A stretch of DNA of 64,000 nucleotides, from the NCBI GenBank assembly GCA_944389565.1, contig CALXMV010000003.1:35455-99454 (forward strand). The letters run 5' to 3'. This document shows positions 1 through 64,000 of this stretch, in pieces. The translations under genes were made by a program, and so were the position numbers. How positions within the stretch are numbered: position 1 is the stretch's first letter; the number at the start of each line of letters is the position of its first letter. Under the pieces are notes generated by a model. It was not told where the DNA came from. It saw nothing but the letters and a program-made list of their open reading frames with translations, and made no database searches. Origin of the DNA: an uncultured Kiritimatiellota bacterium (lineage in GTDB: Bacteria; Verrucomicrobiota; Kiritimatiellia; RFP12; DVOR01).

Positions 1-1911
1 ATGAGCGGCCAGGCCTATGCCACCACCGACGTCGACGGCATCTTCGGCGGCAGTAACGAGACCTACACCCGCGATCTCCAGTGGAAGTGCTGGACCACCG
101 CCATCTATGCCATGAACGGCTGGGCCTCCCTGAACAAGAGCCCGTGGAGCTATCCCGAGCCCTACCGCTCGCTCAACCGCGCCGCGCTCCTGCACAAGAA
201 CCGCATCGTCCCCTTCGTCTATTCCTACATGCGCCACGCCTGGGACACCGGCGCGCCGATCGTCCGCCCGCTCGTCTACAACTTCCCCGACGACCGCACG
301 ACCTGGGGCGACGCCGCGAAATACCAGTTCATGCTCGGCGAGGAGGTGCTCGTCGCCCCCGTCTACACCTCCATGAAGCTCAACCGCGGCTGGCGCAAGA
401 ACATCTACCTGCCCGAAGGCACGTGGTATGACTACAACGACGGCCGCCGCGTCACCGGCCCCGCCACGATCGCGGCCTACCCCATCACCTTGGAGACCCT
501 GCCCGTCTTCGTCCGCGCCGGCTCCATCATCCCGATGTACCCCGAGATGCTCGTCCTCGGCGACAAACCCTTCGACCCCGTGACCTTCGACGTCTACCCC
601 GATTTCTTCGAGGGCAAGCCCGCCACCTTCCGCCTCTACGAGGACGACGGCGAGACCCAGGCCTTCCGGAAGTTCGACGCCTACACCACCCAGGACGTCG
701 CCGTCCAGGTGCGCGACAACGCCGACCACGGCCTCATCCAGGTCGAGCTCGGCGCCATCCAGGGCAACGGCTACGAGGGCATGCCCGAGGCCCGCGCCTA
801 CGAGTTCCTCATCCACTGCCCCGTCAGGCCCAAATCCGTCGCCTTCCTCAACGACGACCTCACCGTCGGCCAGGAGATCCTCGCCCTCGACGGCGAGCAC
901 GCCGCCACGGCCTACGCGAACGCCCGCCAAGCCTGGATCTACGACCCCGCCGAGAAGAACGGCCTCCTGCGCGTGAAGCTCGCCCGCACCCCCGCCTCCG
1001 AGGCCCGCGCCTTCGTCGTCTACACCGAGCCCTTCGCCTCCATCCAGGTGACCGTCTCCTACCCCGTGCCCGAGGTCACCGACCAGCTCGACAAGTCCCA
1101 GTTCACCCTCACGGTCAACTCCCAGGCCGGAGACGCCCACATCCGCAACGCCTTCGACGGCACCGACGAGACCATGTGGCACTCCTACTGGCGCGACGAC
1201 AAGAGGCAACCCACCGACTTCCCCTACGTCATCGACATCGACATGCACGGCCTCTACGCCGTCAACACCGTCACCTACCTCCCCCGCGCCAACCTCGGCA
1301 ACGGCGTCATCAAGGGCTACAAGGTCGAGCTCGCCCGCTTCCCCGGCAAGTACCGGACCGTCGCAGAGGGTGAGTTCGCCAAGTTCGACAAGGTCGAGAC
1401 CCGCGCCATCACCTTCCCCGCCACCTGGGCCCGCCACGTCCGCATCACCTTCACCTCCGCCCAGAACGGCAAGCACTTCGGCTCCGCCGCCGAGATCGAC
1501 ATCCTCCAGGACCTCAAGGCCAAGCCCCTCCCCGACGAGACCAAGCCCATCGGCACCGCCACCCTCTCCGTCGACGGCACCGACTACCCCGCCTGCCGCC
1601 AGGACACCGTCGGCGCCGACTGGACGATCGACCTCGACGGCACCTGGGAGCGCCTCAAAGGCCACGCCGGGATGCTCACCGGGAACGCCAACGCCGGCAA
1701 CGTCACCTTCCGCGTCACCGCCGACGGCAAGCAGATCTTCTCCCGCGACGGCATGAAGCCCGGCGACGTCAAGCAACTCATCGACGTCGAGATCCCCGCC
1801 GGCGCCAAGCAGCTCCGCTTCACCCTCACCGGCGAAAGCGGCTCCGCCCCCACCGACACCGGCGTCTGGACCGACCTCCGGCTCTTCCGCGCCGGCTCCG
1901 CGCAGGAGTGA
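1..1911 (+). CDS. GH31-family glycoside hydrolase, 3' part, with F5/8C-like and NPCBM-like C-terminal domains
   Basis: The gene enters from the left edge, so the true start is outside the window and position 1 is an internal codon. The first residues ([16 protein letters not shown]) match the region late in a GH31 alpha-glucosidase barrel, followed by the usual C-terminal beta-sandwich ([24 protein letters not shown]) up to about residue 340. Residues about 365-505 look like an F5/8 type C (discoidin) carbohydrate-binding domain. Residues about 515-632 resemble an NPCBM-type module ([17 protein letters not shown]). The catalytic nucleophile motif lies upstream of the window. An extracytoplasmic enzyme acting on alpha-linked glycans is inferred. 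A strong terminator follows directly. Confidence 0.85.
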
Positions 1912-1933
1912 GGCCAGCGGCGACCGACAAAAC

Positions 1934-1967
1934 AAAAAAAGCCCCCGGCGACCGCCGGGGGCTTTCT
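1934..1967 (+). terminator. Rho-independent terminator after the GH31 gene
   Basis: A perfect GC-rich hairpin (GCCCCCGG paired with CCGGGGGC, six-base loop, 1941-1962) is preceded by a run of A and followed by TTTCTTGTTTG. It separates the GH31 gene from rph. Confidence 0.85.
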
Positions 1968-1971
1968 TGTT

Positions 1972-1980
1972 TGTTATACT
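1972..1980 (+). promoter_or_regulatory. -10 element of the rph promoter
   Basis: TTGTTATACT places a TATACT hexamer at 1975-1980, just past the terminator and 19 nt before the rph ATG. The same hexamer precedes many genes in this window. The leader would be about 13 nt and contains a GGGGGAAAGGG Shine-Dalgarno-like stretch. Confidence 0.6.
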
Positions 1981-1999
1981 GTGGGGGAAAGGGCTGATT

Positions 2000-2692
2000 A
2001 TGCGCCAGGTAGAGATTATCCGCAAGTTCACGAAGCACGCGCCGGGCTCGGTGCTGATGAAGCAGGGCGACACGTGGGTGCTGTGCACCGCGAGCGTCGA
2101 GGAGAAGGTGCCGCCGTTCCTCAAAGGGACGGGCCGGGGATGGGTGACGGCGGAGTACGCGATGCTCCCCTCCTCCACGCTGACACGCAAGGACCGCGAC
2201 ATCAAGAAGCTCAGGCAGGACGGGCGGGGCGTGGAGATCGGGCGACTGATCGGGCGGGCACTCCGCGCCAGCATCGACCTGGGGCGCCTCGGGGAGCGGA
2301 CGATCACCATCGATTGCGACGTCTTGCAGGCGGACGGCGGCACGCGCTGCGCCTCGATCACCGGCGGGATGGTGGCGCTGGAGGACGCGATCGCGGCCTT
2401 GCTCGCCGAGGGACGCCTGGAGGCCTCACCCATCGTGCGGCGGGTGGCGGCGATCAGCGTGGGCATCTGCGGGGGCGTGCCGACGCTCGACCTCGATTAC
2501 GCGCACGACTCGACGGCGGACGTGGACCTGAACGTGGTGATGACCAGCGACGGCCGTTTCGTGGAACTCCAGGGGACGGCCGAGCACGAACCCTTCGACG
2601 ACACCCAGCTCGACACCCTCCGGGCCTTGGCCAAAGAGGGTTGCGCGGCGCTCTTCCGCGCGCAGGAGACGGCATTGAGGGGGCAGGCATGA
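2000..2692 (+). CDS. rph: Ribonuclease PH
   Basis: Phosphorolytic 3'-5' exoribonuclease that trims tRNA 3' ends. The 230-aa protein carries family signatures in order: [64 protein letters not shown], and [20 protein letters not shown]. The ATG at 2000 was chosen because the upstream in-frame ATG at 1967 lies in the terminator and upstream of the -10. The start lacks about 10 residues (the usual MRP.GR stretch) present in most RNase PH proteins. The stop overlaps the next start as ATGA, implying translational coupling. Confidence 0.93.
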
Positions 2693-3867
2693 AAACCGTG
2701 CGGCTGAAGGCGCGGCGCGAGCGTTCCGTGCTCCTGCGCCACCCCTGGATCTTCTCGGGCGCGGTCGAGGCGGTGGAGGGCGACCCCGCGCCGGGCGAGA
2801 CCGTGCGGGTGGCGGATGCCGGGAACGCCACGCTCGGCCAGGGAGCCTGGTCTCCGGCCTCGCAGATCCGCGTGCGGCTGTGGGCCTTCGGCGAGACGCG
2901 GGCGGACGAGGCGTTCCTCCGCGAGGCGGTGTGGCGGGCGCTGGCCGTGCGGCAGGGGATGGCCGAGCGTTTCGACACCGACGCGTTGCGCCTGATCAAC
3001 GCCGAGGCCGACGGTCTGCCCGGCGTGACGGTGGATCGCTACGGCGACACGTTGGTGGGGCAATTCGCCACCGCCGGCGCGGAACGCAACAAGGCATCGC
3101 TCGTCGACGCGCTGATGGCGCTCACGGGGGCACGCTCCTTCTATGAGCGGAGCGACGTGGACGGCCGCGCGCGCGAGGGCCTCGAGCCCGCCGTCGGGAC
3201 GCTAGCCGGCGCGGAGCCCCCCGAGCGGATCGTCATCCATGAGGGCCCCGTGCGCTATGAGGTGGACGTTCGCGGCGGGCACAAGACCGGCTTTTACCTG
3301 GATCAGCGCGACAACCGGCGCATCGTGGCCGAATGCGCCAAGGGACGCACCGTGCTCAACACCTTTTGCTACACGGGCGGCTTCGGCGTGGCGGCGCAGG
3401 CCGCCGGCGCGGCCGCGGTGACGCACGTGGACCTCTCCGCGCCGGCGCTCGCGCAGGCCCGGCGCAACATCGCGCTCAACGGGCTGCCTGAGGCCGAGCT
3501 CATCCAGGAAAACGTCTTCCAGGCGTTGCGCGGCTTCCGCGACAGAGGGCGTTCCTTCGGGCTCGTGGTGCTCGACCCGCCGAAGTTCGCCGAAACCAAG
3601 GCGCAGACCGAGAAAGCGTTGCGCGGGTACAAGGACATCAACCTGCTGGGGCTCAAATTGGTGGAGCCGGGCGGCTTGCTCGCCACCTTCTCCTGCTCCG
3701 GCGCGATCGACCCGGCGACCTTCCGCATGATGCTCGCCGGCGCGGCGCGCGACGCCAAGCGGCGCGTGCGCATCCTCCGTGCGCTCCGGCAGGCGCCCGA
3801 CCACGTCGAGTCCCTCGATTTCCCCGAAGGGTTCTACCTCAAGGGGTTCCTTTGCCATGTGGAGTGA
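2689..3867 (+). CDS. rlmI: RlmI-like class I rRNA large subunit methyltransferase (PUA + SAM-MTase)
   Basis: 392 aa. An N-terminal PUA-type RNA-binding region ([20 protein letters not shown]) and central EEHD-like fold precede a Rossmann SAM-binding domain with [19 protein letters not shown] (motif I), [12 protein letters not shown] (motif IV) and TFSCSGAID, which holds the expected catalytic cysteine of a 23S rRNA m5C methyltransferase. This is the architecture of RlmI (m5C1962). The exact target base is inferred from the family. The ATG overlaps the rph stop by 4 nt, so rph-rlmI form an RNA-maturation operon. Confidence 0.85.
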
Positions 3868-3874
3868 GCGCGTC

Positions 3875-5254
3875 ATGAGACTGAAAGCCTTCAAGACCTA
3901 CGACATCCGCGGTGTCTATGGGCAGGACATCACCGAGGCGCTGGCCTACAAAATCGGCCGATGCCTGCCGACCGTCCTCGACGCCGGCATCTTCGGCGTC
4001 GGGCGCGACGCGCGGCTCTCCTCGCGCGCGTTGGCCGAGGCCCTCACGCGCGGCCTGCTCGAAGCCGGCGCCTCGGTCGGGCACCTGGGGCTCTGCACGA
4101 CCCCGATGACCTATTTCTTCAACGCCATCAACCATGACCCCACGAAGCCACGCATCGCCACGGTGATGGTGACCGCCTCGCACAACCCGCCGGAGTACAA
4201 CGGTTTCAAGGTCTCGAAGCCGGGCGCGCTCCCCTGCGGCTACGACCAAGGGCTGCGCGAGGTCGAGCGCATGATCCTGGCGGACGCGATTCCCCCCGCC
4301 GCCCCCCACGGCGGCGACGAGCATCACGCGTGGGACAAGAAGCGCTACGTGGACTGGATGCGCCAGCGCAAGCCCGACCTCTCCGGCCTCCGCTTCGCGA
4401 TCGATTGCTCCGACGGCGCCACCGGTATCCTGGCCGCCGATCTCTTCGGCGAGGCCGAGGCGGTGCTCAACGCCACCCCGAACGGCGCCTTCCCGCATCA
4501 TGGCCCCGACCCGCTCCAAGCCGAAAACCGCGCGCGGCTCGCCCAAGCCGTCCGCGACGGCGGGCTCGACCTCGGGGTGATGTTCGACGGCGACGGCGAC
4601 CGCGTGGTCTTCGTGGACGCCTCCGGGGCCTTCGTCCCGCCGGACGCGCTCCTTCCCCTGTTGGCCGAGGACCTGCGCGCCCTCTCGCCCGAGGCAGAGC
4701 CCGTGGTGGTGCACGACGTGCGCACCTCGCGCGGCACGATCGAGGCCCTGCGCGAGCGCGGCTTCAAGCCGCGCATGGTCAAGGTCGGCGCCGCCTTCGC
4801 CAAGACCGCCCTCCGCGAGGCCGGCGGGCTCTGCGGCGGCGAGGTCGCCGGCCACTACTATTTCCGCGCCTTCCATTGGAACGACAGCGGCATCCTGGCC
4901 GCCCTCCGCGTGTTGGGCATCGCCGCGCGCGCCAAACGCGCGGGGAGGACGTTGGCCGATTTGCTGAAGCCCATCACGGGGCGTTACGTCTCCTCCGGCG
5001 AGATCAACCTGCCGGGCGTGGAGGACCGCCCCGCGGCCGTCGCCCGCGTGGAGGCGGCCGTCCGCGCGCTCATGGGCCCGCCGGAGCAGGCCATCGACTA
5101 CGACGGCGTGCGGCTCGACTGGGCGGACGCCTGGCTCGGCGCGCGCCCCTCGAACACCGAGCCCGTGCTGCGCCTCGCCGCCGAGGCGCGCGACGCGGCC
5201 ACGCTCGAACGTCTCCTCGCCGTGGCCAAGGAGGCCGCCCGCGCCCACGCATGA
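3875..5254 (+). CDS. Phosphomannomutase/phosphoglucomutase (alpha-D-phosphohexomutase)
   Basis: 459 aa. Interconverts hexose 1- and 6-phosphates, supplying sugar nucleotides. All four family motifs are visible: the phosphoserine loop TASHNPPEYNGFK, the metal loop DGDGDR, the sugar-binding GEVAGHYYF (GEMSGH-type), and the phosphate-binding RPSNTEPVLRL. The ATG at 3875 is preferred because GGAGTGAG lies 6 nt upstream. An in-frame ATG at 3857 overlaps the previous gene. The next start overlaps its stop (ATGA). Substrate specificity (Man, Glc or both) cannot be decided from sequence alone. Confidence 0.9.
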   Translation: MRLKAFKTYDIRGVYGQDITEALAYKIGRCLPTVLDAGIFGVGRDARLSSRALAEALTRGLLEAGASVGHLGLCTTPMTYFFNAINHDPTKPRIATVMVTASHNPPEYNGFKVSKPGALPCGYDQGLREVERMILADAIPPAAPHGGDEHHAWDKKRYVDWMRQRKPDLSGLRFAIDCSDGATGILAADLFGEAEAVLNATPNGAFPHHGPDPLQAENRARLAQAVRDGGLDLGVMFDGDGDRVVFVDASGAFVPPDALLPLLAEDLRALSPEAEPVVVHDVRTSRGTIEALRERGFKPRMVKVGAAFAKTALREAGGLCGGEVAGHYYFRAFHWNDSGILAALRVLGIAARAKRAGRTLADLLKPITGRYVSSGEINLPGVEDRPAAVARVEAAVRALMGPPEQAIDYDGVRLDWADAWLGARPSNTEPVLRLAAEARDAATLERLLAVAKEAARAHA

Positions 5255-6618
5255 AAATCGCCCTCTGCTATCCGCCGATCCCCTCGCCCAAGGGCACGCC
5301 GCTGCTGAGCCAGAACCGCCAGTTCCAATGGTTCAGCCGCCCCACGGCCATCTATCCCGTCGTCCCGGCCTCGGCCGCGACGCTCCTCCGCGCCCATGGG
5401 CACGAGGTCCTGTGGCTGGACGGCATCGCCCGCGGAATGACGCCCGAGGCCTTCTGGCGCGACCTGGAGGCTTGGCGCCCGGACGCCGTCTTCGTCGAGA
5501 CCAAGACCCCGGTCGTGCGCTTCCATTGGCGGTGGGTCGCCGAGCTCAAGCGGCGGCTCCCCGGTTGCCTCGCCGTGATGGCGGGCGACCACGTCAGCGC
5601 CCTGCCTGACGAGACCCTCGCCAACGCCCCCGTCGACGCCGTCCTGCGTGGCGGCGACTACGACTTCGCGTTGCTCGACTGGGCCGAGGGCCGCGCCACG
5701 CCCACACCCGTCGACCTGGCCGCGCTCCCGCAGATCGACCGCGCCCTCACCCGTTGGCGCGATTACGCCTTCCGCAACGGCAACTTCGCCCGCACGCCCG
5801 GCGCGTACGTCATGTCCGCCCGAGACTGTTGGCATGGCCGGTGCGCGTTCTGCTCCTGGGCCGCGCTCTACCCCACCTACCGCGTCCGCCCCGTGGGGCA
5901 GGTGCTCGACGAACTCGGCCATTTGGCCGACCTCGGCGCCCGCGAGGTGATGGACGACGCCGGCAGCCAGCCCACCGGCGCCTGGCTCCGGGCGTTCTGC
6001 GAGGGCCTTCTCGCACGCGGCCTCCACAAACGTCTGCGCATCGATTGCAACCAGCGCTTCGGCGCGCTCGGCGCCGAAGACTACCGGCTCATGCGCCGCG
6101 CCGGTTACCGCATGGTGCTCTTCGGTGTGGAATCCGCGAACCAAGAGACGCTCGACCGCCTCGGCAAAAGCCTCACCCTGGAGCAGATCCGCGAGGGCGC
6201 GCGCCTGGCCTCCGAGGCAGGGCTGGACGTCCATGTCACCCTCATGTTCGGCTATCCGTGGGAGACCTACGCCGACGCCCGCCGTACCGCGACGCTCGGC
6301 CGCGAATTGCTTCGGCGCGGCCACGCGGCCTCCCTGCAGGCCACCTGGCTCGTCCCCTACCCCGGGACGCCCCTCTTCCGCGAACTCCGGGCCTCCGGCC
6401 AACTCCTCACCGAGGATTGGGACGCCTACGACATGCGCGGGCCCGTCATGCGCTCCCCGCTCACCGAGGCCGAGATCCGGGGGCTCATCGCCTGGGCCTA
6501 CCGCGGCCACCTCCAGCCGCGCCCGATCCTCCGCGCGCTCACCCGCCCCGCCTTCGTCCCCAAGGCCGCCCGTGCGCTCTTCTCCCACCTTCGCGATTTC
6601 CGCGCCCCGACCCCTTAA
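5251..6618 (+). CDS. B12-binding-domain radical SAM protein with CX4CX2C cluster motif
   Basis: 455 aa. The N-terminus (MKIALCYPPIPSPKG, about residues 1-140) resembles the cobalamin-binding Rossmann region of B12-dependent radical SAM enzymes. The radical SAM core begins near residue 185 with CWHGRCAFCSW. Its cysteines are spaced CX4CX2C rather than the usual CX3CX2C. Later motifs (DDAGSQPTGAW, FGVESANQETLDRLGK, MFGYPWETYADA, LVPYPGTPLFREL) fit the HemN/BchE-like barrel. The N-terminus has no clear DXHXXG cobalamin signature, so B12 use is uncertain. Substrate unknown. It overlaps the mutase stop by 4 nt. Its own TAA lies inside an intergenic repeat. Confidence 0.75.
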   Translation: MKIALCYPPIPSPKGTPLLSQNRQFQWFSRPTAIYPVVPASAATLLRAHGHEVLWLDGIARGMTPEAFWRDLEAWRPDAVFVETKTPVVRFHWRWVAELKRRLPGCLAVMAGDHVSALPDETLANAPVDAVLRGGDYDFALLDWAEGRATPTPVDLAALPQIDRALTRWRDYAFRNGNFARTPGAYVMSARDCWHGRCAFCSWAALYPTYRVRPVGQVLDELGHLADLGAREVMDDAGSQPTGAWLRAFCEGLLARGLHKRLRIDCNQRFGALGAEDYRLMRRAGYRMVLFGVESANQETLDRLGKSLTLEQIREGARLASEAGLDVHVTLMFGYPWETYADARRTATLGRELLRRGHAASLQATWLVPYPGTPLFRELRASGQLLTEDWDAYDMRGPVMRSPLTEAEIRGLIAWAYRGHLQPRPILRALTRPAFVPKAARALFSHLRDFRAPTP

Positions 6619-6674
6619 GGGTTTGGGGCGAAAGTCGGGAGGGTTTGAGGGCAGACCCTTAAGGGTTTGGGGTC
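6610..6674. repeat. Two copies of the CCCTTAAGGG intergenic repeat between convergent genes
   Basis: Units ACCCCTTAAGGGTTTGGGG (6610-6628) and ACCCTTAAGGGTTTGGGGTC (6655-6674) are each centred on the palindrome CCCTTAAGGG. The first supplies the stop codon of the radical SAM gene and the second runs into the trmL stop. Related units occur at 18019-18106 and 49045-49067. Confidence 0.7.
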
Positions 6675-7119
6675 AGAGGGTGCGGCGGTAGGCCTCGTAG
6701 GCGGCGATGGAGACGGCGTTGGCGAGGTTGATGGAGCGGGCGTGCGGGCCGGGCATGGGGATGCGGGCGAGACGGTCGGCGTAGCGCGCGTAATAGGGCG
6801 GGGGCAGACCGGAGGATTCCGAGCCGAAGACAAGCGCCCCATCGGGGTCGAGCGGGGTGTCGTAGAGGGAGCGGGTGGCCTTGGTGGAGAGGAAGCAGAG
6901 ACCGCCGGGGCGGCGGTCGGCCAGGAAGTCCCCGAAGTCGTCGTAGAGCGTGAGGTCGAGGTGCTCCCAGTAATCGAGGCCGGCGCGGCGGATGTGGCGT
7001 TCGTCAAGGGCGAAGCCGAGCGGGCGAATCAGGACGAGCGGCCAGCCGAGGCCGACGCAGAGGCGGCCGATGGCACCGGTGTTGTGCGGGATCTCCGGAT
7101 GCAGGAGGACGATGGTCAT
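6673..7119 (-). CDS. trmL: tRNA (cytidine(34)-2'-O)-methyltransferase, SPOUT family
   Basis: 148 aa, the usual length of TrmL. It methylates the 2'-O of wobble C34/U34 in certain leucine tRNAs. The trefoil-knot SPOUT signatures are clear: LLHPEIPHNTGAIGRLC at the N-terminus, VFGSESSGLP in the middle, and IPMPGPHARSINLANAVSI at the C-terminal knot. The ATG at 7119 gives the canonical start. A GTG/TTG extension would add unrelated residues. It is the last gene of the minus-strand run from cysE, 5 nt after the AsmA-like gene. Confidence 0.92.
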   Translation of the reverse strand: MTIVLLHPEIPHNTGAIGRLCVGLGWPLVLIRPLGFALDERHIRRAGLDYWEHLDLTLYDDFGDFLADRRPGGLCFLSTKATRSLYDTPLDPDGALVFGSESSGLPPPYYARYADRLARIPMPGPHARSINLANAVSIAAYEAYRRTL

Positions 7120-7124
7120 GGCGG

Positions 7125-9032
7125 TCAGTCCTCGCCGAGTGCCTTGTCCAGGAAGCGCCCGACGAAGGTGGTGATCTTCCACGCGGGGTTGGCGATGGGG
7201 CCGGAGACGTTCACGCGCCAGAGGAATCGGTTGACGGGGACGGTGGCCCAGCGCGTGAGCGTGCCCATGACGGAATCGCGCTTGAAGTTCCCGGCGGTGA
7301 CCTGCGCGGCGAGCGCGTCGGCGGGGAGGTCGTAGCGGGCGGGGCCCTCGATGGCGAGGAGGTCGCCGTCGAGCCGGAAATCGGGGATGTCGAAGACGCC
7401 CGCGTCGGCGGTGCCGACCAAACGCGCGACGGAGGAATCGGTGATGGCGGAGACGCCGGGGATGTGCTCGGCGAGGAGGTTCGTAAGGCCGGCGAAAAGC
7501 GGCAGACGGAAGAGATTGCCGGAGAGGGTGACGTCGTACTCGGCATGGATGGATTCCGGGAAGGTCTCATCCGTCCGCGCCCGGAGGTCGATGAACCCGG
7601 TGGCCACGCTGTTGGTGAGCGAGTCGAGGCCGAAGGGCGTGAGCAGGTCGCCCAGCGAGGCCTCATCGAGCCGCACGGCCGCAGAGCAATCGGCATAATC
7701 GCCGGAGGCGGAGATGGCGAAGGAGACCTCGCCGGAGACCTTGCCGCCTTGGGGAAGGGTGGCGCGCAGTCCGCGCAGGGCGAAGACGCCATTGGTCATG
7801 GCGAGCGTGGCGGAGGCGGAGGCGAGGGGGACGGGGCCGACGGTGCACCCCGCGGGCGCCTCGACGTAACCCTGGAAGTTGACGGACGCGGGGGTCGTCT
7901 CGGCGTACAGGGGGAGGGAGCCGGCGAGGGTGAGGAAGGGCGGTGCGGCACAGGCGAGGGCGGGGATCGCCTCGGTGACGGAGGGGGCGTCGATGATGCG
8001 GAAACATTCCGCCGGGCTGAGTGCCTTGCTCTCGACACGAAAGACGAAGCGGTCGGAGGGGATGTGGAAGCGCAGGGCCGCGATGGCCGCGATGTCACCG
8101 CCGCGGCGGATGACCAGAGGGGCGATATCGGTGACGCTGTCCCACATGCCAGAGGTGCGGATGGTGCATTGCGCCTCGTCGAAGGGGACGCCCAGGTACG
8201 TGCCGCCCTCGGCGGAGACTAGGTCGATGCGCAGGTCAAAGAGGTCACGGGCGGGGTCGAAGCCCACGGTGAACGCGCAGTCGCCCCATGCCGGGGCTTT
8301 GAGGGCGAAGTTGTTGGAGTATTCCTCGATGATGGGGAAGTCGATGGCGCGCCAGAGACCGTTGAGGCGGGTCTGCATGAGAAAGCCCCGGATGGTGGCG
8401 GAGACCTTGGCGTCGTGGATATCGACGACGACGTCGGCGTCGATGTGCTGGCGGGCGTCGCCCTCGACCTCGGCCCGGAGATTGCGGAAGCGCAACGTAC
8501 CCCCCTCGCCGGTCAGATTGCCCGTGAGGCGCAACGCCTTGATCTCCAGGATGTCGGGGCGGTTGAGGGTGAGGCGGACGTTCCGGAACTGCGGGACGGG
8601 CACGCCGGAGAGATCCGGGAAGGGTTTCTCCTCGCCGCCCGCATCCGCAGACGGCGTTTCCTCCTCCCCGTACTCGATCTGGGCGACGTAGAGGTCATCG
8701 ACCGTGGCGTCGCGGAGGCGTTCGGCGAACGGCCCCCCGCCCATGAGGCGTAGCCCGAAGGCGCCCCGCGAGAAGCTGCCGAGCACCTTCCCGCCGGGAT
8801 CGCGGAAGGCGACTTCCATGAGCACAAGCCCCCCGCCGGGGCGGAAGGCCACGCGTTCGACGGTCAGGCGGCCGAAATCCGCCGGGATCGCGTCGTCCAC
8901 AAACCCTTGGAGCCAGGCTCCGGGGATGCCATAGGCCGCAGCGCAAAGGGCGAGGATGGCGAGCACGGCCAGAAAGCCCACCAACCACAGGAGGGCGTGA
9001 AGACCTTGGAGCAACGGCCGCAGGAGCGCCAT
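7125..9032 (-). CDS. AsmA-like envelope protein with N-terminal membrane anchor
   Basis: 635 aa. One hydrophobic segment near residues 12-36 (LLWLVGFLAVLAILALCAAA) is followed by a long beta-rich periplasmic region. Phrases such as DFGRLTVERVAFRPGG and the late LDGDLLAIEGPARYDLP, with a C-terminal MGTLTRWATVPVNRFLWRVN, are typical of AsmA/YhdP/TamB-like proteins, which are thought to help move lipids between the membranes. Family assignment rests on overall pattern rather than a diagnostic motif. It lies between a putative exported protein gene and trmL. Confidence 0.6.
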   Translation of the reverse strand: MALLRPLLQGLHALLWLVGFLAVLAILALCAAAYGIPGAWLQGFVDDAIPADFGRLTVERVAFRPGGGLVLMEVAFRDPGGKVLGSFSRGAFGLRLMGGGPFAERLRDATVDDLYVAQIEYGEEETPSADAGGEEKPFPDLSGVPVPQFRNVRLTLNRPDILEIKALRLTGNLTGEGGTLRFRNLRAEVEGDARQHIDADVVVDIHDAKVSATIRGFLMQTRLNGLWRAIDFPIIEEYSNNFALKAPAWGDCAFTVGFDPARDLFDLRIDLVSAEGGTYLGVPFDEAQCTIRTSGMWDSVTDIAPLVIRRGGDIAAIAALRFHIPSDRFVFRVESKALSPAECFRIIDAPSVTEAIPALACAAPPFLTLAGSLPLYAETTPASVNFQGYVEAPAGCTVGPVPLASASATLAMTNGVFALRGLRATLPQGGKVSGEVSFAISASGDYADCSAAVRLDEASLGDLLTPFGLDSLTNSVATGFIDLRARTDETFPESIHAEYDVTLSGNLFRLPLFAGLTNLLAEHIPGVSAITDSSVARLVGTADAGVFDIPDFRLDGDLLAIEGPARYDLPADALAAQVTAGNFKRDSVMGTLTRWATVPVNRFLWRVNVSGPIANPAWKITTFVGRFLDKALGED

Positions 9033-9047
9033 GACGGGGAGTCTGGC

Positions 9048-9689
9048 TCAGCGCGTCGGCGCGGCGGCCTTCGCGGGCGCGGCCTCGGCAGGTTTGGGTT
9101 CGGGGGGGAGAGGCCCCTCGCCGACAAGGATGGAGGCCTTGAGCGGGGAACGGCCGTCCGTGGCGGCGCGGACGGTGAGCGTCCAACGCGGCGGCGTCCC
9201 CTCGGCGCGGACGATCTCGGCCTTGGGGTCGGCGGCGATGACGTACCAGTCGCCGGCGTCGGCGACGAGCGCGGGGCGCCCGGCCCAGGCCTTGACGGAG
9301 CAGGGGGGGAGGGGCGCGGCCTTGAGAAGATCGAAGACAAGCCGCGTCCGGGGCAGGACGCCGGTGGGGGTGGCGGTGACGGTGAAGGCCTGGACGGGGC
9401 GGGGCTCTGCGGCAGTCTGGGGCTTCTGGGAGAGGGTGAGGAGGGTCTTGACCCACCCGCTGGGATGCTCGGCGCCATCCATCTCGGCGATGAGCAAACC
9501 GTCGCGCTCATGGACGCGCACGGGGGCGGAGTCCCACCTGGCGCGGCTCATGGCGGCCCAAGATTTGCCGGTGGCCTGCTCGGTGAGCGTGGGCGCCAGG
9601 CAGGCCTCGGCGACGGCGGCGGGGAGTTCGGCGCGCACGGCCGCGGCGACGGGCAGCGCGGTGAGTAGAAGAAACGCACGGGCATTCAT
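9048..9689 (-). CDS. Exported protein of unknown function
   Basis: 213 aa. The ATG at 9689 begins a standard signal peptide (MNARAFLLLTALPVAAAVRA). No recognised domain follows. The mature protein is moderately beta-rich with a Pro/Ala-rich C-terminus (PPEPKPAEAAPAKAAAPTR) that looks like a flexible tail. It lies 5 nt after cysE and 15 nt before the AsmA-like gene, so it is probably cotranscribed with both. Function unknown; a periplasmic location is likely. Confidence 0.6.
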   Translation of the reverse strand: MNARAFLLLTALPVAAAVRAELPAAVAEACLAPTLTEQATGKSWAAMSRARWDSAPVRVHERDGLLIAEMDGAEHPSGWVKTLLTLSQKPQTAAEPRPVQAFTVTATPTGVLPRTRLVFDLLKAAPLPPCSVKAWAGRPALVADAGDWYVIAADPKAEIVRAEGTPPRWTLTVRAATDGRSPLKASILVGEGPLPPEPKPAEAAPAKAAAPTR

Positions 9690-9694
9690 GGGTC

Positions 9695-10565
<871 letters not shown>

Positions 10566-10576
<11 letters not shown>

Positions 10577-12389
10577 CGCCTTCCTTTCCGGGCGTCGCCG
10601 CCTTGTCGCGGGTCAGCCGCATGATGACGCCGCCCGCGCCGAGGTTCCTGAGCCCCAGGAGCACGAGCAACTTGCCGATCAGGCTCTCCGAGTGGCAGCT
10701 CAGCAGGGTGGCCTTGAGGCCGAACTTGCGGCTGAAATCGTAGAAGTCCTTGAGCGTGCAGTTGTGGATGTTGGGCGTGTCGAACCAGTCGTAGGGGAAG
10801 GACTTGGTGCGCGGCATCCGCCCCAGGAAAAAGAGTTGCGCGCGCATCCCCAGGTAACCAAAGTTCGGGAAGGCGATCAACGCCCAGTCCGACACCCGCA
10901 GGAGGCGCTCCATCATCAGGTCCGGGCGGTTGAGCACCTGGATGGTGTGCGAGATGATGGAGACGTCGAAGAGGTGGTCGGGGATGTACTTCAGCTCGGT
11001 GTCGATGTTGGCCATGAGGACGTTCACGCCGGCGTGGAGCGCCTCGATGACGCGCTCTAGGTCGCGCTCCAGGCCGATGCACCACGCGTGGCGCGTCAGG
11101 GCCACCTGCTTCAGGAGCGTCCCGTCGCCGCACCCGAGGTCCAGCACCCGAGCCCCCTCCGGCACCTGCCTCACGAAATCCCCGAAAAACTCGGCCTTGC
11201 GCGGGTCGAGCGTCGAGGGGTCGCGCACGTCCGTCGCCGTGAGGAAGGAGCGGATGACGGCCTTGAGTTCGTCGATCTGCGCGAGGAAGGCGTCGTGGCC
11301 CATCGGCGCGCGGAGATGGCAATACGAGATGTCCTTGCGCTCGTTGAGGCAGGCGCCCACGAGCCGCCCGGCCTGCTCGCGCGTGAAGAGCCAGTCGCCG
11401 CTCAGGCTCACGAGCAGGAGCTTGGACTGGATCTGGCGGACGGCGGCCTCCAGCGAGCCGAAGGTCTCCTCCGGGTCGTAGGCGTCCAGCGCGTGCGTGA
11501 TGTAAAGGTAACTGTTCGCGTCGAACCGCCGCACGAACTTCTGCCCTTGGTATTCCAGATAGGACTCGATCTGGTAATAGGTCCTGAAGTCCCGGCGCAT
11601 CCGCGCATGGAAATCCTGGTCGCCCTCCACCCAGTCCTTGCGCTTGTCCCGGCCGAACTTCTCGTCCATGCCCTGCTGGGAGAGGTAGGTGATGTGCGCC
11701 AGGCGCCGCGCGTTGGCCAGCCCAGAGACGGGCCGCGCGCCGCCGTAATACTCGCCGTGCCGCCAATTGGGATCCTGGATGATGGCCTGCCGCGCCACGA
11801 TGTCAAAGGCCAGTGCCTGCGTGTTCAACCGCGCGGCCGTCGCCACCAGCACGCACCGCGCCATGTCCCGCGGGTAACGGATGGCCCATTCCAAGGCCAG
11901 CACGCCCCCGAAGCTGCCGCCCACCACCGCCGCGATCCGCCGGAAACCCAGCTGCCGCAGAAGCGCCCGCTGCACCATCACGATGTCGCCCATCGTGATC
12001 TCCGGGAAGGCCGAGGCGTAAGGCTTGCCCGTCTCCGGATTGACCGAGCCCGGGCCGGTCGTCCCCGAGCAACCGCCCAGGATGTTCGCGCAGACCACGC
12101 AGAAGCGCTCCGTGTCGATCCCCGCGCCGGGGCCGATCATCCCCTCCCACCAACCGCTCGGCTTATCCACGCCGGGACGCTCCCCGGGGCGGTAGCCCAC
12201 CACGTGCGCGTCACCCGTCAGCGCGTGGCAGATGAAGACGACGTTCGCGCCCGATGGCTCGGGCGGCACGCCCACCATCTCATAACGCACCGTCACCTCC
12301 GGCAACGTGCCGCCGCGCTCGAAGCGCCACCCGCCCTCCGGCGGGTCCAAACGCACGTCATGCGCCTCCACTATGCCAATCGCGCTCAA
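10566..12389 (-). CDS. metXW: MetX-MetW fusion: homoserine O-acetyltransferase plus MetW domain
   Basis: 607 aa with two complete modules. Residues 1 to about 385 are an alpha/beta-hydrolase of the MetX family: oxyanion/NHALTG-type segment CHALTGDAHV, nucleophile elbow GGSFGG (Ser159), Asp332 in LSGDWLF and His365 in MGHDAF. Residues about 395-600 are MetW, a class I methyltransferase fold (VLDLGCGDGTLLK, SHTIQVLNRPDLM, FPNFGYLGMRAQLFF). MetX acylates homoserine. MetW is normally a separate adjacent gene required for MetX activity in many bacteria. The start is TTG at 12389, chosen because AAGGAGAGG lies 8 nt upstream. Acyl donor (acetyl or succinyl) is not certain. Confidence 0.9.
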
Positions 12390-12415
12390 TCCGATATCCT
12401 CTCCTTAGGTTCGCA

Positions 12416-12421
12416 AGTATA
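12416..12421 (-). promoter_or_regulatory. -10 element of the metX-metW promoter
   Basis: On the minus strand GTGGTATACTTG gives a TATACT hexamer 26 nt before the TTG start, with the AAGGAGAGG ribosome-binding site inside a short leader. There is no room for a riboswitch in this leader. It sits immediately after the pdxB stop. Confidence 0.6.
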
Positions 12422-12429
12422 CCACATTT

Positions 12430-13593
12430 TCACCCACGCGCCCGCACGACCGGGAAACCCAACGCCCGGAGCTTGGGTGCCACGGTCGCGGGGGGCCGGA
12501 TCAGGCGCACCTTCGTGGCGGGGAAGAGCCGGCGATGCGGGTAGTCGCGGCGGAGCGCGTCGAAACGGGCCCGGCGCGTCGCCGGATCGTCGGAATAGGC
12601 GGCGCGGAAACGGGCGGTGTCGCCCTCGATGTCGCACGCGGCGCGCACGGCCCGGCGCAGGATCTGCGCGTCCGTGAGCCCGGCGCAATCGATCGTCAGC
12701 GTGGGGGTGGGTGCCGGGGGCAGGCGCGGCGACGGGCCGGGCTCCACGCCCAGGAAGTCGCACGCCTCGTGGTAGACGGCGAGCGTGCCGTTGGCGCGGC
12801 CCTCGAAGGCGTGCCCGGCGACGTGCGGCGTGGCCAGCGCCGCCACGGCGGCCAGCTCGGCGGGATAGTCCGGCTCGCCCTCCCAGCAATCGATGGCGGC
12901 GTCGGCGAGCAACCCCGCGCCGACCATCGTGGCCACGAGCGCGTCGTCGCAGATCGGCCCGCGGGCGAAATTGAGAAGCGTGGCGCCGGGCTTGACGCGC
13001 CGAACCGCCGCCCCCGCGAAAAGGCCGCGCGTGCGGTAGGGGCCGTCCTCGTTGAGCGGCGTGTGCAGGGTGATGACGTCCGCCTCCTCCAGCACGCGCG
13101 CGAAAGGCACGAAGTCGCGGGCGCACCAATCGCCGTCATCCTGCCGCGGCGGGTCGCAGCAGAGCGTCCGCATCCCGAGCGCCTCCTCCGCGAAACGCTT
13201 GACGATGGAGCCCACGTGCCCCACCCCGACGATGCCGAGCGTGGCGCCGGCCCAATCGCGTCCCTGCCGCTCGCCCAACGCCAGGAGCGCGGCGACGACG
13301 TAATCCGCCACGCTCTCCGCGTTGCACCCCGGCGCGGTCGCCACGCGGATTCCCAACGCGCGGAGCGCAGCGAAGTCGATATGGTCCGTGCCGGCGACGC
13401 CGCTGCCGACGAAGCGCACGGGCGTGCCCTCGAGCAGGTCGCGGGTGAGCCGGCAGGTGGAGCGGACGAAGAGCAGGTCGCACCCGGCGAGGTCGGCGCG
13501 GGTCAGCGTGCGGCCATCGACGGCGCGGGCGCGGCCGAGGCGCGGGAAAAGCCGCGCCCCCAGCGTCATGTTGCGGTCATACAGGATGTTCAC
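12430..13593 (-). CDS. pdxB: 4-phosphoerythronate dehydrogenase
   Basis: 387 aa NAD-dependent D-2-hydroxyacid dehydrogenase acting in DXP-independent pyridoxal phosphate synthesis. Diagnostic PdxB features are the short N-terminus (NILYDRNMTLGARLFPRLG), VGSGVAGTDHID, APGCNAESVADYV, the nucleotide-binding GIVGVGHVGSIVKR, DPPRQDDGD, LHTPLNEDGPYRT, the catalytic Arg in LLNFARGPICDD, CWEGEPDYP and HVAGHAFEGRANGT. The GTG at 13593 overlaps the hslO stop (GTGA), so translation is coupled. The C-terminal about 90 residues form the PdxB dimerisation-type extension. Confidence 0.9.
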   Translation of the reverse strand: MNILYDRNMTLGARLFPRLGRARAVDGRTLTRADLAGCDLLFVRSTCRLTRDLLEGTPVRFVGSGVAGTDHIDFAALRALGIRVATAPGCNAESVADYVVAALLALGERQGRDWAGATLGIVGVGHVGSIVKRFAEEALGMRTLCCDPPRQDDGDWCARDFVPFARVLEEADVITLHTPLNEDGPYRTRGLFAGAAVRRVKPGATLLNFARGPICDDALVATMVGAGLLADAAIDCWEGEPDYPAELAAVAALATPHVAGHAFEGRANGTLAVYHEACDFLGVEPGPSPRLPPAPTPTLTIDCAGLTDAQILRRAVRAACDIEGDTARFRAAYSDDPATRRARFDALRRDYPHRRLFPATKVRLIRPPATVAPKLRALGFPVVRARG

Positions 13594-14495
13594 GACAAGT
13601 CCTTGAGTTGCGCGGGGGTGATGGTGTAGCACTTGCCGCACATATGGCAATAGATGTCGATCGGGCGGTTCTCGGCGATCATGGCGAGGCGTTCGGCGCG
13701 CGGCAGGCCGCGGAGCATGGCGACCACCTTGTCCGCGGTGCAGTCGCAACGAAAGCGCACGGGCCACTGCTCGAGCTCCTCCGGCTCGCCCAGCCCGAGC
13801 AGCCGTCCCAACGCGGCTAGGTCGGCGCCCGCGTCGAGCGCGTCCTGCACGGTCCCGCTGTCGAAGGCGGCGTTCAGGCGGCCAAGCGCCTCCGTCGCGT
13901 CGGCGCCGAACGCATGGCGGCAGCGCAACGCGTGCGCGCACTCCACGTAGCCCAGTTTGCTCGCGGCGGAGATCTGCGCGATGGATTCCGTGGCGTCATC
14001 CCCGAGCCCCCATGCGTCGAAACACGCCTCGAAGATGTCGGTCACGGTGAGATGGTCCTTGAAGGAGACTTCGCCGGGCAGGAAGGCCATATGGTGTTCG
14101 CCATGCCAGATATCGAGGGCGTAACGCGCGACACGCCCCAGCGCGCGGTCGAAAAGGTCGTCGCACGGGGCGTCGGAGTCGTCGAGCTCCGGGAGCACCT
14201 TGCGCAGGGTGTAGCCGCGGATCGAGAAGTCCCCCCGGCATTCCATGACGACCCCCTGGATCTGCCCCTCGGGGAACTCGACGCGCAGCACCGCCCGCTC
14301 CCCCTCCTCCTGGACATCCTCGGCCAAGAGCGCCATCCCGCCCACGAACTCGGCCTGCACAAGCCCCGCGATGGGGCCGCACAGATGATTCCGCTCCAAC
14401 GCGCGGGCGGTGTCGGTGACGTTGGCCAGGACCAAGGTCGCCTGCGCCTCCGGGAACCGCGCCCGGCACACACGGTCAAGCGACGACACGTTCAT
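13590..14495 (-). CDS. hslO: Hsp33-family redox-regulated chaperone
   Basis: 301 aa, standard length for Hsp33. The N-terminal domain is followed by a C-terminal zinc/redox switch with cysteines in RCDCTADK and CHMCGKCY, matching CXC...CXXC. Reduced protein binds Zn and is inactive; oxidation unfolds it into a holdase. The ATG at 14495 overlaps the preceding stop (ATGA). An upstream in-frame extension of seven residues has no support. It lies between a glycosyltransferase gene and pdxB in one coupled operon. Confidence 0.88.
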   Translation of the reverse strand: MNVSSLDRVCRARFPEAQATLVLANVTDTARALERNHLCGPIAGLVQAEFVGGMALLAEDVQEEGERAVLRVEFPEGQIQGVVMECRGDFSIRGYTLRKVLPELDDSDAPCDDLFDRALGRVARYALDIWHGEHHMAFLPGEVSFKDHLTVTDIFEACFDAWGLGDDATESIAQISAASKLGYVECAHALRCRHAFGADATEALGRLNAAFDSGTVQDALDAGADLAALGRLLGLGEPEELEQWPVRFRCDCTADKVVAMLRGLPRAERLAMIAENRPIDIYCHMCGKCYTITPAQLKDLS

Positions 14496-15529
14496 GCGTA
14501 AACCTCCTCGGCCCATTCGTACGGTTCGCTGTAGGCGCGGCCGAAGAGCGTCTCCAGCATGAAGCGCAGGACGCGTTCCCCGCCGAAGCGCGCGTGATAG
14601 GCCGCCCGGCCCGCCGCGGCGACGGCACGGCGGGCCTCGTCGTGCGCCTGGTACCAGCGCAGACGCTCCACCAAGTCGGGCACGTCATGGAAAAAGAGCG
14701 CCTCGCGCTCCGAGAAAAAGCGCTGCATCTGGTCGCCGTCGTACACCGCCGTGAGGATGCCCGACCCCATCAGATGGGCGATCCGGTCGGAGGAGTACCA
14801 CTTCATCCCGAAGTAACGGTTGATGTTCAGCCCCATCTTCGCGCCCGCCAGGAGCGTGTCGTAGGCCGCGCCGCCGACGACCGGTGGCCGCCCGCCCATC
14901 CCCACCAGCGCGAAGCGCAGATCCGTCCGCGCCAAGGCCTCCGTCAGCCTTCGGACGAACTCCAGCCGCGGGTCGCCCGGGCGCGGCTGCCCGGCGTAGA
15001 AGAGGTCGCACGCGAAGTCGCCCGCCGGGCGCGCGCTGTTGTCGAGCGTCTCCAACGCGGGGTCCGAGGGGTTGGGCATGTAGGCCACCACGTTCCGGCC
15101 CGTGAGGAAGGGGCGGAGGCGCTCGGCGCCGGCGGTGGTCGCGAAGAGCGCGTCGCAGCTCGCCATCCGCTCGCGCATCTGCGCCTGCGGGTGGGCGTCG
15201 CACATCGGGTCGACGTTGAAATGCGCGATGCGCACCCCCGGGACCGCCTCGCGGATGGCGTCGAGGGTCGCGTTGCGGATGAAGTCGCAATGGCCCAGTA
15301 GCACCGCGTCGGGGCGGAAGTTGCGGGCTGTCTCCAGCAACGCGCCGTTCACGCGCCATTCGCCCAAGGCCCGGATGCCGAAGCCCATGTAACGGGCCAG
15401 GTCGCGGTCGGAGAACTCGCACAGGCGGTGGTTCCCGCGCACGGCCCCGCACGCCAACGCCCGGCCCGGCCCCATGCGGAGCCGCCCGTAGCGCCGGATC
15501 AACAGATTGTCCACCAGAAGCACACGCAT
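14492..15529 (-). CDS. CgeB-like glycosyltransferase family protein
   Basis: 345 aa. The start MRVLLVDNLLIRRYGRLRMG and later AHFNVDPMCDAHP, VVAYMPNPSDPALE, LFYAGQPRPGDPRLEF and the acceptor/donor region MGLNINRYFGMKWYSSDRI resemble CgeB/group-1 glycosyltransferases with a GT-B fold. The YSSDRIAHLMGSG and FFHDVPDLVERL segments match the C-terminal donor-binding half. Donor and acceptor are unknown. Its stop overlaps the hslO start by 4 nt. Confidence 0.65.
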   Translation of the reverse strand: MRVLLVDNLLIRRYGRLRMGPGRALACGAVRGNHRLCEFSDRDLARYMGFGIRALGEWRVNGALLETARNFRPDAVLLGHCDFIRNATLDAIREAVPGVRIAHFNVDPMCDAHPQAQMRERMASCDALFATTAGAERLRPFLTGRNVVAYMPNPSDPALETLDNSARPAGDFACDLFYAGQPRPGDPRLEFVRRLTEALARTDLRFALVGMGGRPPVVGGAAYDTLLAGAKMGLNINRYFGMKWYSSDRIAHLMGSGILTAVYDGDQMQRFFSEREALFFHDVPDLVERLRWYQAHDEARRAVAAAGRAAYHARFGGERVLRFMLETLFGRAYSEPYEWAEEVYA

Positions 15530-15542
15530 CGCGCCCTCCTTC

Positions 15543-16544
15543 TCACCCCACCTCGCCCAGCCTGGCCGCCGCCCCCGGCACGTGCCCGGGCCGGACGGTC
15601 AGATTGGCCAACAACACCTCCGCCCGCGCGGGAACCGACCAGTCGCGCCCCGTGGCGAGCGCCGCGCGGCCGATCGCCGGCGCGGGCCGCTCCCCCGCGC
15701 CGAGCGCACGCCCGAGCACGGGGATCCCCTCGCGCGAGAAGGCCACCCAGCTCCCGCCCGTCGCGTTGAGCGGCCCCCGCCACAACGCGGGATGCCGCCG
15801 GAAGAAATCGATCTCCGCCCCCGGCGCGTCCACCGCGCACGCATAGGCCACCGGGCGCCCCCGCACATACGCCCCCATGTCGAAGAAGCCCCGCCCCGCC
15901 TGTTCGCGGAAGGCGTCGCACGGATCCACGCCATAAAGGTTCGCCCCGTTCCAGATGCCGTGCTGCGGGTCGATCAGCGGGTAATGCACGTTCATCACCA
16001 CCCCGATCTCGAAGTGCAGGTGCGCCCGCGCCAAAGGGAAGTCCGGCGTGTGCCCCATCACCCCCAGCGGCGTGCCCGCCGCCGCCCGCGCCCCCGCGCG
16101 AAGCCCCCGCGCCGTGCGCCGCAGGTGCGCGTAGAGCGTGTAGACCGTGCCGAAGCCCGCCACCGCGTGCGTCAGCACCACGTAGTTCCCGTAAAGCGAG
16201 GGATTGTCCGCGTGCCGGTTCACATACGCCACCACGCCGTCGGCCGCCGCGCGCACCACGTCCGTCGGCGACTCGTCTCGCCGCCACGGCTGCGCCGGCG
16301 CGATGTCGATTCCCTCATGGAAACGCGGCGAACCGTCCGCGAAGCGCCGCACGTTCCCGAACATCCCGCTCTCGGGGCGGCCCGTCCCCGTGTCCATGAA
16401 GACCCCCTCCCGGCGCGAGCCGTCCAACACCCGCTGCCCGTCCGTCGGCGGCCGCAACGCCAACCCGCGCGGAGACGGCGCCCCGCCCGCGCGGAACGCC
16501 ATCGCCCCGCCCAGAAGCCCCAGAAAAGCACGTCTCCGCAACAT
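15543..16544 (-). CDS. M23-family metallopeptidase with Tat-like signal
   Basis: 333 aa. The ATG at 16544 begins MLRRRAFLGLLGGAMAF, a twin-arginine-like signal peptide. The LytM/M23 zinc site is complete: HEGIDIAP (HxxxD) and HLHFEIG (HxH), with YGNYVVLTHAV and YTLYAHL between. Such enzymes are peptidoglycan endopeptidases of the periplasm, or non-enzymatic activators when residues are lost. Here the metal ligands are intact. The C-terminal 130 residues have no recognised domain. The -10 is only 6 nt before the ATG, so the message may be leaderless. Confidence 0.82.
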   Translation of the reverse strand: MLRRRAFLGLLGGAMAFRAGGAPSPRGLALRPPTDGQRVLDGSRREGVFMDTGTGRPESGMFGNVRRFADGSPRFHEGIDIAPAQPWRRDESPTDVVRAAADGVVAYVNRHADNPSLYGNYVVLTHAVAGFGTVYTLYAHLRRTARGLRAGARAAAGTPLGVMGHTPDFPLARAHLHFEIGVVMNVHYPLIDPQHGIWNGANLYGVDPCDAFREQAGRGFFDMGAYVRGRPVAYACAVDAPGAEIDFFRRHPALWRGPLNATGGSWVAFSREGIPVLGRALGAGERPAPAIGRAALATGRDWSVPARAEVLLANLTVRPGHVPGAAARLGEVG

Positions 16545-16550
16545 GGCGCA

Positions 16551-16556
16551 AGTATA
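16551..16556 (-). promoter_or_regulatory. -10 element, M23 peptidase gene (leaderless spacing)
   Basis: Minus-strand GTGGTATACTTGCGCCATG has TATACT ending 6 nt before the ATG. Transcription initiating 6-7 nt after the -10 would begin at the start codon, so no ribosome-binding site would be transcribed. Confidence 0.6.
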
Positions 16557-16564
16557 CCACAATT

Positions 16565-17413
16565 TCACGCGCGCGTTCCCGCCCCCCACCCCTCTCGGCG
16601 AAGCGCGGCGACGGTCTCGGCGACGTCATGGACGCGGACGACGGCGGCGCCGAGGGCGACGGCGCGGCGGGCGGCGGCGACGCTCGCGGGGCCACGCGCG
16701 GCCGCGTCAAGCCCCGGCGCGAGGAACCTTTTGCGCGAGGCGCCGATCAGCACGGGGAAGGCGGCGGCGAGGCGCCCCGTCGCCTCCAGGAGCCGCCAGG
16801 AGTCGGCGTGCGTCTTGGCGAAGCCGAGCCCCGGGTCCCAGACGATCTGACGGGGGTCAGCGCCGGCCGCCGCCAACCGTGCCGTGGCCTCCCGCAGAGC
16901 CGCCTCCACCTCGCCCACCACGTCCGCGTAATCCGTCAGCCCGTCCATCGTGGCGGGGTCGCCGCGGCTGTGCATGAGCACGTAGCCGGCGCCCGTCGAG
17001 GCGATGGCGCGGGCCATCCCGGGGTCGGGCGCACACCCGTCCACGTCGTTCACGATGTCCGCCCCGACGGCGAGCGCCGCGCGCGCGGTCGCCGCGTGGC
17101 GGGTGTCCACGGAGAGGAGGATGCCCGGCAACGCCTCGCGCAGGGCGGCGAGGACGGGCACGACGCGCGCGATTTCCGCCGCCGCGTCCACGGGCTCGGC
17201 GCCGGGGCGCGTCGATTCGCCGCCCACGTCCAGGATGGCGGCGCCCGCCCGCGCCAGACGGACACCCCGCGCCACCGCCGCATCCGTGCCGGGCGTGCGG
17301 GCGGCGGCGTGGAAGGAGTCGGGCGTCACGTTCACGATGCCCATCACGAGGGGGGCGCCGAGCGGCACGTCGCGGCCACGGCAACGCCAGATTTCCAGAG
17401 GGTGCCTATCCAT
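16565..17413 (-). CDS. folP: Dihydropteroate synthase
   Basis: 282 aa, normal length. Condenses p-aminobenzoate with 6-hydroxymethyl-dihydropterin pyrophosphate; target of sulfonamides. Motifs: VMGIVNVTPDSFH, ILDVGGESTRPGAEPV, LLSVDTRHAATA, IVNDVDG, YVLMHSRGDPATM, VWDPGLGFAKTH and LIGASRKRFL. The ATG at 17413 is chosen because a TACAAT -10 sits 6 nt upstream and the family N-terminus starts here. Confidence 0.95.
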   Translation of the reverse strand: MDRHPLEIWRCRGRDVPLGAPLVMGIVNVTPDSFHAAARTPGTDAAVARGVRLARAGAAILDVGGESTRPGAEPVDAAAEIARVVPVLAALREALPGILLSVDTRHAATARAALAVGADIVNDVDGCAPDPGMARAIASTGAGYVLMHSRGDPATMDGLTDYADVVGEVEAALREATARLAAAGADPRQIVWDPGLGFAKTHADSWRLLEATGRLAAAFPVLIGASRKRFLAPGLDAAARGPASVAAARRAVALGAAVVRVHDVAETVAALRREGWGAGTRA

Positions 17414-17419
17414 GCGCAC

Positions 17420-17425
17420 ATTGTA
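17420..17425 (-). promoter_or_regulatory. -10 element, folP (leaderless spacing)
   Basis: Minus-strand GTTACAATGTGCGCATGG places TACAAT 6 nt before the folP ATG. This repeats the arrangement seen at the M23 and U32 genes. Confidence 0.6.
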
Positions 17426-17471
17426 ACACACCCCCCGTGCGCGCGACCAGCCGCACGCCCGCGCCATGTGA

Positions 17472-17477
17472 TATACT
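17472..17477 (+). promoter_or_regulatory. -10 element of the WXXGXW protein gene
   Basis: GTGATATACTGG gives TATACT divergent from the folP promoter. The leader of about 35 nt contains AAGGAAAGGAG just before the ATG at 17519. Confidence 0.6.
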
Positions 17478-17518
17478 GGTGGCGTCTCGGAGGCCACCGC
17501 AAGGAAAGGAGCGTTGCC

Positions 17519-18019
17519 ATGAAAGGGAAATGGATTGCCGCATTGTTGGTCGGGGGGCTGTGCGCGACGGCGTTCGCGGCGCCGCCGCCCGGAGGGCACC
17601 GTCTGCCGCCGGGGCGCGCGTCGAAGCCGATGCCGCCGCCCCCGCCGCCGCACCGGCCGAGGTTCCACGCACGCCCGGCCTGGGGCTGGGGCGTGAACGT
17701 GAGCCCGTGGGGCGGCTCCTTCTCGTTCGGGACGCGCGTGGGGCGGCATGGGGCCTTCGGCTTCTCCGTGCCGTTGGCGCCGCCGCCCGTGGTGGAGCGC
17801 ACCGTCATCGTCCAGGCTCCGGAACGGGAGACCGTCATCATCCAGGCGGAACCCCAGGAGGCGAAGGCCAAGGCCGACGACTCGACCGCCCGCGACCCGG
17901 GCATCCTCCCGGCCTACGCGCCCTCGGGCAAAACCTGGGTGGATGGCTACTGGAAGGTCGAGCGCGACCTGGATGGAAACGAGATCTCGCGCTCGTGGGT
18001 GCCCGGCCATTGGGAGTGA
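17519..18019 (+). CDS. Exported WXXGXW-motif protein
   Basis: 166 aa. A signal peptide (MKGKWIAALLVGGLCATAFA) precedes a proline-rich stretch (PPPGG, PMPPPPPPH). The C-terminus holds two WXXGXW motifs, WVDGYW and WVPGHW, as in the WXXGXW/YXWXQ-type repeat proteins of the cell envelope, whose function is unknown. The ATG at 17519 is supported by AAGGAAAGGAG upstream. The stop touches a 22-bp tandem repeat. Confidence 0.75.
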   Translation: MKGKWIAALLVGGLCATAFAAPPPGGHRLPPGRASKPMPPPPPPHRPRFHARPAWGWGVNVSPWGGSFSFGTRVGRHGAFGFSVPLAPPPVVERTVIVQAPERETVIIQAEPQEAKAKADDSTARDPGILPAYAPSGKTWVDGYWKVERDLDGNEISRSWVPGHWE

Positions 18020-18106
18020 ACCCCTTAGGGTTTCGGGCCCAACCCCTTAGGGTTTCGGGTCAGACCCTCTAGGGTTTGGGGGCGAACCCCTTAGGGTTTC
18101 GCCGCG
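18019..18106. repeat. Four tandem 22-bp repeats
   Basis: Four units of exactly 22 bp start at 18019, 18041, 18063 and 18085, with consensus AACCCCTTAGGGTTTCGGG plus three variable bases. Each is centred on the near-palindrome CCCTTAGGG (CCCTCTAGGG in the third). They relate to the CCCTTAAGGG repeats at 6610-6674 and 49045-49067. They lie between two co-directional genes. Confidence 0.85.
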
Positions 18107-18141
18107 AAAGAATCCGTTTTCGGGACTGAAAAGAGGTGGTC

Positions 18142-20283
18142 ATGCGCAAAGGGTTGGTTGCGGTCGTCGCGGCGTTTGCCGCATGGTTCGGTGTCGCCGC
18201 CGGGGTCGAGATGGAGGCGACCGTCTCGCACGCGGGGGCGACGGTCGCCGCCTCGCCCACGCAGGCGGTCTTCTTCCCGGCGCAGCTGTCATGGGCCGAG
18301 TGGCGGCCCTCGCCACTCTGGGTCACGCCGCCCAAGCCCTTCGCCAAGGGCGTGCCCGAGGGCTGGAAGGGGCTGACGGTGCGGTTCGGCGAGGTCGATT
18401 GCCGGCCGCAGGCGACGATCCGCGTGCCCGAGGGCACCGATCTCTACGGCACGGGCGAGGTCCTCGGCCCGCTCCGCCGCAACGGCACGGACATCACGCT
18501 CTGGAACACGGACAACTACGGTTACCGCAGTTACGACCCGCGCCGCCTCTACCAGAGCCATCCGTGGGTGCTCGGCGTGCGCCCCGACGGCACCGCCTTC
18601 GGCGTCATCGCCGACAGCACCTACCGCGGTCGCCTGGAACTCACCGACGACCTCATCCGCTTCACCTTCGACGGCGGCCCCTTCCCCGTCCTCATCCTGG
18701 AGGCCCCCACCCCGCAGGACGCCCTCCGCCAGTTGGCCGCGCTCACCGGCACCTCGCCCCTCCCGCCCCTCTGGGCCCTGGGCTACCAGCAAAGCCGCTG
18801 GGGCTACAAGGACGCCGCCGCCTGCCTGAGCATCGCCAAGACCATGCGCGAGCGCGACATCCCGTGCGACGTGATGTGGATGGACATCGATTACATGCGC
18901 GGCCACCGCGTCTTCACCTTCGACCCCAAGGGCCACCCCGACCCCAAGGGCTACATGGCCGCCCTCCACGACCTCGGCTTCAAGGGCGTCTGGATGATCG
19001 ACCCCGCCCTCAAGCACGAGCCCAACGCCGGCTACGAGGCCTACGACGAGGCCGACCGCCTCGGCCTCTGGGTCAAACGCGCCGACGGCAAGACCGACTA
19101 CGTGGGCAACGTCTGGCCCGGCCCCTGCAAGTTCCCCGACTTCCTGCGGGCGGACGTCCGCGAGTGGTGGGCCGAGCGCAACCGCCGCTTCGTCGCCGAA
19201 AACGCCATCGACGGCCTCTGGAACGACATGAACGAGCCCGCCGTCTTCGGAGGACTGGGCCACACGATGCCCGCCGACAACCTGCACGGCGGCCATGCCC
19301 CCGGCGATTTTCCCCCCGGCTCACACCTGCGCTACCACAACATCTATGGCCTGCTCATGATCCAGGCCACGCGCGACGGCCTCCTCCGCGCCCATCCCGA
19401 CCGCCGTCCCTTCGTCCTCACCCGCGCCAACTTCCTCGGCGGCCACCGCTACGGTTACACCTGGACGGGCGACAACCTCTCCACCGACGCCCATATGCGC
19501 CTCTCCGTGCCGATGTCCCTCAGCCTCTCCCTCTCCGGCCAGCCCTTCAGCGGCCCCGACCTCGGCGGCTTCGGCAACCACTGCACCCCCGAGCTGATGC
19601 GCCAGTGGGTCGGCTTCGGCGCCTTCTTCCCCTTCTGCCGCAACCACGCCGCGCACGGCACCCGCAGTCAGGAGCCTTGGGCCCTCGGCGCCGACGCCGA
19701 GGCCGTCTTCCGCACCGCCATCCGCCGCCGCTACGCGCTCATGCCCTATCTCTACACCGCCCTGCGCGCCACCTGCGCGGACGGCTCGCCCTTCATGGCC
19801 CCCGTCTTCTTCGCCGACCCCAAGGATCCCACCCTCCGCCGCGAGGAACAGGCCTTCATGCTCGGCGAGGACCTCATCGTCGTCCCCACCTTCGCCAAAG
19901 CCCCCGCCCTCCCCAAGGGGGATTGGCGCGTGGCGCGCGTCCTCCGGGGCGACGCCTCCGAGGCCGCGCCCGACCACGCCCGCCTGCTCGTCCGCCCCGG
20001 CGCCGCGATCCCCACCGTCAAACCCGCCCGGAACACGGCCGATCTGGACCTCGCCGACCTCCGCCTCTTGGCCAACCCAGGCCCCGACGGCGTCGCCGTC
20101 GCCACGCTCTACGAGGACGCCGGGGACGGCTTCGGCCACGAGAGGGGCGATTTCCGCCTCACCCGCTTCACCATCACCTTCCCGAAAGACGGTGGCGAGC
20201 CCGCCATCGCCGCCGAGCATCTCGCCGGGAACCGCCCCACGGCCTGCAGGCGCGTCACCGCCGTCGACCTGCGCCAACCCTGA
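18142..20283 (+). CDS. GH31-family alpha-glucosidase, exported
   Basis: 713 aa. A signal peptide (MRKGLVAVVAAFAAWFG) is followed by an N-terminal beta-sandwich (LYGTGEVLGPLRRNG, FGVIADS), the (beta/alpha)8 barrel and a C-terminal beta-sandwich. The nucleophile is Asp362 in WNDMNEP and the acid/base is Asp444 in TWTGDN. LPPLWALGYQQSRWGY and DVMWMDIDYM are also GH31 signatures. Retaining alpha-glucosidase or related alpha-glycosidase activity is likely; substrate unproven. The ATG at 18142 with AAGAGG upstream is preferred to the in-frame GTG at 18136. It lacks the accessory binding domains of the GH31 gene at 1-1911. Confidence 0.9.
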   Translation: MRKGLVAVVAAFAAWFGVAAGVEMEATVSHAGATVAASPTQAVFFPAQLSWAEWRPSPLWVTPPKPFAKGVPEGWKGLTVRFGEVDCRPQATIRVPEGTDLYGTGEVLGPLRRNGTDITLWNTDNYGYRSYDPRRLYQSHPWVLGVRPDGTAFGVIADSTYRGRLELTDDLIRFTFDGGPFPVLILEAPTPQDALRQLAALTGTSPLPPLWALGYQQSRWGYKDAAACLSIAKTMRERDIPCDVMWMDIDYMRGHRVFTFDPKGHPDPKGYMAALHDLGFKGVWMIDPALKHEPNAGYEAYDEADRLGLWVKRADGKTDYVGNVWPGPCKFPDFLRADVREWWAERNRRFVAENAIDGLWNDMNEPAVFGGLGHTMPADNLHGGHAPGDFPPGSHLRYHNIYGLLMIQATRDGLLRAHPDRRPFVLTRANFLGGHRYGYTWTGDNLSTDAHMRLSVPMSLSLSLSGQPFSGPDLGGFGNHCTPELMRQWVGFGAFFPFCRNHAAHGTRSQEPWALGADAEAVFRTAIRRRYALMPYLYTALRATCADGSPFMAPVFFADPKDPTLRREEQAFMLGEDLIVVPTFAKAPALPKGDWRVARVLRGDASEAAPDHARLLVRPGAAIPTVKPARNTADLDLADLRLLANPGPDGVAVATLYEDAGDGFGHERGDFRLTRFTITFPKDGGEPAIAAEHLAGNRPTACRRVTAVDLRQP

Positions 20284-20290
20284 TTCGCGC

Positions 20291-22522
20291 TCAGGCGAGA
20301 AAAACGGCGTCGATGTCCACGAGCGTCCGAACCGCCGGCGTGACGCGCGTCTCCAAGGGGAACGCCTCGTCGCACGCGGCGACAAGCGCCTTGGAGGTGG
20401 GGGCCTTGAGCAGGATCTGCCACCGCCAGAGATCCTCCTTGCGCTCCAAAGGCGCGGGCATGGGCGGCAGACGCTCGACGCCCGGCATGGCGGCGAGCCG
20501 TCGGTCGGCGGCCTCCGCGGCACGTTGCACGGCGGCCGCGTCGCCCCCCGTGAAGGTCACGCAGGCCAAGCGGCGGAAGGGCGGGAGCCCCGCGGCCTCG
20601 CGCTCGGCGAGCTCGTCGGCGGCGAACCGTTCGTAATCGCAGGCGCAGGCGGTGCGGATGGCCGGATGGTCGGGTTGCAGGGTCTGCACGATGACCTCGC
20701 CGGGGATCGCGCCGCGGCCGGCGCGGCCGGAGACCTGCGCGATGAGCTGGAAGGTGCGCTCGGCGGCGCGGAAGTCGTAGGGCACGTTGAGCGAGCGGTC
20801 GGCGGCGAGGATGCCCACGAGGGTGACGTTCGGGAAGTCAAGCCCCTTGGCGATCATCTGCGTGCCCAGGAGGATGTCGGCCTCCTTGGCGCGAAAGGCG
20901 GCGAGGAGCTCGTCGTGGCTGTGGCGGCGCCCAGTGCTGTCGGCGTCCATGCGGATGACGCGCGCCTGGGGCAGGATCTTGGCGAGGACGGCCTCCACGC
21001 GCTGGGTGCCGAAGCCAAGCGGCTTGAAGATCGGCGCGCCGCAGGCGGGGCACCGATCGGGCGGCCGGCGCCACCACCCGCAGAGATGGCACCGCAGGGT
21101 GTCGTCCTTCGCGTGGTAGGTGAGCCGCGCCGAGCAATGCGGGCAGGCGACGGGCGCGCCGCATTGGGCGCATTGGTAGGTGGTGGCGTAGCCGCGTCGG
21201 TTCAGGAAAAGGATGGCCTGCTCGCCGCGTTCCAGCCGCGTGCGGAGCGCCGCGAGCAACGGCTCGCTGAAGAGCGGCACGCCCTCGCCGGGGCGCGCGG
21301 CCTCGCGCAGGTCGATGCACGCGACGGAGGGCAGTCGCGCCCCGCCCACGCGCTCGGGCAGCCGCGCCAGCCGATACTTGCCCAAGACGGTGGCGTTGCG
21401 CCAGCTCTCCAGCGAGGGCGTGGCGGAGCCCAGCACGCACCGCGCCCCCTCGATATGCGCCCGCATGACGGCCACGTCTCGCGCGGAGTAACGCGGCGAC
21501 TCATCCTGCTTGTACCCGCCGTCGTGCTCCTCGTCCACGATGATCAGCCCCAGCCGGCGGACGGGCGCGAAGACGGCCGAGCGCGGCCCGACGACGACCC
21601 GCGCCTCGCCCCTGCGGATGCGATGCCACTCATCATGCCGCTCGCCATCGCCCAAGGCCGAATGCAGCACGGCGACGGCCCCCCCGAAGCGCGCGGCGAA
21701 GCGATTCACGGTCTGCGGGGTGAGGGCGATCTCCGGCACCAGCACGATCGCGTCGCGCCCCTCCTCCAGGGTCGCGGCGATGGCCTGCATGTAGATCTCC
21801 GTCTTGCCCGAGCCGGTGACGCCGAAGAGCAACGTGGGCCGGTCGGCCCCGAGGATGACCCGGAGCGCCTCGGCCTGCGCGGGCGTGAGCGGCATGGGCC
21901 GGGTGGGCAGGATCCGCCGCCCGGCAAGCGGGTTGCGCGGCGCCTCGCGCTTCTCGCACCGCACATACCCCAGCGCCGCGAGCCTACGGAGCGTGGCGGG
22001 CGTGGTGGAGAACTCCTCGCAAAGCCGCGCCAAAAGCCCGCCGTCGACACGGACAAGATCCTCGTAAAGCGCCTTCTGACGTTTGGAGAGCGGCGGCAGA
22101 TGCGGGGGCGGCGGCAGGATGGGCGTGACGACGAAACGCTCGCGCGCCCCGCACCCTCCCTCGCGCACCGGCGCCGGCAACGCGCTCCGCAAGGCCAGCG
22201 TGAAACCCACCGAATAATATCCCGCCAGCCACCGCAGCAACCTCAGCGTCCCTTCCGAGAAATACGGCAGCGGATCCTCCACGGCCAAAAGCGCCCTGAC
22301 CCCCGGCACCGGCGTGGCGACGCCGAAAAGATCGGGCTCCCCCACGCGCCCCGCTTTGGGCACGTAAGGGCACCGCTCGCTCAGCGCCACCACATACCCC
22401 CGATGGCAGACCCGCCGCCACGGCGCCGTGACCCGCTGCCCCACCCGCACCTCCATCCCCTCCGGGACGGCATACGTGAACAGGCGGTTCGGCACTTTCT
22501 CGATGGCGACCTGGGCGTACAT
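20291..22522 (-). CDS. priA: Primosomal protein N' (replication restart helicase PriA)
   Basis: 743 aa. Restarts stalled replication forks. N-terminal 3'-DNA-binding domain (VAIEKVPNRLFTYAVPEGMEVRVGQRV), then Walker A FGVTGSGKTEIY, DEEH box IIVDEEHDGGYKQDE, GSATPSLES, zinc-binding cysteine pairs (CAQCGAPVACPHCSARL, CHLCGWW, CPACGAP), and the QVSGRAGRG helicase motif. The ATG at 22522 starts right at the family N-terminus (MYAQVAIEKV). It lies 7 nt after the scpA stop, last in a trpS-scpA-priA operon. Confidence 0.95.
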   Translation of the reverse strand: MYAQVAIEKVPNRLFTYAVPEGMEVRVGQRVTAPWRRVCHRGYVVALSERCPYVPKAGRVGEPDLFGVATPVPGVRALLAVEDPLPYFSEGTLRLLRWLAGYYSVGFTLALRSALPAPVREGGCGARERFVVTPILPPPPHLPPLSKRQKALYEDLVRVDGGLLARLCEEFSTTPATLRRLAALGYVRCEKREAPRNPLAGRRILPTRPMPLTPAQAEALRVILGADRPTLLFGVTGSGKTEIYMQAIAATLEEGRDAIVLVPEIALTPQTVNRFAARFGGAVAVLHSALGDGERHDEWHRIRRGEARVVVGPRSAVFAPVRRLGLIIVDEEHDGGYKQDESPRYSARDVAVMRAHIEGARCVLGSATPSLESWRNATVLGKYRLARLPERVGGARLPSVACIDLREAARPGEGVPLFSEPLLAALRTRLERGEQAILFLNRRGYATTYQCAQCGAPVACPHCSARLTYHAKDDTLRCHLCGWWRRPPDRCPACGAPIFKPLGFGTQRVEAVLAKILPQARVIRMDADSTGRRHSHDELLAAFRAKEADILLGTQMIAKGLDFPNVTLVGILAADRSLNVPYDFRAAERTFQLIAQVSGRAGRGAIPGEVIVQTLQPDHPAIRTACACDYERFAADELAEREAAGLPPFRRLACVTFTGGDAAAVQRAAEAADRRLAAMPGVERLPPMPAPLERKEDLWRWQILLKAPTSKALVAACDEAFPLETRVTPAVRTLVDIDAVFLA

Positions 22523-22529
22523 GACGGCC

Positions 22530-23324
22530 TCAGTAACGGTCAAGCTCGTCAAAGGCCGGAAGCGGCAGATGGGCGTCCGGCGTGCCCTCAGGCACGGCAT
22601 CGACCCACAGCTCGCCGAAAAGCGTCGCCTGCGTCACCGTCACATGGCGCAGGCGGAGCAACTCCAGGAGGGCGACGAACGTGACGATGATCTCCCCCTT
22701 CGGCGCATCCTGCGGGAAAAGCGACCCGAAGCGCACATGGCGCTCCGCCGCCACACGCCCCAGCAGCCCCTGCATCTTCTCGGGCACGGACCACCGTTGC
22801 ATCTTCAGATGGCCGAACGAGACCGTCTCCCCCGCACGCGCCAAGACCGCCCGGAACGCCTCCAGCAACTTGTCGAGCCCGATATCCCCCAACCGCGCCC
22901 CCTCCGCCTCCGGCACCTGCGGCGCCCCCCCCCACGGGAACGTCTCGCCGCGCAACGCCTCCCGCACGGCCAAGAGCGCCGCCGCCTCCTTGCACCGCTT
23001 ATAGGCGATGAGCTGCCGCACCAGGTCGAGCCGCGGGTCGGGCGCGTCATCCTCCTCCGCTTCCTCCCCGCGAGCCTCCCGCGGCAGAAGCGTGCGGCTC
23101 TTGATGAGCATCAGCGTCGCGGCCATGACGGCAAACTCACCCGCCTGCGCGATGTCCGGCGGGCCGAACCGATCCAGGAAGGCCAGATACTGCGCGGTGA
23201 TCCGCTCGATGGGGATGTCGTGGATGTCCACCTCCTCCTTGCGGATCAGATGCAAAAGCAGGTCAAGCGGCCCCTCGAACGCGTCGAGCGAGACCTTGTA
23301 ATCCTCGAAAAGCGCGTCTTCCAT
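22530..23324 (-). CDS. scpA: Segregation and condensation protein A
   Basis: 264 aa. Kleisin subunit of the bacterial SMC condensin. N-terminal YKVSLDAFEGPLDLLLHLIRKEEVDIHDIPI and AQYLAFL are diagnostic, with EFAVMAATLMLIKSRTLLP following. The C-terminal winged helix (VTFVALLELLRLRHVTVTQ) contacts the SMC head. A companion scpB is not in the window. The ATG at 23324 is 11 nt after the trpS stop. Confidence 0.95.
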   Translation of the reverse strand: MEDALFEDYKVSLDAFEGPLDLLLHLIRKEEVDIHDIPIERITAQYLAFLDRFGPPDIAQAGEFAVMAATLMLIKSRTLLPREARGEEAEEDDAPDPRLDLVRQLIAYKRCKEAAALLAVREALRGETFPWGGAPQVPEAEGARLGDIGLDKLLEAFRAVLARAGETVSFGHLKMQRWSVPEKMQGLLGRVAAERHVRFGSLFPQDAPKGEIIVTFVALLELLRLRHVTVTQATLFGELWVDAVPEGTPDAHLPLPAFDELDRY

Positions 23325-23335
23325 CGCCCGGGCGA

Positions 23336-24301
23336 TCAGTCCAGACCCACGGCGAGACGGGCGGCTTCGAGCGTCCTGCGCGCCGCGGCGCGCGCCTTCG
23401 CCGCGCCCGCGCGCAGGATATCCTCCACCTCGTCGGGATGCGCGGCCAAATGCTCGCGCCGCTCCCGGAAAGGCCCGAGCGTGCGCTGGTAAATCTCGAA
23501 CAGCGCCTTCTTGGCATGGCCATAGCCATAACCGCCACGCAGATAATTCCCGCGCATCTCCTCCTGCTCCGCCTCGCTGGCGAAAAGCTTGTACAGCGCG
23601 AAGACCCGGCACGCATCCGGATCCTTCGGCGCCTCCAACGGCGTCGAGTCGGTGGCGATGCGCATGATCTTCGCCTTGACGGCCTTGGGCTCGTCGAAAA
23701 GCCCGATCGTGTTGCCGTAACTCTTCGACATCTTCTGCCCGTCCAGCCCGGGGATCACCGCCACACGCTCGGAGATGAGCGGCTCCGGAAGCTTGAAGAC
23801 CTCCGCGCCGAACGTCTGGTTGAACTTCGCGGCGATGTCGCGCGTCACCTCCACATGCTGCTTCTGATCGCGCCCCACCGGCACCACGTCGCTCTGATAC
23901 GCCAAGATGTCCGCCGCCATCAGCACCGGATACGCGAAAAGCCCATGGCTCGCCGGCAACCCCCGCGCCAACTTGTCCTTGTACGAATGGCATCGCTCCA
24001 AAAGCCCCATCGGCGTCACCACGCTCAGCATCCACGCCAGCTCGTGCACTTCCGGCACGTCCGCCTGCCGGAACAGGCACGCCCGCGCCGGATCCAACCC
24101 GCACGCCAGGAAATCCAGCGCCACATCCCGCGTCGCCGCACGCAACGCCGCCGCGTCATGCACCGTCGTCAACGCGTGATACTGCGCCACGAAGACGAAC
24201 ACCTCGCCCGTCCCCTGCCTGTCGATGATCGGCTTCATCGCCCCGAAATAATTGCCCCAATGCAACTGACCCGACGGCTGCACGCCCGTGAGAATACGCA
24301 T
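23336..24301 (-). CDS. trpS: Tryptophanyl-tRNA synthetase
   Basis: 321 aa class I synthetase of normal bacterial length. HIGH-type motif PSGQLHWGNYFGAM, VAQYHALTT, LMAADILAYQSDVVPVGRDQKQHVE, and KMSKS in GLDGQKMSKSYGNTI. AAGAAGGAG precedes the ATG. First gene of the trpS-scpA-priA operon. Confidence 0.96.
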   Translation of the reverse strand: MRILTGVQPSGQLHWGNYFGAMKPIIDRQGTGEVFVFVAQYHALTTVHDAAALRAATRDVALDFLACGLDPARACLFRQADVPEVHELAWMLSVVTPMGLLERCHSYKDKLARGLPASHGLFAYPVLMAADILAYQSDVVPVGRDQKQHVEVTRDIAAKFNQTFGAEVFKLPEPLISERVAVIPGLDGQKMSKSYGNTIGLFDEPKAVKAKIMRIATDSTPLEAPKDPDACRVFALYKLFASEAEQEEMRGNYLRGGYGYGHAKKALFEIYQRTLGPFRERREHLAAHPDEVEDILRAGAAKARAAARRTLEAARLAVGLD

Positions 24302-24324
24302 GTCAAAACTCCTTCTTTCCCGCT

Positions 24325-24330
24325 ATTGTA
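24325..24330 (-). promoter_or_regulatory. Extended -10 of the trpS-scpA-priA operon
   Basis: Minus-strand GATATGCTACAATAGCGGG contains TGCTACAAT, an extended -10, 23 nt before the trpS ATG. Confidence 0.6.
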
Positions 24331-24654
24331 GCATATCCCACCCCCACCCGCTCTCACCAAAATGCCCCTCACATGCCTCCGGGATGCCCGACACACCCCC
24401 TCATCCCCCCAACATCTCAGCAAGACACCACAGAAGAAGAAGGCACCAACCGAAAACATAACATGAGAAAATCCAAACCCGAGCACACGAAATGACCGCC
24501 GCCAGATCAGCGAAAATCCGTTTTGCCAACCATATTCCCCATGGCCACGCTCGGCAACGGCACAAAGCAAGCACAGACAAACGCCATGTTCGAAAGCTTG
24601 TGGCTCAACGCCTCAGGGATACGCTGCATCATCAACCTCCCACTCCGTCACCCA
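24331..24654. other. Lower-GC gap between the polysaccharide operon and trpS promoter
   Basis: Apart from one weak small reading frame (24507-24629, minus), I see no gene, RNA or mobile-element signature in this stretch. Base composition is closer to the polysaccharide genes on its right than to trpS on its left, so it may mark the left edge of the variable region. Confidence 0.4.
24507..24629 (-). CDS. Candidate 40-aa small protein at the end of the polysaccharide operon
   Basis: A 40-codon frame (MQRIPEALSHKLSNM...) starts 26 nt after the stop of the preceding AMP-ligase-like gene, with GGGAGG 6 nt upstream of its ATG. A second ATG lies one codon earlier. It has a short hydrophobic Cys-containing stretch (MAFVCACFVPLPSVAM). 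No family is recognised. The ribosome-binding site and operon position are the only support, so it may not be real. Confidence 0.22.
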   Translation of the reverse strand: MQRIPEALSHKLSNMAFVCACFVPLPSVAMGNMVGKTDFR

Positions 24655-25980
24655 TCACCGTTCGCGCACGACGAAACGTAATTTGCCCCTGTCATGCGGA
24701 AGCTCCGCGACTGGCTCAAAAACCACCGGAACCTCGTCATTGAGCTGCCGCGACAGCCGCGCCCGAATCTCGTCCACCCGCCGACGTGCATCCTCCGACT
24801 CCTGCGCCGGGACGTAAGCCACCGTGATGGAAGCATCCCTGTGCTGCGTCACGCGGAAACCACGCACCAAATCCGGATCGTTGTCGAAAAGCGTCGTGAG
24901 GAACTCACCGTTCACCACGAGCCCGGAAGGCAAGACGAACGATTCCGACTCACGCCCCTTGATCGAATCGATGAGCGGCAACGAGCGTCCGCACGCGCAC
25001 GGCTTCCCCAACCAACGCCCTCGGTCGCCGTTCTCGTACCGGATGAGCGGAAAGACGAAATCCTCCAGATTGGTCAGCAACGCCCGGCCATATTCCCCCA
25101 CGGGCACAGGCCGATTGTCCCCATCCACGAACTCGATGGCCACATGCTCCACATTCACGTGCAACCCATCCTCCTCCGGGCACTGCTGCGCGACCCAACG
25201 AATCTCGCACGACCCGTACTGGTCGCAGACCGGCGCACGGAATGCCCGCTTCAGCAGGGCCCGTTGCACCGGTGAGAGCGGTGCCGACGTCACCCACACG
25301 CACCGCGGCGCCCACACTTCGAGACCACGATCCAAAACGAACTGCGCCAACTGCGTGACCGCCCCCACATACCCCTGCAACAAGGCCGGCCTCGCCTGAT
25401 CGTAACGCGCCAGAAACGCCCCCATCGAGCGCTCATCCATGAAACTCGCGTCCAGCTTCAAATGACGCGTCGGCCACCACATCGCCGCGTTCTTCAGGCG
25501 AGCCAAACGCGATGCCACCGGCACACGCCACACATACGCATGATCGTCCCACGGACGGATCCCGAACCAGGACTGCAACCGCCAACTGTAAATCGCCTCC
25601 GGGACACGCCCGTCATATCCCGTCTTCGTCGGGGTCCCCGTCGAGCCTCCCGTCGTCGAGACCCGCCGGAACCTTCTCAATGCCGGGTTCGTCATCTCCT
25701 CGAAATGCTCCCGGATCTCCGCCTTCGTCACGATCGGCAATTTCTCGAACCACCCCTCCTGCCCCATATCCCCAAGCCCAAACCCCGCCTCCCCGTAAAA
25801 CTTCTTGTAGAACGGCACCTGCGTCACCGCCGCCGTGACAAGCCGGCGCTTCGCGGCCTCCTGTTCGCGCAACAACGCCTCCGGCGGCCGCCGCTCATTG
25901 CCCACCAAGACGCCAAAACGCTTCCACGCCCCAGGCATCGCCAAGACGCACTTCGCACGAAACAACATCGACCGTGACAT
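24655..25980 (-). CDS. PaaK/CapK-like AMP-dependent ligase family protein (copy 2)
   Basis: 441 aa. Belongs to the phenylacetate-CoA ligase/CapK adenylate-forming group: STTGGSTGTPTKTGYD is the P-loop, YGSCEIRWVAQQC the A5-type motif, and GEYGRALLTNLEDFVFPLIRYENGDRG with a CACGRSLPLID Cys pair the A7/A8 region. Such proteins recur in capsule and O-antigen clusters, where they may activate carboxylic acids for glycan decoration; substrate unknown. Last large gene of the eight-gene minus-strand operon and paralogous to 27181-28536. Confidence 0.75.
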   Translation of the reverse strand: MSRSMLFRAKCVLAMPGAWKRFGVLVGNERRPPEALLREQEAAKRRLVTAAVTQVPFYKKFYGEAGFGLGDMGQEGWFEKLPIVTKAEIREHFEEMTNPALRRFRRVSTTGGSTGTPTKTGYDGRVPEAIYSWRLQSWFGIRPWDDHAYVWRVPVASRLARLKNAAMWWPTRHLKLDASFMDERSMGAFLARYDQARPALLQGYVGAVTQLAQFVLDRGLEVWAPRCVWVTSAPLSPVQRALLKRAFRAPVCDQYGSCEIRWVAQQCPEEDGLHVNVEHVAIEFVDGDNRPVPVGEYGRALLTNLEDFVFPLIRYENGDRGRWLGKPCACGRSLPLIDSIKGRESESFVLPSGLVVNGEFLTTLFDNDPDLVRGFRVTQHRDASITVAYVPAQESEDARRRVDEIRARLSRQLNDEVPVVFEPVAELPHDRGKLRFVVRER

Positions 25981-25986
25981 AATCCG

Positions 25987-27171
25987 TTACCCTCTCGGGG
26001 AGAAAACCCCTGACGTGCTCCCACCCCGCAACACTTTTTTGGTCATCTTGCGCAGGACAATCACAATCGCCCTGCACCAATCACCGAGCGTGAACCCCAT
26101 CCGTCCCCGATATGGCCATGCTTGCAATGCGTATTCATTCCGCTGAATCAGACCACGCAAAAGCTCCGCGAGATACTCCCCACGATGCGATTTCACGTAA
26201 TCGACATCGAACGTCGCGGCGAACCGTCCCAATGCCTCATCCCCACCGACCGCCAACAGCTCAAGAACCGTCCGCATACACTTCGGGCAATCCCACGTGC
26301 CGTTGCGCGTCCCTTCCGCATGACCATTCCAACACACGTCCAAATGCCGCTGCGCCAAAGGGAAATCCACCAGCGCCCGGACCTTGTCAAGCCGTGTCCC
26401 CATCCCATCGGCGATAACCTTCAGGCCATGCACGGAGCAGACCTGCGTCAACAACAAATCATAGTGCGCCACGTCAATCGTCTGAACCGGCGACAAAAAC
26501 ATCTCATTCACCGAATAGCCTGTCGCGAGATAATACCGAGCGAAGAGACCACGCAGACAATACACGGCGAACAGATTGGCGAGCGTCGAATGATTTTCGA
26601 AGACAAGCCCAGGGGCGGAGGCCCCGTCATAATTCGTATCCCCAACAATCAACGCGACCGAGGCCTCTTGCGCCACCTCCCGCGCATGCTCCACCAACTC
26701 ATCGAACAAGGCACGCTTGTCCTTCGCGGCCGTCCCACCATGGCAATTGTTGATGACCACGTGCGTCACCTCGTGCCGATGCATGTACATCGTGTACATC
26801 GAGTCAACCCCACACGTGATGCTACAACCTACCCCCCCCCCGCACCCATCCGATGCGATTCGTTCCGCGGAGATACGGAGCGGCTCCATCGAGGGGTTTG
26901 CCGCGCACATCGTGGGCGAGAAAACCTCCGTCAGATTCTGGATCAGATCCTCCGAACACGGCGCCTCGCTCACGACCTCATGTCGGCCGATGATGACCTC
27001 CTTCAGCAACCCGATTACCCACGGGTCACCGTAATCCGCGCAAAGATATTGCCCAAACCGCTCCTCGACCTCATACCACAGCGGATAGACCTTCCCGTCC
27101 ACGTCAATGTCCGCGGACACCCGTGCCTTCCCCTCACGATGGGAAATCGTCGGCTTACGAATCGTGATCAT
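25987..27171 (-). CDS. PP-loop ATP-pyrophosphatase-like protein with Cys pair
   Basis: 394 aa. GVGCSITCGVDSMYTMYM carries a modified PP-loop (consensus SGGVDS; here TCGVDS), as in the QueC/asparagine-synthase-like AANH superfamily. VALIVGDTNYDG and GYSVNEMFLSPVQ fit the same fold. A late DVCWNG...WDCPKCMRTV segment resembles the zinc-binding cysteines of QueC relatives. The first PP-loop Ser/Gly pair is altered, so ATP pyrophosphatase activity is uncertain. It lies between two PaaK-like ligases, suggesting a joint role in modifying a surface-glycan component. No specific function is known to me. Confidence 0.55.
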   Translation of the reverse strand: MITIRKPTISHREGKARVSADIDVDGKVYPLWYEVEERFGQYLCADYGDPWVIGLLKEVIIGRHEVVSEAPCSEDLIQNLTEVFSPTMCAANPSMEPLRISAERIASDGCGGGVGCSITCGVDSMYTMYMHRHEVTHVVINNCHGGTAAKDKRALFDELVEHAREVAQEASVALIVGDTNYDGASAPGLVFENHSTLANLFAVYCLRGLFARYYLATGYSVNEMFLSPVQTIDVAHYDLLLTQVCSVHGLKVIADGMGTRLDKVRALVDFPLAQRHLDVCWNGHAEGTRNGTWDCPKCMRTVLELLAVGGDEALGRFAATFDVDYVKSHRGEYLAELLRGLIQRNEYALQAWPYRGRMGFTLGDWCRAIVIVLRKMTKKVLRGGSTSGVFSPRG

Positions 27172-27180
27172 AATACGCTC

Positions 27181-28536
27181 TCAATCCGCGATAACATCAC
27201 TAATGATATACTTGATCTTACCTCGATTATGCGGGATAAAATCCTTGTACTCCACAGTAAGTGGCAACGATCCAAGCTGACGTTGCAAATTGGCTGCAAC
27301 CGTTGCAATGGCTTTCTCCGCATCCGGGTAAGCGTGGTTCATAACAACAGATAATGTCACCGATTTGTCCTGATGTTGATGAATCTGGAAATTGTGGATG
27401 GCATTCAAGCAATCATCGAATGCCGTCGCCCAACATTCGCCAGCGATTTTACCATGTTCCAAATAAATGAAATCAAACGACCGTCCATGCACGGCATCCA
27501 TCAACGGAAAGGGACGCCCACACGCACAACGTCCAGGCAACAACCGTCCTCGATCTCCGAGTCTATAGCGAATGATCGGGAAAACACGATCCATGCAATC
27601 CGTCACCAAAATATCCCCCACCTCGCCAACCGGCAAGGGAGTTCCAAACTCATCAACGAACTCCAAATGCCGATAGTCACTGTGGATATGCAGGGCCGGG
27701 CTACTTATTTCTGCCAAATGTCGGCATTGATTTGCCATCGGATGCGCCTCCGTCGCCACATAGTTGTCAAAAACCAAACACCCAAAAGCACGCACGATAT
27801 CCGCACGAACCGTGCTCGACAACGGGGCCGCGGTCGTAAAAACAGCATCCGGCGCTGGCAATTTAATCCCCTGTTGCAAACAATAAACCGCCAATTGATG
27901 GATACCACCAACATAGGAGGAAATCCGACGCGGTTTATAATGGCGCCATTGTCTTATGAAACGCTCGATCTTTTCCTCTGACATATCCCCTGCATCCAAC
28001 ATAATGTTAGTGGCAGGGAAATTCGCCAAGAAATGTCGAAACCGCGTCTTCCATGTGGCATGATGCGTGCGCATGATGGTCGCGGAATTCCCACCTACCG
28101 GGACTCCCGTCCATGTCCCCGCCCGCCAATTCATGACGACAGAACTGAACCCATCATCCTTCAACACCTTTGATGGCTCACCCGTGGATCCTCCCGTAGT
28201 ATATAGTTTGTACGTGGACTGCGGATGAGCGACTTTAATCGTTTCAAAATTATACCGTAACGCCTCGCGGGTCAACATCGGGACCTTCGCCCAATCTTCT
28301 TCCGTCTTGACATCGCCAGGCTCCAACCCCGCGGCTTTGTAGAGAGCATGATAATACGGGGACTCCTCATATGCGAACTTCAACAAATCCAACCGTAGCC
28401 GAAAGTTGAATTCTGCGAGAGCCTCGGGGGAGAGCCGTTCGTTAGCCATCGACTGCCGAAACTGTTTCCACCATTGCGGCTTGGCCAAGCGACACCGTAT
28501 CTCACGCCATTTCTCAGCAAATTTGTCTGTTTTCAT
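27181..28536 (-). CDS. PaaK/CapK-like AMP-dependent ligase family protein (copy 1)
   Basis: 451 aa, paralogue of 24655-25980 over its whole length. LYTTGGSTGEPSKVLKDDG is the P-loop, FDNYVATEAHPMANQC the A5-type motif, and GEVGDILVTDCMDRVFPIIRYRLGDRG followed by CACGRPFPLMD the C-terminal motifs. Codon use is clearly more AT-rich than in housekeeping genes of the window, suggesting lateral acquisition. Twelve nt after the CapA-like gene. Confidence 0.75.
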   Translation of the reverse strand: MKTDKFAEKWREIRCRLAKPQWWKQFRQSMANERLSPEALAEFNFRLRLDLLKFAYEESPYYHALYKAAGLEPGDVKTEEDWAKVPMLTREALRYNFETIKVAHPQSTYKLYTTGGSTGEPSKVLKDDGFSSVVMNWRAGTWTGVPVGGNSATIMRTHHATWKTRFRHFLANFPATNIMLDAGDMSEEKIERFIRQWRHYKPRRISSYVGGIHQLAVYCLQQGIKLPAPDAVFTTAAPLSSTVRADIVRAFGCLVFDNYVATEAHPMANQCRHLAEISSPALHIHSDYRHLEFVDEFGTPLPVGEVGDILVTDCMDRVFPIIRYRLGDRGRLLPGRCACGRPFPLMDAVHGRSFDFIYLEHGKIAGECWATAFDDCLNAIHNFQIHQHQDKSVTLSVVMNHAYPDAEKAIATVAANLQRQLGSLPLTVEYKDFIPHNRGKIKYIISDVIAD

Positions 28537-28547
28537 AATTCATCCTC

Positions 28548-29750
28548 TCAATGAATTGGCATCGTTCTCAGAAGCAAACACGCGAGATCTTTCGCTTTGC
28601 CCGTCATGAATGAACGGCGCACACCAAGCCGTACCCCCATCGCTTCCGCAAGCAGGTCACGATGACTTTCGCATTGCACGTAATTGTACTGCACTAAGGG
28701 ATAATTCGATTTTTCCGTTCCACGAAAGAACGCCCAGAGCGTGCGCATCGTATGATAAAGTCGCTTAAGCCAATCCCGCAAAGACGGACGATGGCCGTCC
28801 ACCGGATAAAAGCCAAGGTTATGCTCATACAATGAATGGTATAAATCAATAGCGACAGTCTGCCACGCGCCTCGATAACATGCCTCGTCGTCCAAAACAT
28901 CCTGCAACGCGGCAAGATATGCGTCCGCGACCTCAGAGCGTTCAATCTTGTCAATCCGAACTCCGCCCCCCTCTTCCACAATTCGAACAGGCACGACCTC
29001 GCTGAGCAAACTGCCGTCCGATGCGAAAGAGAGATGAACGGTCAAAGACCAAAGCGTATTGGCGGACTTTCCCCATCTCGCGGGATCTACAAGGAAATTC
29101 CCCAACCCATAATAAATCCGCCCATGCTTATAAGTTTCCCATCCCTGCGGAACATGTGCGTGATGCCCATGAACGACATCCGCCCCCGAATCAATCAAGG
29201 CTCGATACCACGCCCGCGCTTCCGGCGTTGGGATGGGGGACATCTCCACCGCGGCATGCACCGAAACGATTACGGCATCCACACGCTTTCTCAGCTCACG
29301 AATGGCGTCAAACATCCATGCCCCCAAGGGGGCAATACCTGGCACGCCATCATCTGCCATCCCAAATTGGTGTTCGGCACACGCAAGAATTCCGATGCAA
29401 CGCCCGGCCTCTTCCACGATGATGGGGGCACACGCACGTTTGGTCTCATCCCCCGCCCCAACGACAGGGATGCCACGTGCGCCGCATCGCACCAAAGTCT
29501 CCTTCAACCCCTCCACGCCAAAATCCATCATGTGATTATTGGCCAAACAGAAAATCCAACGGGGGCCCTCCGCCACAAAACCATTCCACACGCGTGGGCC
29601 GGCTTTGCGTGGTGGCTCAGGGCAAGACCACTTGGCACGCTCCCCGATCCAAGGCCCCTCCAAATTACCCAACACCCACTCTCCGCCATTGAGCCAGGCG
29701 GGCAGAATCACATGATTTGTGAAACCGACATGGTCTCCCACCAAAAACAT
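28548..29750 (-). CDS. CapA/PgsA-family protein (poly-gamma-glutamate capsule-type metallophosphatase fold)
   Basis: 400 aa. The PGA_cap signatures are LVGDHVGF near the start, NLEGPW, LANNHMMDFGVEGLKETL, GIPVVGAG, VIVSVHAAVE, SGADVVHGHHAHVPQGWE and YYGLGNFLVDP. CapA proteins are calcineurin-like and are needed for capsule polymer export or tethering; the biochemical role is not settled. The ATG at 29750 with GGAGGGG upstream is preferred to the GTG one codon earlier. It overlaps the previous stop (TGATG). There is no N-terminal signal, unlike many CapA proteins. Confidence 0.8.
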   Translation of the reverse strand: MFLVGDHVGFTNHVILPAWLNGGEWVLGNLEGPWIGERAKWSCPEPPRKAGPRVWNGFVAEGPRWIFCLANNHMMDFGVEGLKETLVRCGARGIPVVGAGDETKRACAPIIVEEAGRCIGILACAEHQFGMADDGVPGIAPLGAWMFDAIRELRKRVDAVIVSVHAAVEMSPIPTPEARAWYRALIDSGADVVHGHHAHVPQGWETYKHGRIYYGLGNFLVDPARWGKSANTLWSLTVHLSFASDGSLLSEVVPVRIVEEGGGVRIDKIERSEVADAYLAALQDVLDDEACYRGAWQTVAIDLYHSLYEHNLGFYPVDGHRPSLRDWLKRLYHTMRTLWAFFRGTEKSNYPLVQYNYVQCESHRDLLAEAMGVRLGVRRSFMTGKAKDLACLLLRTMPIH

Positions 29751-30787
29751 CACACCCCTCCCAGACGTTTAGACAAATCCAGAACCCGCTCCGCAAAAAC
29801 CGCCCGACCGAATTTCGACGCACAAGCCACGGAAGCACGCTGGGCCTGGTCAAAGCGTAGGCTGTCCCATCCCATCAATGTCCGCATGGCATTCGCAATC
29901 GAACCGACACGCATAGGATTGAAGGATAAACCATTCGCCTTTGTCAGGAAATCCGGCGAAGCCCCAATCCGGTCACTCAAAAGCAAGGCACATCCAGAGA
30001 GCGCAGCCTCATGCACCACGACCCCCCAATGCTCCTCACGGCTAGCCAAGACAAAAGCCTTCGCGGCCTGATATTTTTCGGACAGCTCGACCGGTTGCAG
30101 GAAATCATTCACCACGATTCTTGGATGACACGGGATCCGATTCCGCAAAGGGCCTCTGCCACAAAACTCCAATGTCCACGTCGGATACTCATCGGCCACG
30201 CGAAGAAAGGCCTCTGCAACTGCCAACACATTTTTGCGCTCGTTCAATTGCCCTACGCATAAAATAACATTCCTGCGCTCCCCCATTGGCTTTCGACAGC
30301 CAAATGTCGTGTCATCCCCTGAGTAAAACCCCTTCACGATGCGTTCTTTCGGCACGCCAAAGAAACGCAACAGACGCGTCCCACTTGCCCCTGGCACAAA
30401 AAACGCGTCAAACATTCCACGTTGCATCAATCGAAAACGCGCTGCCCGTGCCACATTCCTCCATGTCAACTCCCAATTGTTGTCCACGCAACACACCACA
30501 GGGCGCCCTGCCTTCCGGGCCTCCCTGCAAAACCTATTGAAAATTGGCTCATTCCAACCCGACGTGAAAACAACTCCATATTTCGTCCCACATAAATCCT
30601 CCAACGTACATGTCTCTGAGGGCTTAACCCAGACAATCCGCCCGCCGAACATATTCTCAATCCCCTCATAGGGGAATGAAGACCTGATTGCAACAATCGT
30701 CACGGCCGCATATCGCTTCCGTAACGCCTCCAACGCCTGTACCCCATATGCCGTCAGACCATTCCAGAAAAAAAGAATCTCGCGCAT
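29750..30787 (-). CDS. GT4-type glycosyltransferase (GT-B fold)
   Basis: 345 aa. The C-terminal half has the GT4 donor-site pattern: VILCVGQLNERKNVLAVAEAF, LEFCGRGPLRNRI, VNDFLQPVELSEKYQAAKAF and SREEHWGVVVHEAALSGCALLLSD, with the EX7E-like pair in EEHWGVVVHE. The N-terminus (MREILFFWNGLTAYGVQ) is the acceptor domain. The ATG at 30787 with GAGGTG upstream is preferred to the TTG at 30799. Sugar donor not predictable. Confidence 0.8.
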   Translation of the reverse strand: MREILFFWNGLTAYGVQALEALRKRYAAVTIVAIRSSFPYEGIENMFGGRIVWVKPSETCTLEDLCGTKYGVVFTSGWNEPIFNRFCREARKAGRPVVCCVDNNWELTWRNVARAARFRLMQRGMFDAFFVPGASGTRLLRFFGVPKERIVKGFYSGDDTTFGCRKPMGERRNVILCVGQLNERKNVLAVAEAFLRVADEYPTWTLEFCGRGPLRNRIPCHPRIVVNDFLQPVELSEKYQAAKAFVLASREEHWGVVVHEAALSGCALLLSDRIGASPDFLTKANGLSFNPMRVGSIANAMRTLMGWDSLRFDQAQRASVACASKFGRAVFAERVLDLSKRLGGV

Positions 30788-30822
30788 TTCACACCTCAAT
30801 CAATTACTCCCCTACTCCCCAT

Positions 30823-31584
30823 TCATCCACGCCTCTTGGAAGTTCTAAAATGCCTGACAAAGCACGCCGCCACAACGAAAAGCGAATCCAATGCCTTCCC
30901 TGTCCCACGACATACCACATAGATAATCCGTTTCAGAAAAGTCCTATGTTCCTGAGGAACTTCAATTCCCGTAGTTCCAATGTCTGAGAGGAATTGAGTA
31001 CAATTTTGCGTGCAACACCGCGGGTGTGCGTGATAAAGTGCCAAAATGTGCATACTGACCCATCGCCCCCAAAAATCACACGGAACTTTCAAAGGCAGAT
31101 TTGCTTTTAACAACGCAATCGCCGCCGTACGGGTCAAAACATATCCTTCTGTCCTGATATCCGATTGCGTCGGATAGATTCCCTGTGCGCGTTCCACGTT
31201 CTTCCCAGTATGATTGGAGAGCAAGACCACCTGCGGCTCTCCGGGGCGCACCCATGCCTCCACACGCCGTAGCTGATCGGGGAACGCGTCTTCCAAGAGC
31301 ACGTCGTCCTCCAAGACGCATGCCATCGGAATCCGCTCCTCCACCATGCGTCGATAAATGGCGTAGTGCGACAACGCGCATCCGATTTCGCCATCACGGA
31401 TGGTGCGCCCAACCGCGCACCACCACCGAAAACGATTCACGGCGCGTCGCTTTTCCTCCTCGGGCAAGGCCTTGCCGTAGACTGCGGGGAAGCGCTCGTA
31501 TTCCACGCCGAGGCGTTTCAGCTGGGCATCCGCGGCCGCAAGCCGATCCGGGTTTTTGTCGAGATTGATCAGGAAGACTTTCAT
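30823..31584 (-). CDS. Glycosyltransferase family 25 (LPS biosynthesis type)
   Basis: 253 aa. MKVFLINLDKNPDRLAAAD at the start, GEIGCALSHYAIYRRM and MACVLEDDVLLED are the classic GT25 motifs, as in LgtB/LpsA beta-galactosyltransferases of lipooligosaccharide. The ATG overlaps the GT8-like stop by 4 nt. The C-terminal 60 residues are basic with hydrophobic patches, suiting membrane association. Confidence 0.85.
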   Translation of the reverse strand: MKVFLINLDKNPDRLAAADAQLKRLGVEYERFPAVYGKALPEEEKRRAVNRFRWWCAVGRTIRDGEIGCALSHYAIYRRMVEERIPMACVLEDDVLLEDAFPDQLRRVEAWVRPGEPQVVLLSNHTGKNVERAQGIYPTQSDIRTEGYVLTRTAAIALLKANLPLKVPCDFWGRWVSMHILALYHAHPRCCTQNCTQFLSDIGTTGIEVPQEHRTFLKRIIYVVCRGTGKALDSLFVVAACFVRHFRTSKRRG

Positions 31585-32606
31585 GAGCGACCTATCCCCA
31601 AAACTTCACGTATGGCAAGATCCGAGCAATCATGGGCGAGCTGGAGCTGACGCCAATGCGGCGTGATGCCTTTATAACCGCGCATCTGGCAGATTAGGCA
31701 AAGCACCCGCCACAGCAAGGGGACATGAAGGAATGCGTAGAGCAGACGTTTCCCCCAGAGCACGCGCCATCCGAGGCAACGATGATAGGATTCTCCCCGC
31801 TTGCGCCAGACATAGGTGTCCGCGAAGGCGTGCCACAGACGGAATCGGCCGGAGGCGACCTCCCCGTATTTGCGCACCCATGGATTGCCGCACACGTAGT
31901 GCACCACGGGGCGTTCGGCAAGTTTTTCGTCGGTCAGGAAAATCTGCAGGCGGTCGAACTTCTGTGGGGCAAAGGCCTTGTGTCCATGGAAGACGACATT
32001 CATGGCCGTCTGGTCCGGGAGCGCGACGTCCGGATAATCCTTGAAGAACTGCTGAATCCGCTCGGGGATTTTGTCTTCACGGCATTTCTTGAAATTGAAA
32101 AGCATGACCCCGGAATTGAAATACTCCGAGTCCGGGATTGTCACCCCGCACCGCCGCGCGGCCCACTCGCACTCCCCCCGCCGGCAACGTTCGGATTCCT
32201 CTTGGACGACCACCGCGTAGGCATTTGCGTCACGATAGGAGAAATGCTCCTCGACGGAGGCCAGATAGAGCACGTCGCAATCCAAATAGAGGCACCAATC
32301 CACATCCTTCAGGATATACGGGAAGAAGCACCGCACACTGGCCATGCGCGACCCGGCCCAGTAAGGCAGCCCGGCGAGGATGGTCTCATCGCACACGTGC
32401 TGCTCCACGACCCCATTCGGGTGAAGTCGTGACAGGACCTCCCTCGCCTCCTCCATCGTCTCTTGGCGGACATCCTCCGTGAACACATGAAAATGCAAAG
32501 GCGTCTCCCGCCGTGCGAAAGCCGCCACCCCGGCCAACGCCACGAGAGCCCCTGGCATATACCTCTCATTCGCCGCGACCGCTACGTGAAAAGTCTCTTG
32601 CGCCAT
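31581..32606 (-). CDS. Glycosyltransferase family 8
   Basis: 341 aa. FHVAVAANERYMPGALVALAG, LKDVDWCLYLDCDVLYLASVEE (DXD motif DCD) and FNSGVMLFNFKKCRED are GT8 signatures of LPS alpha-galactosyl/glucosyltransferases. The start overlaps the end of the upstream GT2 gene by 41 nt, which is long but supported by both proteins showing family sequence right at these ends. Confidence 0.85.
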   Translation of the reverse strand: MAQETFHVAVAANERYMPGALVALAGVAAFARRETPLHFHVFTEDVRQETMEEAREVLSRLHPNGVVEQHVCDETILAGLPYWAGSRMASVRCFFPYILKDVDWCLYLDCDVLYLASVEEHFSYRDANAYAVVVQEESERCRRGECEWAARRCGVTIPDSEYFNSGVMLFNFKKCREDKIPERIQQFFKDYPDVALPDQTAMNVVFHGHKAFAPQKFDRLQIFLTDEKLAERPVVHYVCGNPWVRKYGEVASGRFRLWHAFADTYVWRKRGESYHRCLGWRVLWGKRLLYAFLHVPLLWRVLCLICQMRGYKGITPHWRQLQLAHDCSDLAIREVLGIGRS

Positions 32607-33591
32607 TATTTTTGCTCCTCGACCACGCCTTCAGGCGGACACACCGCCCAACGAACCATTGGCTGACAGTATACCAAGGCGTCGCCCAAAAAAGCAAGGC
32701 CGTTGTGCGGAATGCGATGGTCGTGCCATGTGTCCCCCAAGCCATGCGCAAAAGCGCCCACCTCCACCGGCGATACCACGCCACCCGCGTCTGCCGGTCA
32801 GACAAACGCGCCATCCACCCCATCTGGCCCAGTGCCAAAACCTTCTCGCAATTGCGCAAGACGTCCCGTGCGACCGGTCGTGCCCCAGAAACGTACAGGC
32901 CAAGAATCGCGCTCCAAGCACCCCATTCGCTTTGCAACCGCGCCACCGAGACAGACGATGTCGTGGCGGAGCCTTCCCGTCGCCGATACCAATAAAGCGG
33001 TATCTCCGCCAAAACAACCCGCCGTGCACGACAAAACCACATCGTCATGAACAGCACATCCTCGGAATGCGTGAACGGGCGAAACCGGATTGCTCCCCCT
33101 CGCGGCATCCGATAGGCGAATTCCCAAAAGCTGTGCCGAGCCAACGCCAATGAGATCCCATCCTCGGCATTGATGACACGCACGCCCCCAAGACGAGGAA
33201 TCGTCTTCCCCACGTCCTCCCATGTCTCTCCCATCCGAAAGGCGATCATGTCCGCGTCCGGGCACCGAGCGTCCAACTCCCGGATCGTCGCCAACCACGT
33301 AGGCGCAACCGCATCGTCGCCATCGAGAAAAAGCAACCACCGTCCCCGAACACGCCCCAACGCCCGATTTCTGGCGGCCGCCACCCCCGCATTTCGTTGA
33401 TGGATGACATGGAAGCGCCCATCCCCCCGCACCGCCTCGTCCAAATAACCTCCCCCGCCATCCGCGCTCCCATCATCCACGCACCAACACTCCCACAGGT
33501 CATAAGTTTGCCGTGCCACGGACCGCAACGCCTCATGGATGTACGCCCGAACCATGTACACGGGGACGACAATCGAAAAATCAGGGGGCAT
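32566..33591 (-). CDS. Glycosyltransferase family 2, first gene of the leftward polysaccharide operon
   Basis: 341 aa. GT-A fold: FSIVVPVYMVRAYIHEALRSV, CVDDGSADGGGG, NAGVAAARNRALGRVRG and the DXD-type LFLDGDDAVAP. The ATG at 33591 starts right at the family N-terminus with GGAG 5 nt upstream. In-frame codons further upstream read through the invertible site and are not coding. The only visible promoter for this eight-gene operon would be the inverted state of the switch at 33614-33712. In the orientation present here no promoter faces it. Confidence 0.85.
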   Translation of the reverse strand: MPPDFSIVVPVYMVRAYIHEALRSVARQTYDLWECWCVDDGSADGGGGYLDEAVRGDGRFHVIHQRNAGVAAARNRALGRVRGRWLLFLDGDDAVAPTWLATIRELDARCPDADMIAFRMGETWEDVGKTIPRLGGVRVINAEDGISLALARHSFWEFAYRMPRGGAIRFRPFTHSEDVLFMTMWFCRARRVVLAEIPLYWYRRREGSATTSSVSVARLQSEWGAWSAILGLYVSGARPVARDVLRNCEKVLALGQMGWMARLSDRQTRVAWYRRWRWALLRMAWGTHGTTIAFRTTALLFWATPWYTVSQWFVGRCVRLKAWSRSKNNGARDFSRSGRGE

Positions 33592-33613
33592 AGCTTCTCC
33601 GAGACTCCTTTGG

Positions 33614-33712
33614 GCGTTTAGACGGACGTTTAAACGCACTACCCCGGGAATCGGATTTGCTATACTTTGTGCGTTTGTTTTCACCCGTGCGTTTAAACGT
33701 CCGTTTAAACGC
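33614..33712. promoter_or_regulatory. Invertible promoter 1 (facing right)
   Basis: Two 24-bp palindromic sites, 33614-33637 and 33689-33712, lie in inverted orientation with 51 bp between them. Each site has 11-bp arms GCGTTTARACG around a central dinucleotide: GA on the left, TC on the right (GA when read inverted). One arm base differs between the copies. Inside is GGATTTGCTATACTTTGTGC with TATACT at 33661-33666 reading toward the GT2 gene at 33743. Inversion would point the promoter at the eight-gene operon starting at 33591. Confidence 0.85.
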
Positions 33713-33742
33713 CGCACCTGCGTCACAGAAAGGGCGTCAGCC

Positions 33743-34897
33743 ATGTCGAGCCAATCTTTGCGGATTCCTCCCGCGGAGGAACTGATTTCCACGATTCTTC
33801 AGGTACGGGAGTGCCTGCGCACGGCTGACCCGGAAGACGTTGGGGCCCCTCGTGACTTTCCCATCCCCGATCCGCCCAAGGCGCCACCGCTCGTCAGCGT
33901 CGAGGTTTTGGTCTATAACCAAGCCCGTACCCTGCGCCATTGCGTCGAGAGCATTGTGGCACAAAAGACCGACTTCCCATTTGAGATCATCATCGGCAAC
34001 GATTGCAGCACCGACGATTCATTGGACGTGGCCCGCGCCCTACAACGTGAGCATCCTGACAAAATCCGCATTCTTTCCACGCGCCGGAACGTCGGGCTCA
34101 ACCGTAACGCTCGGAATGTCCGCCGCGCCATGCGCGGGACGTTCGCGGCATTTTGCGAGGGGGACGACTGGTGGCTCACCGAGACACGCCTGCAAGGACA
34201 GGTCGACCTCCTTCGCGCGCACCCGGAAGTCTCGCTCGTGCATGGATACACGCGGTTCTACGACGAAGCCTCGGGGGCGCTCACGGAGAACGCCTTGCGA
34301 TTCCGCCTGCCACCGAACCGCTTCGCGAGAATCCTTGATGAGACCTATCGTGTCGAGACCGCCGGGGTTGTCTGCCGTGTGAGGGATCTCTTGCGGATCT
34401 ACGACGAGTGCCCGCATCTCATCGACGCGCGTTTCCGCATGCTCGACACGCAACTCTTCTGCCTGCTTGCCTCATGGGGTGATGTCGTCTGCCTTCCCCA
34501 CCCCGTTTCGGTCCGCCGCTATTCGGGCCATTCGCTAAGCCGCAACGGGGATCTCGCCAAGAGTCTGACCTACCACGACAACGCCTTCGCCATGATGCTC
34601 ACGCTCTGCGACCATTTCCGCCAAGGCCCAAGGGCACGGGCACGTATCGCCAACCACTATCTGTCGAGCGCCTACCAAGCGCTATGCAAGGTCTTCACAA
34701 GGCGCGAGGCCTCTCACGTCCTCCGTACGCTCTATCCAGAGTTCAAATTGAGAATTGGGTTATTGCGGCTTTTTCCGGAACCGCGTAACCGCCTGCTCCG
34801 AAAGCTCTTCTATCATTTTCTCTTTCCGGTCGCCAAATACAGGCATAGTTTCAAGAGTGAGCCCGTGCCCACCACACGCGTAGCTTTTGGCGGTTGA
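33743..34897 (+). CDS. Glycosyltransferase family 2, right-hand target of switch 1
   Basis: 384 aa. PPLVSVEVLVYNQARTLRHC, IIIGNDCSTDDSLDVAR, FAAFCEGDDWWLTE (DXD-like GDD) and LVHGYTRFYDEA fit a GT2 transferase of the type found in exopolysaccharide clusters. The ATG at 33743 starts MSSQSLRIPPAEEL, with AGAAAGGG upstream. In-frame codons further upstream cross the inverted-repeat site. The gene is on in the orientation seen here. Its 3' end overlaps the convergent gene 34851-35882 by 47 bp. Confidence 0.82.
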   Translation: MSSQSLRIPPAEELISTILQVRECLRTADPEDVGAPRDFPIPDPPKAPPLVSVEVLVYNQARTLRHCVESIVAQKTDFPFEIIIGNDCSTDDSLDVARALQREHPDKIRILSTRRNVGLNRNARNVRRAMRGTFAAFCEGDDWWLTETRLQGQVDLLRAHPEVSLVHGYTRFYDEASGALTENALRFRLPPNRFARILDETYRVETAGVVCRVRDLLRIYDECPHLIDARFRMLDTQLFCLLASWGDVVCLPHPVSVRRYSGHSLSRNGDLAKSLTYHDNAFAMMLTLCDHFRQGPRARARIANHYLSSAYQALCKVFTRREASHVLRTLYPEFKLRIGLLRLFPEPRNRLLRKLFYHFLFPVAKYRHSFKSEPVPTTRVAFGG

Positions 34898-35882
34898 TTC
34901 GCCGTTTGACCCAATAAGGCATCACACACAGAATCCAGGCCACCCACGGCCGCCGGAAACGCGTCAGCACCCGTAACGCCATGCGTTGCCACGGGGAGAA
35001 CGTTGCGTCGATATGCGCAATCGCGTCCAATGCCACCAACCAGCGTCTCCATAAGGCCTCACGACGGACCTGGCCCATAATCTCCGATGCGATGCGCTCC
35101 ACCACGCCACCATACAGCATTCGCACGAACGATGCGTCCCGCGCCAGCGGCGTGCCCATAATCGCGACGAACGCGGCCTCGCCAAACGCGATTCCGTCCG
35201 CGACACGCTTCTCCGTAACGGCACTTCGCATCGCCGAGCCTTGACGCAAGCGTAACCCATACGGCTTCCACGCCTGAATCGCCGCCACGCGCATCCGGAC
35301 GATGGCCCGTATCAAAAACAGCAAATCCTCCCCGTATCTCAGCGTGACGTCAAAACGCAACCCATCAAGCAACCCACGGCGGTAAGCCACCTCACAGAAT
35401 GCTCCATACATGGCACGATGATCCGCCGGAGCGCCATCCGCGCCAAGTGTCACAAAGCGTTGCCCAAGCGGGACCGGACAAGACGGGAAACACACACCAT
35501 GCTCATCCCCCACGGTCGCCCGAAAAAGAACGGCATCCAAATCCCGCGGGGCGGTCTCGATCGTCCGCGCGACCTCCCGCAACAGATGCGGATGAAAGAG
35601 GTCATCCCCGTCCAAGAAAAGCACCCACTCGCCACGTATCCGCGCCAACGCCCGATTCCGTGCCGCCGAGACGCCCCGATTGGGTTGGTGAACAGCCCGA
35701 AAACGCGCATCCGCACGCACGGCAGAATCCACGATTTCGTCCAACCCATCCCCGCTCCCATCATCGACGCAAACGCACTCCCAACGGAATTCCGATTGCG
35801 CCAAAACCGAGGCCAAACACTCTTGAAGATACGCGCGCACACGGTAACAGGGGACAACGATCGAAAACATTCGCCGAGACAC
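34851..35882 (-). CDS. Glycosyltransferase family 2, left-hand target of switch 2
   Basis: 343 aa. FSIVVPCYRVRAYLQECLASV, CVDDGSGDGLDEIV, NRGVSAARNRALARIRGEWV and LFLDGDDLFHPHLL define a GT-A GT2 enzyme closely related to the one at 32566-33591. The start is GTG at 35882, with GGAGGG 7 nt upstream. An ATG lies four codons downstream (35870). As read here the switch-2 promoter points at this gene, so it is predicted on. The C-terminal 46 bp run antisense to the convergent GT2 gene. Confidence 0.82.
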   Translation of the reverse strand: MSRRMFSIVVPCYRVRAYLQECLASVLAQSEFRWECVCVDDGSGDGLDEIVDSAVRADARFRAVHQPNRGVSAARNRALARIRGEWVLFLDGDDLFHPHLLREVARTIETAPRDLDAVLFRATVGDEHGVCFPSCPVPLGQRFVTLGADGAPADHRAMYGAFCEVAYRRGLLDGLRFDVTLRYGEDLLFLIRAIVRMRVAAIQAWKPYGLRLRQGSAMRSAVTEKRVADGIAFGEAAFVAIMGTPLARDASFVRMLYGGVVERIASEIMGQVRREALWRRWLVALDAIAHIDATFSPWQRMALRVLTRFRRPWVAWILCVMPYWVKRRINRQKLRVWWARAHS

Positions 35883-35896
35883 GAATCAACCCTCCG

Positions 35897-36005
35897 ATGG
35901 TGCGTTTAAACGACCGTCTAAACGCATCAGTGAAACGATGACGAGAAGTATAGCAAAACCGTGTGACGGGGGTAGTGCGTTTAGACGGTCGTTTAAACGC
36001 ACCAT
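35897..36005. promoter_or_regulatory. Invertible promoter 2 (facing left)
   Basis: Core sites 35902-35925 and 35977-36000 are perfect inverted copies, and the identity extends to 30 bp (35897-35926 versus 35976-36005). The gap between cores is 51 bp. Central dinucleotide AC on the left, GT on the right, identical when read inverted. The minus strand of the gap has GGTTTTGCTATACTTC with TATACT at 35952-35947, directed at the GTG of the gene at 35882. Inversion would direct it at 36032. Confidence 0.88.
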
Positions 36006-36031
36006 TTGTTTGTATCGCTGTCTGCAAGCCA

Positions 36032-37024
36032 ATGATTTACGATTGTTTCACCTTCTTCAACGAACTCGACTTGCTCGAAATCCGCCTGAACATTCTCAAG
36101 GACGTCGTGGATCGCTTCATCGTCGTGGAGGCGACACAGACTCATCAAGGGGCGCCCAAGCCCCTCTTGCTTCAGGAAAACATCGCCCGTTTCGCACCGT
36201 TCAAAGGCAAACTCATTCACGTCATCGCCGACAATCCACCCTCCTCATCAGGTGCGCCGCGTGACGCGAATGGCAACAACTGGGTGATCGAGAATTGGCA
36301 ACGTGCCAAAATCGACGAAGCATTGCAAAATTGTCAGGACGATGATGTCATCATCGTCTCGGATCTCGATGAGATTCCACGACCGGAGGCCATCCTGCGC
36401 AACCACCCCCGTCCCGGCATCACGACCCTCTGCGTGGACAACTACAATTTCTTCCTCGACTTCCGAAGTTCCGAGCCGCCCTTCCCCGTCATCAAAATGG
36501 TGCGCTACGATTATTATCGGGACGTACTCCCGCGATTGCCCTTCCCTGAGAACCAAAAATTCCGTTTTTTGCCTTGTTACTGGGGAACCTCAAACCCAAA
36601 CAAACTCCGTGCCATGGACGGGAATCGCCTCATCCCCCACGGAGGCTGGCACTTTTCCTATCTGGGTGGTCTTGAGCGCGTCCTGAAAAAACGCCAATCC
36701 ATCGTCGAGCAACAGTACAATGACGCGGAGACGACCACGGCGCAATGGGTGTCACGGCGGATCCGACAAGGTCGCGACATCTATCGCCGCGGGTATCTTT
36801 TCTATCCCACGGCACGCTCCCTACCGAACTTCTTGCGCCGTAACCGGAAACGCTACGACCATCTCTTCTGGCACCCCTCCGCCCCTTGGGAGAGATCGCT
36901 CCTCACGATGCGTTTCATGCTGTTACGTCTCTGCAATCACGCTGTCCGATTTGGGCGACGCACCAAACTTCTCACCCCGTTTGAACGACTCATCCCCATC
37001 ATAAAGCGACTGATTACCCGATGA
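36032..37024 (+). CDS. GT17-like glycosyltransferase (beta-1,4-N-acetylglucosaminyltransferase family), right-hand target of switch 2
   Basis: 330 aa. IYDCFTFFNELDLLEIRLNIL, VVDRFIVVEATQTHQG, DDDVIIVSDLDEIPRPEA (acidic DLDE site) and GGWHFSYLGG are the GT17 pattern, related to MGAT3-like enzymes and common in bacterial polysaccharide clusters. The ATG at 36032 starts at the family N-terminus. No good Shine-Dalgarno is visible. In the orientation present here no promoter faces it, so it is predicted off. Ends 4 bp from the convergent gene at 37029. Confidence 0.82.
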   Translation: MIYDCFTFFNELDLLEIRLNILKDVVDRFIVVEATQTHQGAPKPLLLQENIARFAPFKGKLIHVIADNPPSSSGAPRDANGNNWVIENWQRAKIDEALQNCQDDDVIIVSDLDEIPRPEAILRNHPRPGITTLCVDNYNFFLDFRSSEPPFPVIKMVRYDYYRDVLPRLPFPENQKFRFLPCYWGTSNPNKLRAMDGNRLIPHGGWHFSYLGGLERVLKKRQSIVEQQYNDAETTTAQWVSRRIRQGRDIYRRGYLFYPTARSLPNFLRRNRKRYDHLFWHPSAPWERSLLTMRFMLLRLCNHAVRFGRRTKLLTPFERLIPIIKRLITR

Positions 37025-37028
37025 AACC

Positions 37029-38213
37029 TCAATCCCTCAAAGAAAGGTTCTCGCGGAGCCAAGAGAGGGATGAGGCGCGAGCGGCGGAGAGGGCGGGAAG
37101 ATCGTAGGTGATTGGGGCGGCAAGGGATGCAAGGGCGGAGAGGAGGTCGGGGGCGATGAGGGGACCTGAAGTATAACGGGCGGCGAATTCCTCGATGCGA
37201 GCGAACATCCCTTGGCGAGCGGTTGTGTCGGGACGGAGGATACGGACGTTTTTACCAAAGATGGAAGCAAACATCAACGCGTGGAAGGAGTCGGACACAA
37301 TCCAGTCGGCTTGGGCGAAATCTTGGAGGAACTCGCGTGGGCCTGCATCATTTCGGACGCGAACGGAAGAGAACCCAGTACGCAGACGGAACCAGAGGTG
37401 CTTCATCAAAGGACGAGGAGCCAAGCGGACGGCGTAGGCACCGTCACGTAGGACGTGGATGTCGCAATCGTTCCGCTTGGCGAATGCTTCGAGCAAGGGC
37501 CAGACGCGTTTGAGATCGACGGAGAGGAAATAACAGACGAGACGTCTGCGCCTCGGGGGAGAAGGGGGTGTCCGTCCAAATGCGAGCATACGCCAAGCAT
37601 CAGCGGGGACAAGTTGGGTGGGATCGAGCACATGGGTGGCTTTGGCGCCGACGGAGGCCGCGAGGGTTACCCCCTCGGCTTCGCGGACGGAAATCGCGGC
37701 GAATCGGCGCAGGCCCTCGCGGAAACGCACGACCCAGTCGAGTGGGATAGCGCGTATCCCGAAACTGGCAGCGTAAGCGATGGCATGTAACCCTTGCGGC
37801 GCACCTTCGAGGAGATAGACGCTGGGGTCACCCCAGTCGCCACAGTGCCATACTTGATCGCTCCCGATGACAAGACCGTCCAAGCCTAGGTCTTTCCCCG
37901 CCACGTCCGGCCATTCATGAAAGTGGTAAGGCGTGAGACGCATGGTCTCACGCACGAAGCGCATGGTGCGCCAATGGCGAACGGTTCGTGCCCATTGGCC
38001 GCACCCGAAGCACGCGTGGATCAGAAACGAGCCCCACGCTTTGAGGGACATTCGCGCAAAAGGCCCGCGTAGCGTGACGTTACGCGAATCAATCCAACGG
38101 TCAACCACAGAGACATCGTGCCCCAACATACGCAAGGCCTGTTGCCCAGCCCAAGCCTGTAACACGCCTCCATAATTCAACTGGGAATGGGTGGTCAGTA
38201 CACCAACTCTCAT
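37029..38213 (-). CDS. Polysaccharide pyruvyl transferase family protein, left-hand target of switch 3
   Basis: 394 aa. MRVGVLTTHSQLNYGGVLQAW at the start, LDGLVIGSDQVWHCGDWGD, AISVREAEG, THVLDPTQLVPADAW and ADWIVSDSFHALMFASIFGKNV are hallmarks of the CsaB/WcaK-type pyruvyl transferases that put pyruvate ketals on capsule sugars. The ATG at 38213 with GGAGGG 7 nt upstream is preferred. Predicted off as read here, because the switch-3 promoter faces away. Confidence 0.85.
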   Translation of the reverse strand: MRVGVLTTHSQLNYGGVLQAWAGQQALRMLGHDVSVVDRWIDSRNVTLRGPFARMSLKAWGSFLIHACFGCGQWARTVRHWRTMRFVRETMRLTPYHFHEWPDVAGKDLGLDGLVIGSDQVWHCGDWGDPSVYLLEGAPQGLHAIAYAASFGIRAIPLDWVVRFREGLRRFAAISVREAEGVTLAASVGAKATHVLDPTQLVPADAWRMLAFGRTPPSPPRRRRLVCYFLSVDLKRVWPLLEAFAKRNDCDIHVLRDGAYAVRLAPRPLMKHLWFRLRTGFSSVRVRNDAGPREFLQDFAQADWIVSDSFHALMFASIFGKNVRILRPDTTARQGMFARIEEFAARYTSGPLIAPDLLSALASLAAPITYDLPALSAARASSLSWLRENLSLRD

Positions 38214-38283
38214 GCCGCGACCCTCCATTGTACGCACGGTGAAAACGTCAGAATGGCAATACGCATCGCAAAAACCAAGTGCG

Positions 38284-38382
38284 GCGTTTAAACGTACGTC
38301 TAAACGCCCCACCCTTCGCGGACGGATTTGCTATACTTTACGCACTGTTTTCACCCGTGCGTTTAGACGTACGTTTAAACGC
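38284..38382. promoter_or_regulatory. Invertible promoter 3 (facing right)
   Basis: Core sites 38284-38307 and 38359-38382 are perfect inverted copies with 51 bp between them. The central dinucleotide is TA in both, which is self-complementary. The gap contains GGATTTGCTATACTTTACGC with TATACT at 38332-38337, facing the flippase gene at 38397. GTTTTCACCCGTGCGTTTA on its right is shared with switch 1. Inversion would direct transcription to 38213. Confidence 0.88.
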
Positions 38383-38396
38383 CGGGGAAAGGGAGG

Positions 38397-39959
38397 ATGA
38401 TGACGGAGAATCGGCGGATATTCTGGAATGTGGTGGCGACTTACGGGCGGTCGTTGTTCACGATGGGGTGCGGGCTTTTCACGAGCCGTTGGGTGTTGAT
38501 GACATTGGGGGAGGTGGATTATGGGCTCTATGGGGTGGTGGGTGGGCTGACGGTGTGCATCGGCTTCCTGAACGGGTTGCTCTCGAACGCGGTGGGGCGG
38601 TTTTACGCATTCTCGGTGGGGCAGGCGCGGGTGGCGGGGACGCAGGGCGAAGGCTTGGAGGTGTGCCGGCAATGGTTCAACAGCGCGTTGGCGATCCATT
38701 GCGTGGTGCCATTGGCCTTGATGGCGGTGGGGTACCCCATCGGGGAGCACGCGGTGAGGGCGTGGCTGACAATCCCGCCGGAACGCGTGGAGGCATGCGT
38801 GTGGGTCTTCCGGATTGTGTGCGTGACAAGTCTGGTGGGGATGATGAGCGTGCCGTTCCGCGCGATGTACGAGGCAAAGCAATATATCGCGGAGTTGACG
38901 ATTTACAGTTTCGTGACGGCGACGTTGAATGTGTGCGTGCTTTATTACATGGTGTCGCACCCGGGGGATTGGCTGACACGGTATGCGCTGTGGACGGCGG
39001 TGTTGGCCATCGCGCCGATGGTGATCATCGCGGTGAGGGCGGTGTTCATCTTCCCGGAATTGCGGTTTCGACCGGCGTATCTGTGGGATTGGCGACGGAC
39101 ACGGGCGCTCGTGTATTTCGCGGGCGCGGAGTTCTTCGGATGCCTGGGGGTGCTCTTGCGGGGACAGGGGGTGATGATCGTGGTGAACAAGTATTTCGGC
39201 CCGGCGACGAACGCGGCGATGACGGTGGCGACGTCGGTGAGCAACCACTGCAACACGCTGAACGCGTGCCTGCAGGGGGCGTTTTTGCCGGCGATCACGA
39301 ACGCGTGCGGCGCGCGCGATTATGGGCGGATGCTCGCGCTCACCTACCGCACGTGCACGATCGGCTCGCTCTTGGTGCTGCTTTTCGCGTTGCCGTTGGC
39401 GTTGGAAATCGACGAGGTGCTGCGGTTATGGCTGAAGCATCCGCCGGAATATGCCGCAGGGCTGAGTCTCCTCATGTTGGCGACGCTGGTGGTCGATCGC
39501 TTGGGGCGCGGGAGTATGCTCGCGCTGAATGCGAACGGCAAGGTGATGGCGTACCAGTTGGTTTCGGGGACACTTTTGATCCTGACCTTCCCGGCAGCGT
39601 GGCTCTTCGTGGCGCTTGGGTTCGGGGTGTATTCAATCGGGTGGGCGTTCGTGATTTTCATCGCGGCGCACATCCTGAGCGCGATCTGGTTCGCGCGGAA
39701 ACTTGTGCGCTTCTCGTTTCGCCACTGGGTCAGGAGCACGGTGTTGCCGATCGCCATGCTGACGGCGATTTGCGGCGCGGCGGGGACGTTGCCGAGACTG
39801 TGGATGGAGCCGTCTCTGTGGCGCGTGGCGATGACGACGCTGTGTTGCGAGGCGATTTTATTGCCGCTGGCGTGGGGCTTGGTGCTCACTCCCGAGGAAC
39901 GCGCGTTCGTGCGTGAGAAACTCCGCCAAGCATTGGGACGCTTGGCGAAAAAGGAATGA
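38397..39959 (+). CDS. Wzx-like polysaccharide flippase (MOP superfamily), right-hand target of switch 3
   Basis: 520 aa, about 12-14 hydrophobic segments (for example VDYGLYGVVGGLTVCIGFLN, LVSGTLLILTFPAAWLFVAL) with the organisation of O-antigen/PST transporters. The amphipathic N-terminus NVVATYGRSLFTMGCGLFTSRWV and the middle AMTVATSVSNHCNTLNACLQGAF are typical. It should flip lipid-linked repeat units to the periplasm. Two adjacent in-frame ATGs (38397, 38400) follow GGGAGG; the second has the better spacing. Predicted on in this orientation. It ends 3 bp before the convergent esterase gene. Confidence 0.85.
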   Translation: MMTENRRIFWNVVATYGRSLFTMGCGLFTSRWVLMTLGEVDYGLYGVVGGLTVCIGFLNGLLSNAVGRFYAFSVGQARVAGTQGEGLEVCRQWFNSALAIHCVVPLALMAVGYPIGEHAVRAWLTIPPERVEACVWVFRIVCVTSLVGMMSVPFRAMYEAKQYIAELTIYSFVTATLNVCVLYYMVSHPGDWLTRYALWTAVLAIAPMVIIAVRAVFIFPELRFRPAYLWDWRRTRALVYFAGAEFFGCLGVLLRGQGVMIVVNKYFGPATNAAMTVATSVSNHCNTLNACLQGAFLPAITNACGARDYGRMLALTYRTCTIGSLLVLLFALPLALEIDEVLRLWLKHPPEYAAGLSLLMLATLVVDRLGRGSMLALNANGKVMAYQLVSGTLLILTFPAAWLFVALGFGVYSIGWAFVIFIAAHILSAIWFARKLVRFSFRHWVRSTVLPIAMLTAICGAAGTLPRLWMEPSLWRVAMTTLCCEAILLPLAWGLVLTPEERAFVREKLRQALGRLAKKE

Positions 39960-39962
39960 ATG

Positions 39963-41000
39963 TCAGCGGATGTTGGCGTGGGCGAGGCGGGCACGGAGCC
40001 AGCGCACCGAGACGTCGAGGGCGACTCGCTGGGATGCGGGGAGCTGGGGGAAGGAGAGGAAACCATGGAGCGCGCCGGTGACGAGGAAACGGGCGTCCTC
40101 GGCGCGGCCAAGGGTGGCGAGACGTTCGTGGAGGAGGCGGGATTGGCCGGCGAGGAGGTCGCATTCGGCGGCGACGGTGAGGATGGGGGGGAGGGTGCGC
40201 AGGGAGGCATCGCCGGCCAGAAGGGGTGAGGCGATGGGGTTGGAGCGGGCGGTGGCGGCATCCACGTAAACGCGGGCGAAGGCCTCGGTGAGGGAAGCGG
40301 TGAGGAGGATGACATCCTGGTAGGCACGGTATTCGGGGGTGCCGTCCGGATAAAGGGCGAGGACGGGGTAATAGAGGATGAGGCCGTCGGCGACGCCCGG
40401 GGCGACAAGGGCGGCGACAATCGCGAGGTTGCCGCCGGCGGAGTCGCCGGAGATGAAGAGGGGACGATCGGCGAAACGGGCACGGAGTGCCTTGACGTGG
40501 TCGCTCACCACGCGGGGGGCGACGGGGAAGGCATTCTCCGGGGCGAGGGGGTAGTCGAGCGACCAGACCTCGACGGCGGCCTTCTCGGCGAGCGCGGCGC
40601 AGAAGGCCTCGTTCGTGCGGGGGCCGCCGACGGCCCATCCGCCGCCATGGAGGTAAACGAGCGTGGCCTTGGGTTTGCCAGCGGGGGCATAGACGGCCCA
40701 AGGTCCCTCCTCGCGGAGGGTGACCTTGCCTTTGTGCGCGGCGTTGAAGGCGGTGGCGTCGCCCTGCGGGCCGGCGACGGCCTCGCGCCAAGCGGTGAGG
40801 GCGGCGGTGTCGCCGGCGCGGGCGGCATGGAGCGCATCCACGTGCGCTTGGTCCGCGGCGCGGCGGGGTTCGTAATAGGCCACGAGGGCCGCGCTCTCGT
40901 CCGAGAAGGGCGCACGCTCAGCGGCGCATCCCGCGCCGAGCATCACCAGGATCGCCAAGGCGCCGATTGCGCCAAACCGTAACACGTTGCCTTTTGCCAT
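39963..41000 (-). CDS. Alpha/beta-hydrolase esterase lipoprotein (HSL/BD-FAE type)
   Basis: 345 aa. MAKGNVLRFGAIGALAILV followed by LGAGC is a lipoprotein signal peptide with the lipobox Cys near residue 25. The hydrolase domain has oxyanion motif HGGGWAVG, nucleophile GDSAGGN, acid Asp in AAECDLLAGQS and His in GALHGFLSF, a full hormone-sensitive-lipase-like set. Likely an esterase acting in the envelope; deacylation of polysaccharide is possible but only suggested by position. A TAAAAT hexamer at 41058-41053 may be its -10. Confidence 0.8.
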   Translation of the reverse strand: MAKGNVLRFGAIGALAILVMLGAGCAAERAPFSDESAALVAYYEPRRAADQAHVDALHAARAGDTAALTAWREAVAGPQGDATAFNAAHKGKVTLREEGPWAVYAPAGKPKATLVYLHGGGWAVGGPRTNEAFCAALAEKAAVEVWSLDYPLAPENAFPVAPRVVSDHVKALRARFADRPLFISGDSAGGNLAIVAALVAPGVADGLILYYPVLALYPDGTPEYRAYQDVILLTASLTEAFARVYVDAATARSNPIASPLLAGDASLRTLPPILTVAAECDLLAGQSRLLHERLATLGRAEDARFLVTGALHGFLSFPQLPASQRVALDVSVRWLRARLAHANIR

Positions 41001-41123
41001 CGCCGAGACTCCTTGGAAACACGCAGACGGCATCTCGCGCCTGCGTGTCTTTATTTTACATCATTTCGACCCGCCGGTGACGAATTATTTTCGCGCCGAC
41101 GCGACCTCGCGGAAGGGGGTGGG

Positions 41124-42644
41124 TCACGAGTCGACGAAGAGCTCGGCGGTGGCGAAGAGGGGGTCGTTGGTGGCGCGGATGCCGAGGCGGCGGAGGCCGG
41201 CCTCGTCGCCGGGGGTGAGCATGTGGGAGAGGTGCATCTCGCAGTCGCGCAGGTCGGCGAGGCATTCGAGGGCGGCCTTGGCGGCGGGGTCGGTGGCGGC
41301 GCAGATGGCGAGGGAGACGAGGGTCTCGTCGAGGTTGAGGGAGCCGTATTTGCCTTTGAGGATGCCCTGTTTCATGTGGGTGACGGAGGCGATGGTGGCG
41401 GGGGCGAGGAGGTGGCGGTCCTGTGGGATGCGGGCGAGGCGCTTGACGGCGTTGAGGACGGTGGCGGCGGCGGCGTGGAGGTGTGGGGAGTTCTTGCCTT
41501 GGACGATGGAGCCGTCGGGCAGTTCGAGTGCCGCGCCGCAGGCGACGCCTTCGAGGGTGTGGGTGAGGGAGGCGTCGTGGGCGGCTTGGCGGGCGGGGAC
41601 GACGACGGGGCGGTCCTCGGGGGCGAGCCGGAGCTGGTGCATGAGGCGCTCGACGATCTCGACGGGGTGTTTGTCGGCGGAGCCTTTGGCGACGGCGTCG
41701 GAGAGGTGGCGGAAGTAGCGGCGGATGACCTCCTGGCGGGCGGCGTCCTGGCAGGCGTCGTCGTCGACGATGCCGGCGGAGATGCGGTTGACGCCCATGT
41801 CGGTGGGGCTTTTGTAGGGGCATTGGCCGGAGGCGTCGAGGCGGGTCCAGATCTCGCGGAGGATGGGGAAGGCGTCGACGTCGCGGTTGTAATTGACGGC
41901 GATTTTGCCGTAGGCCTCGAGGTGGAAGGGGTCGATCATGTTGATGTCGCCGAGGTCGGCGGTGGCGGCCTCGTAGGCGAGATTGACCGGGTGCTTGAGG
42001 GGGAGGTCCCAGACGGGGAAGGTCTCAAACTTGGCGTAGCCGGCGGGGCGGCCGGCCATGCGGTCGTGGTAGAGCATGGTGAGACAGGTGGCGAGCTTGC
42101 CGGAGCCGGGGCCGGGGCCGGTGACGACGACGATGGGGCGGGTGGTCTCGACGTAGGCGTTGGCGCCGTAGCCCTGGGGGGAGACGACAAGGTCGAGGTT
42201 GGAGGGGTAGCCGGGGACGGCGCGATGGAGCGTGACGGTGATGCCGCGGGTCTCAAGTTTGTTGCGGAACAGGAGCGCGGCGGGCTGACCGTCGAAACGG
42301 GTGATGACCACGGCGCAGACGTGGATGCCCCAGGCGCGGAGGGAGTCGATGAGCTTGAGGGCGTCGTCGTCGTAGGAGATGCCGAAGTCCGCGCGCATTT
42401 TCTTGCGCTCGATGTCCTCGGCGTAGACGCAGAGGATGATCTCGGCCTTGTCGCCGAGGGAGCGGAGGAGGCGGAGTTTGGCGTTGGGGTCGTAACCGGG
42501 GAGGACGCGGGCGGCGTGATAGTCGAACATCAGTTTGCCGCCGAATTCGAGGTAGAGTTTGTTGCCGAAGGCTTCCGCGCGCTGCATGAGGCCCTCGGCC
42601 TGCTGGCGCAGGTAGGCCTCGTTGTCGAATCCGATTTTCCTCAT
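41124..42644 (-). CDS. DUF1846/UPF0371 family protein
   Basis: 506 aa, the usual size for this family. MRKIGFDNEAYLRQQAEG, LYLEFGGKLMFDYHAARVLPG, DFGISYDDDALKLID, VVVTGPGPGSGKLATCL (P-loop-like), FETFPVWDLPLKHPVNLAYEAATADL, and DMGVNRISAGIVDD are strongly conserved in UPF0371 proteins. Structures exist for relatives but no activity is established to my knowledge. The ATG at 42644 is the family start. The leader holds a 7-bp hairpin (GCGACCC/GGGTCGC, 42662-42680). Confidence 0.9.
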   Translation of the reverse strand: MRKIGFDNEAYLRQQAEGLMQRAEAFGNKLYLEFGGKLMFDYHAARVLPGYDPNAKLRLLRSLGDKAEIILCVYAEDIERKKMRADFGISYDDDALKLIDSLRAWGIHVCAVVITRFDGQPAALLFRNKLETRGITVTLHRAVPGYPSNLDLVVSPQGYGANAYVETTRPIVVVTGPGPGSGKLATCLTMLYHDRMAGRPAGYAKFETFPVWDLPLKHPVNLAYEAATADLGDINMIDPFHLEAYGKIAVNYNRDVDAFPILREIWTRLDASGQCPYKSPTDMGVNRISAGIVDDDACQDAARQEVIRRYFRHLSDAVAKGSADKHPVEIVERLMHQLRLAPEDRPVVVPARQAAHDASLTHTLEGVACGAALELPDGSIVQGKNSPHLHAAAATVLNAVKRLARIPQDRHLLAPATIASVTHMKQGILKGKYGSLNLDETLVSLAICAATDPAAKAALECLADLRDCEMHLSHMLTPGDEAGLRRLGIRATNDPLFATAELFVDS

Positions 42645-42690
42645 GGGGTCACTCCGTGATGGCGACCCGACGGGGTCGCAACGGGATGCC

Positions 42691-42696
42691 ATTTTA
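42691..42696 (-). promoter_or_regulatory. -10 element of the DUF1846 gene
   Basis: Minus-strand TTTTTGCTAAAATGGC gives an extended -10 TGCTAAAAT about 47 nt before the ATG. Confidence 0.5.
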
Positions 42697-42785
42697 GCAA
42701 AAAGCGTGCCGCGCGGGAAAGGAAATCGCGCCGGCCGCGATCCTGTGGGCGGGTGAGAGGCGGTCGCGGCGGTGCCCCAAGGGAA

Positions 42786-43166
42786 TCAGCGGCGGAGGTG
42801 CTCGCGTTCCCAGGCGAGGCAGCGGCGGTCGTAATCGGCGATTTTGCCGTCGAGCTTGGCGAGGGTCTCTTGGAGGGTGTGCAGGCGTTCGGCGAGTCTG
42901 GTGCGTTCGCGGGCCAAAATCTCCTTGCGCTCGCGGAGCGTGGAGTCGCCCTTCCGGACAAGGCTGACGTAGCGGGAGAGTGCGCCGATGGGCAGCCCGG
43001 CGGCGCGCATGCATTGGGCGAAGCGGATCCAATCGAGGTCTTGCTCGGAGTAGTCGCGGATGCCGCTGGGGGTGCGGCGGATGGGCGGCAGCAGCCCCTC
43101 GCGTTCGTAGTAGCGGAGCGTGTCGGCGGAGATGGCACACAGTTTGCAGACTTCGGCGATGGTCAT
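42786..43166 (-). CDS. MerR-family transcriptional regulator
   Basis: 126 aa. An N-terminal winged helix MTIAEVCKLCAISADTLRYYEREGLLPPIRRTPSG with IRDYSEQDLDWIRFAQCMRAAGLPIGAL, followed by a coiled coil (RKEILARERTRLAERLHTLQETL). The C-terminus has a single Cys (YDRRCLAWERE) and no metal-binding loop, so a small-molecule or aldehyde-type effector (AdhR/NmlR-like) is likelier than mercury. Divergent from the U32 gene. Confidence 0.88.
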   Translation of the reverse strand: MTIAEVCKLCAISADTLRYYEREGLLPPIRRTPSGIRDYSEQDLDWIRFAQCMRAAGLPIGALSRYVSLVRKGDSTLRERKEILARERTRLAERLHTLQETLAKLDGKIADYDRRCLAWEREHLRR

Positions 43167-43203
43167 GGCGGCGTTCCCTTGCGTTCATCATTGTTTCGGC
43201 CGC

Positions 43204-43209
43204 ACTATA
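43204..43209 (-). promoter_or_regulatory. -10 element of the merR-type gene
   Basis: Minus-strand GATGTTATAGTGCGG has TATAGT about 37 nt before the ATG at 43166. MerR proteins often autoregulate, but I see no clear dyad between suboptimally spaced -35/-10 elements. Confidence 0.4.
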
Positions 43210-43256
43210 ACATCTGGCGTGCGCTCCAAGTCAAGCCTTTTCGCGGGAAACTTTGG

Positions 43257-43262
43257 TAGAAT
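43257..43262 (+). promoter_or_regulatory. -10 element, U32 peptidase gene (leaderless spacing)
   Basis: TTTGGTAGAATGGGCGCATG places TAGAAT exactly 6 nt before the ATG at 43269. There is no Shine-Dalgarno after the expected start of transcription. Confidence 0.55.
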
Positions 43263-43268
43263 GGGCGC

Positions 43269-45620
43269 ATGAAGACCGAGACGAGGGGCCCAGTGCCCGA
43301 ATTGCTTGCGCCGGCGGGTTCCTTCGAGGCCGCGCTGGCGGCCTTCGCCTACGGGGCGGATGCCGTCTATCTGGGGTTGAGCCGCTTCTCCGCGCGGGCG
43401 GACGCGGCGAACTTCTCCGAGGAGGCGTTGCGGCAGGTCGTCGCCTACGCCCGGAACCAGGCGCGGCCGCGCAAGATCTACGTGACGCTCAACACGCTGC
43501 TCGAGAGCCACGAGTTGCCGGCGCTGCGCGACGATCTGGCGCTCTTGGAGGCGCTTGGGGCGGATGGGGCGATTGTGCAGGATCTGGGGCTCGCGGCGAT
43601 GATCCGGCGCGACTTCCCACGTCTGCCGCTCCATGCCTCGACGCAGTTGGCGTGCACGTCGGCGGCGGGGGCGCGGGCGTTGCGGGAGCTGGGCTTCGTG
43701 CGCGTGGTGACGGCGCGGGAGCTGGGGCTGCGCGAGGCGGCGGAGATCGGGCGGGAGGCGGGGGTCGAGATCGAGGTCTTCGTGCACGGCGCGCTGTGCT
43801 ACAGCCTGAGCGGGCTCTGCCTCTTCTCCTCGCTCACCACGGGGCGCAGCGGGAACCGCGGGCGGTGCGCCTATTGCTGCAGGCAACCCTTCCGCCCCGA
43901 GGGCGGGGAGCCCTGCCATCCCTTCTCCATGCGCGACCTGGCGTTGCTCGACGCCGCGGCGACCCTGCGCGCCCTCCCCTTGGCCTCGCTCAAAATCGAG
44001 GGCCGCATGAAAAACCCGCTTTACGTCGCGGCGGTGACCGACCTCTACCGCCACGCGCTCGACGGCGACCTCCCGCCCGAGGCGCTCAGGGCCAAGGCCG
44101 ACGACCTGCGCACCATCTTTTCCCGCCCCTGGACGCCGCTTTACGCGCTCGACCCGCACACCCCCGCGGACCGCGTCATCGACGCGCGGAGCGTCGGCCA
44201 CCGCGGCCTCCCCGTCGGCAAGGCGTTGCGCGTGACGCGCGACGCCGAGGGGCGTTGGCTCGCCTTCGACACCGCCCGCCCGTTGGAGCGGCACGACGGC
44301 CTGCAGATCGACCTGCCCGGGCGCCCCGTCGGCTTCGCGGTCGACCGTCTGCGCGACGCCCGCACGAAACGCCCCTGCGTCACCTGCCCGGCCGGGAGCC
44401 GGGTGGAGACGCTTCTGCCGCGCGAGGTCGGCGACATCCCCCGCGGGGCCGTCATCTGCCACGCGGCCTCCCAGGCGGTGCGGCGGGCCTTCCGCGTGCC
44501 CAGGCCCCGCGCGGCGGAACTGCGCCTGCCCCGCCCCGCCGACCTCACGCTGACCCTCGCCCCCGACGCGCTGACCCTCGCGGGCGGCGGGCATACCGTC
44601 ACCCTCCCCGCCGCCCTCGCCCCCGCGCAACACCCCGAACGTTCCCGCCCCGCCATCGAACGCCACCTCGCGCGCCTCGGCGACGACGGATTCTTCCTCC
44701 GTTCGCTCGCCGTGGAGGATCGCGGCCTCTTCGCCCCGCCCTCCCTGCTCAACGAGGCCCGCCGCCGCTGGGCCGCGCTCGCCGCCGAGCAACCGTCCGC
44801 GCCCCGCGTGACGGCCCCGCCGGCCGAGACGCCGCCGCCCACGCGCCGACCGGCCGAGACGCCCCGGTGGACGGTCAAGGTCGCGGCCTGCCAGACGCCG
44901 GAAGCATTGGGCGGCGCGATGCCGGACGAGGTCGTCGTGGCGCTCGCCGCCGGCGACGCGCCCGAACGGCTGGCCCCATGGCTGGACGCCCTCCCCCGCG
45001 AACGTCTCCGCGTGGCGTTGCCCGTGGCGCTGCGCGATGCCGAGCTGGGGCCGATGGCCGCCTGCGTGGGCGCGCTCGCGGACCGCGGCTTCCGCCGGTT
45101 CGAATGCGCCGACCTCGCCACCTGGCGCCTGCTCGCCGACCTGCAGCCAGCCTGCGACGCCTTCGACGTCACGGCGGATTGGACGTGGTACGCCGCAAAC
45201 GCCGCGGCCGTCCGCCTTCAGGGCGCGTTCGGGCTCACCGCGGCCGTCACCGGCCCCGAGGCCAACCTGCCCAACCTGCTCACCCTGCCCGACGACCCGC
45301 CGCGCGAGGTGCTCGTGGCCGCCTTCGTCCCGCTCTTCATCGCCTGCACGCCGCCTTTGCTCCCCCACCCCGAGGGCGCCCGCCTCACCGACCGGAACGG
45401 CGCGCGCCTGCGCGTCGTCCGCCGGGGGAGGCTCTGGTGCACCTTCGACGAACGCCCCTGGAGCGCCGCGGGCCATCTGCCCGACCTCCTCCGCGCGGGT
45501 TTCGGACGGTTGCGCGTCGACCTCTCCTGGGCCGGGCCGGCCCTGCCGCTCCCCACCTGGCGCGACCTGCTCGACGCGGCCGAGACGCTCCCCGCCCATT
45601 TCGCCACGCATCGCCTCTGA
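43269..45620 (+). CDS. Peptidase U32 family protein, RlhA-like (23S rRNA C2501 hydroxylation)
   Basis: 783 aa. The N-terminal U32 domain has ELLAPAGSFEAALAAFAYGADAVYLG, YVTLNTLL, IVQDLGL, LHASTQLACTS and the signature VFVHGALCYSLSGLCLFSS with cysteines continuing in GRCAYCCRQPF, then SLKIEGRMKNP. The following 350 residues match the collagenase-like C-terminal region (DUF3656 type) of long U32 proteins such as E. coli RlhA. A role in rRNA or tRNA hydroxylation is inferred from that family; ordinary protease activity is doubtful. Confidence 0.85.
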   Translation: MKTETRGPVPELLAPAGSFEAALAAFAYGADAVYLGLSRFSARADAANFSEEALRQVVAYARNQARPRKIYVTLNTLLESHELPALRDDLALLEALGADGAIVQDLGLAAMIRRDFPRLPLHASTQLACTSAAGARALRELGFVRVVTARELGLREAAEIGREAGVEIEVFVHGALCYSLSGLCLFSSLTTGRSGNRGRCAYCCRQPFRPEGGEPCHPFSMRDLALLDAAATLRALPLASLKIEGRMKNPLYVAAVTDLYRHALDGDLPPEALRAKADDLRTIFSRPWTPLYALDPHTPADRVIDARSVGHRGLPVGKALRVTRDAEGRWLAFDTARPLERHDGLQIDLPGRPVGFAVDRLRDARTKRPCVTCPAGSRVETLLPREVGDIPRGAVICHAASQAVRRAFRVPRPRAAELRLPRPADLTLTLAPDALTLAGGGHTVTLPAALAPAQHPERSRPAIERHLARLGDDGFFLRSLAVEDRGLFAPPSLLNEARRRWAALAAEQPSAPRVTAPPAETPPPTRRPAETPRWTVKVAACQTPEALGGAMPDEVVVALAAGDAPERLAPWLDALPRERLRVALPVALRDAELGPMAACVGALADRGFRRFECADLATWRLLADLQPACDAFDVTADWTWYAANAAAVRLQGAFGLTAAVTGPEANLPNLLTLPDDPPREVLVAAFVPLFIACTPPLLPHPEGARLTDRNGARLRVVRRGRLWCTFDERPWSAAGHLPDLLRAGFGRLRVDLSWAGPALPLPTWRDLLDAAETLPAHFATHRL

Positions 45621-45624
45621 CGCC

Positions 45625-47298
45625 ATGCCCCTCCCCACGCGACGGAACCGCTTCTGGCCGACGCTGATCGGCCTCTTCGCGGCGCTGACCCTGGCCTGCG
45701 CGCTCACGGCTTGGGTCGTCGCGCCGGACACGGCCTTCCACCTCGGCAGGATCGAGGGGCTCGCCACGCACTTCCGGGAGGGCGGCGGGTACCCGCTCCG
45801 GCTGGACACGTGGGCCTGCGCGGGTTATGGCTACGCCACGCCGATTTTCTATTGCGACCTTTTCCTGACGCCTTTGGCGGCGGCGCGCGCGCTCGGCGCG
45901 CCGTTGGCGGCCGTCTGGGTCGGCTTCGCGCTGGGCGCGATCGCCGCGCTCGTCGCCGTCGCCGCCGGTTTGGCGCGTTGGTTCGGGCTGGGGCGCCGCG
46001 CCACGCTCGCGAGCGTGTGCCTCTACGCCACGCCCTGCGCGCTCAACTTCTTCCATGGCGGCGCGCTCGGCACGCTCTGCGGCAACGTCTTCATGCCCTG
46101 CGTGGTCTTCCCGGCCTGGGTGCTCCTCGCCGAGGCGCCCTTGGGGCGTCGGCGCGCGGGGGAGGCACTGGCTGCGCTGGGGGTCGGGCTCACGGCGCTC
46201 CCGCTCGCGCATCTGCCCTCCACGGTGCTGGCGGCGGCGTTCCTGGTCGCCTTGGGGCTTTTCCGGGTGCCCTTTCTCCTGCGCCATCCCCGCCGTCTGC
46301 TCGCGCTGGCGGCCTTGGCGGTCGCCGTGGCGGGGCTCACGGCGTGGTTCTGGCTCCCGCTGCTGGAACAGTGGGGGAGCGCGCTGGTCTGCTTCGAGCT
46401 GGGGCCGCGATCGCGCTTCGCCGAGGGGTGGGTCTCGCCCATGGGGTGGTTCCTCCCCGCCGCGCTCTGGCAGACTTTCGCCGCGCGTTTTCTGGGGGGC
46501 GCCTTCACCATGTGGGGCTCCGCCTTCCTGATGTGGGGATGGTTCTTGGCGCCGATGGCCTGGGTAGCGTGGCGGCAGGGCGGGATCCGACGCCTGCGCG
46601 AGGCGCCTTTCTGGGTGCGGTTTTCCGTGTGGGCGTGCGCGCTCATCCTCCTGCTCCTGGCCTGCAAGCCCCTGCTCGCGGCGCTGGGGCCGCTCCTCTC
46701 CCCCCTCCAGCGCCCCAGCCGCCTCCAAACGCTCTGGTGGGCGCTCTTCGCCCCCGTCGCCGGCCGTTTCCTGGCCGAGATCTGCACGGAACGCCAACGC
46801 CGCCTCCTGGCGCTGTGCGTCGCGCTGGTCTTCCTCAAATCCTTCGCCACGCCCCTGCACGACCGCGCCGCGACGTTCCTCGGCCACCGCCCCACGCCGG
46901 CGGAGCGCCCCTTCGACATCGGCAACGCCGAGTACCTGCCCACCGCCTGGAACCGCCTCCATCACCCCGGCGACCCCTACCGCACCTTCGCGTGGGCCGC
47001 CGCGGACTCCGCCGCGCACGGCACGCTCACGCTCACGATCGCCCACCCCGCGCCCACGCTCGCCCTGCCGCGTTTCCACTACCCCGGCTACGCCGCGACC
47101 CTCGACGGCGCCCCCTGCGCGATCCGCCCCGCCGCCGACGGCACCGTCGAGCTCCTCACCGCGGGGCGGACGGGCGACCTGCGCCTCTCCTACGAAGGCA
47201 CCCCGCTCCAACGCCTCGCCACGCGCATCTCCCTGTGCACCGCCGCGATCCTCCTCGCCCTCGGCGGGCTCCTCCTCGCCCGCCGCGCCCGAAACTGA
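45625..47298 (+). CDS. Large polytopic membrane protein, GT-C/YfhO-like
   Basis: 557 aa, about 11-12 hydrophobic segments and a C-terminal soluble tail (about residues 435-535) ending with another membrane span (ISLCTAAILLALGGLLLARR). The N-terminal span is followed by an acidic/His stretch (APDTAFHLGRIEGLATHF), and GYGYATPIFYCDLFLTPLAA resembles the 6-pyruvoyl-tetrahydropterin-synthase-related/YfhO-like membrane proteins, often glycan transferases with a GT-C fold. The tail LPRFHYPGYAATLDGAP is like YfhO C-termini. Starts 4 nt after the U32 stop; no clear Shine-Dalgarno, so translation may be coupled. Confidence 0.6.
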   Translation: MPLPTRRNRFWPTLIGLFAALTLACALTAWVVAPDTAFHLGRIEGLATHFREGGGYPLRLDTWACAGYGYATPIFYCDLFLTPLAAARALGAPLAAVWVGFALGAIAALVAVAAGLARWFGLGRRATLASVCLYATPCALNFFHGGALGTLCGNVFMPCVVFPAWVLLAEAPLGRRRAGEALAALGVGLTALPLAHLPSTVLAAAFLVALGLFRVPFLLRHPRRLLALAALAVAVAGLTAWFWLPLLEQWGSALVCFELGPRSRFAEGWVSPMGWFLPAALWQTFAARFLGGAFTMWGSAFLMWGWFLAPMAWVAWRQGGIRRLREAPFWVRFSVWACALILLLLACKPLLAALGPLLSPLQRPSRLQTLWWALFAPVAGRFLAEICTERQRRLLALCVALVFLKSFATPLHDRAATFLGHRPTPAERPFDIGNAEYLPTAWNRLHHPGDPYRTFAWAAADSAAHGTLTLTIAHPAPTLALPRFHYPGYAATLDGAPCAIRPAADGTVELLTAGRTGDLRLSYEGTPLQRLATRISLCTAAILLALGGLLLARRARN

Positions 47299-47301
47299 GA
47301 C

Positions 47302-47333
47302 AAAAAAGGCCCGACCTTTCCGGTCGGGCCTTT
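47302..47333. terminator. Bidirectional Rho-independent terminator
   Basis: GGCCCGACC (47308-47316) pairs with GGTCGGGCC (47322-47330) across a TTTCC loop, flanked by AAAAAA and TTT. It ends the U32/membrane-protein operon and could serve the convergent MATE gene. Confidence 0.85.
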
Positions 47334-47381
47334 CCGTGCCGGCGCGCCTTCCCCATCCCAAGACGGGAAGGCAAGCACCGC

Positions 47382-48722
47382 TCATGCGGGATTCCCGGTG
47401 CACGGGGCGAGGGTCGCGGAGCGGAGGGCCATCAGCAGGCCGGGCAAGATGAGCGCCTCCGCCAAGGGGAAGGCCCACCAGATGCCCCACGGCCCCACCG
47501 CCAGTCCCAGCGCGAGCCCCAGCGGCAGGAGCAGGAGCCCGCTCCGGCAAAGCGCGAAGACCGTCCCGAGGCCGGGCCGCCCCACGGCGGGGAGCTGCAG
47601 CGTGGCGGTCTGCGCCAGCCCCATGAACGGCAGGCCGAGCAACCCCACGGCCAGCGCCATCGGCGCCTCCGCCGGCAACGCGGCGATCGCCTCCGCCGGC
47701 AGGAAGGCCCGCAGGAAGAGACCGGGCGCGACGACCGCGGCGACCGCGGCGACCCCGCCGACGCCCCCCGCGACGGCGAGCGCCATCAGGAGCACCCGCC
47801 GCACGCGCGGCCAACACGCTGCCGCCGCGTTCGCCGCCGAAAGCGGGTGGGCGGCCTGCGCCACGCCGTTGAAGAGCGCGGTCATGACCAACAGGTCGTT
47901 GGCCAAGACGCCATAGAGCGCCAACCCGTCCTCGCCCAAGAAAGCAAGGGCCAGGCGGTTGAACCCCAGCACCGTGGCGCATCCGGTGAGTTCCTGCAGG
48001 AAGTCCCCGCCGCCGAAGCCGACCACCTCCGGCAGGTGGCGCGTGCGCGGCCGCGCCCACCGCAACGCGCGCCCCGGCACGCGGAAGTGCGAGAGCATGA
48101 TCAGCGCGGAGAGCGTGGCCCCCAGCGCGGTGGCCAGCCCGGCGCCCGCCAGCCCCCACCCGAGCGGGTAGATGAAGACCCAGTCCAGCACGATGTTGGC
48201 CACGCCGCCGGCCAGGACGCCGGCCATCGCCCGGCGCGGCGCCCGGTCATGCCGCAGGAGCGGCGCCAGGAGCGTCGTCGCCACGAAGGCGGGGCACGCG
48301 GCCATGATGAAGCGCCCGTAATCGACCGCCGCGTCGAGCAACGGCCCCTCCGCGCCCAGCACGTGATGCGCCAAGGGGCGCAAGAACGCCAACCCGACGA
48401 CCGTCGCCACCGCCGCGAAAACCGCGCCGGCCACGACCGCCACCGCGAAGCAACGCCGCGCGCCGGCCACGTCGCCCACGCTCATCCGGCGCGTGAAGCA
48501 GATCCCCCCGCCGTTGCCCAAGAGCGACCCCACGGCGAAGAAGCAGAACTCCAAGGGCACGATGAGGTTCAGCGCCGCGACGCCTTCCGCGCCCAGCCGG
48601 TAACCCACCATCACCGTGTCCACGAACAGATAGATCGCCGTCACCAGCGTCGCGCAGACGGTGGGCAGCAGATACGAGGCAAACAGACGCCCCACGGGCG
48701 CCTCAAGCAAGAAACGATTCAT
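47382..48722 (-). CDS. MATE-family efflux transporter
   Basis: 446 aa, 12 predicted membrane segments arranged as two six-helix halves. LLPTVCATLVTAIYLFVDTVMVGYRLG and the second-half ELTGCATVLGFNRLALAFLGEDGLALYGV match MatE repeats. Exports cationic drugs or metabolites using an ion gradient; substrate unknown. The ATG at 48722 is preceded by AAGGAGG. An upstream small frame with its own ribosome-binding site is noted at 48843-48947. Confidence 0.88.
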   Translation of the reverse strand: MNRFLLEAPVGRLFASYLLPTVCATLVTAIYLFVDTVMVGYRLGAEGVAALNLIVPLEFCFFAVGSLLGNGGGICFTRRMSVGDVAGARRCFAVAVVAGAVFAAVATVVGLAFLRPLAHHVLGAEGPLLDAAVDYGRFIMAACPAFVATTLLAPLLRHDRAPRRAMAGVLAGGVANIVLDWVFIYPLGWGLAGAGLATALGATLSALIMLSHFRVPGRALRWARPRTRHLPEVVGFGGGDFLQELTGCATVLGFNRLALAFLGEDGLALYGVLANDLLVMTALFNGVAQAAHPLSAANAAAACWPRVRRVLLMALAVAGGVGGVAAVAAVVAPGLFLRAFLPAEAIAALPAEAPMALAVGLLGLPFMGLAQTATLQLPAVGRPGLGTVFALCRSGLLLLPLGLALGLAVGPWGIWWAFPLAEALILPGLLMALRSATLAPCTGNPA

Positions 48723-48842
48723 GACGGAAACCTCCTTATTGACACGCCGGGCGTTCCCGGCGGGACGAACACGCGACAAGCGACCCCGCGCCGCGCCATC
48801 GCGCACGCAAGGCCTCACCACGGGCATCCAAGCCCGAACGCG

Positions 48843-48947
48843 TTATCGATCGGAAGGGGCGGGATGGCAATCGCCCATCCCAATGGCCGCCGTCATCCCC
48901 GCCATCACGGGGCAGGAGCGTCGGCAAAAACGGAACTTGGCGTTCAT
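48843..48947 (-). CDS. Candidate 34-aa leader peptide upstream of the MATE gene
   Basis: An ATG with AAAGGAG 7 nt upstream opens a 34-codon frame (MNAKFRFCRRSCPVMAGM...) ending in TAA. A GATACT hexamer lies about 20 nt before the ribosome-binding site. It contains three cysteines and a basic start. It might be a regulatory leader peptide for the transporter or a small membrane-active protein. There is no homology evidence. Confidence 0.3.
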   Translation of the reverse strand: MNAKFRFCRRSCPVMAGMTAAIGMGDCHPAPSDR

Positions 48948-49013
48948 GTCTAACTCCTTTCTCTTGATTGAAGTATCCCCATCCTACCATATTCGCCCGA
49001 AAAAGGCAAACCC

Positions 49014-49075
49014 GCCCCCAAAAGTCGGGGAGGGTTCAGGGCGAAACCCTTAAGGGTCTGGGGTCAGAGTCGGGA
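49014..49075. repeat. CCCTTAAGGG-type intergenic repeat
   Basis: AAAGTCGGG.AGGGTT.AGGGC followed by AAACCCTTAAGGGTCTGGGG (49045-49064) and GTCAGAGTCGGG closely matches the arrangement at 6630-6674, including the AAAGTCGGG lead-in. This implies a dispersed element of about 60 bp with the 20-bp palindromic unit as its core. Confidence 0.65.
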
Positions 49076-49102
49076 GGATTTGCGCGATGGGGATGGGTGA
49101 TG

Positions 49103-49108
49103 TATACT
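49103..49108 (+). promoter_or_regulatory. -10 element of cstA
   Basis: GGGTGATGTATACTTTACGG gives TATACT 28 nt before the ATG, with TGAAAGGAG as ribosome-binding site. The TATACTTTACG string is shared with invertible promoter 3. Confidence 0.65.
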
Positions 49109-49136
49109 TTACGGCATTTTCTGAAAGGAGTGCGCG

Positions 49137-50636
49137 ATGTTTTGGTTTCTCGCGGGCATTGCGGCGTTGATCGTCGGTTATTTCACCTATGGGCGCTTCA
49201 TCGAGCGGTTGCTGCGGCCCGATGACCGGCAGACGCCCTGTTACACGCAGGGGGACGGGGTGGATTACGTGCCGCTGCCGATGTGGAAGAACATGCTGAT
49301 CCAATTGCTGAACATCGCGGGGGTGGGGCCGGTGATCGGCGTGATCATCGGCATCAAATTCGGCTGGGAGTGCTTCTGGATCATCCCGATCGGGTGCGTC
49401 TTCGGGGGCGCGGTGCACGATTGCGTGTCGGGGTTCATGAGCGTGCGGACGCGTGGGGCGAACCTGCCGGTGCTGACGGAGGGGTCGCTAGGGAAGTGGT
49501 ACACGCAGGCGTATTCGGTCTTCCTCATGGTGTTGCTGCTGTTGGTCGTCGCCGTCTTCATCAACGTGCCGGCCAATCTCGCGGCGGGGCTCACCGAGCC
49601 CGTGGCGCCGGGGTTCCCGTGGTTCTGGCTCTTCGTGGGCGTCATCTTCCTGTACTACGTGGTGGCGACGCTCTTCCCGGTGGACAAGATCATCGGGGCG
49701 ATCTATCCGTTTTTCGGGGCGGTGCTGCTGGTCGGGTCACTGGCGATGCTGGGGGCGCTGGTGTGCGCCGGGCTGCGGGAGCCGTGGCTCTTCACGGAGA
49801 CGGAGGGGTTCCGCGCGGGGATGTTCCATGACCAGCCGATCATCCCGTGCCTTTTCGTGACGATCGCCTGCGGCATCATCTCCGGGTTCCACGCCACGCA
49901 GTCGCCGATCGTGGCGCGTACGATGAAGAGCGAGCGCGAGGCGCGCGCCACCTATTACGGCATGATGATCGCCGAGGGCGTGATCGCGATGATCTGGGCG
50001 GGCGCGGGCATGGCGATCTACAACCTCTCCCCCGCCCTCATGGCGCAACCGGCCACCAACGCCCTCATGGAGAGCACCAAGCACTTCCTGGGGTCGTGGA
50101 TGGGCACCGTCACCGTGCTCAGCGTGATCGTGCTGGCGATCACCAGCGGCGACACGGCGTTGCGCAGCCTGCGCCTGACGCTCGCCGAGCTGGCGCACGT
50201 GCCGCAACGGCGCTTCGCCGCGCGCCTCGGGCTCTGCCTGCCGTTGATCGCCATCGTGGCCGCGCTGCTGTGGTGGAGCAACCTGAGCGCGGAGAGTTTC
50301 GAGTGGCTGTGGAAGTATTTCGCGTGGGGCAACCAGATCCTCGCGGCCTCCACGCTGATGGTCTGCACCGTGTGGCTCATGCGGCGGGGCGTCGCGCCGT
50401 GGTTCACCCTGGTGCCGGGGATGTTCATGACCTTCGTCGTAACCAGCTTCATCCTCTGGTCCGACCCGTCGCACGCCGGCTGCCCCTACGGGCTCAACCT
50501 GCCCATCCGCACGGCCTACGCCATCGCCGGGGCCTTCACCTTCTTCTGCGCGGTGAACGTGATCCGCCTGGGGAACGCCAGGCCGGCGGCGGACGAGGAC
50601 GGCACGAGCGCGGGGCCGCGCGGTTTGCTATACTAA
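49137..50636 (+). CDS. cstA: CstA-family carbon starvation/peptide or pyruvate transporter
   Basis: 499 aa, many membrane segments. FWFLAGIAALIVGYFTYGRF, DGVDYVPLPMWKNMLIQLLNIAGVGPVIG, VFGGAVHDCVSGFMSVRTRGANLP and SGFHATQSPIVARTMKSE are characteristic of CstA. It is shorter than E. coli CstA (about 700 aa), like the compact CstA proteins of many anaerobes. Relatives import peptides or pyruvate; which applies here is unknown. The downstream GT2 promoter overlaps its last codons. Confidence 0.9.
   Translation: MFWFLAGIAALIVGYFTYGRFIERLLRPDDRQTPCYTQGDGVDYVPLPMWKNMLIQLLNIAGVGPVIGVIIGIKFGWECFWIIPIGCVFGGAVHDCVSGFMSVRTRGANLPVLTEGSLGKWYTQAYSVFLMVLLLLVVAVFINVPANLAAGLTEPVAPGFPWFWLFVGVIFLYYVVATLFPVDKIIGAIYPFFGAVLLVGSLAMLGALVCAGLREPWLFTETEGFRAGMFHDQPIIPCLFVTIACGIISGFHATQSPIVARTMKSEREARATYYGMMIAEGVIAMIWAGAGMAIYNLSPALMAQPATNALMESTKHFLGSWMGTVTVLSVIVLAITSGDTALRSLRLTLAELAHVPQRRFAARLGLCLPLIAIVAALLWWSNLSAESFEWLWKYFAWGNQILAASTLMVCTVWLMRRGVAPWFTLVPGMFMTFVVTSFILWSDPSHAGCPYGLNLPIRTAYAIAGAFTFFCAVNVIRLGNARPAADEDGTSAGPRGLLY
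50629..50634 (+). promoter_or_regulatory. -10 element inside the 3' end of cstA
   Basis: GGTTTGCTATACTAAGCG has TGCTATACT overlapping the cstA TAA stop, 31 nt before the next ATG. The TTTGCTATACT string is the same as in the three invertible promoters but has no inverted repeats. Confidence 0.6.
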
Positions 50637-50665
50637 GCGTTTTCGCAGAGGAGAGGAGTGCCATC

Positions 50666-51601
50666 ATGCCGAAAATCGCCGTCCTGGTGCCGTGCTACAA
50701 CGAATCGCTGACCATCGAGAAGGTGGTGCGGGACTTCCGCGCGCAATTGCCGGAGGCCGACATCTGGGTCTACGACAACAACAGCACGGACAACTCCGCC
50801 GCGTTGGCGGAGGCTGCCGGCGCGAAGGTGCGCCACGTGCGCCAGCAGGGCAAGGGGCATGTGGTGCGGCGGATGTTCCAGGGAATCGAGGCAGACGTCT
50901 ACGTGATGGTCGACGCCGACGACACCTACCCCGCCGACGAGGTCCACAAACTCATCGCCCCCATCCTCGCCGGCGAGGCCGACATGGTGAACGGCGACCG
51001 CCTCTCCTCCACCTACATGACGGAGAACAAGCGCCCCGGCCACAACTTCGGCAACACGCTCGTCTGCACGCTCATCCATCTCCTCTGGGGGCAGCGCGTG
51101 CACGACGTGATGACCGGCTACCGCGCCTTCTCGCGCCTCTTCGTGAAGAGCTGCCCGGTCCTGGCGCAGGGCTTCGAGATCGAGACGGAGATGACGCTCC
51201 ACACCCTCGACAAGCGCATGAGCCTGGTGGAGGTGCCCGTGCAATACCGCGACCGCCCGGCGGGCTCCTTCTCCAAGCTCAACACGGTGCGCGACGGCAT
51301 CCGCGTGTTGCTGACGATTTTCAACCTCTTCCGTTTCTACCGCCCCGAACTCTTCTTCGGGACGGTCGGCGGCGTGCTGATGCTGATCGCCGCGGGGCTC
51401 TTCGTGCCCGTGCTGGCGGAGTATTTCCAGACCGGCCTGGTGCCGCGCGTGCCCACGCAGATCTTCTCGGGCTTCCTGGCCATCGCCGGCCTCCTCTCCT
51501 TCGGGGTGGGCCTGATCCTCGGCGCGTGCAAGAAACAGTCCGACCAGTTGTTCGAAATCCTCACCGCCCAGGAGAAGGGCCGCGAGGTCCAAAGGAGCTG
51601 A
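50666..51601 (+). CDS. DPM1-like GT2 glycosyltransferase with C-terminal membrane segments
   Basis: 311 aa. KIAVLVPCYNESLTIEKVVRDF, WVYDNNSTDNSA, VYVMVDADDTYPADEV (DXD), VMTGYRAFSR and QGFEIETEMTLHTLDKRMSLVEVPVQYRDRP fit dolichol-phosphate-mannose-synthase-like transferases that load sugars on polyprenyl phosphate. Two C-terminal hydrophobic segments (GTVGGVLMLIAAGLFVPVLA, IFSGFLAIAGLLSFGVGLIL) anchor it. GAGAGGAG precedes the ATG. One nt separates its stop from ftsH-cmk. Confidence 0.87.
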   Translation: MPKIAVLVPCYNESLTIEKVVRDFRAQLPEADIWVYDNNSTDNSAALAEAAGAKVRHVRQQGKGHVVRRMFQGIEADVYVMVDADDTYPADEVHKLIAPILAGEADMVNGDRLSSTYMTENKRPGHNFGNTLVCTLIHLLWGQRVHDVMTGYRAFSRLFVKSCPVLAQGFEIETEMTLHTLDKRMSLVEVPVQYRDRPAGSFSKLNTVRDGIRVLLTIFNLFRFYRPELFFGTVGGVLMLIAAGLFVPVLAEYFQTGLVPRVPTQIFSGFLAIAGLLSFGVGLILGACKKQSDQLFEILTAQEKGREVQRS

Positions 51602-51602
51602 G

Positions 51603-54326
51603 ATGGCCGAAGCCCCCAAGCAGAAAAAAAAGGACGACAACGCCACCAAGCCCGACGGCGACGGCCCCAAGTGGCGCAAGCCGCTCATCGTCTGGGTGCT
51701 CCTCGCCGTCTTCGTCGCCTCGCTCTTCGGCATCTTCCGCGGCGGCACGGAGGGGATCGCGGCCCCCGTCGCCCCGCTCGGCGGGGAGGCCACGCAGCCG
51801 CCCTCGCAGCTGGACTTCTGGCGGCGCGTCGAGGCCGGGCGCGCGCAAGGCCCGGACGGCACGGTCTTCAACACCGCCGTCACCGACATCAACCTCGTGC
51901 GCGAGAGCGACGGCGCGACCTTCATGGAGGGCCGCTGGGCCCCGCAACCCGCGCGCGAGGGGCAGCCTGCCCTGCGCGGGGAGCCCTTCCGCGTGAACGT
52001 GCTGGACGTGGGCGGCCTGGAGCAGCGCCTGGCCGAGGCCGGCGTGCGCGTCACCCAGGAGAACCGCTCGAACCTCCTGGGCACCCTGCTCGTCTCCATC
52101 CTGCCCTTCCTGCTCATCTGCCTCCTCTTCTACTTCCTCTTCGCCCGGCAGCTCAAGAACGTCGGCGGCGAGGGCGGCCCCTTCGCCTTCGGCAAATCCC
52201 GCGCACGGCTCCTGAGCAAGGACGAGGCCAAGGTGCGCTTCAAGGACGTCGCGGGCGTGGACGAGGCCAAGGAGGAGGTGCAGGAGATCGTCGAGTTCCT
52301 GCGTGACCCCAAGCGTTTCGAGCGGCTCGGCGGGCGCGTCCCCAAAGGCATCCTCCTCATGGGCCCCCCCGGCACGGGCAAGACGCTCCTGGCCAAGGCC
52401 ATCGCCGGCGAGGCGAAAGTCCCCTTCTTCAGCATCAGCGGCTCGGACTTCGTGGAGATGTTCGTCGGCGTCGGCGCCAGCCGCGTCCGCGACATGTTCG
52501 CCCAAGCCAAGAAAAACGCCCCCTGCATCCTCTTCATCGACGAGATCGACGCCATCGGCCGCACCCGCTTCACCGGCATCGGCGGCGGCCACGACGAGCG
52601 CGAGCAGACCCTCAACGCCATGCTCGTGGAGATGGACGGCTTCGAGGGCAACACCGGCGTCATCGTCATGGCCGCCACCAACCGCGTGGACGTGCTCGAC
52701 CCCGCCCTCACCCGCCCCGGGCGCTTCGACCGCCAGATCGTCGTCGACCTGCCCACCGTCGACGGCCGCCTGGAAATCCTCAAGGTCCACGCCTCCAAGG
52801 TCAAGCTCGGCCCCGACGTCGACCTCCAGCGCATCGCCCGCGGAACCCCCGGATTCTCCGGCGCGGACCTCGCCAACCTGCTCAACGAGGCCGCCCTCCT
52901 CGCCGCCCGCGAACGCCGGCGCGACGTCTGCCACGCCGACCTCGAGGAGGCCCGAGACAAAATCCTCTGGGGGCGCGAGCGCCGTTCCCACGCCATGGCC
53001 GACCGCGACCGCCGCATCACCGCCTGGCACGAAGGCGGCCACGCCCTCGCGCAGGTCCTGCTGGAGCACACCGAGCCCCTTCACAAGGTCACCATCATCC
53101 CGCGCGGCCGCGCCCTCGGCGCCACGATGACCCTTCCCGAGCGGGACGTCCTCAACCGCACCGAATCCGAGATGAAGGATATGCTCGTCGTCCTCACCGC
53201 CGGACGCATCGCCGAGAAACTCTTCACCGGCGACCTCTCCACCGGCGCCTCCCAGGACATCAAGATGGCCACCCGCCTCGCCCGCCAGATGGTCTGCGCC
53301 TACGGCATGAGCGACGCCTTCGGTTTCCAGGCCTTCGGCGACAACGAGGAGCAGGTCTATCTCGGCCGCGAGCTCGGCCGCAAGCAAGACCATTCCGAGG
53401 CCACCGCCCAAACCATCGACGCCGAGGTCTCCCGCCTCCTTCGCGAGGCCTACCTCCGCGGCGAACGCCTCATCGGCGACAACAAGCCCCGCCTCGCCCA
53501 GCTCGTCGACTACCTCCTCGAGGTCGAGACCGCCGACGGGCGCGACGTCGAGCAACTCGTCAAAACCGGAGAACGCCCCGTGCCCAAACCCAAACCCGTG
53601 CCCGCGCCGGAACCCCGCGTCATCGCCATCGACGGCCCCAGCGGCGCCGGCAAATCCTCCGTCTCCCGTGCCGTCGGCGAACGCCTCGGCTTCCTCCACG
53701 TCGACAGCGGCGCGCTCTACCGCATCGTCACCTGGCAATGCCTCGAACAGGGCGTGAACACCGCCGACCCCGCCGCCGTCGCCGCGCTCGCCGACAAACT
53801 CCGGATCGACTGCGTGCCCGAGAACGGGCGCATCGTCTACGAGGTCGGCGGCGTCCGCCCCGACAAGGAACTCCGCGAGCCGCGCATCAACGCCCACGCC
53901 TCCCCCGTCGCCACCGTCCCCGAGGTCCGCGCCAAAATCACCGACCTCCTGCGCGACCTCACCCGTTTCGGCGACCTCATCGTCGAAGGTCGCGACATCA
54001 CCACCGCCGTCTTCCCCGACACCCCCGCGCGCTTCTACCTCGAGGCCGACCCCGCCGTCCGCGCCCAGCGCCGACAGGCCGAGGAAATCCAGAAAGGCGT
54101 CGCCAACCAATCCGTCGAGGCGGTCCAGGCCTCCCTCCTCGCCCGCGACAAGATCGACTCCTCCCGCGCCTGCGCCCCCCTCCGCAAAGCCGACGGCGTC
54201 ATCGCCATCGACTCCACCCACCTCACCCTCGAGCAGGTGATCCAGACCGTCATCGACGCCCTCCCCGACGATTGGAAGCCCGCCGACGCGGCCCCCGAGG
54301 CACACGAGGAGGCCCCCCATGCCTAA
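51603..54326 (+). CDS. ftsH-cmk: FtsH-cytidylate kinase fusion
   Basis: 907 aa. Residues 1-660 are a complete FtsH: membrane segments near 26-46 and 158-180, Walker A GPPGTGKT (254-261), Walker B LFIDEID (310-316), second region of homology and the zinc site HEGGH (476-480). Residues about 672-890 are a complete cytidylate kinase: P-loop [15 protein letters not shown] (from 676), [25 protein letters not shown] and [12 protein letters not shown]. FtsH degrades membrane and regulatory proteins; Cmk makes CDP/dCDP. The frame is uninterrupted across the join (linker [19 protein letters not shown]), so this is a true fusion. The 3' end overlaps purN by 8 nt. Confidence 0.93.
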
Positions 54327-54945
54327 ACTCCGCCTCGCCGTGCTCGGCTCCGGCTCCGGCTCCAACATGCAATCCATCCTCGACGCCATCGGGGCAGGCA
54401 CGCTCGACGCCGAGATCCGCCTCGTCCTCGCCGACGTCGCGGATGCCTTCATCCTCGAACGCGCCCGCCGCGCCGGCATCCCGGCACGTTTCCTCTCCGC
54501 CGCGCCCTACAAGACCAAGCTCGAGGGCCCCGCCGAGGAGGCCTACATCCAAGCCATCCGAGAGGCCGGCGCCGACACCGTCGTCCTTGCCGGCTTCATG
54601 CGCATCGTCAAGCCCGGCCTCCTCGCCGCCTTCCCCGATCGCGTCCTCAACATCCACCCCGCCCTCCTCCCTGCCTTCCCCGGCCTCCATTCCTGGAAGC
54701 AGGCGCTCGACCACGGCGCCAAGGTCGCCGGATGCACCGTCCATTTCGTCGACGCCGGCACCGACAGCGGCCCCATCATCGTCCAACGCGCCGTCCCCGT
54801 CCTGGAAGGCGACACCCCCGAGTCCCTCCACGCCCGCATCCAGGAGCAGGAGCACCTCGCCTACCCCGAAGCGCTCCGGCTCCTCGCCGCCGGCCGCCTC
54901 GCCATCCAAGGCCGCCGCGTGGCCATCGCCCCCGGGCAGGCCTGA
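54319..54945 (+). CDS. purN: Phosphoribosylglycinamide formyltransferase
   Basis: 208 aa. Transfers a formyl group from 10-formyl-THF to GAR in purine synthesis. LAVLGSGSGSNMQSIL, FMRIVKPGLL, LNIHPALLPAFPG (catalytic Asn-His), GCTVHFVDAGTDSGPII (catalytic Asp). Its start overlaps ftsH-cmk by 8 nt, grouping two nucleotide-synthesis activities in one operon. Confidence 0.95.
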   Translation: MPKLRLAVLGSGSGSNMQSILDAIGAGTLDAEIRLVLADVADAFILERARRAGIPARFLSAAPYKTKLEGPAEEAYIQAIREAGADTVVLAGFMRIVKPGLLAAFPDRVLNIHPALLPAFPGLHSWKQALDHGAKVAGCTVHFVDAGTDSGPIIVQRAVPVLEGDTPESLHARIQEQEHLAYPEALRLLAAGRLAIQGRRVAIAPGQA

Positions 54946-54962
54946 CCACAGGCATCGGGCAC

Positions 54963-54999
54963 AAAAAAAGCGCGGGCCCCGGATGGGGCCCGCGCGTGT
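54963..54999. terminator. Rho-independent terminator between purN and metK
   Basis: GCGCGGGCCCC (54970-54980) pairs with GGGGCCCGCGC (54985-54995) across GGAT, preceded by AAAAAAA. It can terminate both convergent operons. The T-tract on the plus side is short (GTGTT), so it may work better for metK, where the A run reads as U. Confidence 0.8.
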
Positions 55000-55014
55000 T
55001 GTCGGCCAAACGCC

Positions 55015-56193
<1,179 letters not shown>

Positions 56194-56361
56194 GGCATCC
56201 TTTCAGGGCCCGGGATCCGCCCAGAAACAGACGGCAGCGCATGGTTCGCCATGCACTGCCGCCGCTCACGGGTCTCGCCCGGGTGCCTCCATTTTAGCGT
56301 GCTGGGTTCCTAAGGCATTCGCGTCCGCAAGCCTGGAGTGCTTCCAAATCAACGCAAATAC
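56194..56361 (-). promoter_or_regulatory. Structured metK leader, candidate cis-regulatory RNA
   Basis: If transcription starts near 56362, the leader is about 168 nt. It contains a 12-bp hairpin GGCAGTGCATGG/CCATGCGCTGCC capped by CGAA, a CGGG-CGAGA-CCCG hairpin, and a possible closing helix between CCCAG and CTGGG. CCCGGG occurs twice, the second copy 13 nt before the start codon, so alternative pairing near the ribosome-binding site is possible. It lacks the core motifs of SAM-I, SAM-II and SMK boxes. Regulation by SAM is only a suggestion from the gene it precedes. Confidence 0.4.
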
Positions 56362-56368
56362 GACACCT

Positions 56369-56374
56369 ATTATA
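56369..56374 (-). promoter_or_regulatory. Extended -10 upstream of metK
   Basis: Minus-strand CATATGCTATAATAGG has TGCTATAAT, the best consensus -10 around here, just after the murU-amgK stop. A second hexamer, TAAAAT at 56296-56291, could be a nearer metK promoter or part of the leader. Confidence 0.6.
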
Positions 56375-56385
56375 GCATATGCGCC

Positions 56386-58068
56386 TCACGATTGGAAGGC
56401 CTTTTCAAGCGCGCCAAGCCCCGCCTCCCGGGCGAGCGCGGCGGCACGGGCACGGGCCGCCGGCACATAGGCCAGGAAACGCGTCTGCCCCACCCCGGCC
56501 AGCCGGTGATAGGCGCCGAGCGCCTGCGTCAGCCGTTGCACGCCGGCGAGCGGGAGGACACGCCGCAAGGCCCCGACGTCACGCCCGGACGCCTTGGCAT
56601 AGGCGCCCAAGGCATCCGCCCGCGCCGCGTCGCCCCACTCCACGTAAGGGTCGAAAAGGAAGCTGGCGAGATCGTAGACCGCCGGCCCACGGCGCATCCC
56701 CTGGAAGTCGATCACCCACGGGCGCTTGCCGTGCAACAGGATATTGCTGCTCTGGAAATCACGATGGACGAGCACGGGCGGCTCGGCCAGGAGCGCCTCG
56801 CGCACACGCGCCAACTCCACCTTCGCCTCCGCCGGGAAGGGCGCCACGTGCCGCTCATAGAGCTCCCATTCCCAAGCGTAGAGGGCGGCGTCGAAGGGCG
56901 GCTCCAATTCCAGCCCCCCCACCTCCGCGCGATGGAAGGCCGCCAGGAGCTCCATCACCTGATGAAGCATGGGCGAGCCGTGCGCATGGCCGCATTCGCT
57001 GCCCATCGCGCAGGATTCGCGGATATCGGCCACGTGCCGGTCAAGCGTCTCGTCGCCCAAATCCTCCAGAATCAGCAACCCGGGCGCCTCCGCGAGCGGC
57101 TTGGGCACGGCGATGCCGGCCTTGGCCAAGGCACGGGCGCACGCCGCGTAACGCGCGTTCTCCGGACGCCCCTCCGTCTCGTACGCCACGGCGACGACGC
57201 GCTCCCGCGCGCCGACCAAACGCCAGAAGGCACGTCTGCTCCCACGCTCGCCGAGCGGCGCGACGATCGTCTCCCCGGCCTTCCAGCCGAGCGCCCCCAA
57301 CGCCCGCGCCACCGCGGGGGGCGGCGTGTCCTCCGCACCCGCCGCGTAACGCGCCAGCGCCGGCAACCGCCGCGCGTCGCGATGTGCCTCCAGATAAGCC
57401 TCCGGCGTCCCGGCGTCGTTCCAATAGGCGCCCGCGGGCGAGGCGGCCCGCACGAAACGCCCCGCCATCGCCGCGGCGTCGAAGGCGTCGACCACCGAGC
57501 AGACCTTGCGGTCGGGCAGGAACCCCACCACCTCCGGGGCGAGCAGGCTCACGCCCGTGAAGGTGAAGGTGCGCTCGACGCCCGGCGTCGGCGAACGCCA
57601 GCAGGTCACGCGCCCGGCGAAATCCGTCTCCACCGTGCGCGGCCCACGCGTCGGCTCCAGCCACGCCCCCGCGAAACGCCCCGAGCGCACGAAAGCCTCC
57701 TCCACCGCCTCCGGGCACACGTCGAAGACGATGTCGCCATTGATGAGCCAGAAAGGGCGGTCGCCGAGAAACGGCGCGATCCCGCGCAAGGCGCCGCCCG
57801 TGCCGAGCAACTCCGGCTCCTCCAGCACCGTGACCCGCGCCGCGCCGCGATACCCCGCCGCGAACTCCCGCACCTGCCCCGGCAGCCAATGCGCGTTCAC
57901 GTAGACCTCGCGCACGCCCCACCCCTCCAGGATGCCCAGCGTGTGCCCCAGAAGCGGCCGGTTCCACAGCGGCGCCAGAGGCTTCGGCAGCCCCAACGTC
58001 ATCGGCCGCAACCGCTCGCCCAGCCCCGCGCACAGCACGAAGGCCACATCCGTGATTCGCCGCCCCAT
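56386..58068 (-). CDS. murU-amgK: MurU-AmgK fusion: MurNAc-1-P uridylyltransferase plus amino-sugar kinase
   Basis: 560 aa. Residues 1 to about 235 are a nucleotidyltransferase (FVLCAGLGERLRPMTLGLPKPLAPL, LGTGGALRGIAPFLGD, LINGDIVFD, YWNDAGTPEAYLEAH). Residues about 250-560 are an aminoglycoside-phosphotransferase-like kinase (LLILEDLGDETLD, VLVHRDFQSSNILL, WVIDFQGMRRGPAVYDLAS). AmgK phosphorylates MurNAc/GlcNAc at C1 and MurU makes UDP-MurNAc, a peptidoglycan-recycling bypass that makes cells less dependent on MurA. The two are normally separate adjacent genes. Eleven nt after tyrS. The substrate assignment rests on this domain pairing. Confidence 0.82.
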   Translation of the reverse strand: MGRRITDVAFVLCAGLGERLRPMTLGLPKPLAPLWNRPLLGHTLGILEGWGVREVYVNAHWLPGQVREFAAGYRGAARVTVLEEPELLGTGGALRGIAPFLGDRPFWLINGDIVFDVCPEAVEEAFVRSGRFAGAWLEPTRGPRTVETDFAGRVTCWRSPTPGVERTFTFTGVSLLAPEVVGFLPDRKVCSVVDAFDAAAMAGRFVRAASPAGAYWNDAGTPEAYLEAHRDARRLPALARYAAGAEDTPPPAVARALGALGWKAGETIVAPLGERGSRRAFWRLVGARERVVAVAYETEGRPENARYAACARALAKAGIAVPKPLAEAPGLLILEDLGDETLDRHVADIRESCAMGSECGHAHGSPMLHQVMELLAAFHRAEVGGLELEPPFDAALYAWEWELYERHVAPFPAEAKVELARVREALLAEPPVLVHRDFQSSNILLHGKRPWVIDFQGMRRGPAVYDLASFLFDPYVEWGDAARADALGAYAKASGRDVGALRRVLPLAGVQRLTQALGAYHRLAGVGQTRFLAYVPAARARAAALAREAGLGALEKAFQS

Positions 58069-58079
58069 GCCGTGCCCCT

Positions 58080-59357
58080 TTACGCCAAACGCAACAGGAA
58101 GTAATTCTTCTTGCCCTGACGCAGCAGAAGCGCCTTACCCTCCACGGGCGCCGAGGCAGGCACCGCGAACGCCGCGTCCGTCACCTTCTCGTTGTTCAGC
58201 GAGAGCCCCCCGCCCTGGATGAGACGCCGCGCCTCGCCCTTGCTCTTCAGGAACCCCGCCGCGACCGCGACGTCCACCAACGTCTGCCCCACCACCTGCC
58301 CCGCCGGGAGCGTGGCCGAGGGGACATCCGCGGCGATGGCCTCCAGATCCGCCGCGGAAACCCCATCGAGCGAACCGCCGAAAAGCACGGCGGAGGCACG
58401 CTGCGCGGCACGAAGCCCCGCCTCGCCATGGACGGCGCGGGTGAGCTCCTCGGCCAGGACGCGCTGAGGCTCGCGCCGCTCCGGATGCTCGCGCAGGGAA
58501 GCGGCCAGCTCGGCGATGCGCGCATCGTCCAGGAAGGTGAAGATCCGCAGATAACGGATGGCGTCGGCATCGAGCGTGCGCAGGAAAAACTGATAAAACG
58601 CATAGACGCTCGTCTTGTCGGCATTGAGGAAGATGGCGTTCCCCGCGGACTTGCCGAACTTCTGGCCGTTGGCGTCGCAGACCAGCGGGATGGTGAGGCC
58701 ATTGACCTCCGCCTCCGGCTCCAAGCGGCGGATCAGATCCGTGCCGGCGGTGATGTTGCCCCACTGATCGGCGCCGCCCACCTGCAACGTGCACCCATAG
58801 GTCTTGTACAGATGGTAAAAATCATACCCCTGCAGAATCTGGTAGGTGAACTCGGTGAACGTCATCGAGTTCGTCTCCGCGTTCAGCCGCTTCTGCACGG
58901 AATCCTTGGCGAGCATGGGCTTCATGCGGAAAAGCGTGCCGACCTCGCGCAGGAACGGCAGGATCGCGTAATCCTTGTACCAATCGTAATTGTTCACCAG
59001 AATCGCCGGGTTCGTCTTGCTGTCGAAATCCAGGAAACGCGACAGGTTCTCCTTGATCCCCTCCAGATTCCGCGCCAATTGCTCCACGGAAAGGAAGTTC
59101 CGCTCGGTCGAGCGCCCCGAAGGGTCGCCGATCATCCCCGTCGCCCCGCCGACCAACGCGATGACCCGATGCCCCGCCCGCTGAAACTGCGCCAACGTCT
59201 GGATCGCCACGTAATTGCCCGCCTGCAGGCACGACGCCGTGGGGTCAAACCCGATGTACAGCGTCTGCGGCCGCTCCAACAGCTCCGCCATCCGCTCCTC
59301 GGGGCACGTGCAAGACTCCACCAAATGGCGGGACCTCAGAAAATCGTAAAACCTCAT
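58080..59357 (-). CDS. tyrS: Tyrosyl-tRNA synthetase
   Basis: 425 aa, bacterial type with C-terminal S4 RNA-binding domain. LYIGFDPTASCLQAGNYVAIQ holds the HIGH-equivalent region with Gln-Ala-Gly-Asn instead of His-x-Gly-His. ALVGGATGMIGDPSGRS, QVGGADQWGNITAGTDLIRR and the KMSKS-equivalent KFGKSAGN follow. The ATG at 59357 overlaps the acetyltransferase stop (ATGA) and has GGAGG upstream. Confidence 0.94.
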   Translation of the reverse strand: MRFYDFLRSRHLVESCTCPEERMAELLERPQTLYIGFDPTASCLQAGNYVAIQTLAQFQRAGHRVIALVGGATGMIGDPSGRSTERNFLSVEQLARNLEGIKENLSRFLDFDSKTNPAILVNNYDWYKDYAILPFLREVGTLFRMKPMLAKDSVQKRLNAETNSMTFTEFTYQILQGYDFYHLYKTYGCTLQVGGADQWGNITAGTDLIRRLEPEAEVNGLTIPLVCDANGQKFGKSAGNAIFLNADKTSVYAFYQFFLRTLDADAIRYLRIFTFLDDARIAELAASLREHPERREPQRVLAEELTRAVHGEAGLRAAQRASAVLFGGSLDGVSAADLEAIAADVPSATLPAGQVVGQTLVDVAVAAGFLKSKGEARRLIQGGGLSLNNEKVTDAAFAVPASAPVEGKALLLRQGKKNYFLLRLA

Positions 59358-59962
59358 TCCGTCACCTCCGCGCTCGACGCGCATGCATCCAAAGACCTCA
59401 GGTTCGGCGCCGGCAACTCCCGGACGACCCGCGCCGGATTCCCCACCGCCACCACGTTCGCCGGCAACGACCGCGTCACCACGCTCCCCGCCCCCACCAC
59501 CGTGTTCTCCCCGATCGTCACCCCCGGCAACACCGTCACATGCCCCCCGAGCCACACATTGTCGCCGATCGCGATCGGCTCCGCCCGCTCCCGATCCGTC
59601 ATCCGCTCCAACGGGTCGATCGGATGGATCGCCGTGTAAAAATGGCACCCAGGCCCCACCAACACATGCCGCCCCAACGTGATCGGCGCGCAATCCAGCA
59701 TCACGCACCCATAATTCAGGAACGTCCGCTCCCCCAACGCGATGTTCCGCCCATAATCGCACCGGAACGGCTGCTCCACCACCACCCCCTCGCCCAACGC
59801 CCCCAGCAACGACCGCAACGCCCGCGTCCGCCGCGGCATGTCCAGCGGCCGCAACGCGTTGTAATCCGCGCACGCCGTCTGCGCGCGCACCCGCTCCGGC
59901 GACAACTTCGAGGGATCGTACCACGCCCCCGAAACCATCAGATCATAAGTCTCGGTGTCCAT
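59354..59962 (-). CDS. Sugar O-acetyltransferase (maltose/galactoside acetyltransferase type)
   Basis: 202 aa. A short helical N-terminus (MVSGAWYDPSKLSPERVRAQ) is followed by left-handed beta-helix repeats (FRCDYGRNIALGERTFLNYG, PITLGRHVLVGPGCHFY), the catalytic His in TAIHPIDPLERM, and WLGGHVTVLPGVTIGENTVVGAGSVVT. It matches Maa/LacA enzymes. First gene of an operon with tyrS and murU-amgK. Confidence 0.9.
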   Translation of the reverse strand: MDTETYDLMVSGAWYDPSKLSPERVRAQTACADYNALRPLDMPRRTRALRSLLGALGEGVVVEQPFRCDYGRNIALGERTFLNYGCVMLDCAPITLGRHVLVGPGCHFYTAIHPIDPLERMTDRERAEPIAIGDNVWLGGHVTVLPGVTIGENTVVGAGSVVTRSLPANVVAVGNPARVVRELPAPNLRSLDACASSAEVTE

Positions 59963-59970
59963 GACCCCCT

Positions 59971-59976
59971 ATTATA
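59971..59976 (-). promoter_or_regulatory. -10 of the acetyltransferase-tyrS-murU/amgK operon
   Basis: Minus-strand GATTTGCTATAATAGGGGGTCATG has a perfect extended -10 TGCTATAAT ending 8 nt before the ATG, so the leader is at most 1-3 nt. Confidence 0.65.
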
Positions 59977-60148
59977 GCAAATCGGGTGTCCCGCGGCAGA
60001 AAGCGCCCCTCAATGCGCCCCGCCCCACGGCCTGTGCCGCTCGCCCATGCACAGCGGCCGCCCCCACCGCCACGTCATCCACCCCTGACCCGCCACCCGC
60101 TTCATTTACCCATTCGCCGCCACCCGCCAAATCTTACGCGAAAACGCA

Positions 60149-60280
60149 TTAATTCCCCTTTATCCAGAAATCGCGACTAAGGTCACGACATCCAGATATC
60201 GACACGGTTGCGCTTCCAATTTGATTGAAATAAACTGAAGGCGATCCGTCAGGAGGAATGAACTTGCAAAGATGTTTCAT
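60149..60280 (-). CDS. 43-aa small protein, third gene of the DUF3825 operon
   Basis: The ATG overlaps the stop of the 540-aa gene (ATGA) and has GGAGGTG 5 nt upstream, at the end of that gene. The frame (MKHLCKFIPPDGSPSVYFN...) runs 43 codons to TAA and shares the low GC of the operon. Two Cys and a SRDFWIKG C-terminus are visible. No family is recognised. The coupled start makes a real gene likely. Confidence 0.6.
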   Translation of the reverse strand: MKHLCKFIPPDGSPSVYFNQIGSATVSISGCRDLSRDFWIKGN

Positions 60281-61899
60281 TTCGACACCTCCAAAAATTC
60301 CTTCAATTGATGCAGATTCTGTTCCCAGTCAGAGGAGTGTGAAAAAATCCCTTGCCTCCGAAGTTCATCGCGAAGTGGAGCAAAAAAGCTCTGTTCCCAT
60401 TCCAATGTCGCTTGTGGAGTGACGATACGTGCGGCATAAAAAGCCATCGCCGGCGTCAGAATCGTCGGGGCATGATATCGCTCCCCGTCATTGTTGATGA
60501 CGAGATAGGCATTGGCTTGGCTTCCGGACAAAGAACCAAGGTGGAGGGGAAAAAGAAGAGAGAGTTTCCCCTTGTAAAAACCAGGAATGACAATCCGATA
60601 ATTGCCATATGCTTCCAGACACATCCGCTTAAAAGCCTCCTTCACATGCTCGACAATCTTGGGGAAAGGAAGCTTTCTCCACTCTAGGGGAAGGCGTTCG
60701 CGATGTTTATCCCAAACATGCCAAACCGCCTCTTTCAGCGCTATTTTTGCGAGCAGATCACGGTTATAAACAAGTTCTTGGGCGCTACGTGTCCAATCCG
60801 GTGAAACCGGATGTTGATTGGGAAGCGCCTTGTCATTGCTCGTATACCATTCAATGTGCTGACAGAATCCATCATCATCCGGCTTACAAACATGTCCGTA
60901 AAGAAAATCTCCTGTCTTCCCAACAAGTCCCGTGCAGAACCAGAAACCAGAGCGATCGACATCATCAACGAAAGCACCACTTGCGTTGGAATCCGAATCC
61001 CTGTCCGCACAAAGCCGCTCAAGGACGCCTTCAAGATAATAAGCGAGCGCCCCCCCCACTGGTCCGTCGCACGAAAACCCCTTCTCCGTCTCAACCCAAT
61101 GATTCCATCCACAAGGGAACCGCTCGTCCGTGTCCGGAAGAAGTCGTTGTAACTTTTCTAAGAGCGACGAATCCCGTAGCAAACCAAGACTAATGGGAAG
61201 ACTCCGATAAATGGCCGGACATAATGGATTTTCTCGCAGTGCCCGTGCATCTATCACATAGCGCGGAAATCGCGATTTCCCATTACACTCTGCAAACGAA
61301 AGCTCAAGATCACACTTGTCTAGCGCAACCCAGGTTTTCCCCAAGCCGACATCATCCTCAGACATGGTGAGAAAAGCGTAATGGATGGCCATTCTGGCTG
61401 TCTTTTCAACTCCACCATAGATATAAGCAATAATCTTGGCAACATCATCGATATTGGTAACACAGGCAGGAAAGACGTTCTTCCGTCCCGCATCCCCCCA
61501 AGCTTGCCAGCAGAGATCTGCGACATAAGGATAACCCCTATTCTGCCTGTCTTTATTTGGATGAATCTTAAGACAAGCCTTCAGTTTATCCCCATTATTG
61601 AAGGCGTACCCCGTGTCAAACACCAATGTGCAATTGACGACTTCCCCAAGACTCCTGCAAACGTCATATCCGTTCGCAATCCTCTCCCCGCCATTCTGGT
61701 CCCGCACAATAATCGATTCTTGACTGTAATCCGCATTTTTTCCGTTCACTTGATTTTCGATGGTTTCATTGAAAGTCTTCAGAGCACACTTTGCCCCAGA
61801 GATGTTTTTGAGTTCTTCCGTTATTGCATATCCCTCTTTTTCAATCCTCAGTCGAGGAATGGTATAAAGCCCACGTTGCTTCCGAACAGGATTCCACAT
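60277..61899 (-). CDS. Protein with DUF3825-like C-terminal region
   Basis: 540 aa. The C-terminal 110 residues (YRIVIPGFYKGKLSLLFPLH, NAYLVINNDGERYHAPTILT, MAFYAARIVTPQATLEW) align by eye with the DUF3825 end of the upstream neighbour, including the ARIV/ARLV and following aromatic positions. The first about 400 residues show no known domain; they include NGYDVCRSLGEVVNCTLVFD and VALDKCDLELSFAECNGKSR. Strong ribosome-binding site AAAGGAGG. GC about 48-50%, far below the window average, so the operon was probably acquired laterally. Function unknown. Confidence 0.6.
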   Translation of the reverse strand: MWNPVRKQRGLYTIPRLRIEKEGYAITEELKNISGAKCALKTFNETIENQVNGKNADYSQESIIVRDQNGGERIANGYDVCRSLGEVVNCTLVFDTGYAFNNGDKLKACLKIHPNKDRQNRGYPYVADLCWQAWGDAGRKNVFPACVTNIDDVAKIIAYIYGGVEKTARMAIHYAFLTMSEDDVGLGKTWVALDKCDLELSFAECNGKSRFPRYVIDARALRENPLCPAIYRSLPISLGLLRDSSLLEKLQRLLPDTDERFPCGWNHWVETEKGFSCDGPVGGALAYYLEGVLERLCADRDSDSNASGAFVDDVDRSGFWFCTGLVGKTGDFLYGHVCKPDDDGFCQHIEWYTSNDKALPNQHPVSPDWTRSAQELVYNRDLLAKIALKEAVWHVWDKHRERLPLEWRKLPFPKIVEHVKEAFKRMCLEAYGNYRIVIPGFYKGKLSLLFPLHLGSLSGSQANAYLVINNDGERYHAPTILTPAMAFYAARIVTPQATLEWEQSFFAPLRDELRRQGIFSHSSDWEQNLHQLKEFLEVSK

Positions 61900-61914
61900 G
61901 ACATCCTCCTTTCC

Positions 61915-63894
61915 TCAAATCTCAGGCTTAATCAACCAATCCGCGGTCGGGCGTGCGACGAGACGAGCATCGCCATAAGCCATCCGATGCGTAAGAAAGG
62001 TCCGCCCGACATAGGCGTTGGAATCCGAATCGTAAGTCAGCACAAGAGCCGCATCTGCAGTTGAGCCACCGCCAGGAAAGAATGTAATGGGGGCCATAAG
62101 GTTAACTGTGTCGGTCGATGGATAATAAACGGGAACAAGCACGGTATAATCATACCGGATGCGCCGTTGCGTCTCGCCTAGCGCGTTGTTCAGGGCCACG
62201 GTAAAAGCAGAGAGACTTTCGGGAGAGCCTCGAAACGCCGTGTTGAACCTCATGACCGCCGCAGGATCATCGGCAAGAAAGCCTGGAAGCGCATCAAGCG
62301 CTTTTTGGTTGTTTTGGCAGAGTCCTTGGAGAACCGCCTCCGGAAGACGGTCAAGATGGGCGAGAGCATATTCGACAGGCATCTTAATTTCCGCGTCCGT
62401 TATGAATTTGGGACTTTTCTTGGCGGAAAGAAATGCCGGATATTCCGGCAAGGTTCTCGCCAAGCTTTCGATGAGGCGTCCATTGAAGCCACTGCGAGTC
62501 GCGACAGAGGCCTCGTTCGCAAACCATCGTTGTTTTCCCTCTATGCGATTACGTCGAAAGACCAGATAAATGTCCTCATTCCGGCGACTCAAAAGCCCTG
62601 TATGCATGATTGCGTAATCAGCGTGAGGCTCAAGAAGGAAAAAACGACCCTTTTCCGATACTGTTTGAGCTTCCAAGAAGCGCTTGGCAGACCAGACGAA
62701 AGTATACTTTATCTTGCTTTTCAGCACCTCGCGCTGCGGCCCCCACTTTTCTGCTTGCGCCTCTTCGGCCAAACACTGAAGGAGAGAATCCCATTTCAGA
62801 AACGCGAACGCCTCGATCCACTCCGGCACATCTCCTCCATTACTCGCAACGCTCATCTCAACAGCGCCAGCGAATCTTGACGAAGGGACACGCGGACTTC
62901 GCTTGGATTCTTCCTGGACCTTCGCGACCTCGACAGACCGCCTTGTGAACCATCGCATAAGGTTCCACAATCTGTGCCGTTTCGCTGCAGTCTCTTGGGA
63001 GACCGCTTGCGGTGAAGACGGCAAGTCGAAACGACCACGAGGGCGAACGGACAAAGTCGTTCCATCGCTTCCGGGCTTGATTTCGAGCGCATTGTTCAGG
63101 CGAACGTAACGAGCAGCCAATCCTGGGAAAGAAGGAATATCTAAAGCTTTTGCGATACATTCATTGAGGCTGACGCCATAATGCGCACGAAAGGAGGCAC
63201 CAAGCTGCACCATCAGAACATACCCATCCTCATCCATATCATAGGATTCGCGGAGACAGGTAACTATACGCTCATCGATTTCCGGGCATGCATGGTAGCG
63301 TTGCTTAACCAAAGTGTCCTTGTCCACATATGTCGATTTGGGAAGTGACATCGTTTCGGATGCGACCTCAGGCTTCACCCCACGTTCACGGAATGCGATT
63401 GTCTCTTTCTCGCCACGACTCTCGAAACGATCATTCAAGCATAAATACCGTGCAACAAGACCTGGCATCACCGGAATACCAAGTCCCTTGGCGATGGCCT
63501 CATTCAGACGTACACGGTGACGGGCCGCAAACATCGCTCCAAGGTTCACGGCGGAAACAAAACCTGAAGAATCTCCGAAATCTCGTAAGACAGACGCAAT
63601 TTGTTCGTCCAAGTTCGCAATTACCCTGAAATGCTCTCGCATGAAAGCATCCTTCGCTTTGGACAAATCGCCCTGATCCCGAAGCCGCCCGTTCGCCCCC
63701 GCATTGGATGGGCGGAGACGAACGGATTGAAACTCACGTTCTCCAATAACTTCATAAAGTGGATTAAGCCGCAGATACCGTGTGGCAATACCCGGCATTA
63801 CGGGAGGCTGAAGCCCTAAAGCCTCCGCCACCACATCATTCAGTTTTTTCCCGATCTTCAGCGAAACGAGTGTCCCAAACTGGGCCATGCGCAC
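61915..63894 (-). CDS. LOTUS/OST-HTH-like repeat protein with C-terminal DUF3825 domain
   Basis: 659 aa. Three copies of a unit of about 65-120 residues occupy the first 300 residues, each with GYV/GFV...LGA.F........LNE.IAK.LGIP..PGL..RYL.LN; the fold pattern resembles OST-HTH/LOTUS predicted RNA-binding winged helices. A linker with basic residues follows. The C-terminus (from about 365) is DUF3825: WDSLLQCLAEEAQAEKWG, YDYTVLVPVYYPSTDTVNLM, AALVLTYDSDSN and RTFLTHRMAYGDARLVARP. Repeat homology continues upstream of the GTG at 63894 to an in-frame TAG (63933-63931), so the 5' end may be truncated. Low GC. Confidence 0.65.
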   Translation of the reverse strand: MRMAQFGTLVSLKIGKKLNDVVAEALGLQPPVMPGIATRYLRLNPLYEVIGEREFQSVRLRPSNAGANGRLRDQGDLSKAKDAFMREHFRVIANLDEQIASVLRDFGDSSGFVSAVNLGAMFAARHRVRLNEAIAKGLGIPVMPGLVARYLCLNDRFESRGEKETIAFRERGVKPEVASETMSLPKSTYVDKDTLVKQRYHACPEIDERIVTCLRESYDMDEDGYVLMVQLGASFRAHYGVSLNECIAKALDIPSFPGLAARYVRLNNALEIKPGSDGTTLSVRPRGRFDLPSSPQAVSQETAAKRHRLWNLMRWFTRRSVEVAKVQEESKRSPRVPSSRFAGAVEMSVASNGGDVPEWIEAFAFLKWDSLLQCLAEEAQAEKWGPQREVLKSKIKYTFVWSAKRFLEAQTVSEKGRFFLLEPHADYAIMHTGLLSRRNEDIYLVFRRNRIEGKQRWFANEASVATRSGFNGRLIESLARTLPEYPAFLSAKKSPKFITDAEIKMPVEYALAHLDRLPEAVLQGLCQNNQKALDALPGFLADDPAAVMRFNTAFRGSPESLSAFTVALNNALGETQRRIRYDYTVLVPVYYPSTDTVNLMAPITFFPGGGSTADAALVLTYDSDSNAYVGRTFLTHRMAYGDARLVARPTADWLIKPEI

Positions 63895-64000
63895 GTATCC
63901 ATCGGCATCAGCGTACGCAGAATCCCTTATCTATTCGGATGGTGTATTATGTGGGTGTTTTCTTCATTGGTGTGGAGAAAGCGTCCCCGGGGGGTGGCCA
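63895..64000. other. 5' end of the DUF3825 operon, unresolved
   Basis: On the minus strand the codons just before 63894 read IRDSAYADADGY, matching the beginning of the other two repeats, and are closed by TAG. Upstream of it a CATAATACACC string could be a -10. I cannot tell whether the gene really starts at GTG 63894 or is a truncated copy of a longer gene. Confidence 0.4.

Follow-up and report, generated by a model that had tools for sequence, protein, structure and literature searches.

The glycan locus and its three elements

The window analysed here, a stretch of 64,000 nucleotides from what is likely a bacterium of the Kiritimatiellae, contains a surface-glycan locus with three divergent intergenic regions, each of which is filled by one 99-bp element. 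The first element (switch 1) lies between an eight-gene unit on the minus strand (24655..33591; probably a single operon, judging from gene spacing) and a GT2 gene on the plus strand (33743..34897). The eight-gene unit includes two CoA-ligase-like genes (below the NCBIfam cut-offs), one gene without assignment and a PGA_cap gene, together with genes for a group-1 (GT4-like) glycosyltransferase, GT25, GT8 and GT2. Switch 2 is bordered by another GT2 gene (34851..35870, minus strand) and a GT17 family gene (36032..37024, plus strand), and switch 3 by a polysaccharide pyruvyltransferase gene (37029..38213, minus strand) and a flippase-like (MatE/Wzx-like) gene (38397..39959, plus strand), the latter label reflecting a MatE match below threshold. 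An earlier note on this DNA had listed the same three pairs of targets, and had described the units as divergent at each switch and convergent between switches; the gene map bears this out. Its contrast of single genes with whole loci is partly correct, the eight-gene unit being among the six targets.

The elements share a single layout, a 24-bp arm followed by a 51-bp spacer and an inverted 24-bp arm, with an arm start-to-start distance of 75 bp in all three, and each has TTTGCTATACT at its centre. In switch 1, the left arm (33614..33637; central dinucleotide GA) and right arm (33689..33712) enclose a spacer (33638..33688, plus strand) that points right to GT2, with its TATACT starting at 33661 (plus strand). 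In switch 2 (left arm 35902..35925, central dinucleotide AC; right arm 35977..36000), the spacer (35926..35976) carries TTTGCTATACT on the minus strand and points left to GT2 (TATACT at 35952, minus strand), being reversed along its whole length relative to spacers 1 and 3. Switch 3 (left arm 38284..38307, central dinucleotide TA; right arm 38359..38382) has a plus-strand spacer (38308..38358) that points right to the flippase-like gene, with TATACT starting at 38332 (plus strand). The spacers are promoter-like in that they carry predicted promoters called by motif, and the earlier description of TATACT motifs within inverted 24-bp sites proved correct, down to the three starts.

A search of the window for the 24-mer arm pattern, allowing up to 3 mismatches, returned six matches, all without mismatch, and the pattern was matched in none of 100 shuffled sequences. 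In the genome outside the window, again at up to 3 mismatches, it occurs only at three sites on contig C41 (1 or 2 mismatches). These and one near-match in another genome of the genus (G004) are related sites at the heads of a cassette family and not coincidences within coding sequence. In the genus, such sites stand at the front of an array of surface-protein cassettes of the one-of-several type; one reciprocal-best cassette pair is of the expressed type in G000 and headless in G008.

Recombinases and the arm core

The genome encodes two serine recombinases, both scoring above the cut-off of NCBIfam NF009949, the Mpi master-invertase family (314.7 and 277.5 bits; cut-off 272), and both retaining the catalytic serine motif. 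The closest solved structures to the recombinase are DNA-invertase chains (4m6f, 7.8e-13; 3uj3, 7.6e-12). The genes sit on contigs other than the switch contig. Apart from the C6 element, no arm-like pair flanking TGCTATANT was found in their surroundings, and the other inverted repeats near them are unlike the switch arms.

The Mpi repeat of Bacteroides fragilis is printed as ARACGTTCGTN (PMC8375218). Compared by eye with the core ARACGTTCGT, a consensus taken at second hand, AAACGTACGT (switch 3) and AAACGTCCGT (switch 1) each match at 9 of 10 positions and AAACGACCGT (switch 2) at 8 of 10. The invertible reading put forward in the earlier note needs a recombinase that could work on such arms; as far as sequence can tell, two candidates are present, both Mpi-family invertases, and the arms look similar to the second-hand Mpi core.

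Related elements and their orientation

Elements of the same architecture but with different arm sequences occur once more in the same genome, making four two-armed copies found there, all between divergent genes and with differing arms, and also in four further species belonging to the genus. In total, 10 two-armed elements were found in 5 of the 17 genus genomes, all between divergent genes; both start codons were located for eight of them, and the placement of the remaining two (G005:C3 and that of G008) was completed from further readings. A contig break falls inside the G008 element, which is at most suggestive of both orientations in one population. The central dinucleotide is the same in both arms of all 10 elements, and by hand count agrees in 10 of 45 comparisons between elements; three of the 10 have imperfect arm pairs (14 or 15 of 16 bases). 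Within genomes, the distinctness of the central dinucleotides gave P = 0.10 when 12 values were shuffled and P = 0.028 when the cassette arrays were added (16 values), but since these arrays are orthologous and so not independent, neither value is counted as proof. One-armed remnants are present in G006.

Across the order, a strict pattern recovered elements in only 3 of 161 genomes. When the promoter was left out of the pattern, two arms by themselves gave too much background (at least 31 matches of its own against at least 12 in the control), and no count uses that pattern. A paired-site scan returned 39 stretches from public genomes and one viral stretch, which by eye were either repeats, tandem or nested, or unremarkable sequence, and none of these 40 stretches (public genomes, viral contigs) shows the switch architecture. 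Among relatives of the flippase-like gene, the seven upstream regions examined (of 17 other matches) had no arm pair around the motif.

The orientation of the elements varies in one orthologous case: switch 2 points to GT2 in the window, and its orthologue in G006, at the orthologous place, points to GT17. By eye, the spacers of these two are little alike outside the promoter motif, so that pair may reflect replacement instead of inversion. A switch between hexapeptide-transferase and pyruvyltransferase genes has a single orientation in all four two-armed copies, and the promoter points away from the second family of pyruvyltransferase genes in three of three cases; both observations were counted against flipping. 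Taken as a whole, the comparison across the genus, including the cassette pair that differs between G000 and G008, supports the reading of the elements as invertible promoters.

A proposed mechanism and its alternatives

We consider it probable, at roughly 0.87, that the three promoter-like sequences are flipped between their inverted arms by an Mpi-family serine recombinase, each choosing the unit to its left or its right. The proposal of invertible promoters made in the earlier note is supported by the Mpi-family genes, by arms that by eye resemble the Mpi repeat, and by the reversed switch-2 orthologue in a second species. The recombinase would invert each 51-bp promoter segment, with crossover at the matched central dinucleotide of each arm pair (GA, AC, TA), and because these dinucleotides differ among the three pairs, arms of different pairs are expected to recombine poorly with one another. 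As each switch is placed between opposed units, every flip should move transcription from the left unit to the right one, or back. In the assembled state the predicted promoters point right to the GT2 gene at 33743, left to the GT2 gene at 34851 and right to the flippase-like gene at 38397; no recognisable promoter would then serve GT17, the pyruvyltransferase gene or the eight-gene unit. We infer that the segments flip in living populations, that a unit is silent while its promoter points the other way, that the switches act independently and that the glycan is affected; three switches could then give up to eight states. A wider scheme, in which one Mpi-type master invertase runs the three selectors, with as many as eight glycan programmes, and also a fourth selector elsewhere and the cassette array, is more speculative and on balance doubtful. 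It would have five systems kept apart by their own central dinucleotides (GA, AC, TA, TC, CC), so that they would not recombine with one another.

Other explanations must account for the same features. The arms could be paired operators, on which a dimeric regulator controls a fixed promoter, perhaps by looping. Near-palindromic arms, a fixed 75-bp spacing (about seven helical turns) and a central promoter would all suit such a regulator, but the arms of most relatives are inverted repeats that are not palindromic, and the two arms of a pair agree at their central bases while different pairs do not, a pattern that operators would not need. No DNA-binding regulator was matched by Pfam among the 14 genes of the locus (three without a family over threshold and two more with weak matches), though such a gene could lie elsewhere, and one orthologous element points the other way. 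We regard this explanation as unlikely. It is slightly less probable still that the elements are locked remnants, formerly invertible promoters whose assembled orientation is now fixed. The constant orientation of several orthologous elements (4/4, 3/3) and the one-armed remnants in G006 speak for this, against which stand arms that are identical over at least 16 bases in all three window pairs and the upkeep of two Mpi-family genes with their catalytic serine motif.

Terminal inverted repeats, similar length and the presence of several copies are also what would be expected of a small, MITE-like mobile element with an outward promoter. This is very improbable, however, given that only four two-armed copies were found in the genome, whose arms differ and which all lie between divergently oriented genes, and that the element persists at the orthologous place in G006. 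We give least credence of all to a fixed two-way promoter serving both sides simultaneously. The motif does lie at the spacer centre, but TTTGCTATACT is an asymmetric sequence, 11 of the 12 motif occurrences found beyond the switches and remnants (in 318 kb) stand just before an ORF on the same strand, and the matched inverted arms would be left without explanation.

Comparison with known systems

Invertible promoters, the reading preferred here, have several precedents. The Hin/Gin-type DNA invertases belong to the same recombinase superfamily, and in Hin a single inversion can replace the expression of some genes by that of others. In those systems the recombinase is encoded inside or next to the DNA that is inverted, whereas here the recombinase genes and the inverted segment, a 51-bp promoter, are on different contigs.

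Invertible capsule promoters are already known in Bacteroides and Akkermansia. Bacteroides fragilis and its kin share with the present locus a promoter within inverted repeats, glycan genes, an Mpi-family recombinase (NF009949) and perhaps, as judged by eye, a repeat core like ARACGTTCGTN (PMC8375218). Another paper has ON and OFF forms both present in one sequenced Bacteroides population (PMC3090145). The Bacteroides switch is described as turning a polysaccharide locus ON or OFF, and its promoter segment measures 183–186 bp in B. intestinalis, as against the 51-bp spacer here. In Akkermansia muciniphila, also of the Verrucomicrobiota, an invertible element flanked by inverted repeats lies at the cps1 capsule locus, with both orientations seen by reads and PCR (PMC13343947); there, one switch sets one capsule locus ON or OFF, unlike the paired opposed targets described here. 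In the literature searched, with most subscription papers outside its scope, no joint mention of Kiritimatiellae and phase variation was found, and among the matches listed there was no invertible promoter or inverton acting as a selector between divergent genes.

What sets this locus apart from these systems is the presence of opposed units at every switch, the run of three switches in a row, and the differing crossover dinucleotides. With a unit close on both sides, each element departs from the ON/OFF control of one downstream operon. If flipping does occur, one glycan gene or unit would take the place of another within the same locus, a compact route to combinatorial variation of surface structures. 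Crossover dinucleotides that match within a switch but differ among switches suggest how one recombinase could naturally serve several neighbouring switches.

Probable invertible promoters in the glycan locus

The three elements of the glycan locus (switches 1, 2 and 3; 33614–33712, 35902–36000 and 38284–38382) are most likely invertible promoters, predicted from sequence to exchange the side that is transcribed. Each is 99 bp long and consists of a 24-bp arm, a 51-bp spacer with a central TATACT-containing motif, and an inverted 24-bp arm. All six arms match the pattern GCGTTTARACGNNCGTYTAAACGC exactly, while nothing matched in 100 shuffled versions of the window, even with up to three mismatches allowed. 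The earlier note had placed three promoter-like elements between inverted 24-bp sites, each separating divergent units, with convergent units between switches, and this was borne out: each element sits in a gap between divergent genes, all three in a single glycan locus, and the genes between the elements lie tail to tail, their ends overlapping or almost in contact. Left of switch 1 is a tightly packed, minus-strand unit of eight genes (two CoA-ligase-like, one without assigned family, PGA_cap, group-1 glycosyltransferase, GT25, GT8 and GT2). A plus-strand and then a minus-strand GT2 gene lie between switches 1 and 2, a plus-strand GT17 to the right of switch 2, and switch 3 is flanked by a pyruvyltransferase (left, minus strand) and a flippase-like gene (right, plus strand). 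Each arm is separated from the chosen ATG codon by only 14 to 70 bp, leaving scant space for additional promoters. Among the 120 relatives listed for the flippase-like gene (38397–39959), two are named entries, both labelled Kiritimatiellae, and the bacterium probably belongs to this group. Two of the related proteins, P0032 and P0097 (885 and 904 aa), may be products of gene fusion, as they additionally contain PF04432 and domains of ferredoxin type.

Within 24400–41100 the genus motif TGCTATANT is confined to the three switches; a sigma-70 scan of the same region gave no excess (7 sites versus 6.7 in shuffles), and no clear -35 box was seen by eye in the spacers. Across 318 kb of the genus, TTTGCTATA[AC]T occurs 25 times, 17 of these within 60 bp of the start of an ORF of at least 150 codons, compared with a mean of 0.05 occurrences, none with an ORF start within reach, for 60 shuffled single 11-mers. 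Switches or one-armed remnants account for 13 of the 25 (one G008 element being counted twice), and 11 of the other 12 have an ORF directly downstream. We infer that the motif acts as a promoter.

Elements of the same plan in related genomes

Elements of like plan but with different arms stand upstream of related genes in relatives, and this comparison supports well the earlier interpretation as invertible promoters. Ten two-armed elements were found in five of the 17 genus genomes: three in the window, one on contig C6 of the same genome, two each in G001 and G005, and one each in G006 and G008. A strict pattern applied order-wide, which passes over the G005 and G008 elements and is blind to other promoter types, recovered seven of the ten, in 3/17 genus genomes and 0/144 others. 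Flanking genes are divergent in all ten (both starts were found for eight; the left gene of the element on G005:C3 was placed by homology, and G008 was read over two contigs). The arms of every pair agree at the central dinucleotide, the predicted crossover point (GA, AC, TA, TC, GA, TC, TA, TC, TA, TA), and share 16 identical bases in seven pairs, 15 in two and 14 in one. The C6 element (L138, 11010–11108) has a hexapeptide transferase on one side and a pyruvyltransferase on the other. Two one-armed remnants in G006 (C19, 26817 and 37717; L140 near 4818 and 15718) each face a glycan gene: in one case the orthologue of the GT2 right of switch 1, in the other a hexapeptide-transferase-like gene. 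The paired-site pattern also met nested palindromic repeat families, spread over many contigs, in Bacteroides nordii (L019 and others) and Parabacteroides sp. PH5-46 (L015 and others).

Evidence on orientation

A GT17 relative (66%) occurs in one other genus genome, G006, within a syntenic block (GT8 87%, GT2 71%, GT2 59%, GT17 65%, flippase 75%). The element between GT2 and GT17 points to GT17 in G006 and to GT2 in the window. When reversed, spacer 2 of the window can be aligned with both spacer 1 and spacer 3, neither score being reached in 500 shuffles; with the motif excised, the reversed alignment persists for spacers 1 and 2 (0/500) and weakly for 2 and 3 (18/500). Contigs C19 and C16 of G008 (end of L145, start of L146) both terminate within an element, with exactly 77 bp in common, a break that an assembler encountering both orientations could produce, but this is only suggestive because both contig ends read in one direction. 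Against inversion, the hexapeptide-transferase/pyruvyltransferase switch is directed at the hexapeptide transferase in all four two-armed copies, and a second pyruvyltransferase family is on the unfaced side in 3/3.

A surface-protein cassette array

Outside the window, the arm pattern has three near-matches in the genome assembly (2.26 Mb, 72 contigs, 95% complete). All are on contig C41, each heading a body of the same secreted-protein family (L011, 4986–7003 and 11377–12031). In one body the site is preceded by a start and a signal-peptide-like leader, which ends there; the remaining two lack a leader and open with the site. Two of the three face each other's backs, 654 bp apart. The family numbers 26 copies in nine of the 17 genomes (including G001:C12, G005:C2, G007:C38, G008:C6 and G012:C9; L178–L203). 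As judged by eye, exactly one copy bears a leader in each of seven genomes (one of three in G000 and G007, of four in G001, G005 and G008, of five in G012, and the only copy in G016), and the single copies of G009 and G011 have none. Leaderless copies start directly with a sequence resembling a recombination site (AAACG NN C..), and copies from any one genome have the site in common, with centre CC in five genomes. G016, with its single copy, lacks a serine-recombinase match, and inspection by eye showed no site there. By eye, a PEP-CTERM-like gene lies downstream of at least the three C41 bodies and the G004 body. In G004, another species, a leaderless relative of the bodies has a 36-bp palindrome at its head (C72; L005, 1495–1530).

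With the shared head removed, leader bodies pair with each other in G008/G012 and G001/G005, and the G000 leader body and a G008 leaderless body are reciprocal best matches (54%). The latter pairing suggests that bodies have shifted between one expressed and several silent positions at sites of this type. Within this genus-wide, one-of-several array, such movement supports, indirectly, recombination at sites of this type in the genus, through the same enzyme or another.

Candidate recombinases and proposed mechanism

The earlier note had counted the lack of a recombinase able to act on the sites among the conditions that would refute its reading, and a search of the genome found two candidates, serine recombinases both above the NCBIfam cut-off for 'master DNA invertase Mpi family' (NF009949). 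The first is encoded some 3 kb away from the element on C6 and the second on contig C5; there are two tyrosine-recombinase matches as well. The short, Mpi-like form makes up 15 of the 20 serine-recombinase matches in the genus, from 13/17 genomes, and all 15 match the Mpi model (bit scores were compared with the cut-off for two).

An Mpi-family invertase would bind both arms of one pair, cut at the central dinucleotide and invert the 51-bp promoter, swapping the side that is transcribed. For serine recombinases, unequal central dinucleotides should impede exchange between site pairs, so that genes between pairs would be protected. In this genome the four promoter switches have four different centres, and the cassette array has a fifth. 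Distinctness within genomes gave P = 0.10 over the 12 values from promoter switches together with remnants, and 0.028 with cassette arrays added (16 values, not independent). A scheme of eight states would require that the switches flip independently, as presumed here.

In published work, the Mpi repeat is given as ARACGTTCGTN for B. fragilis and GTTCGTTTAA for B. intestinalis (PMC8375218), and Bacteroides capsule promoters have been observed in both orientations (PMC3090145, PMC8375218). In Akkermansia, an ON/OFF capsule inverton is described (PMC13343947), and invertons have a common repeat motif (PMC11892184).
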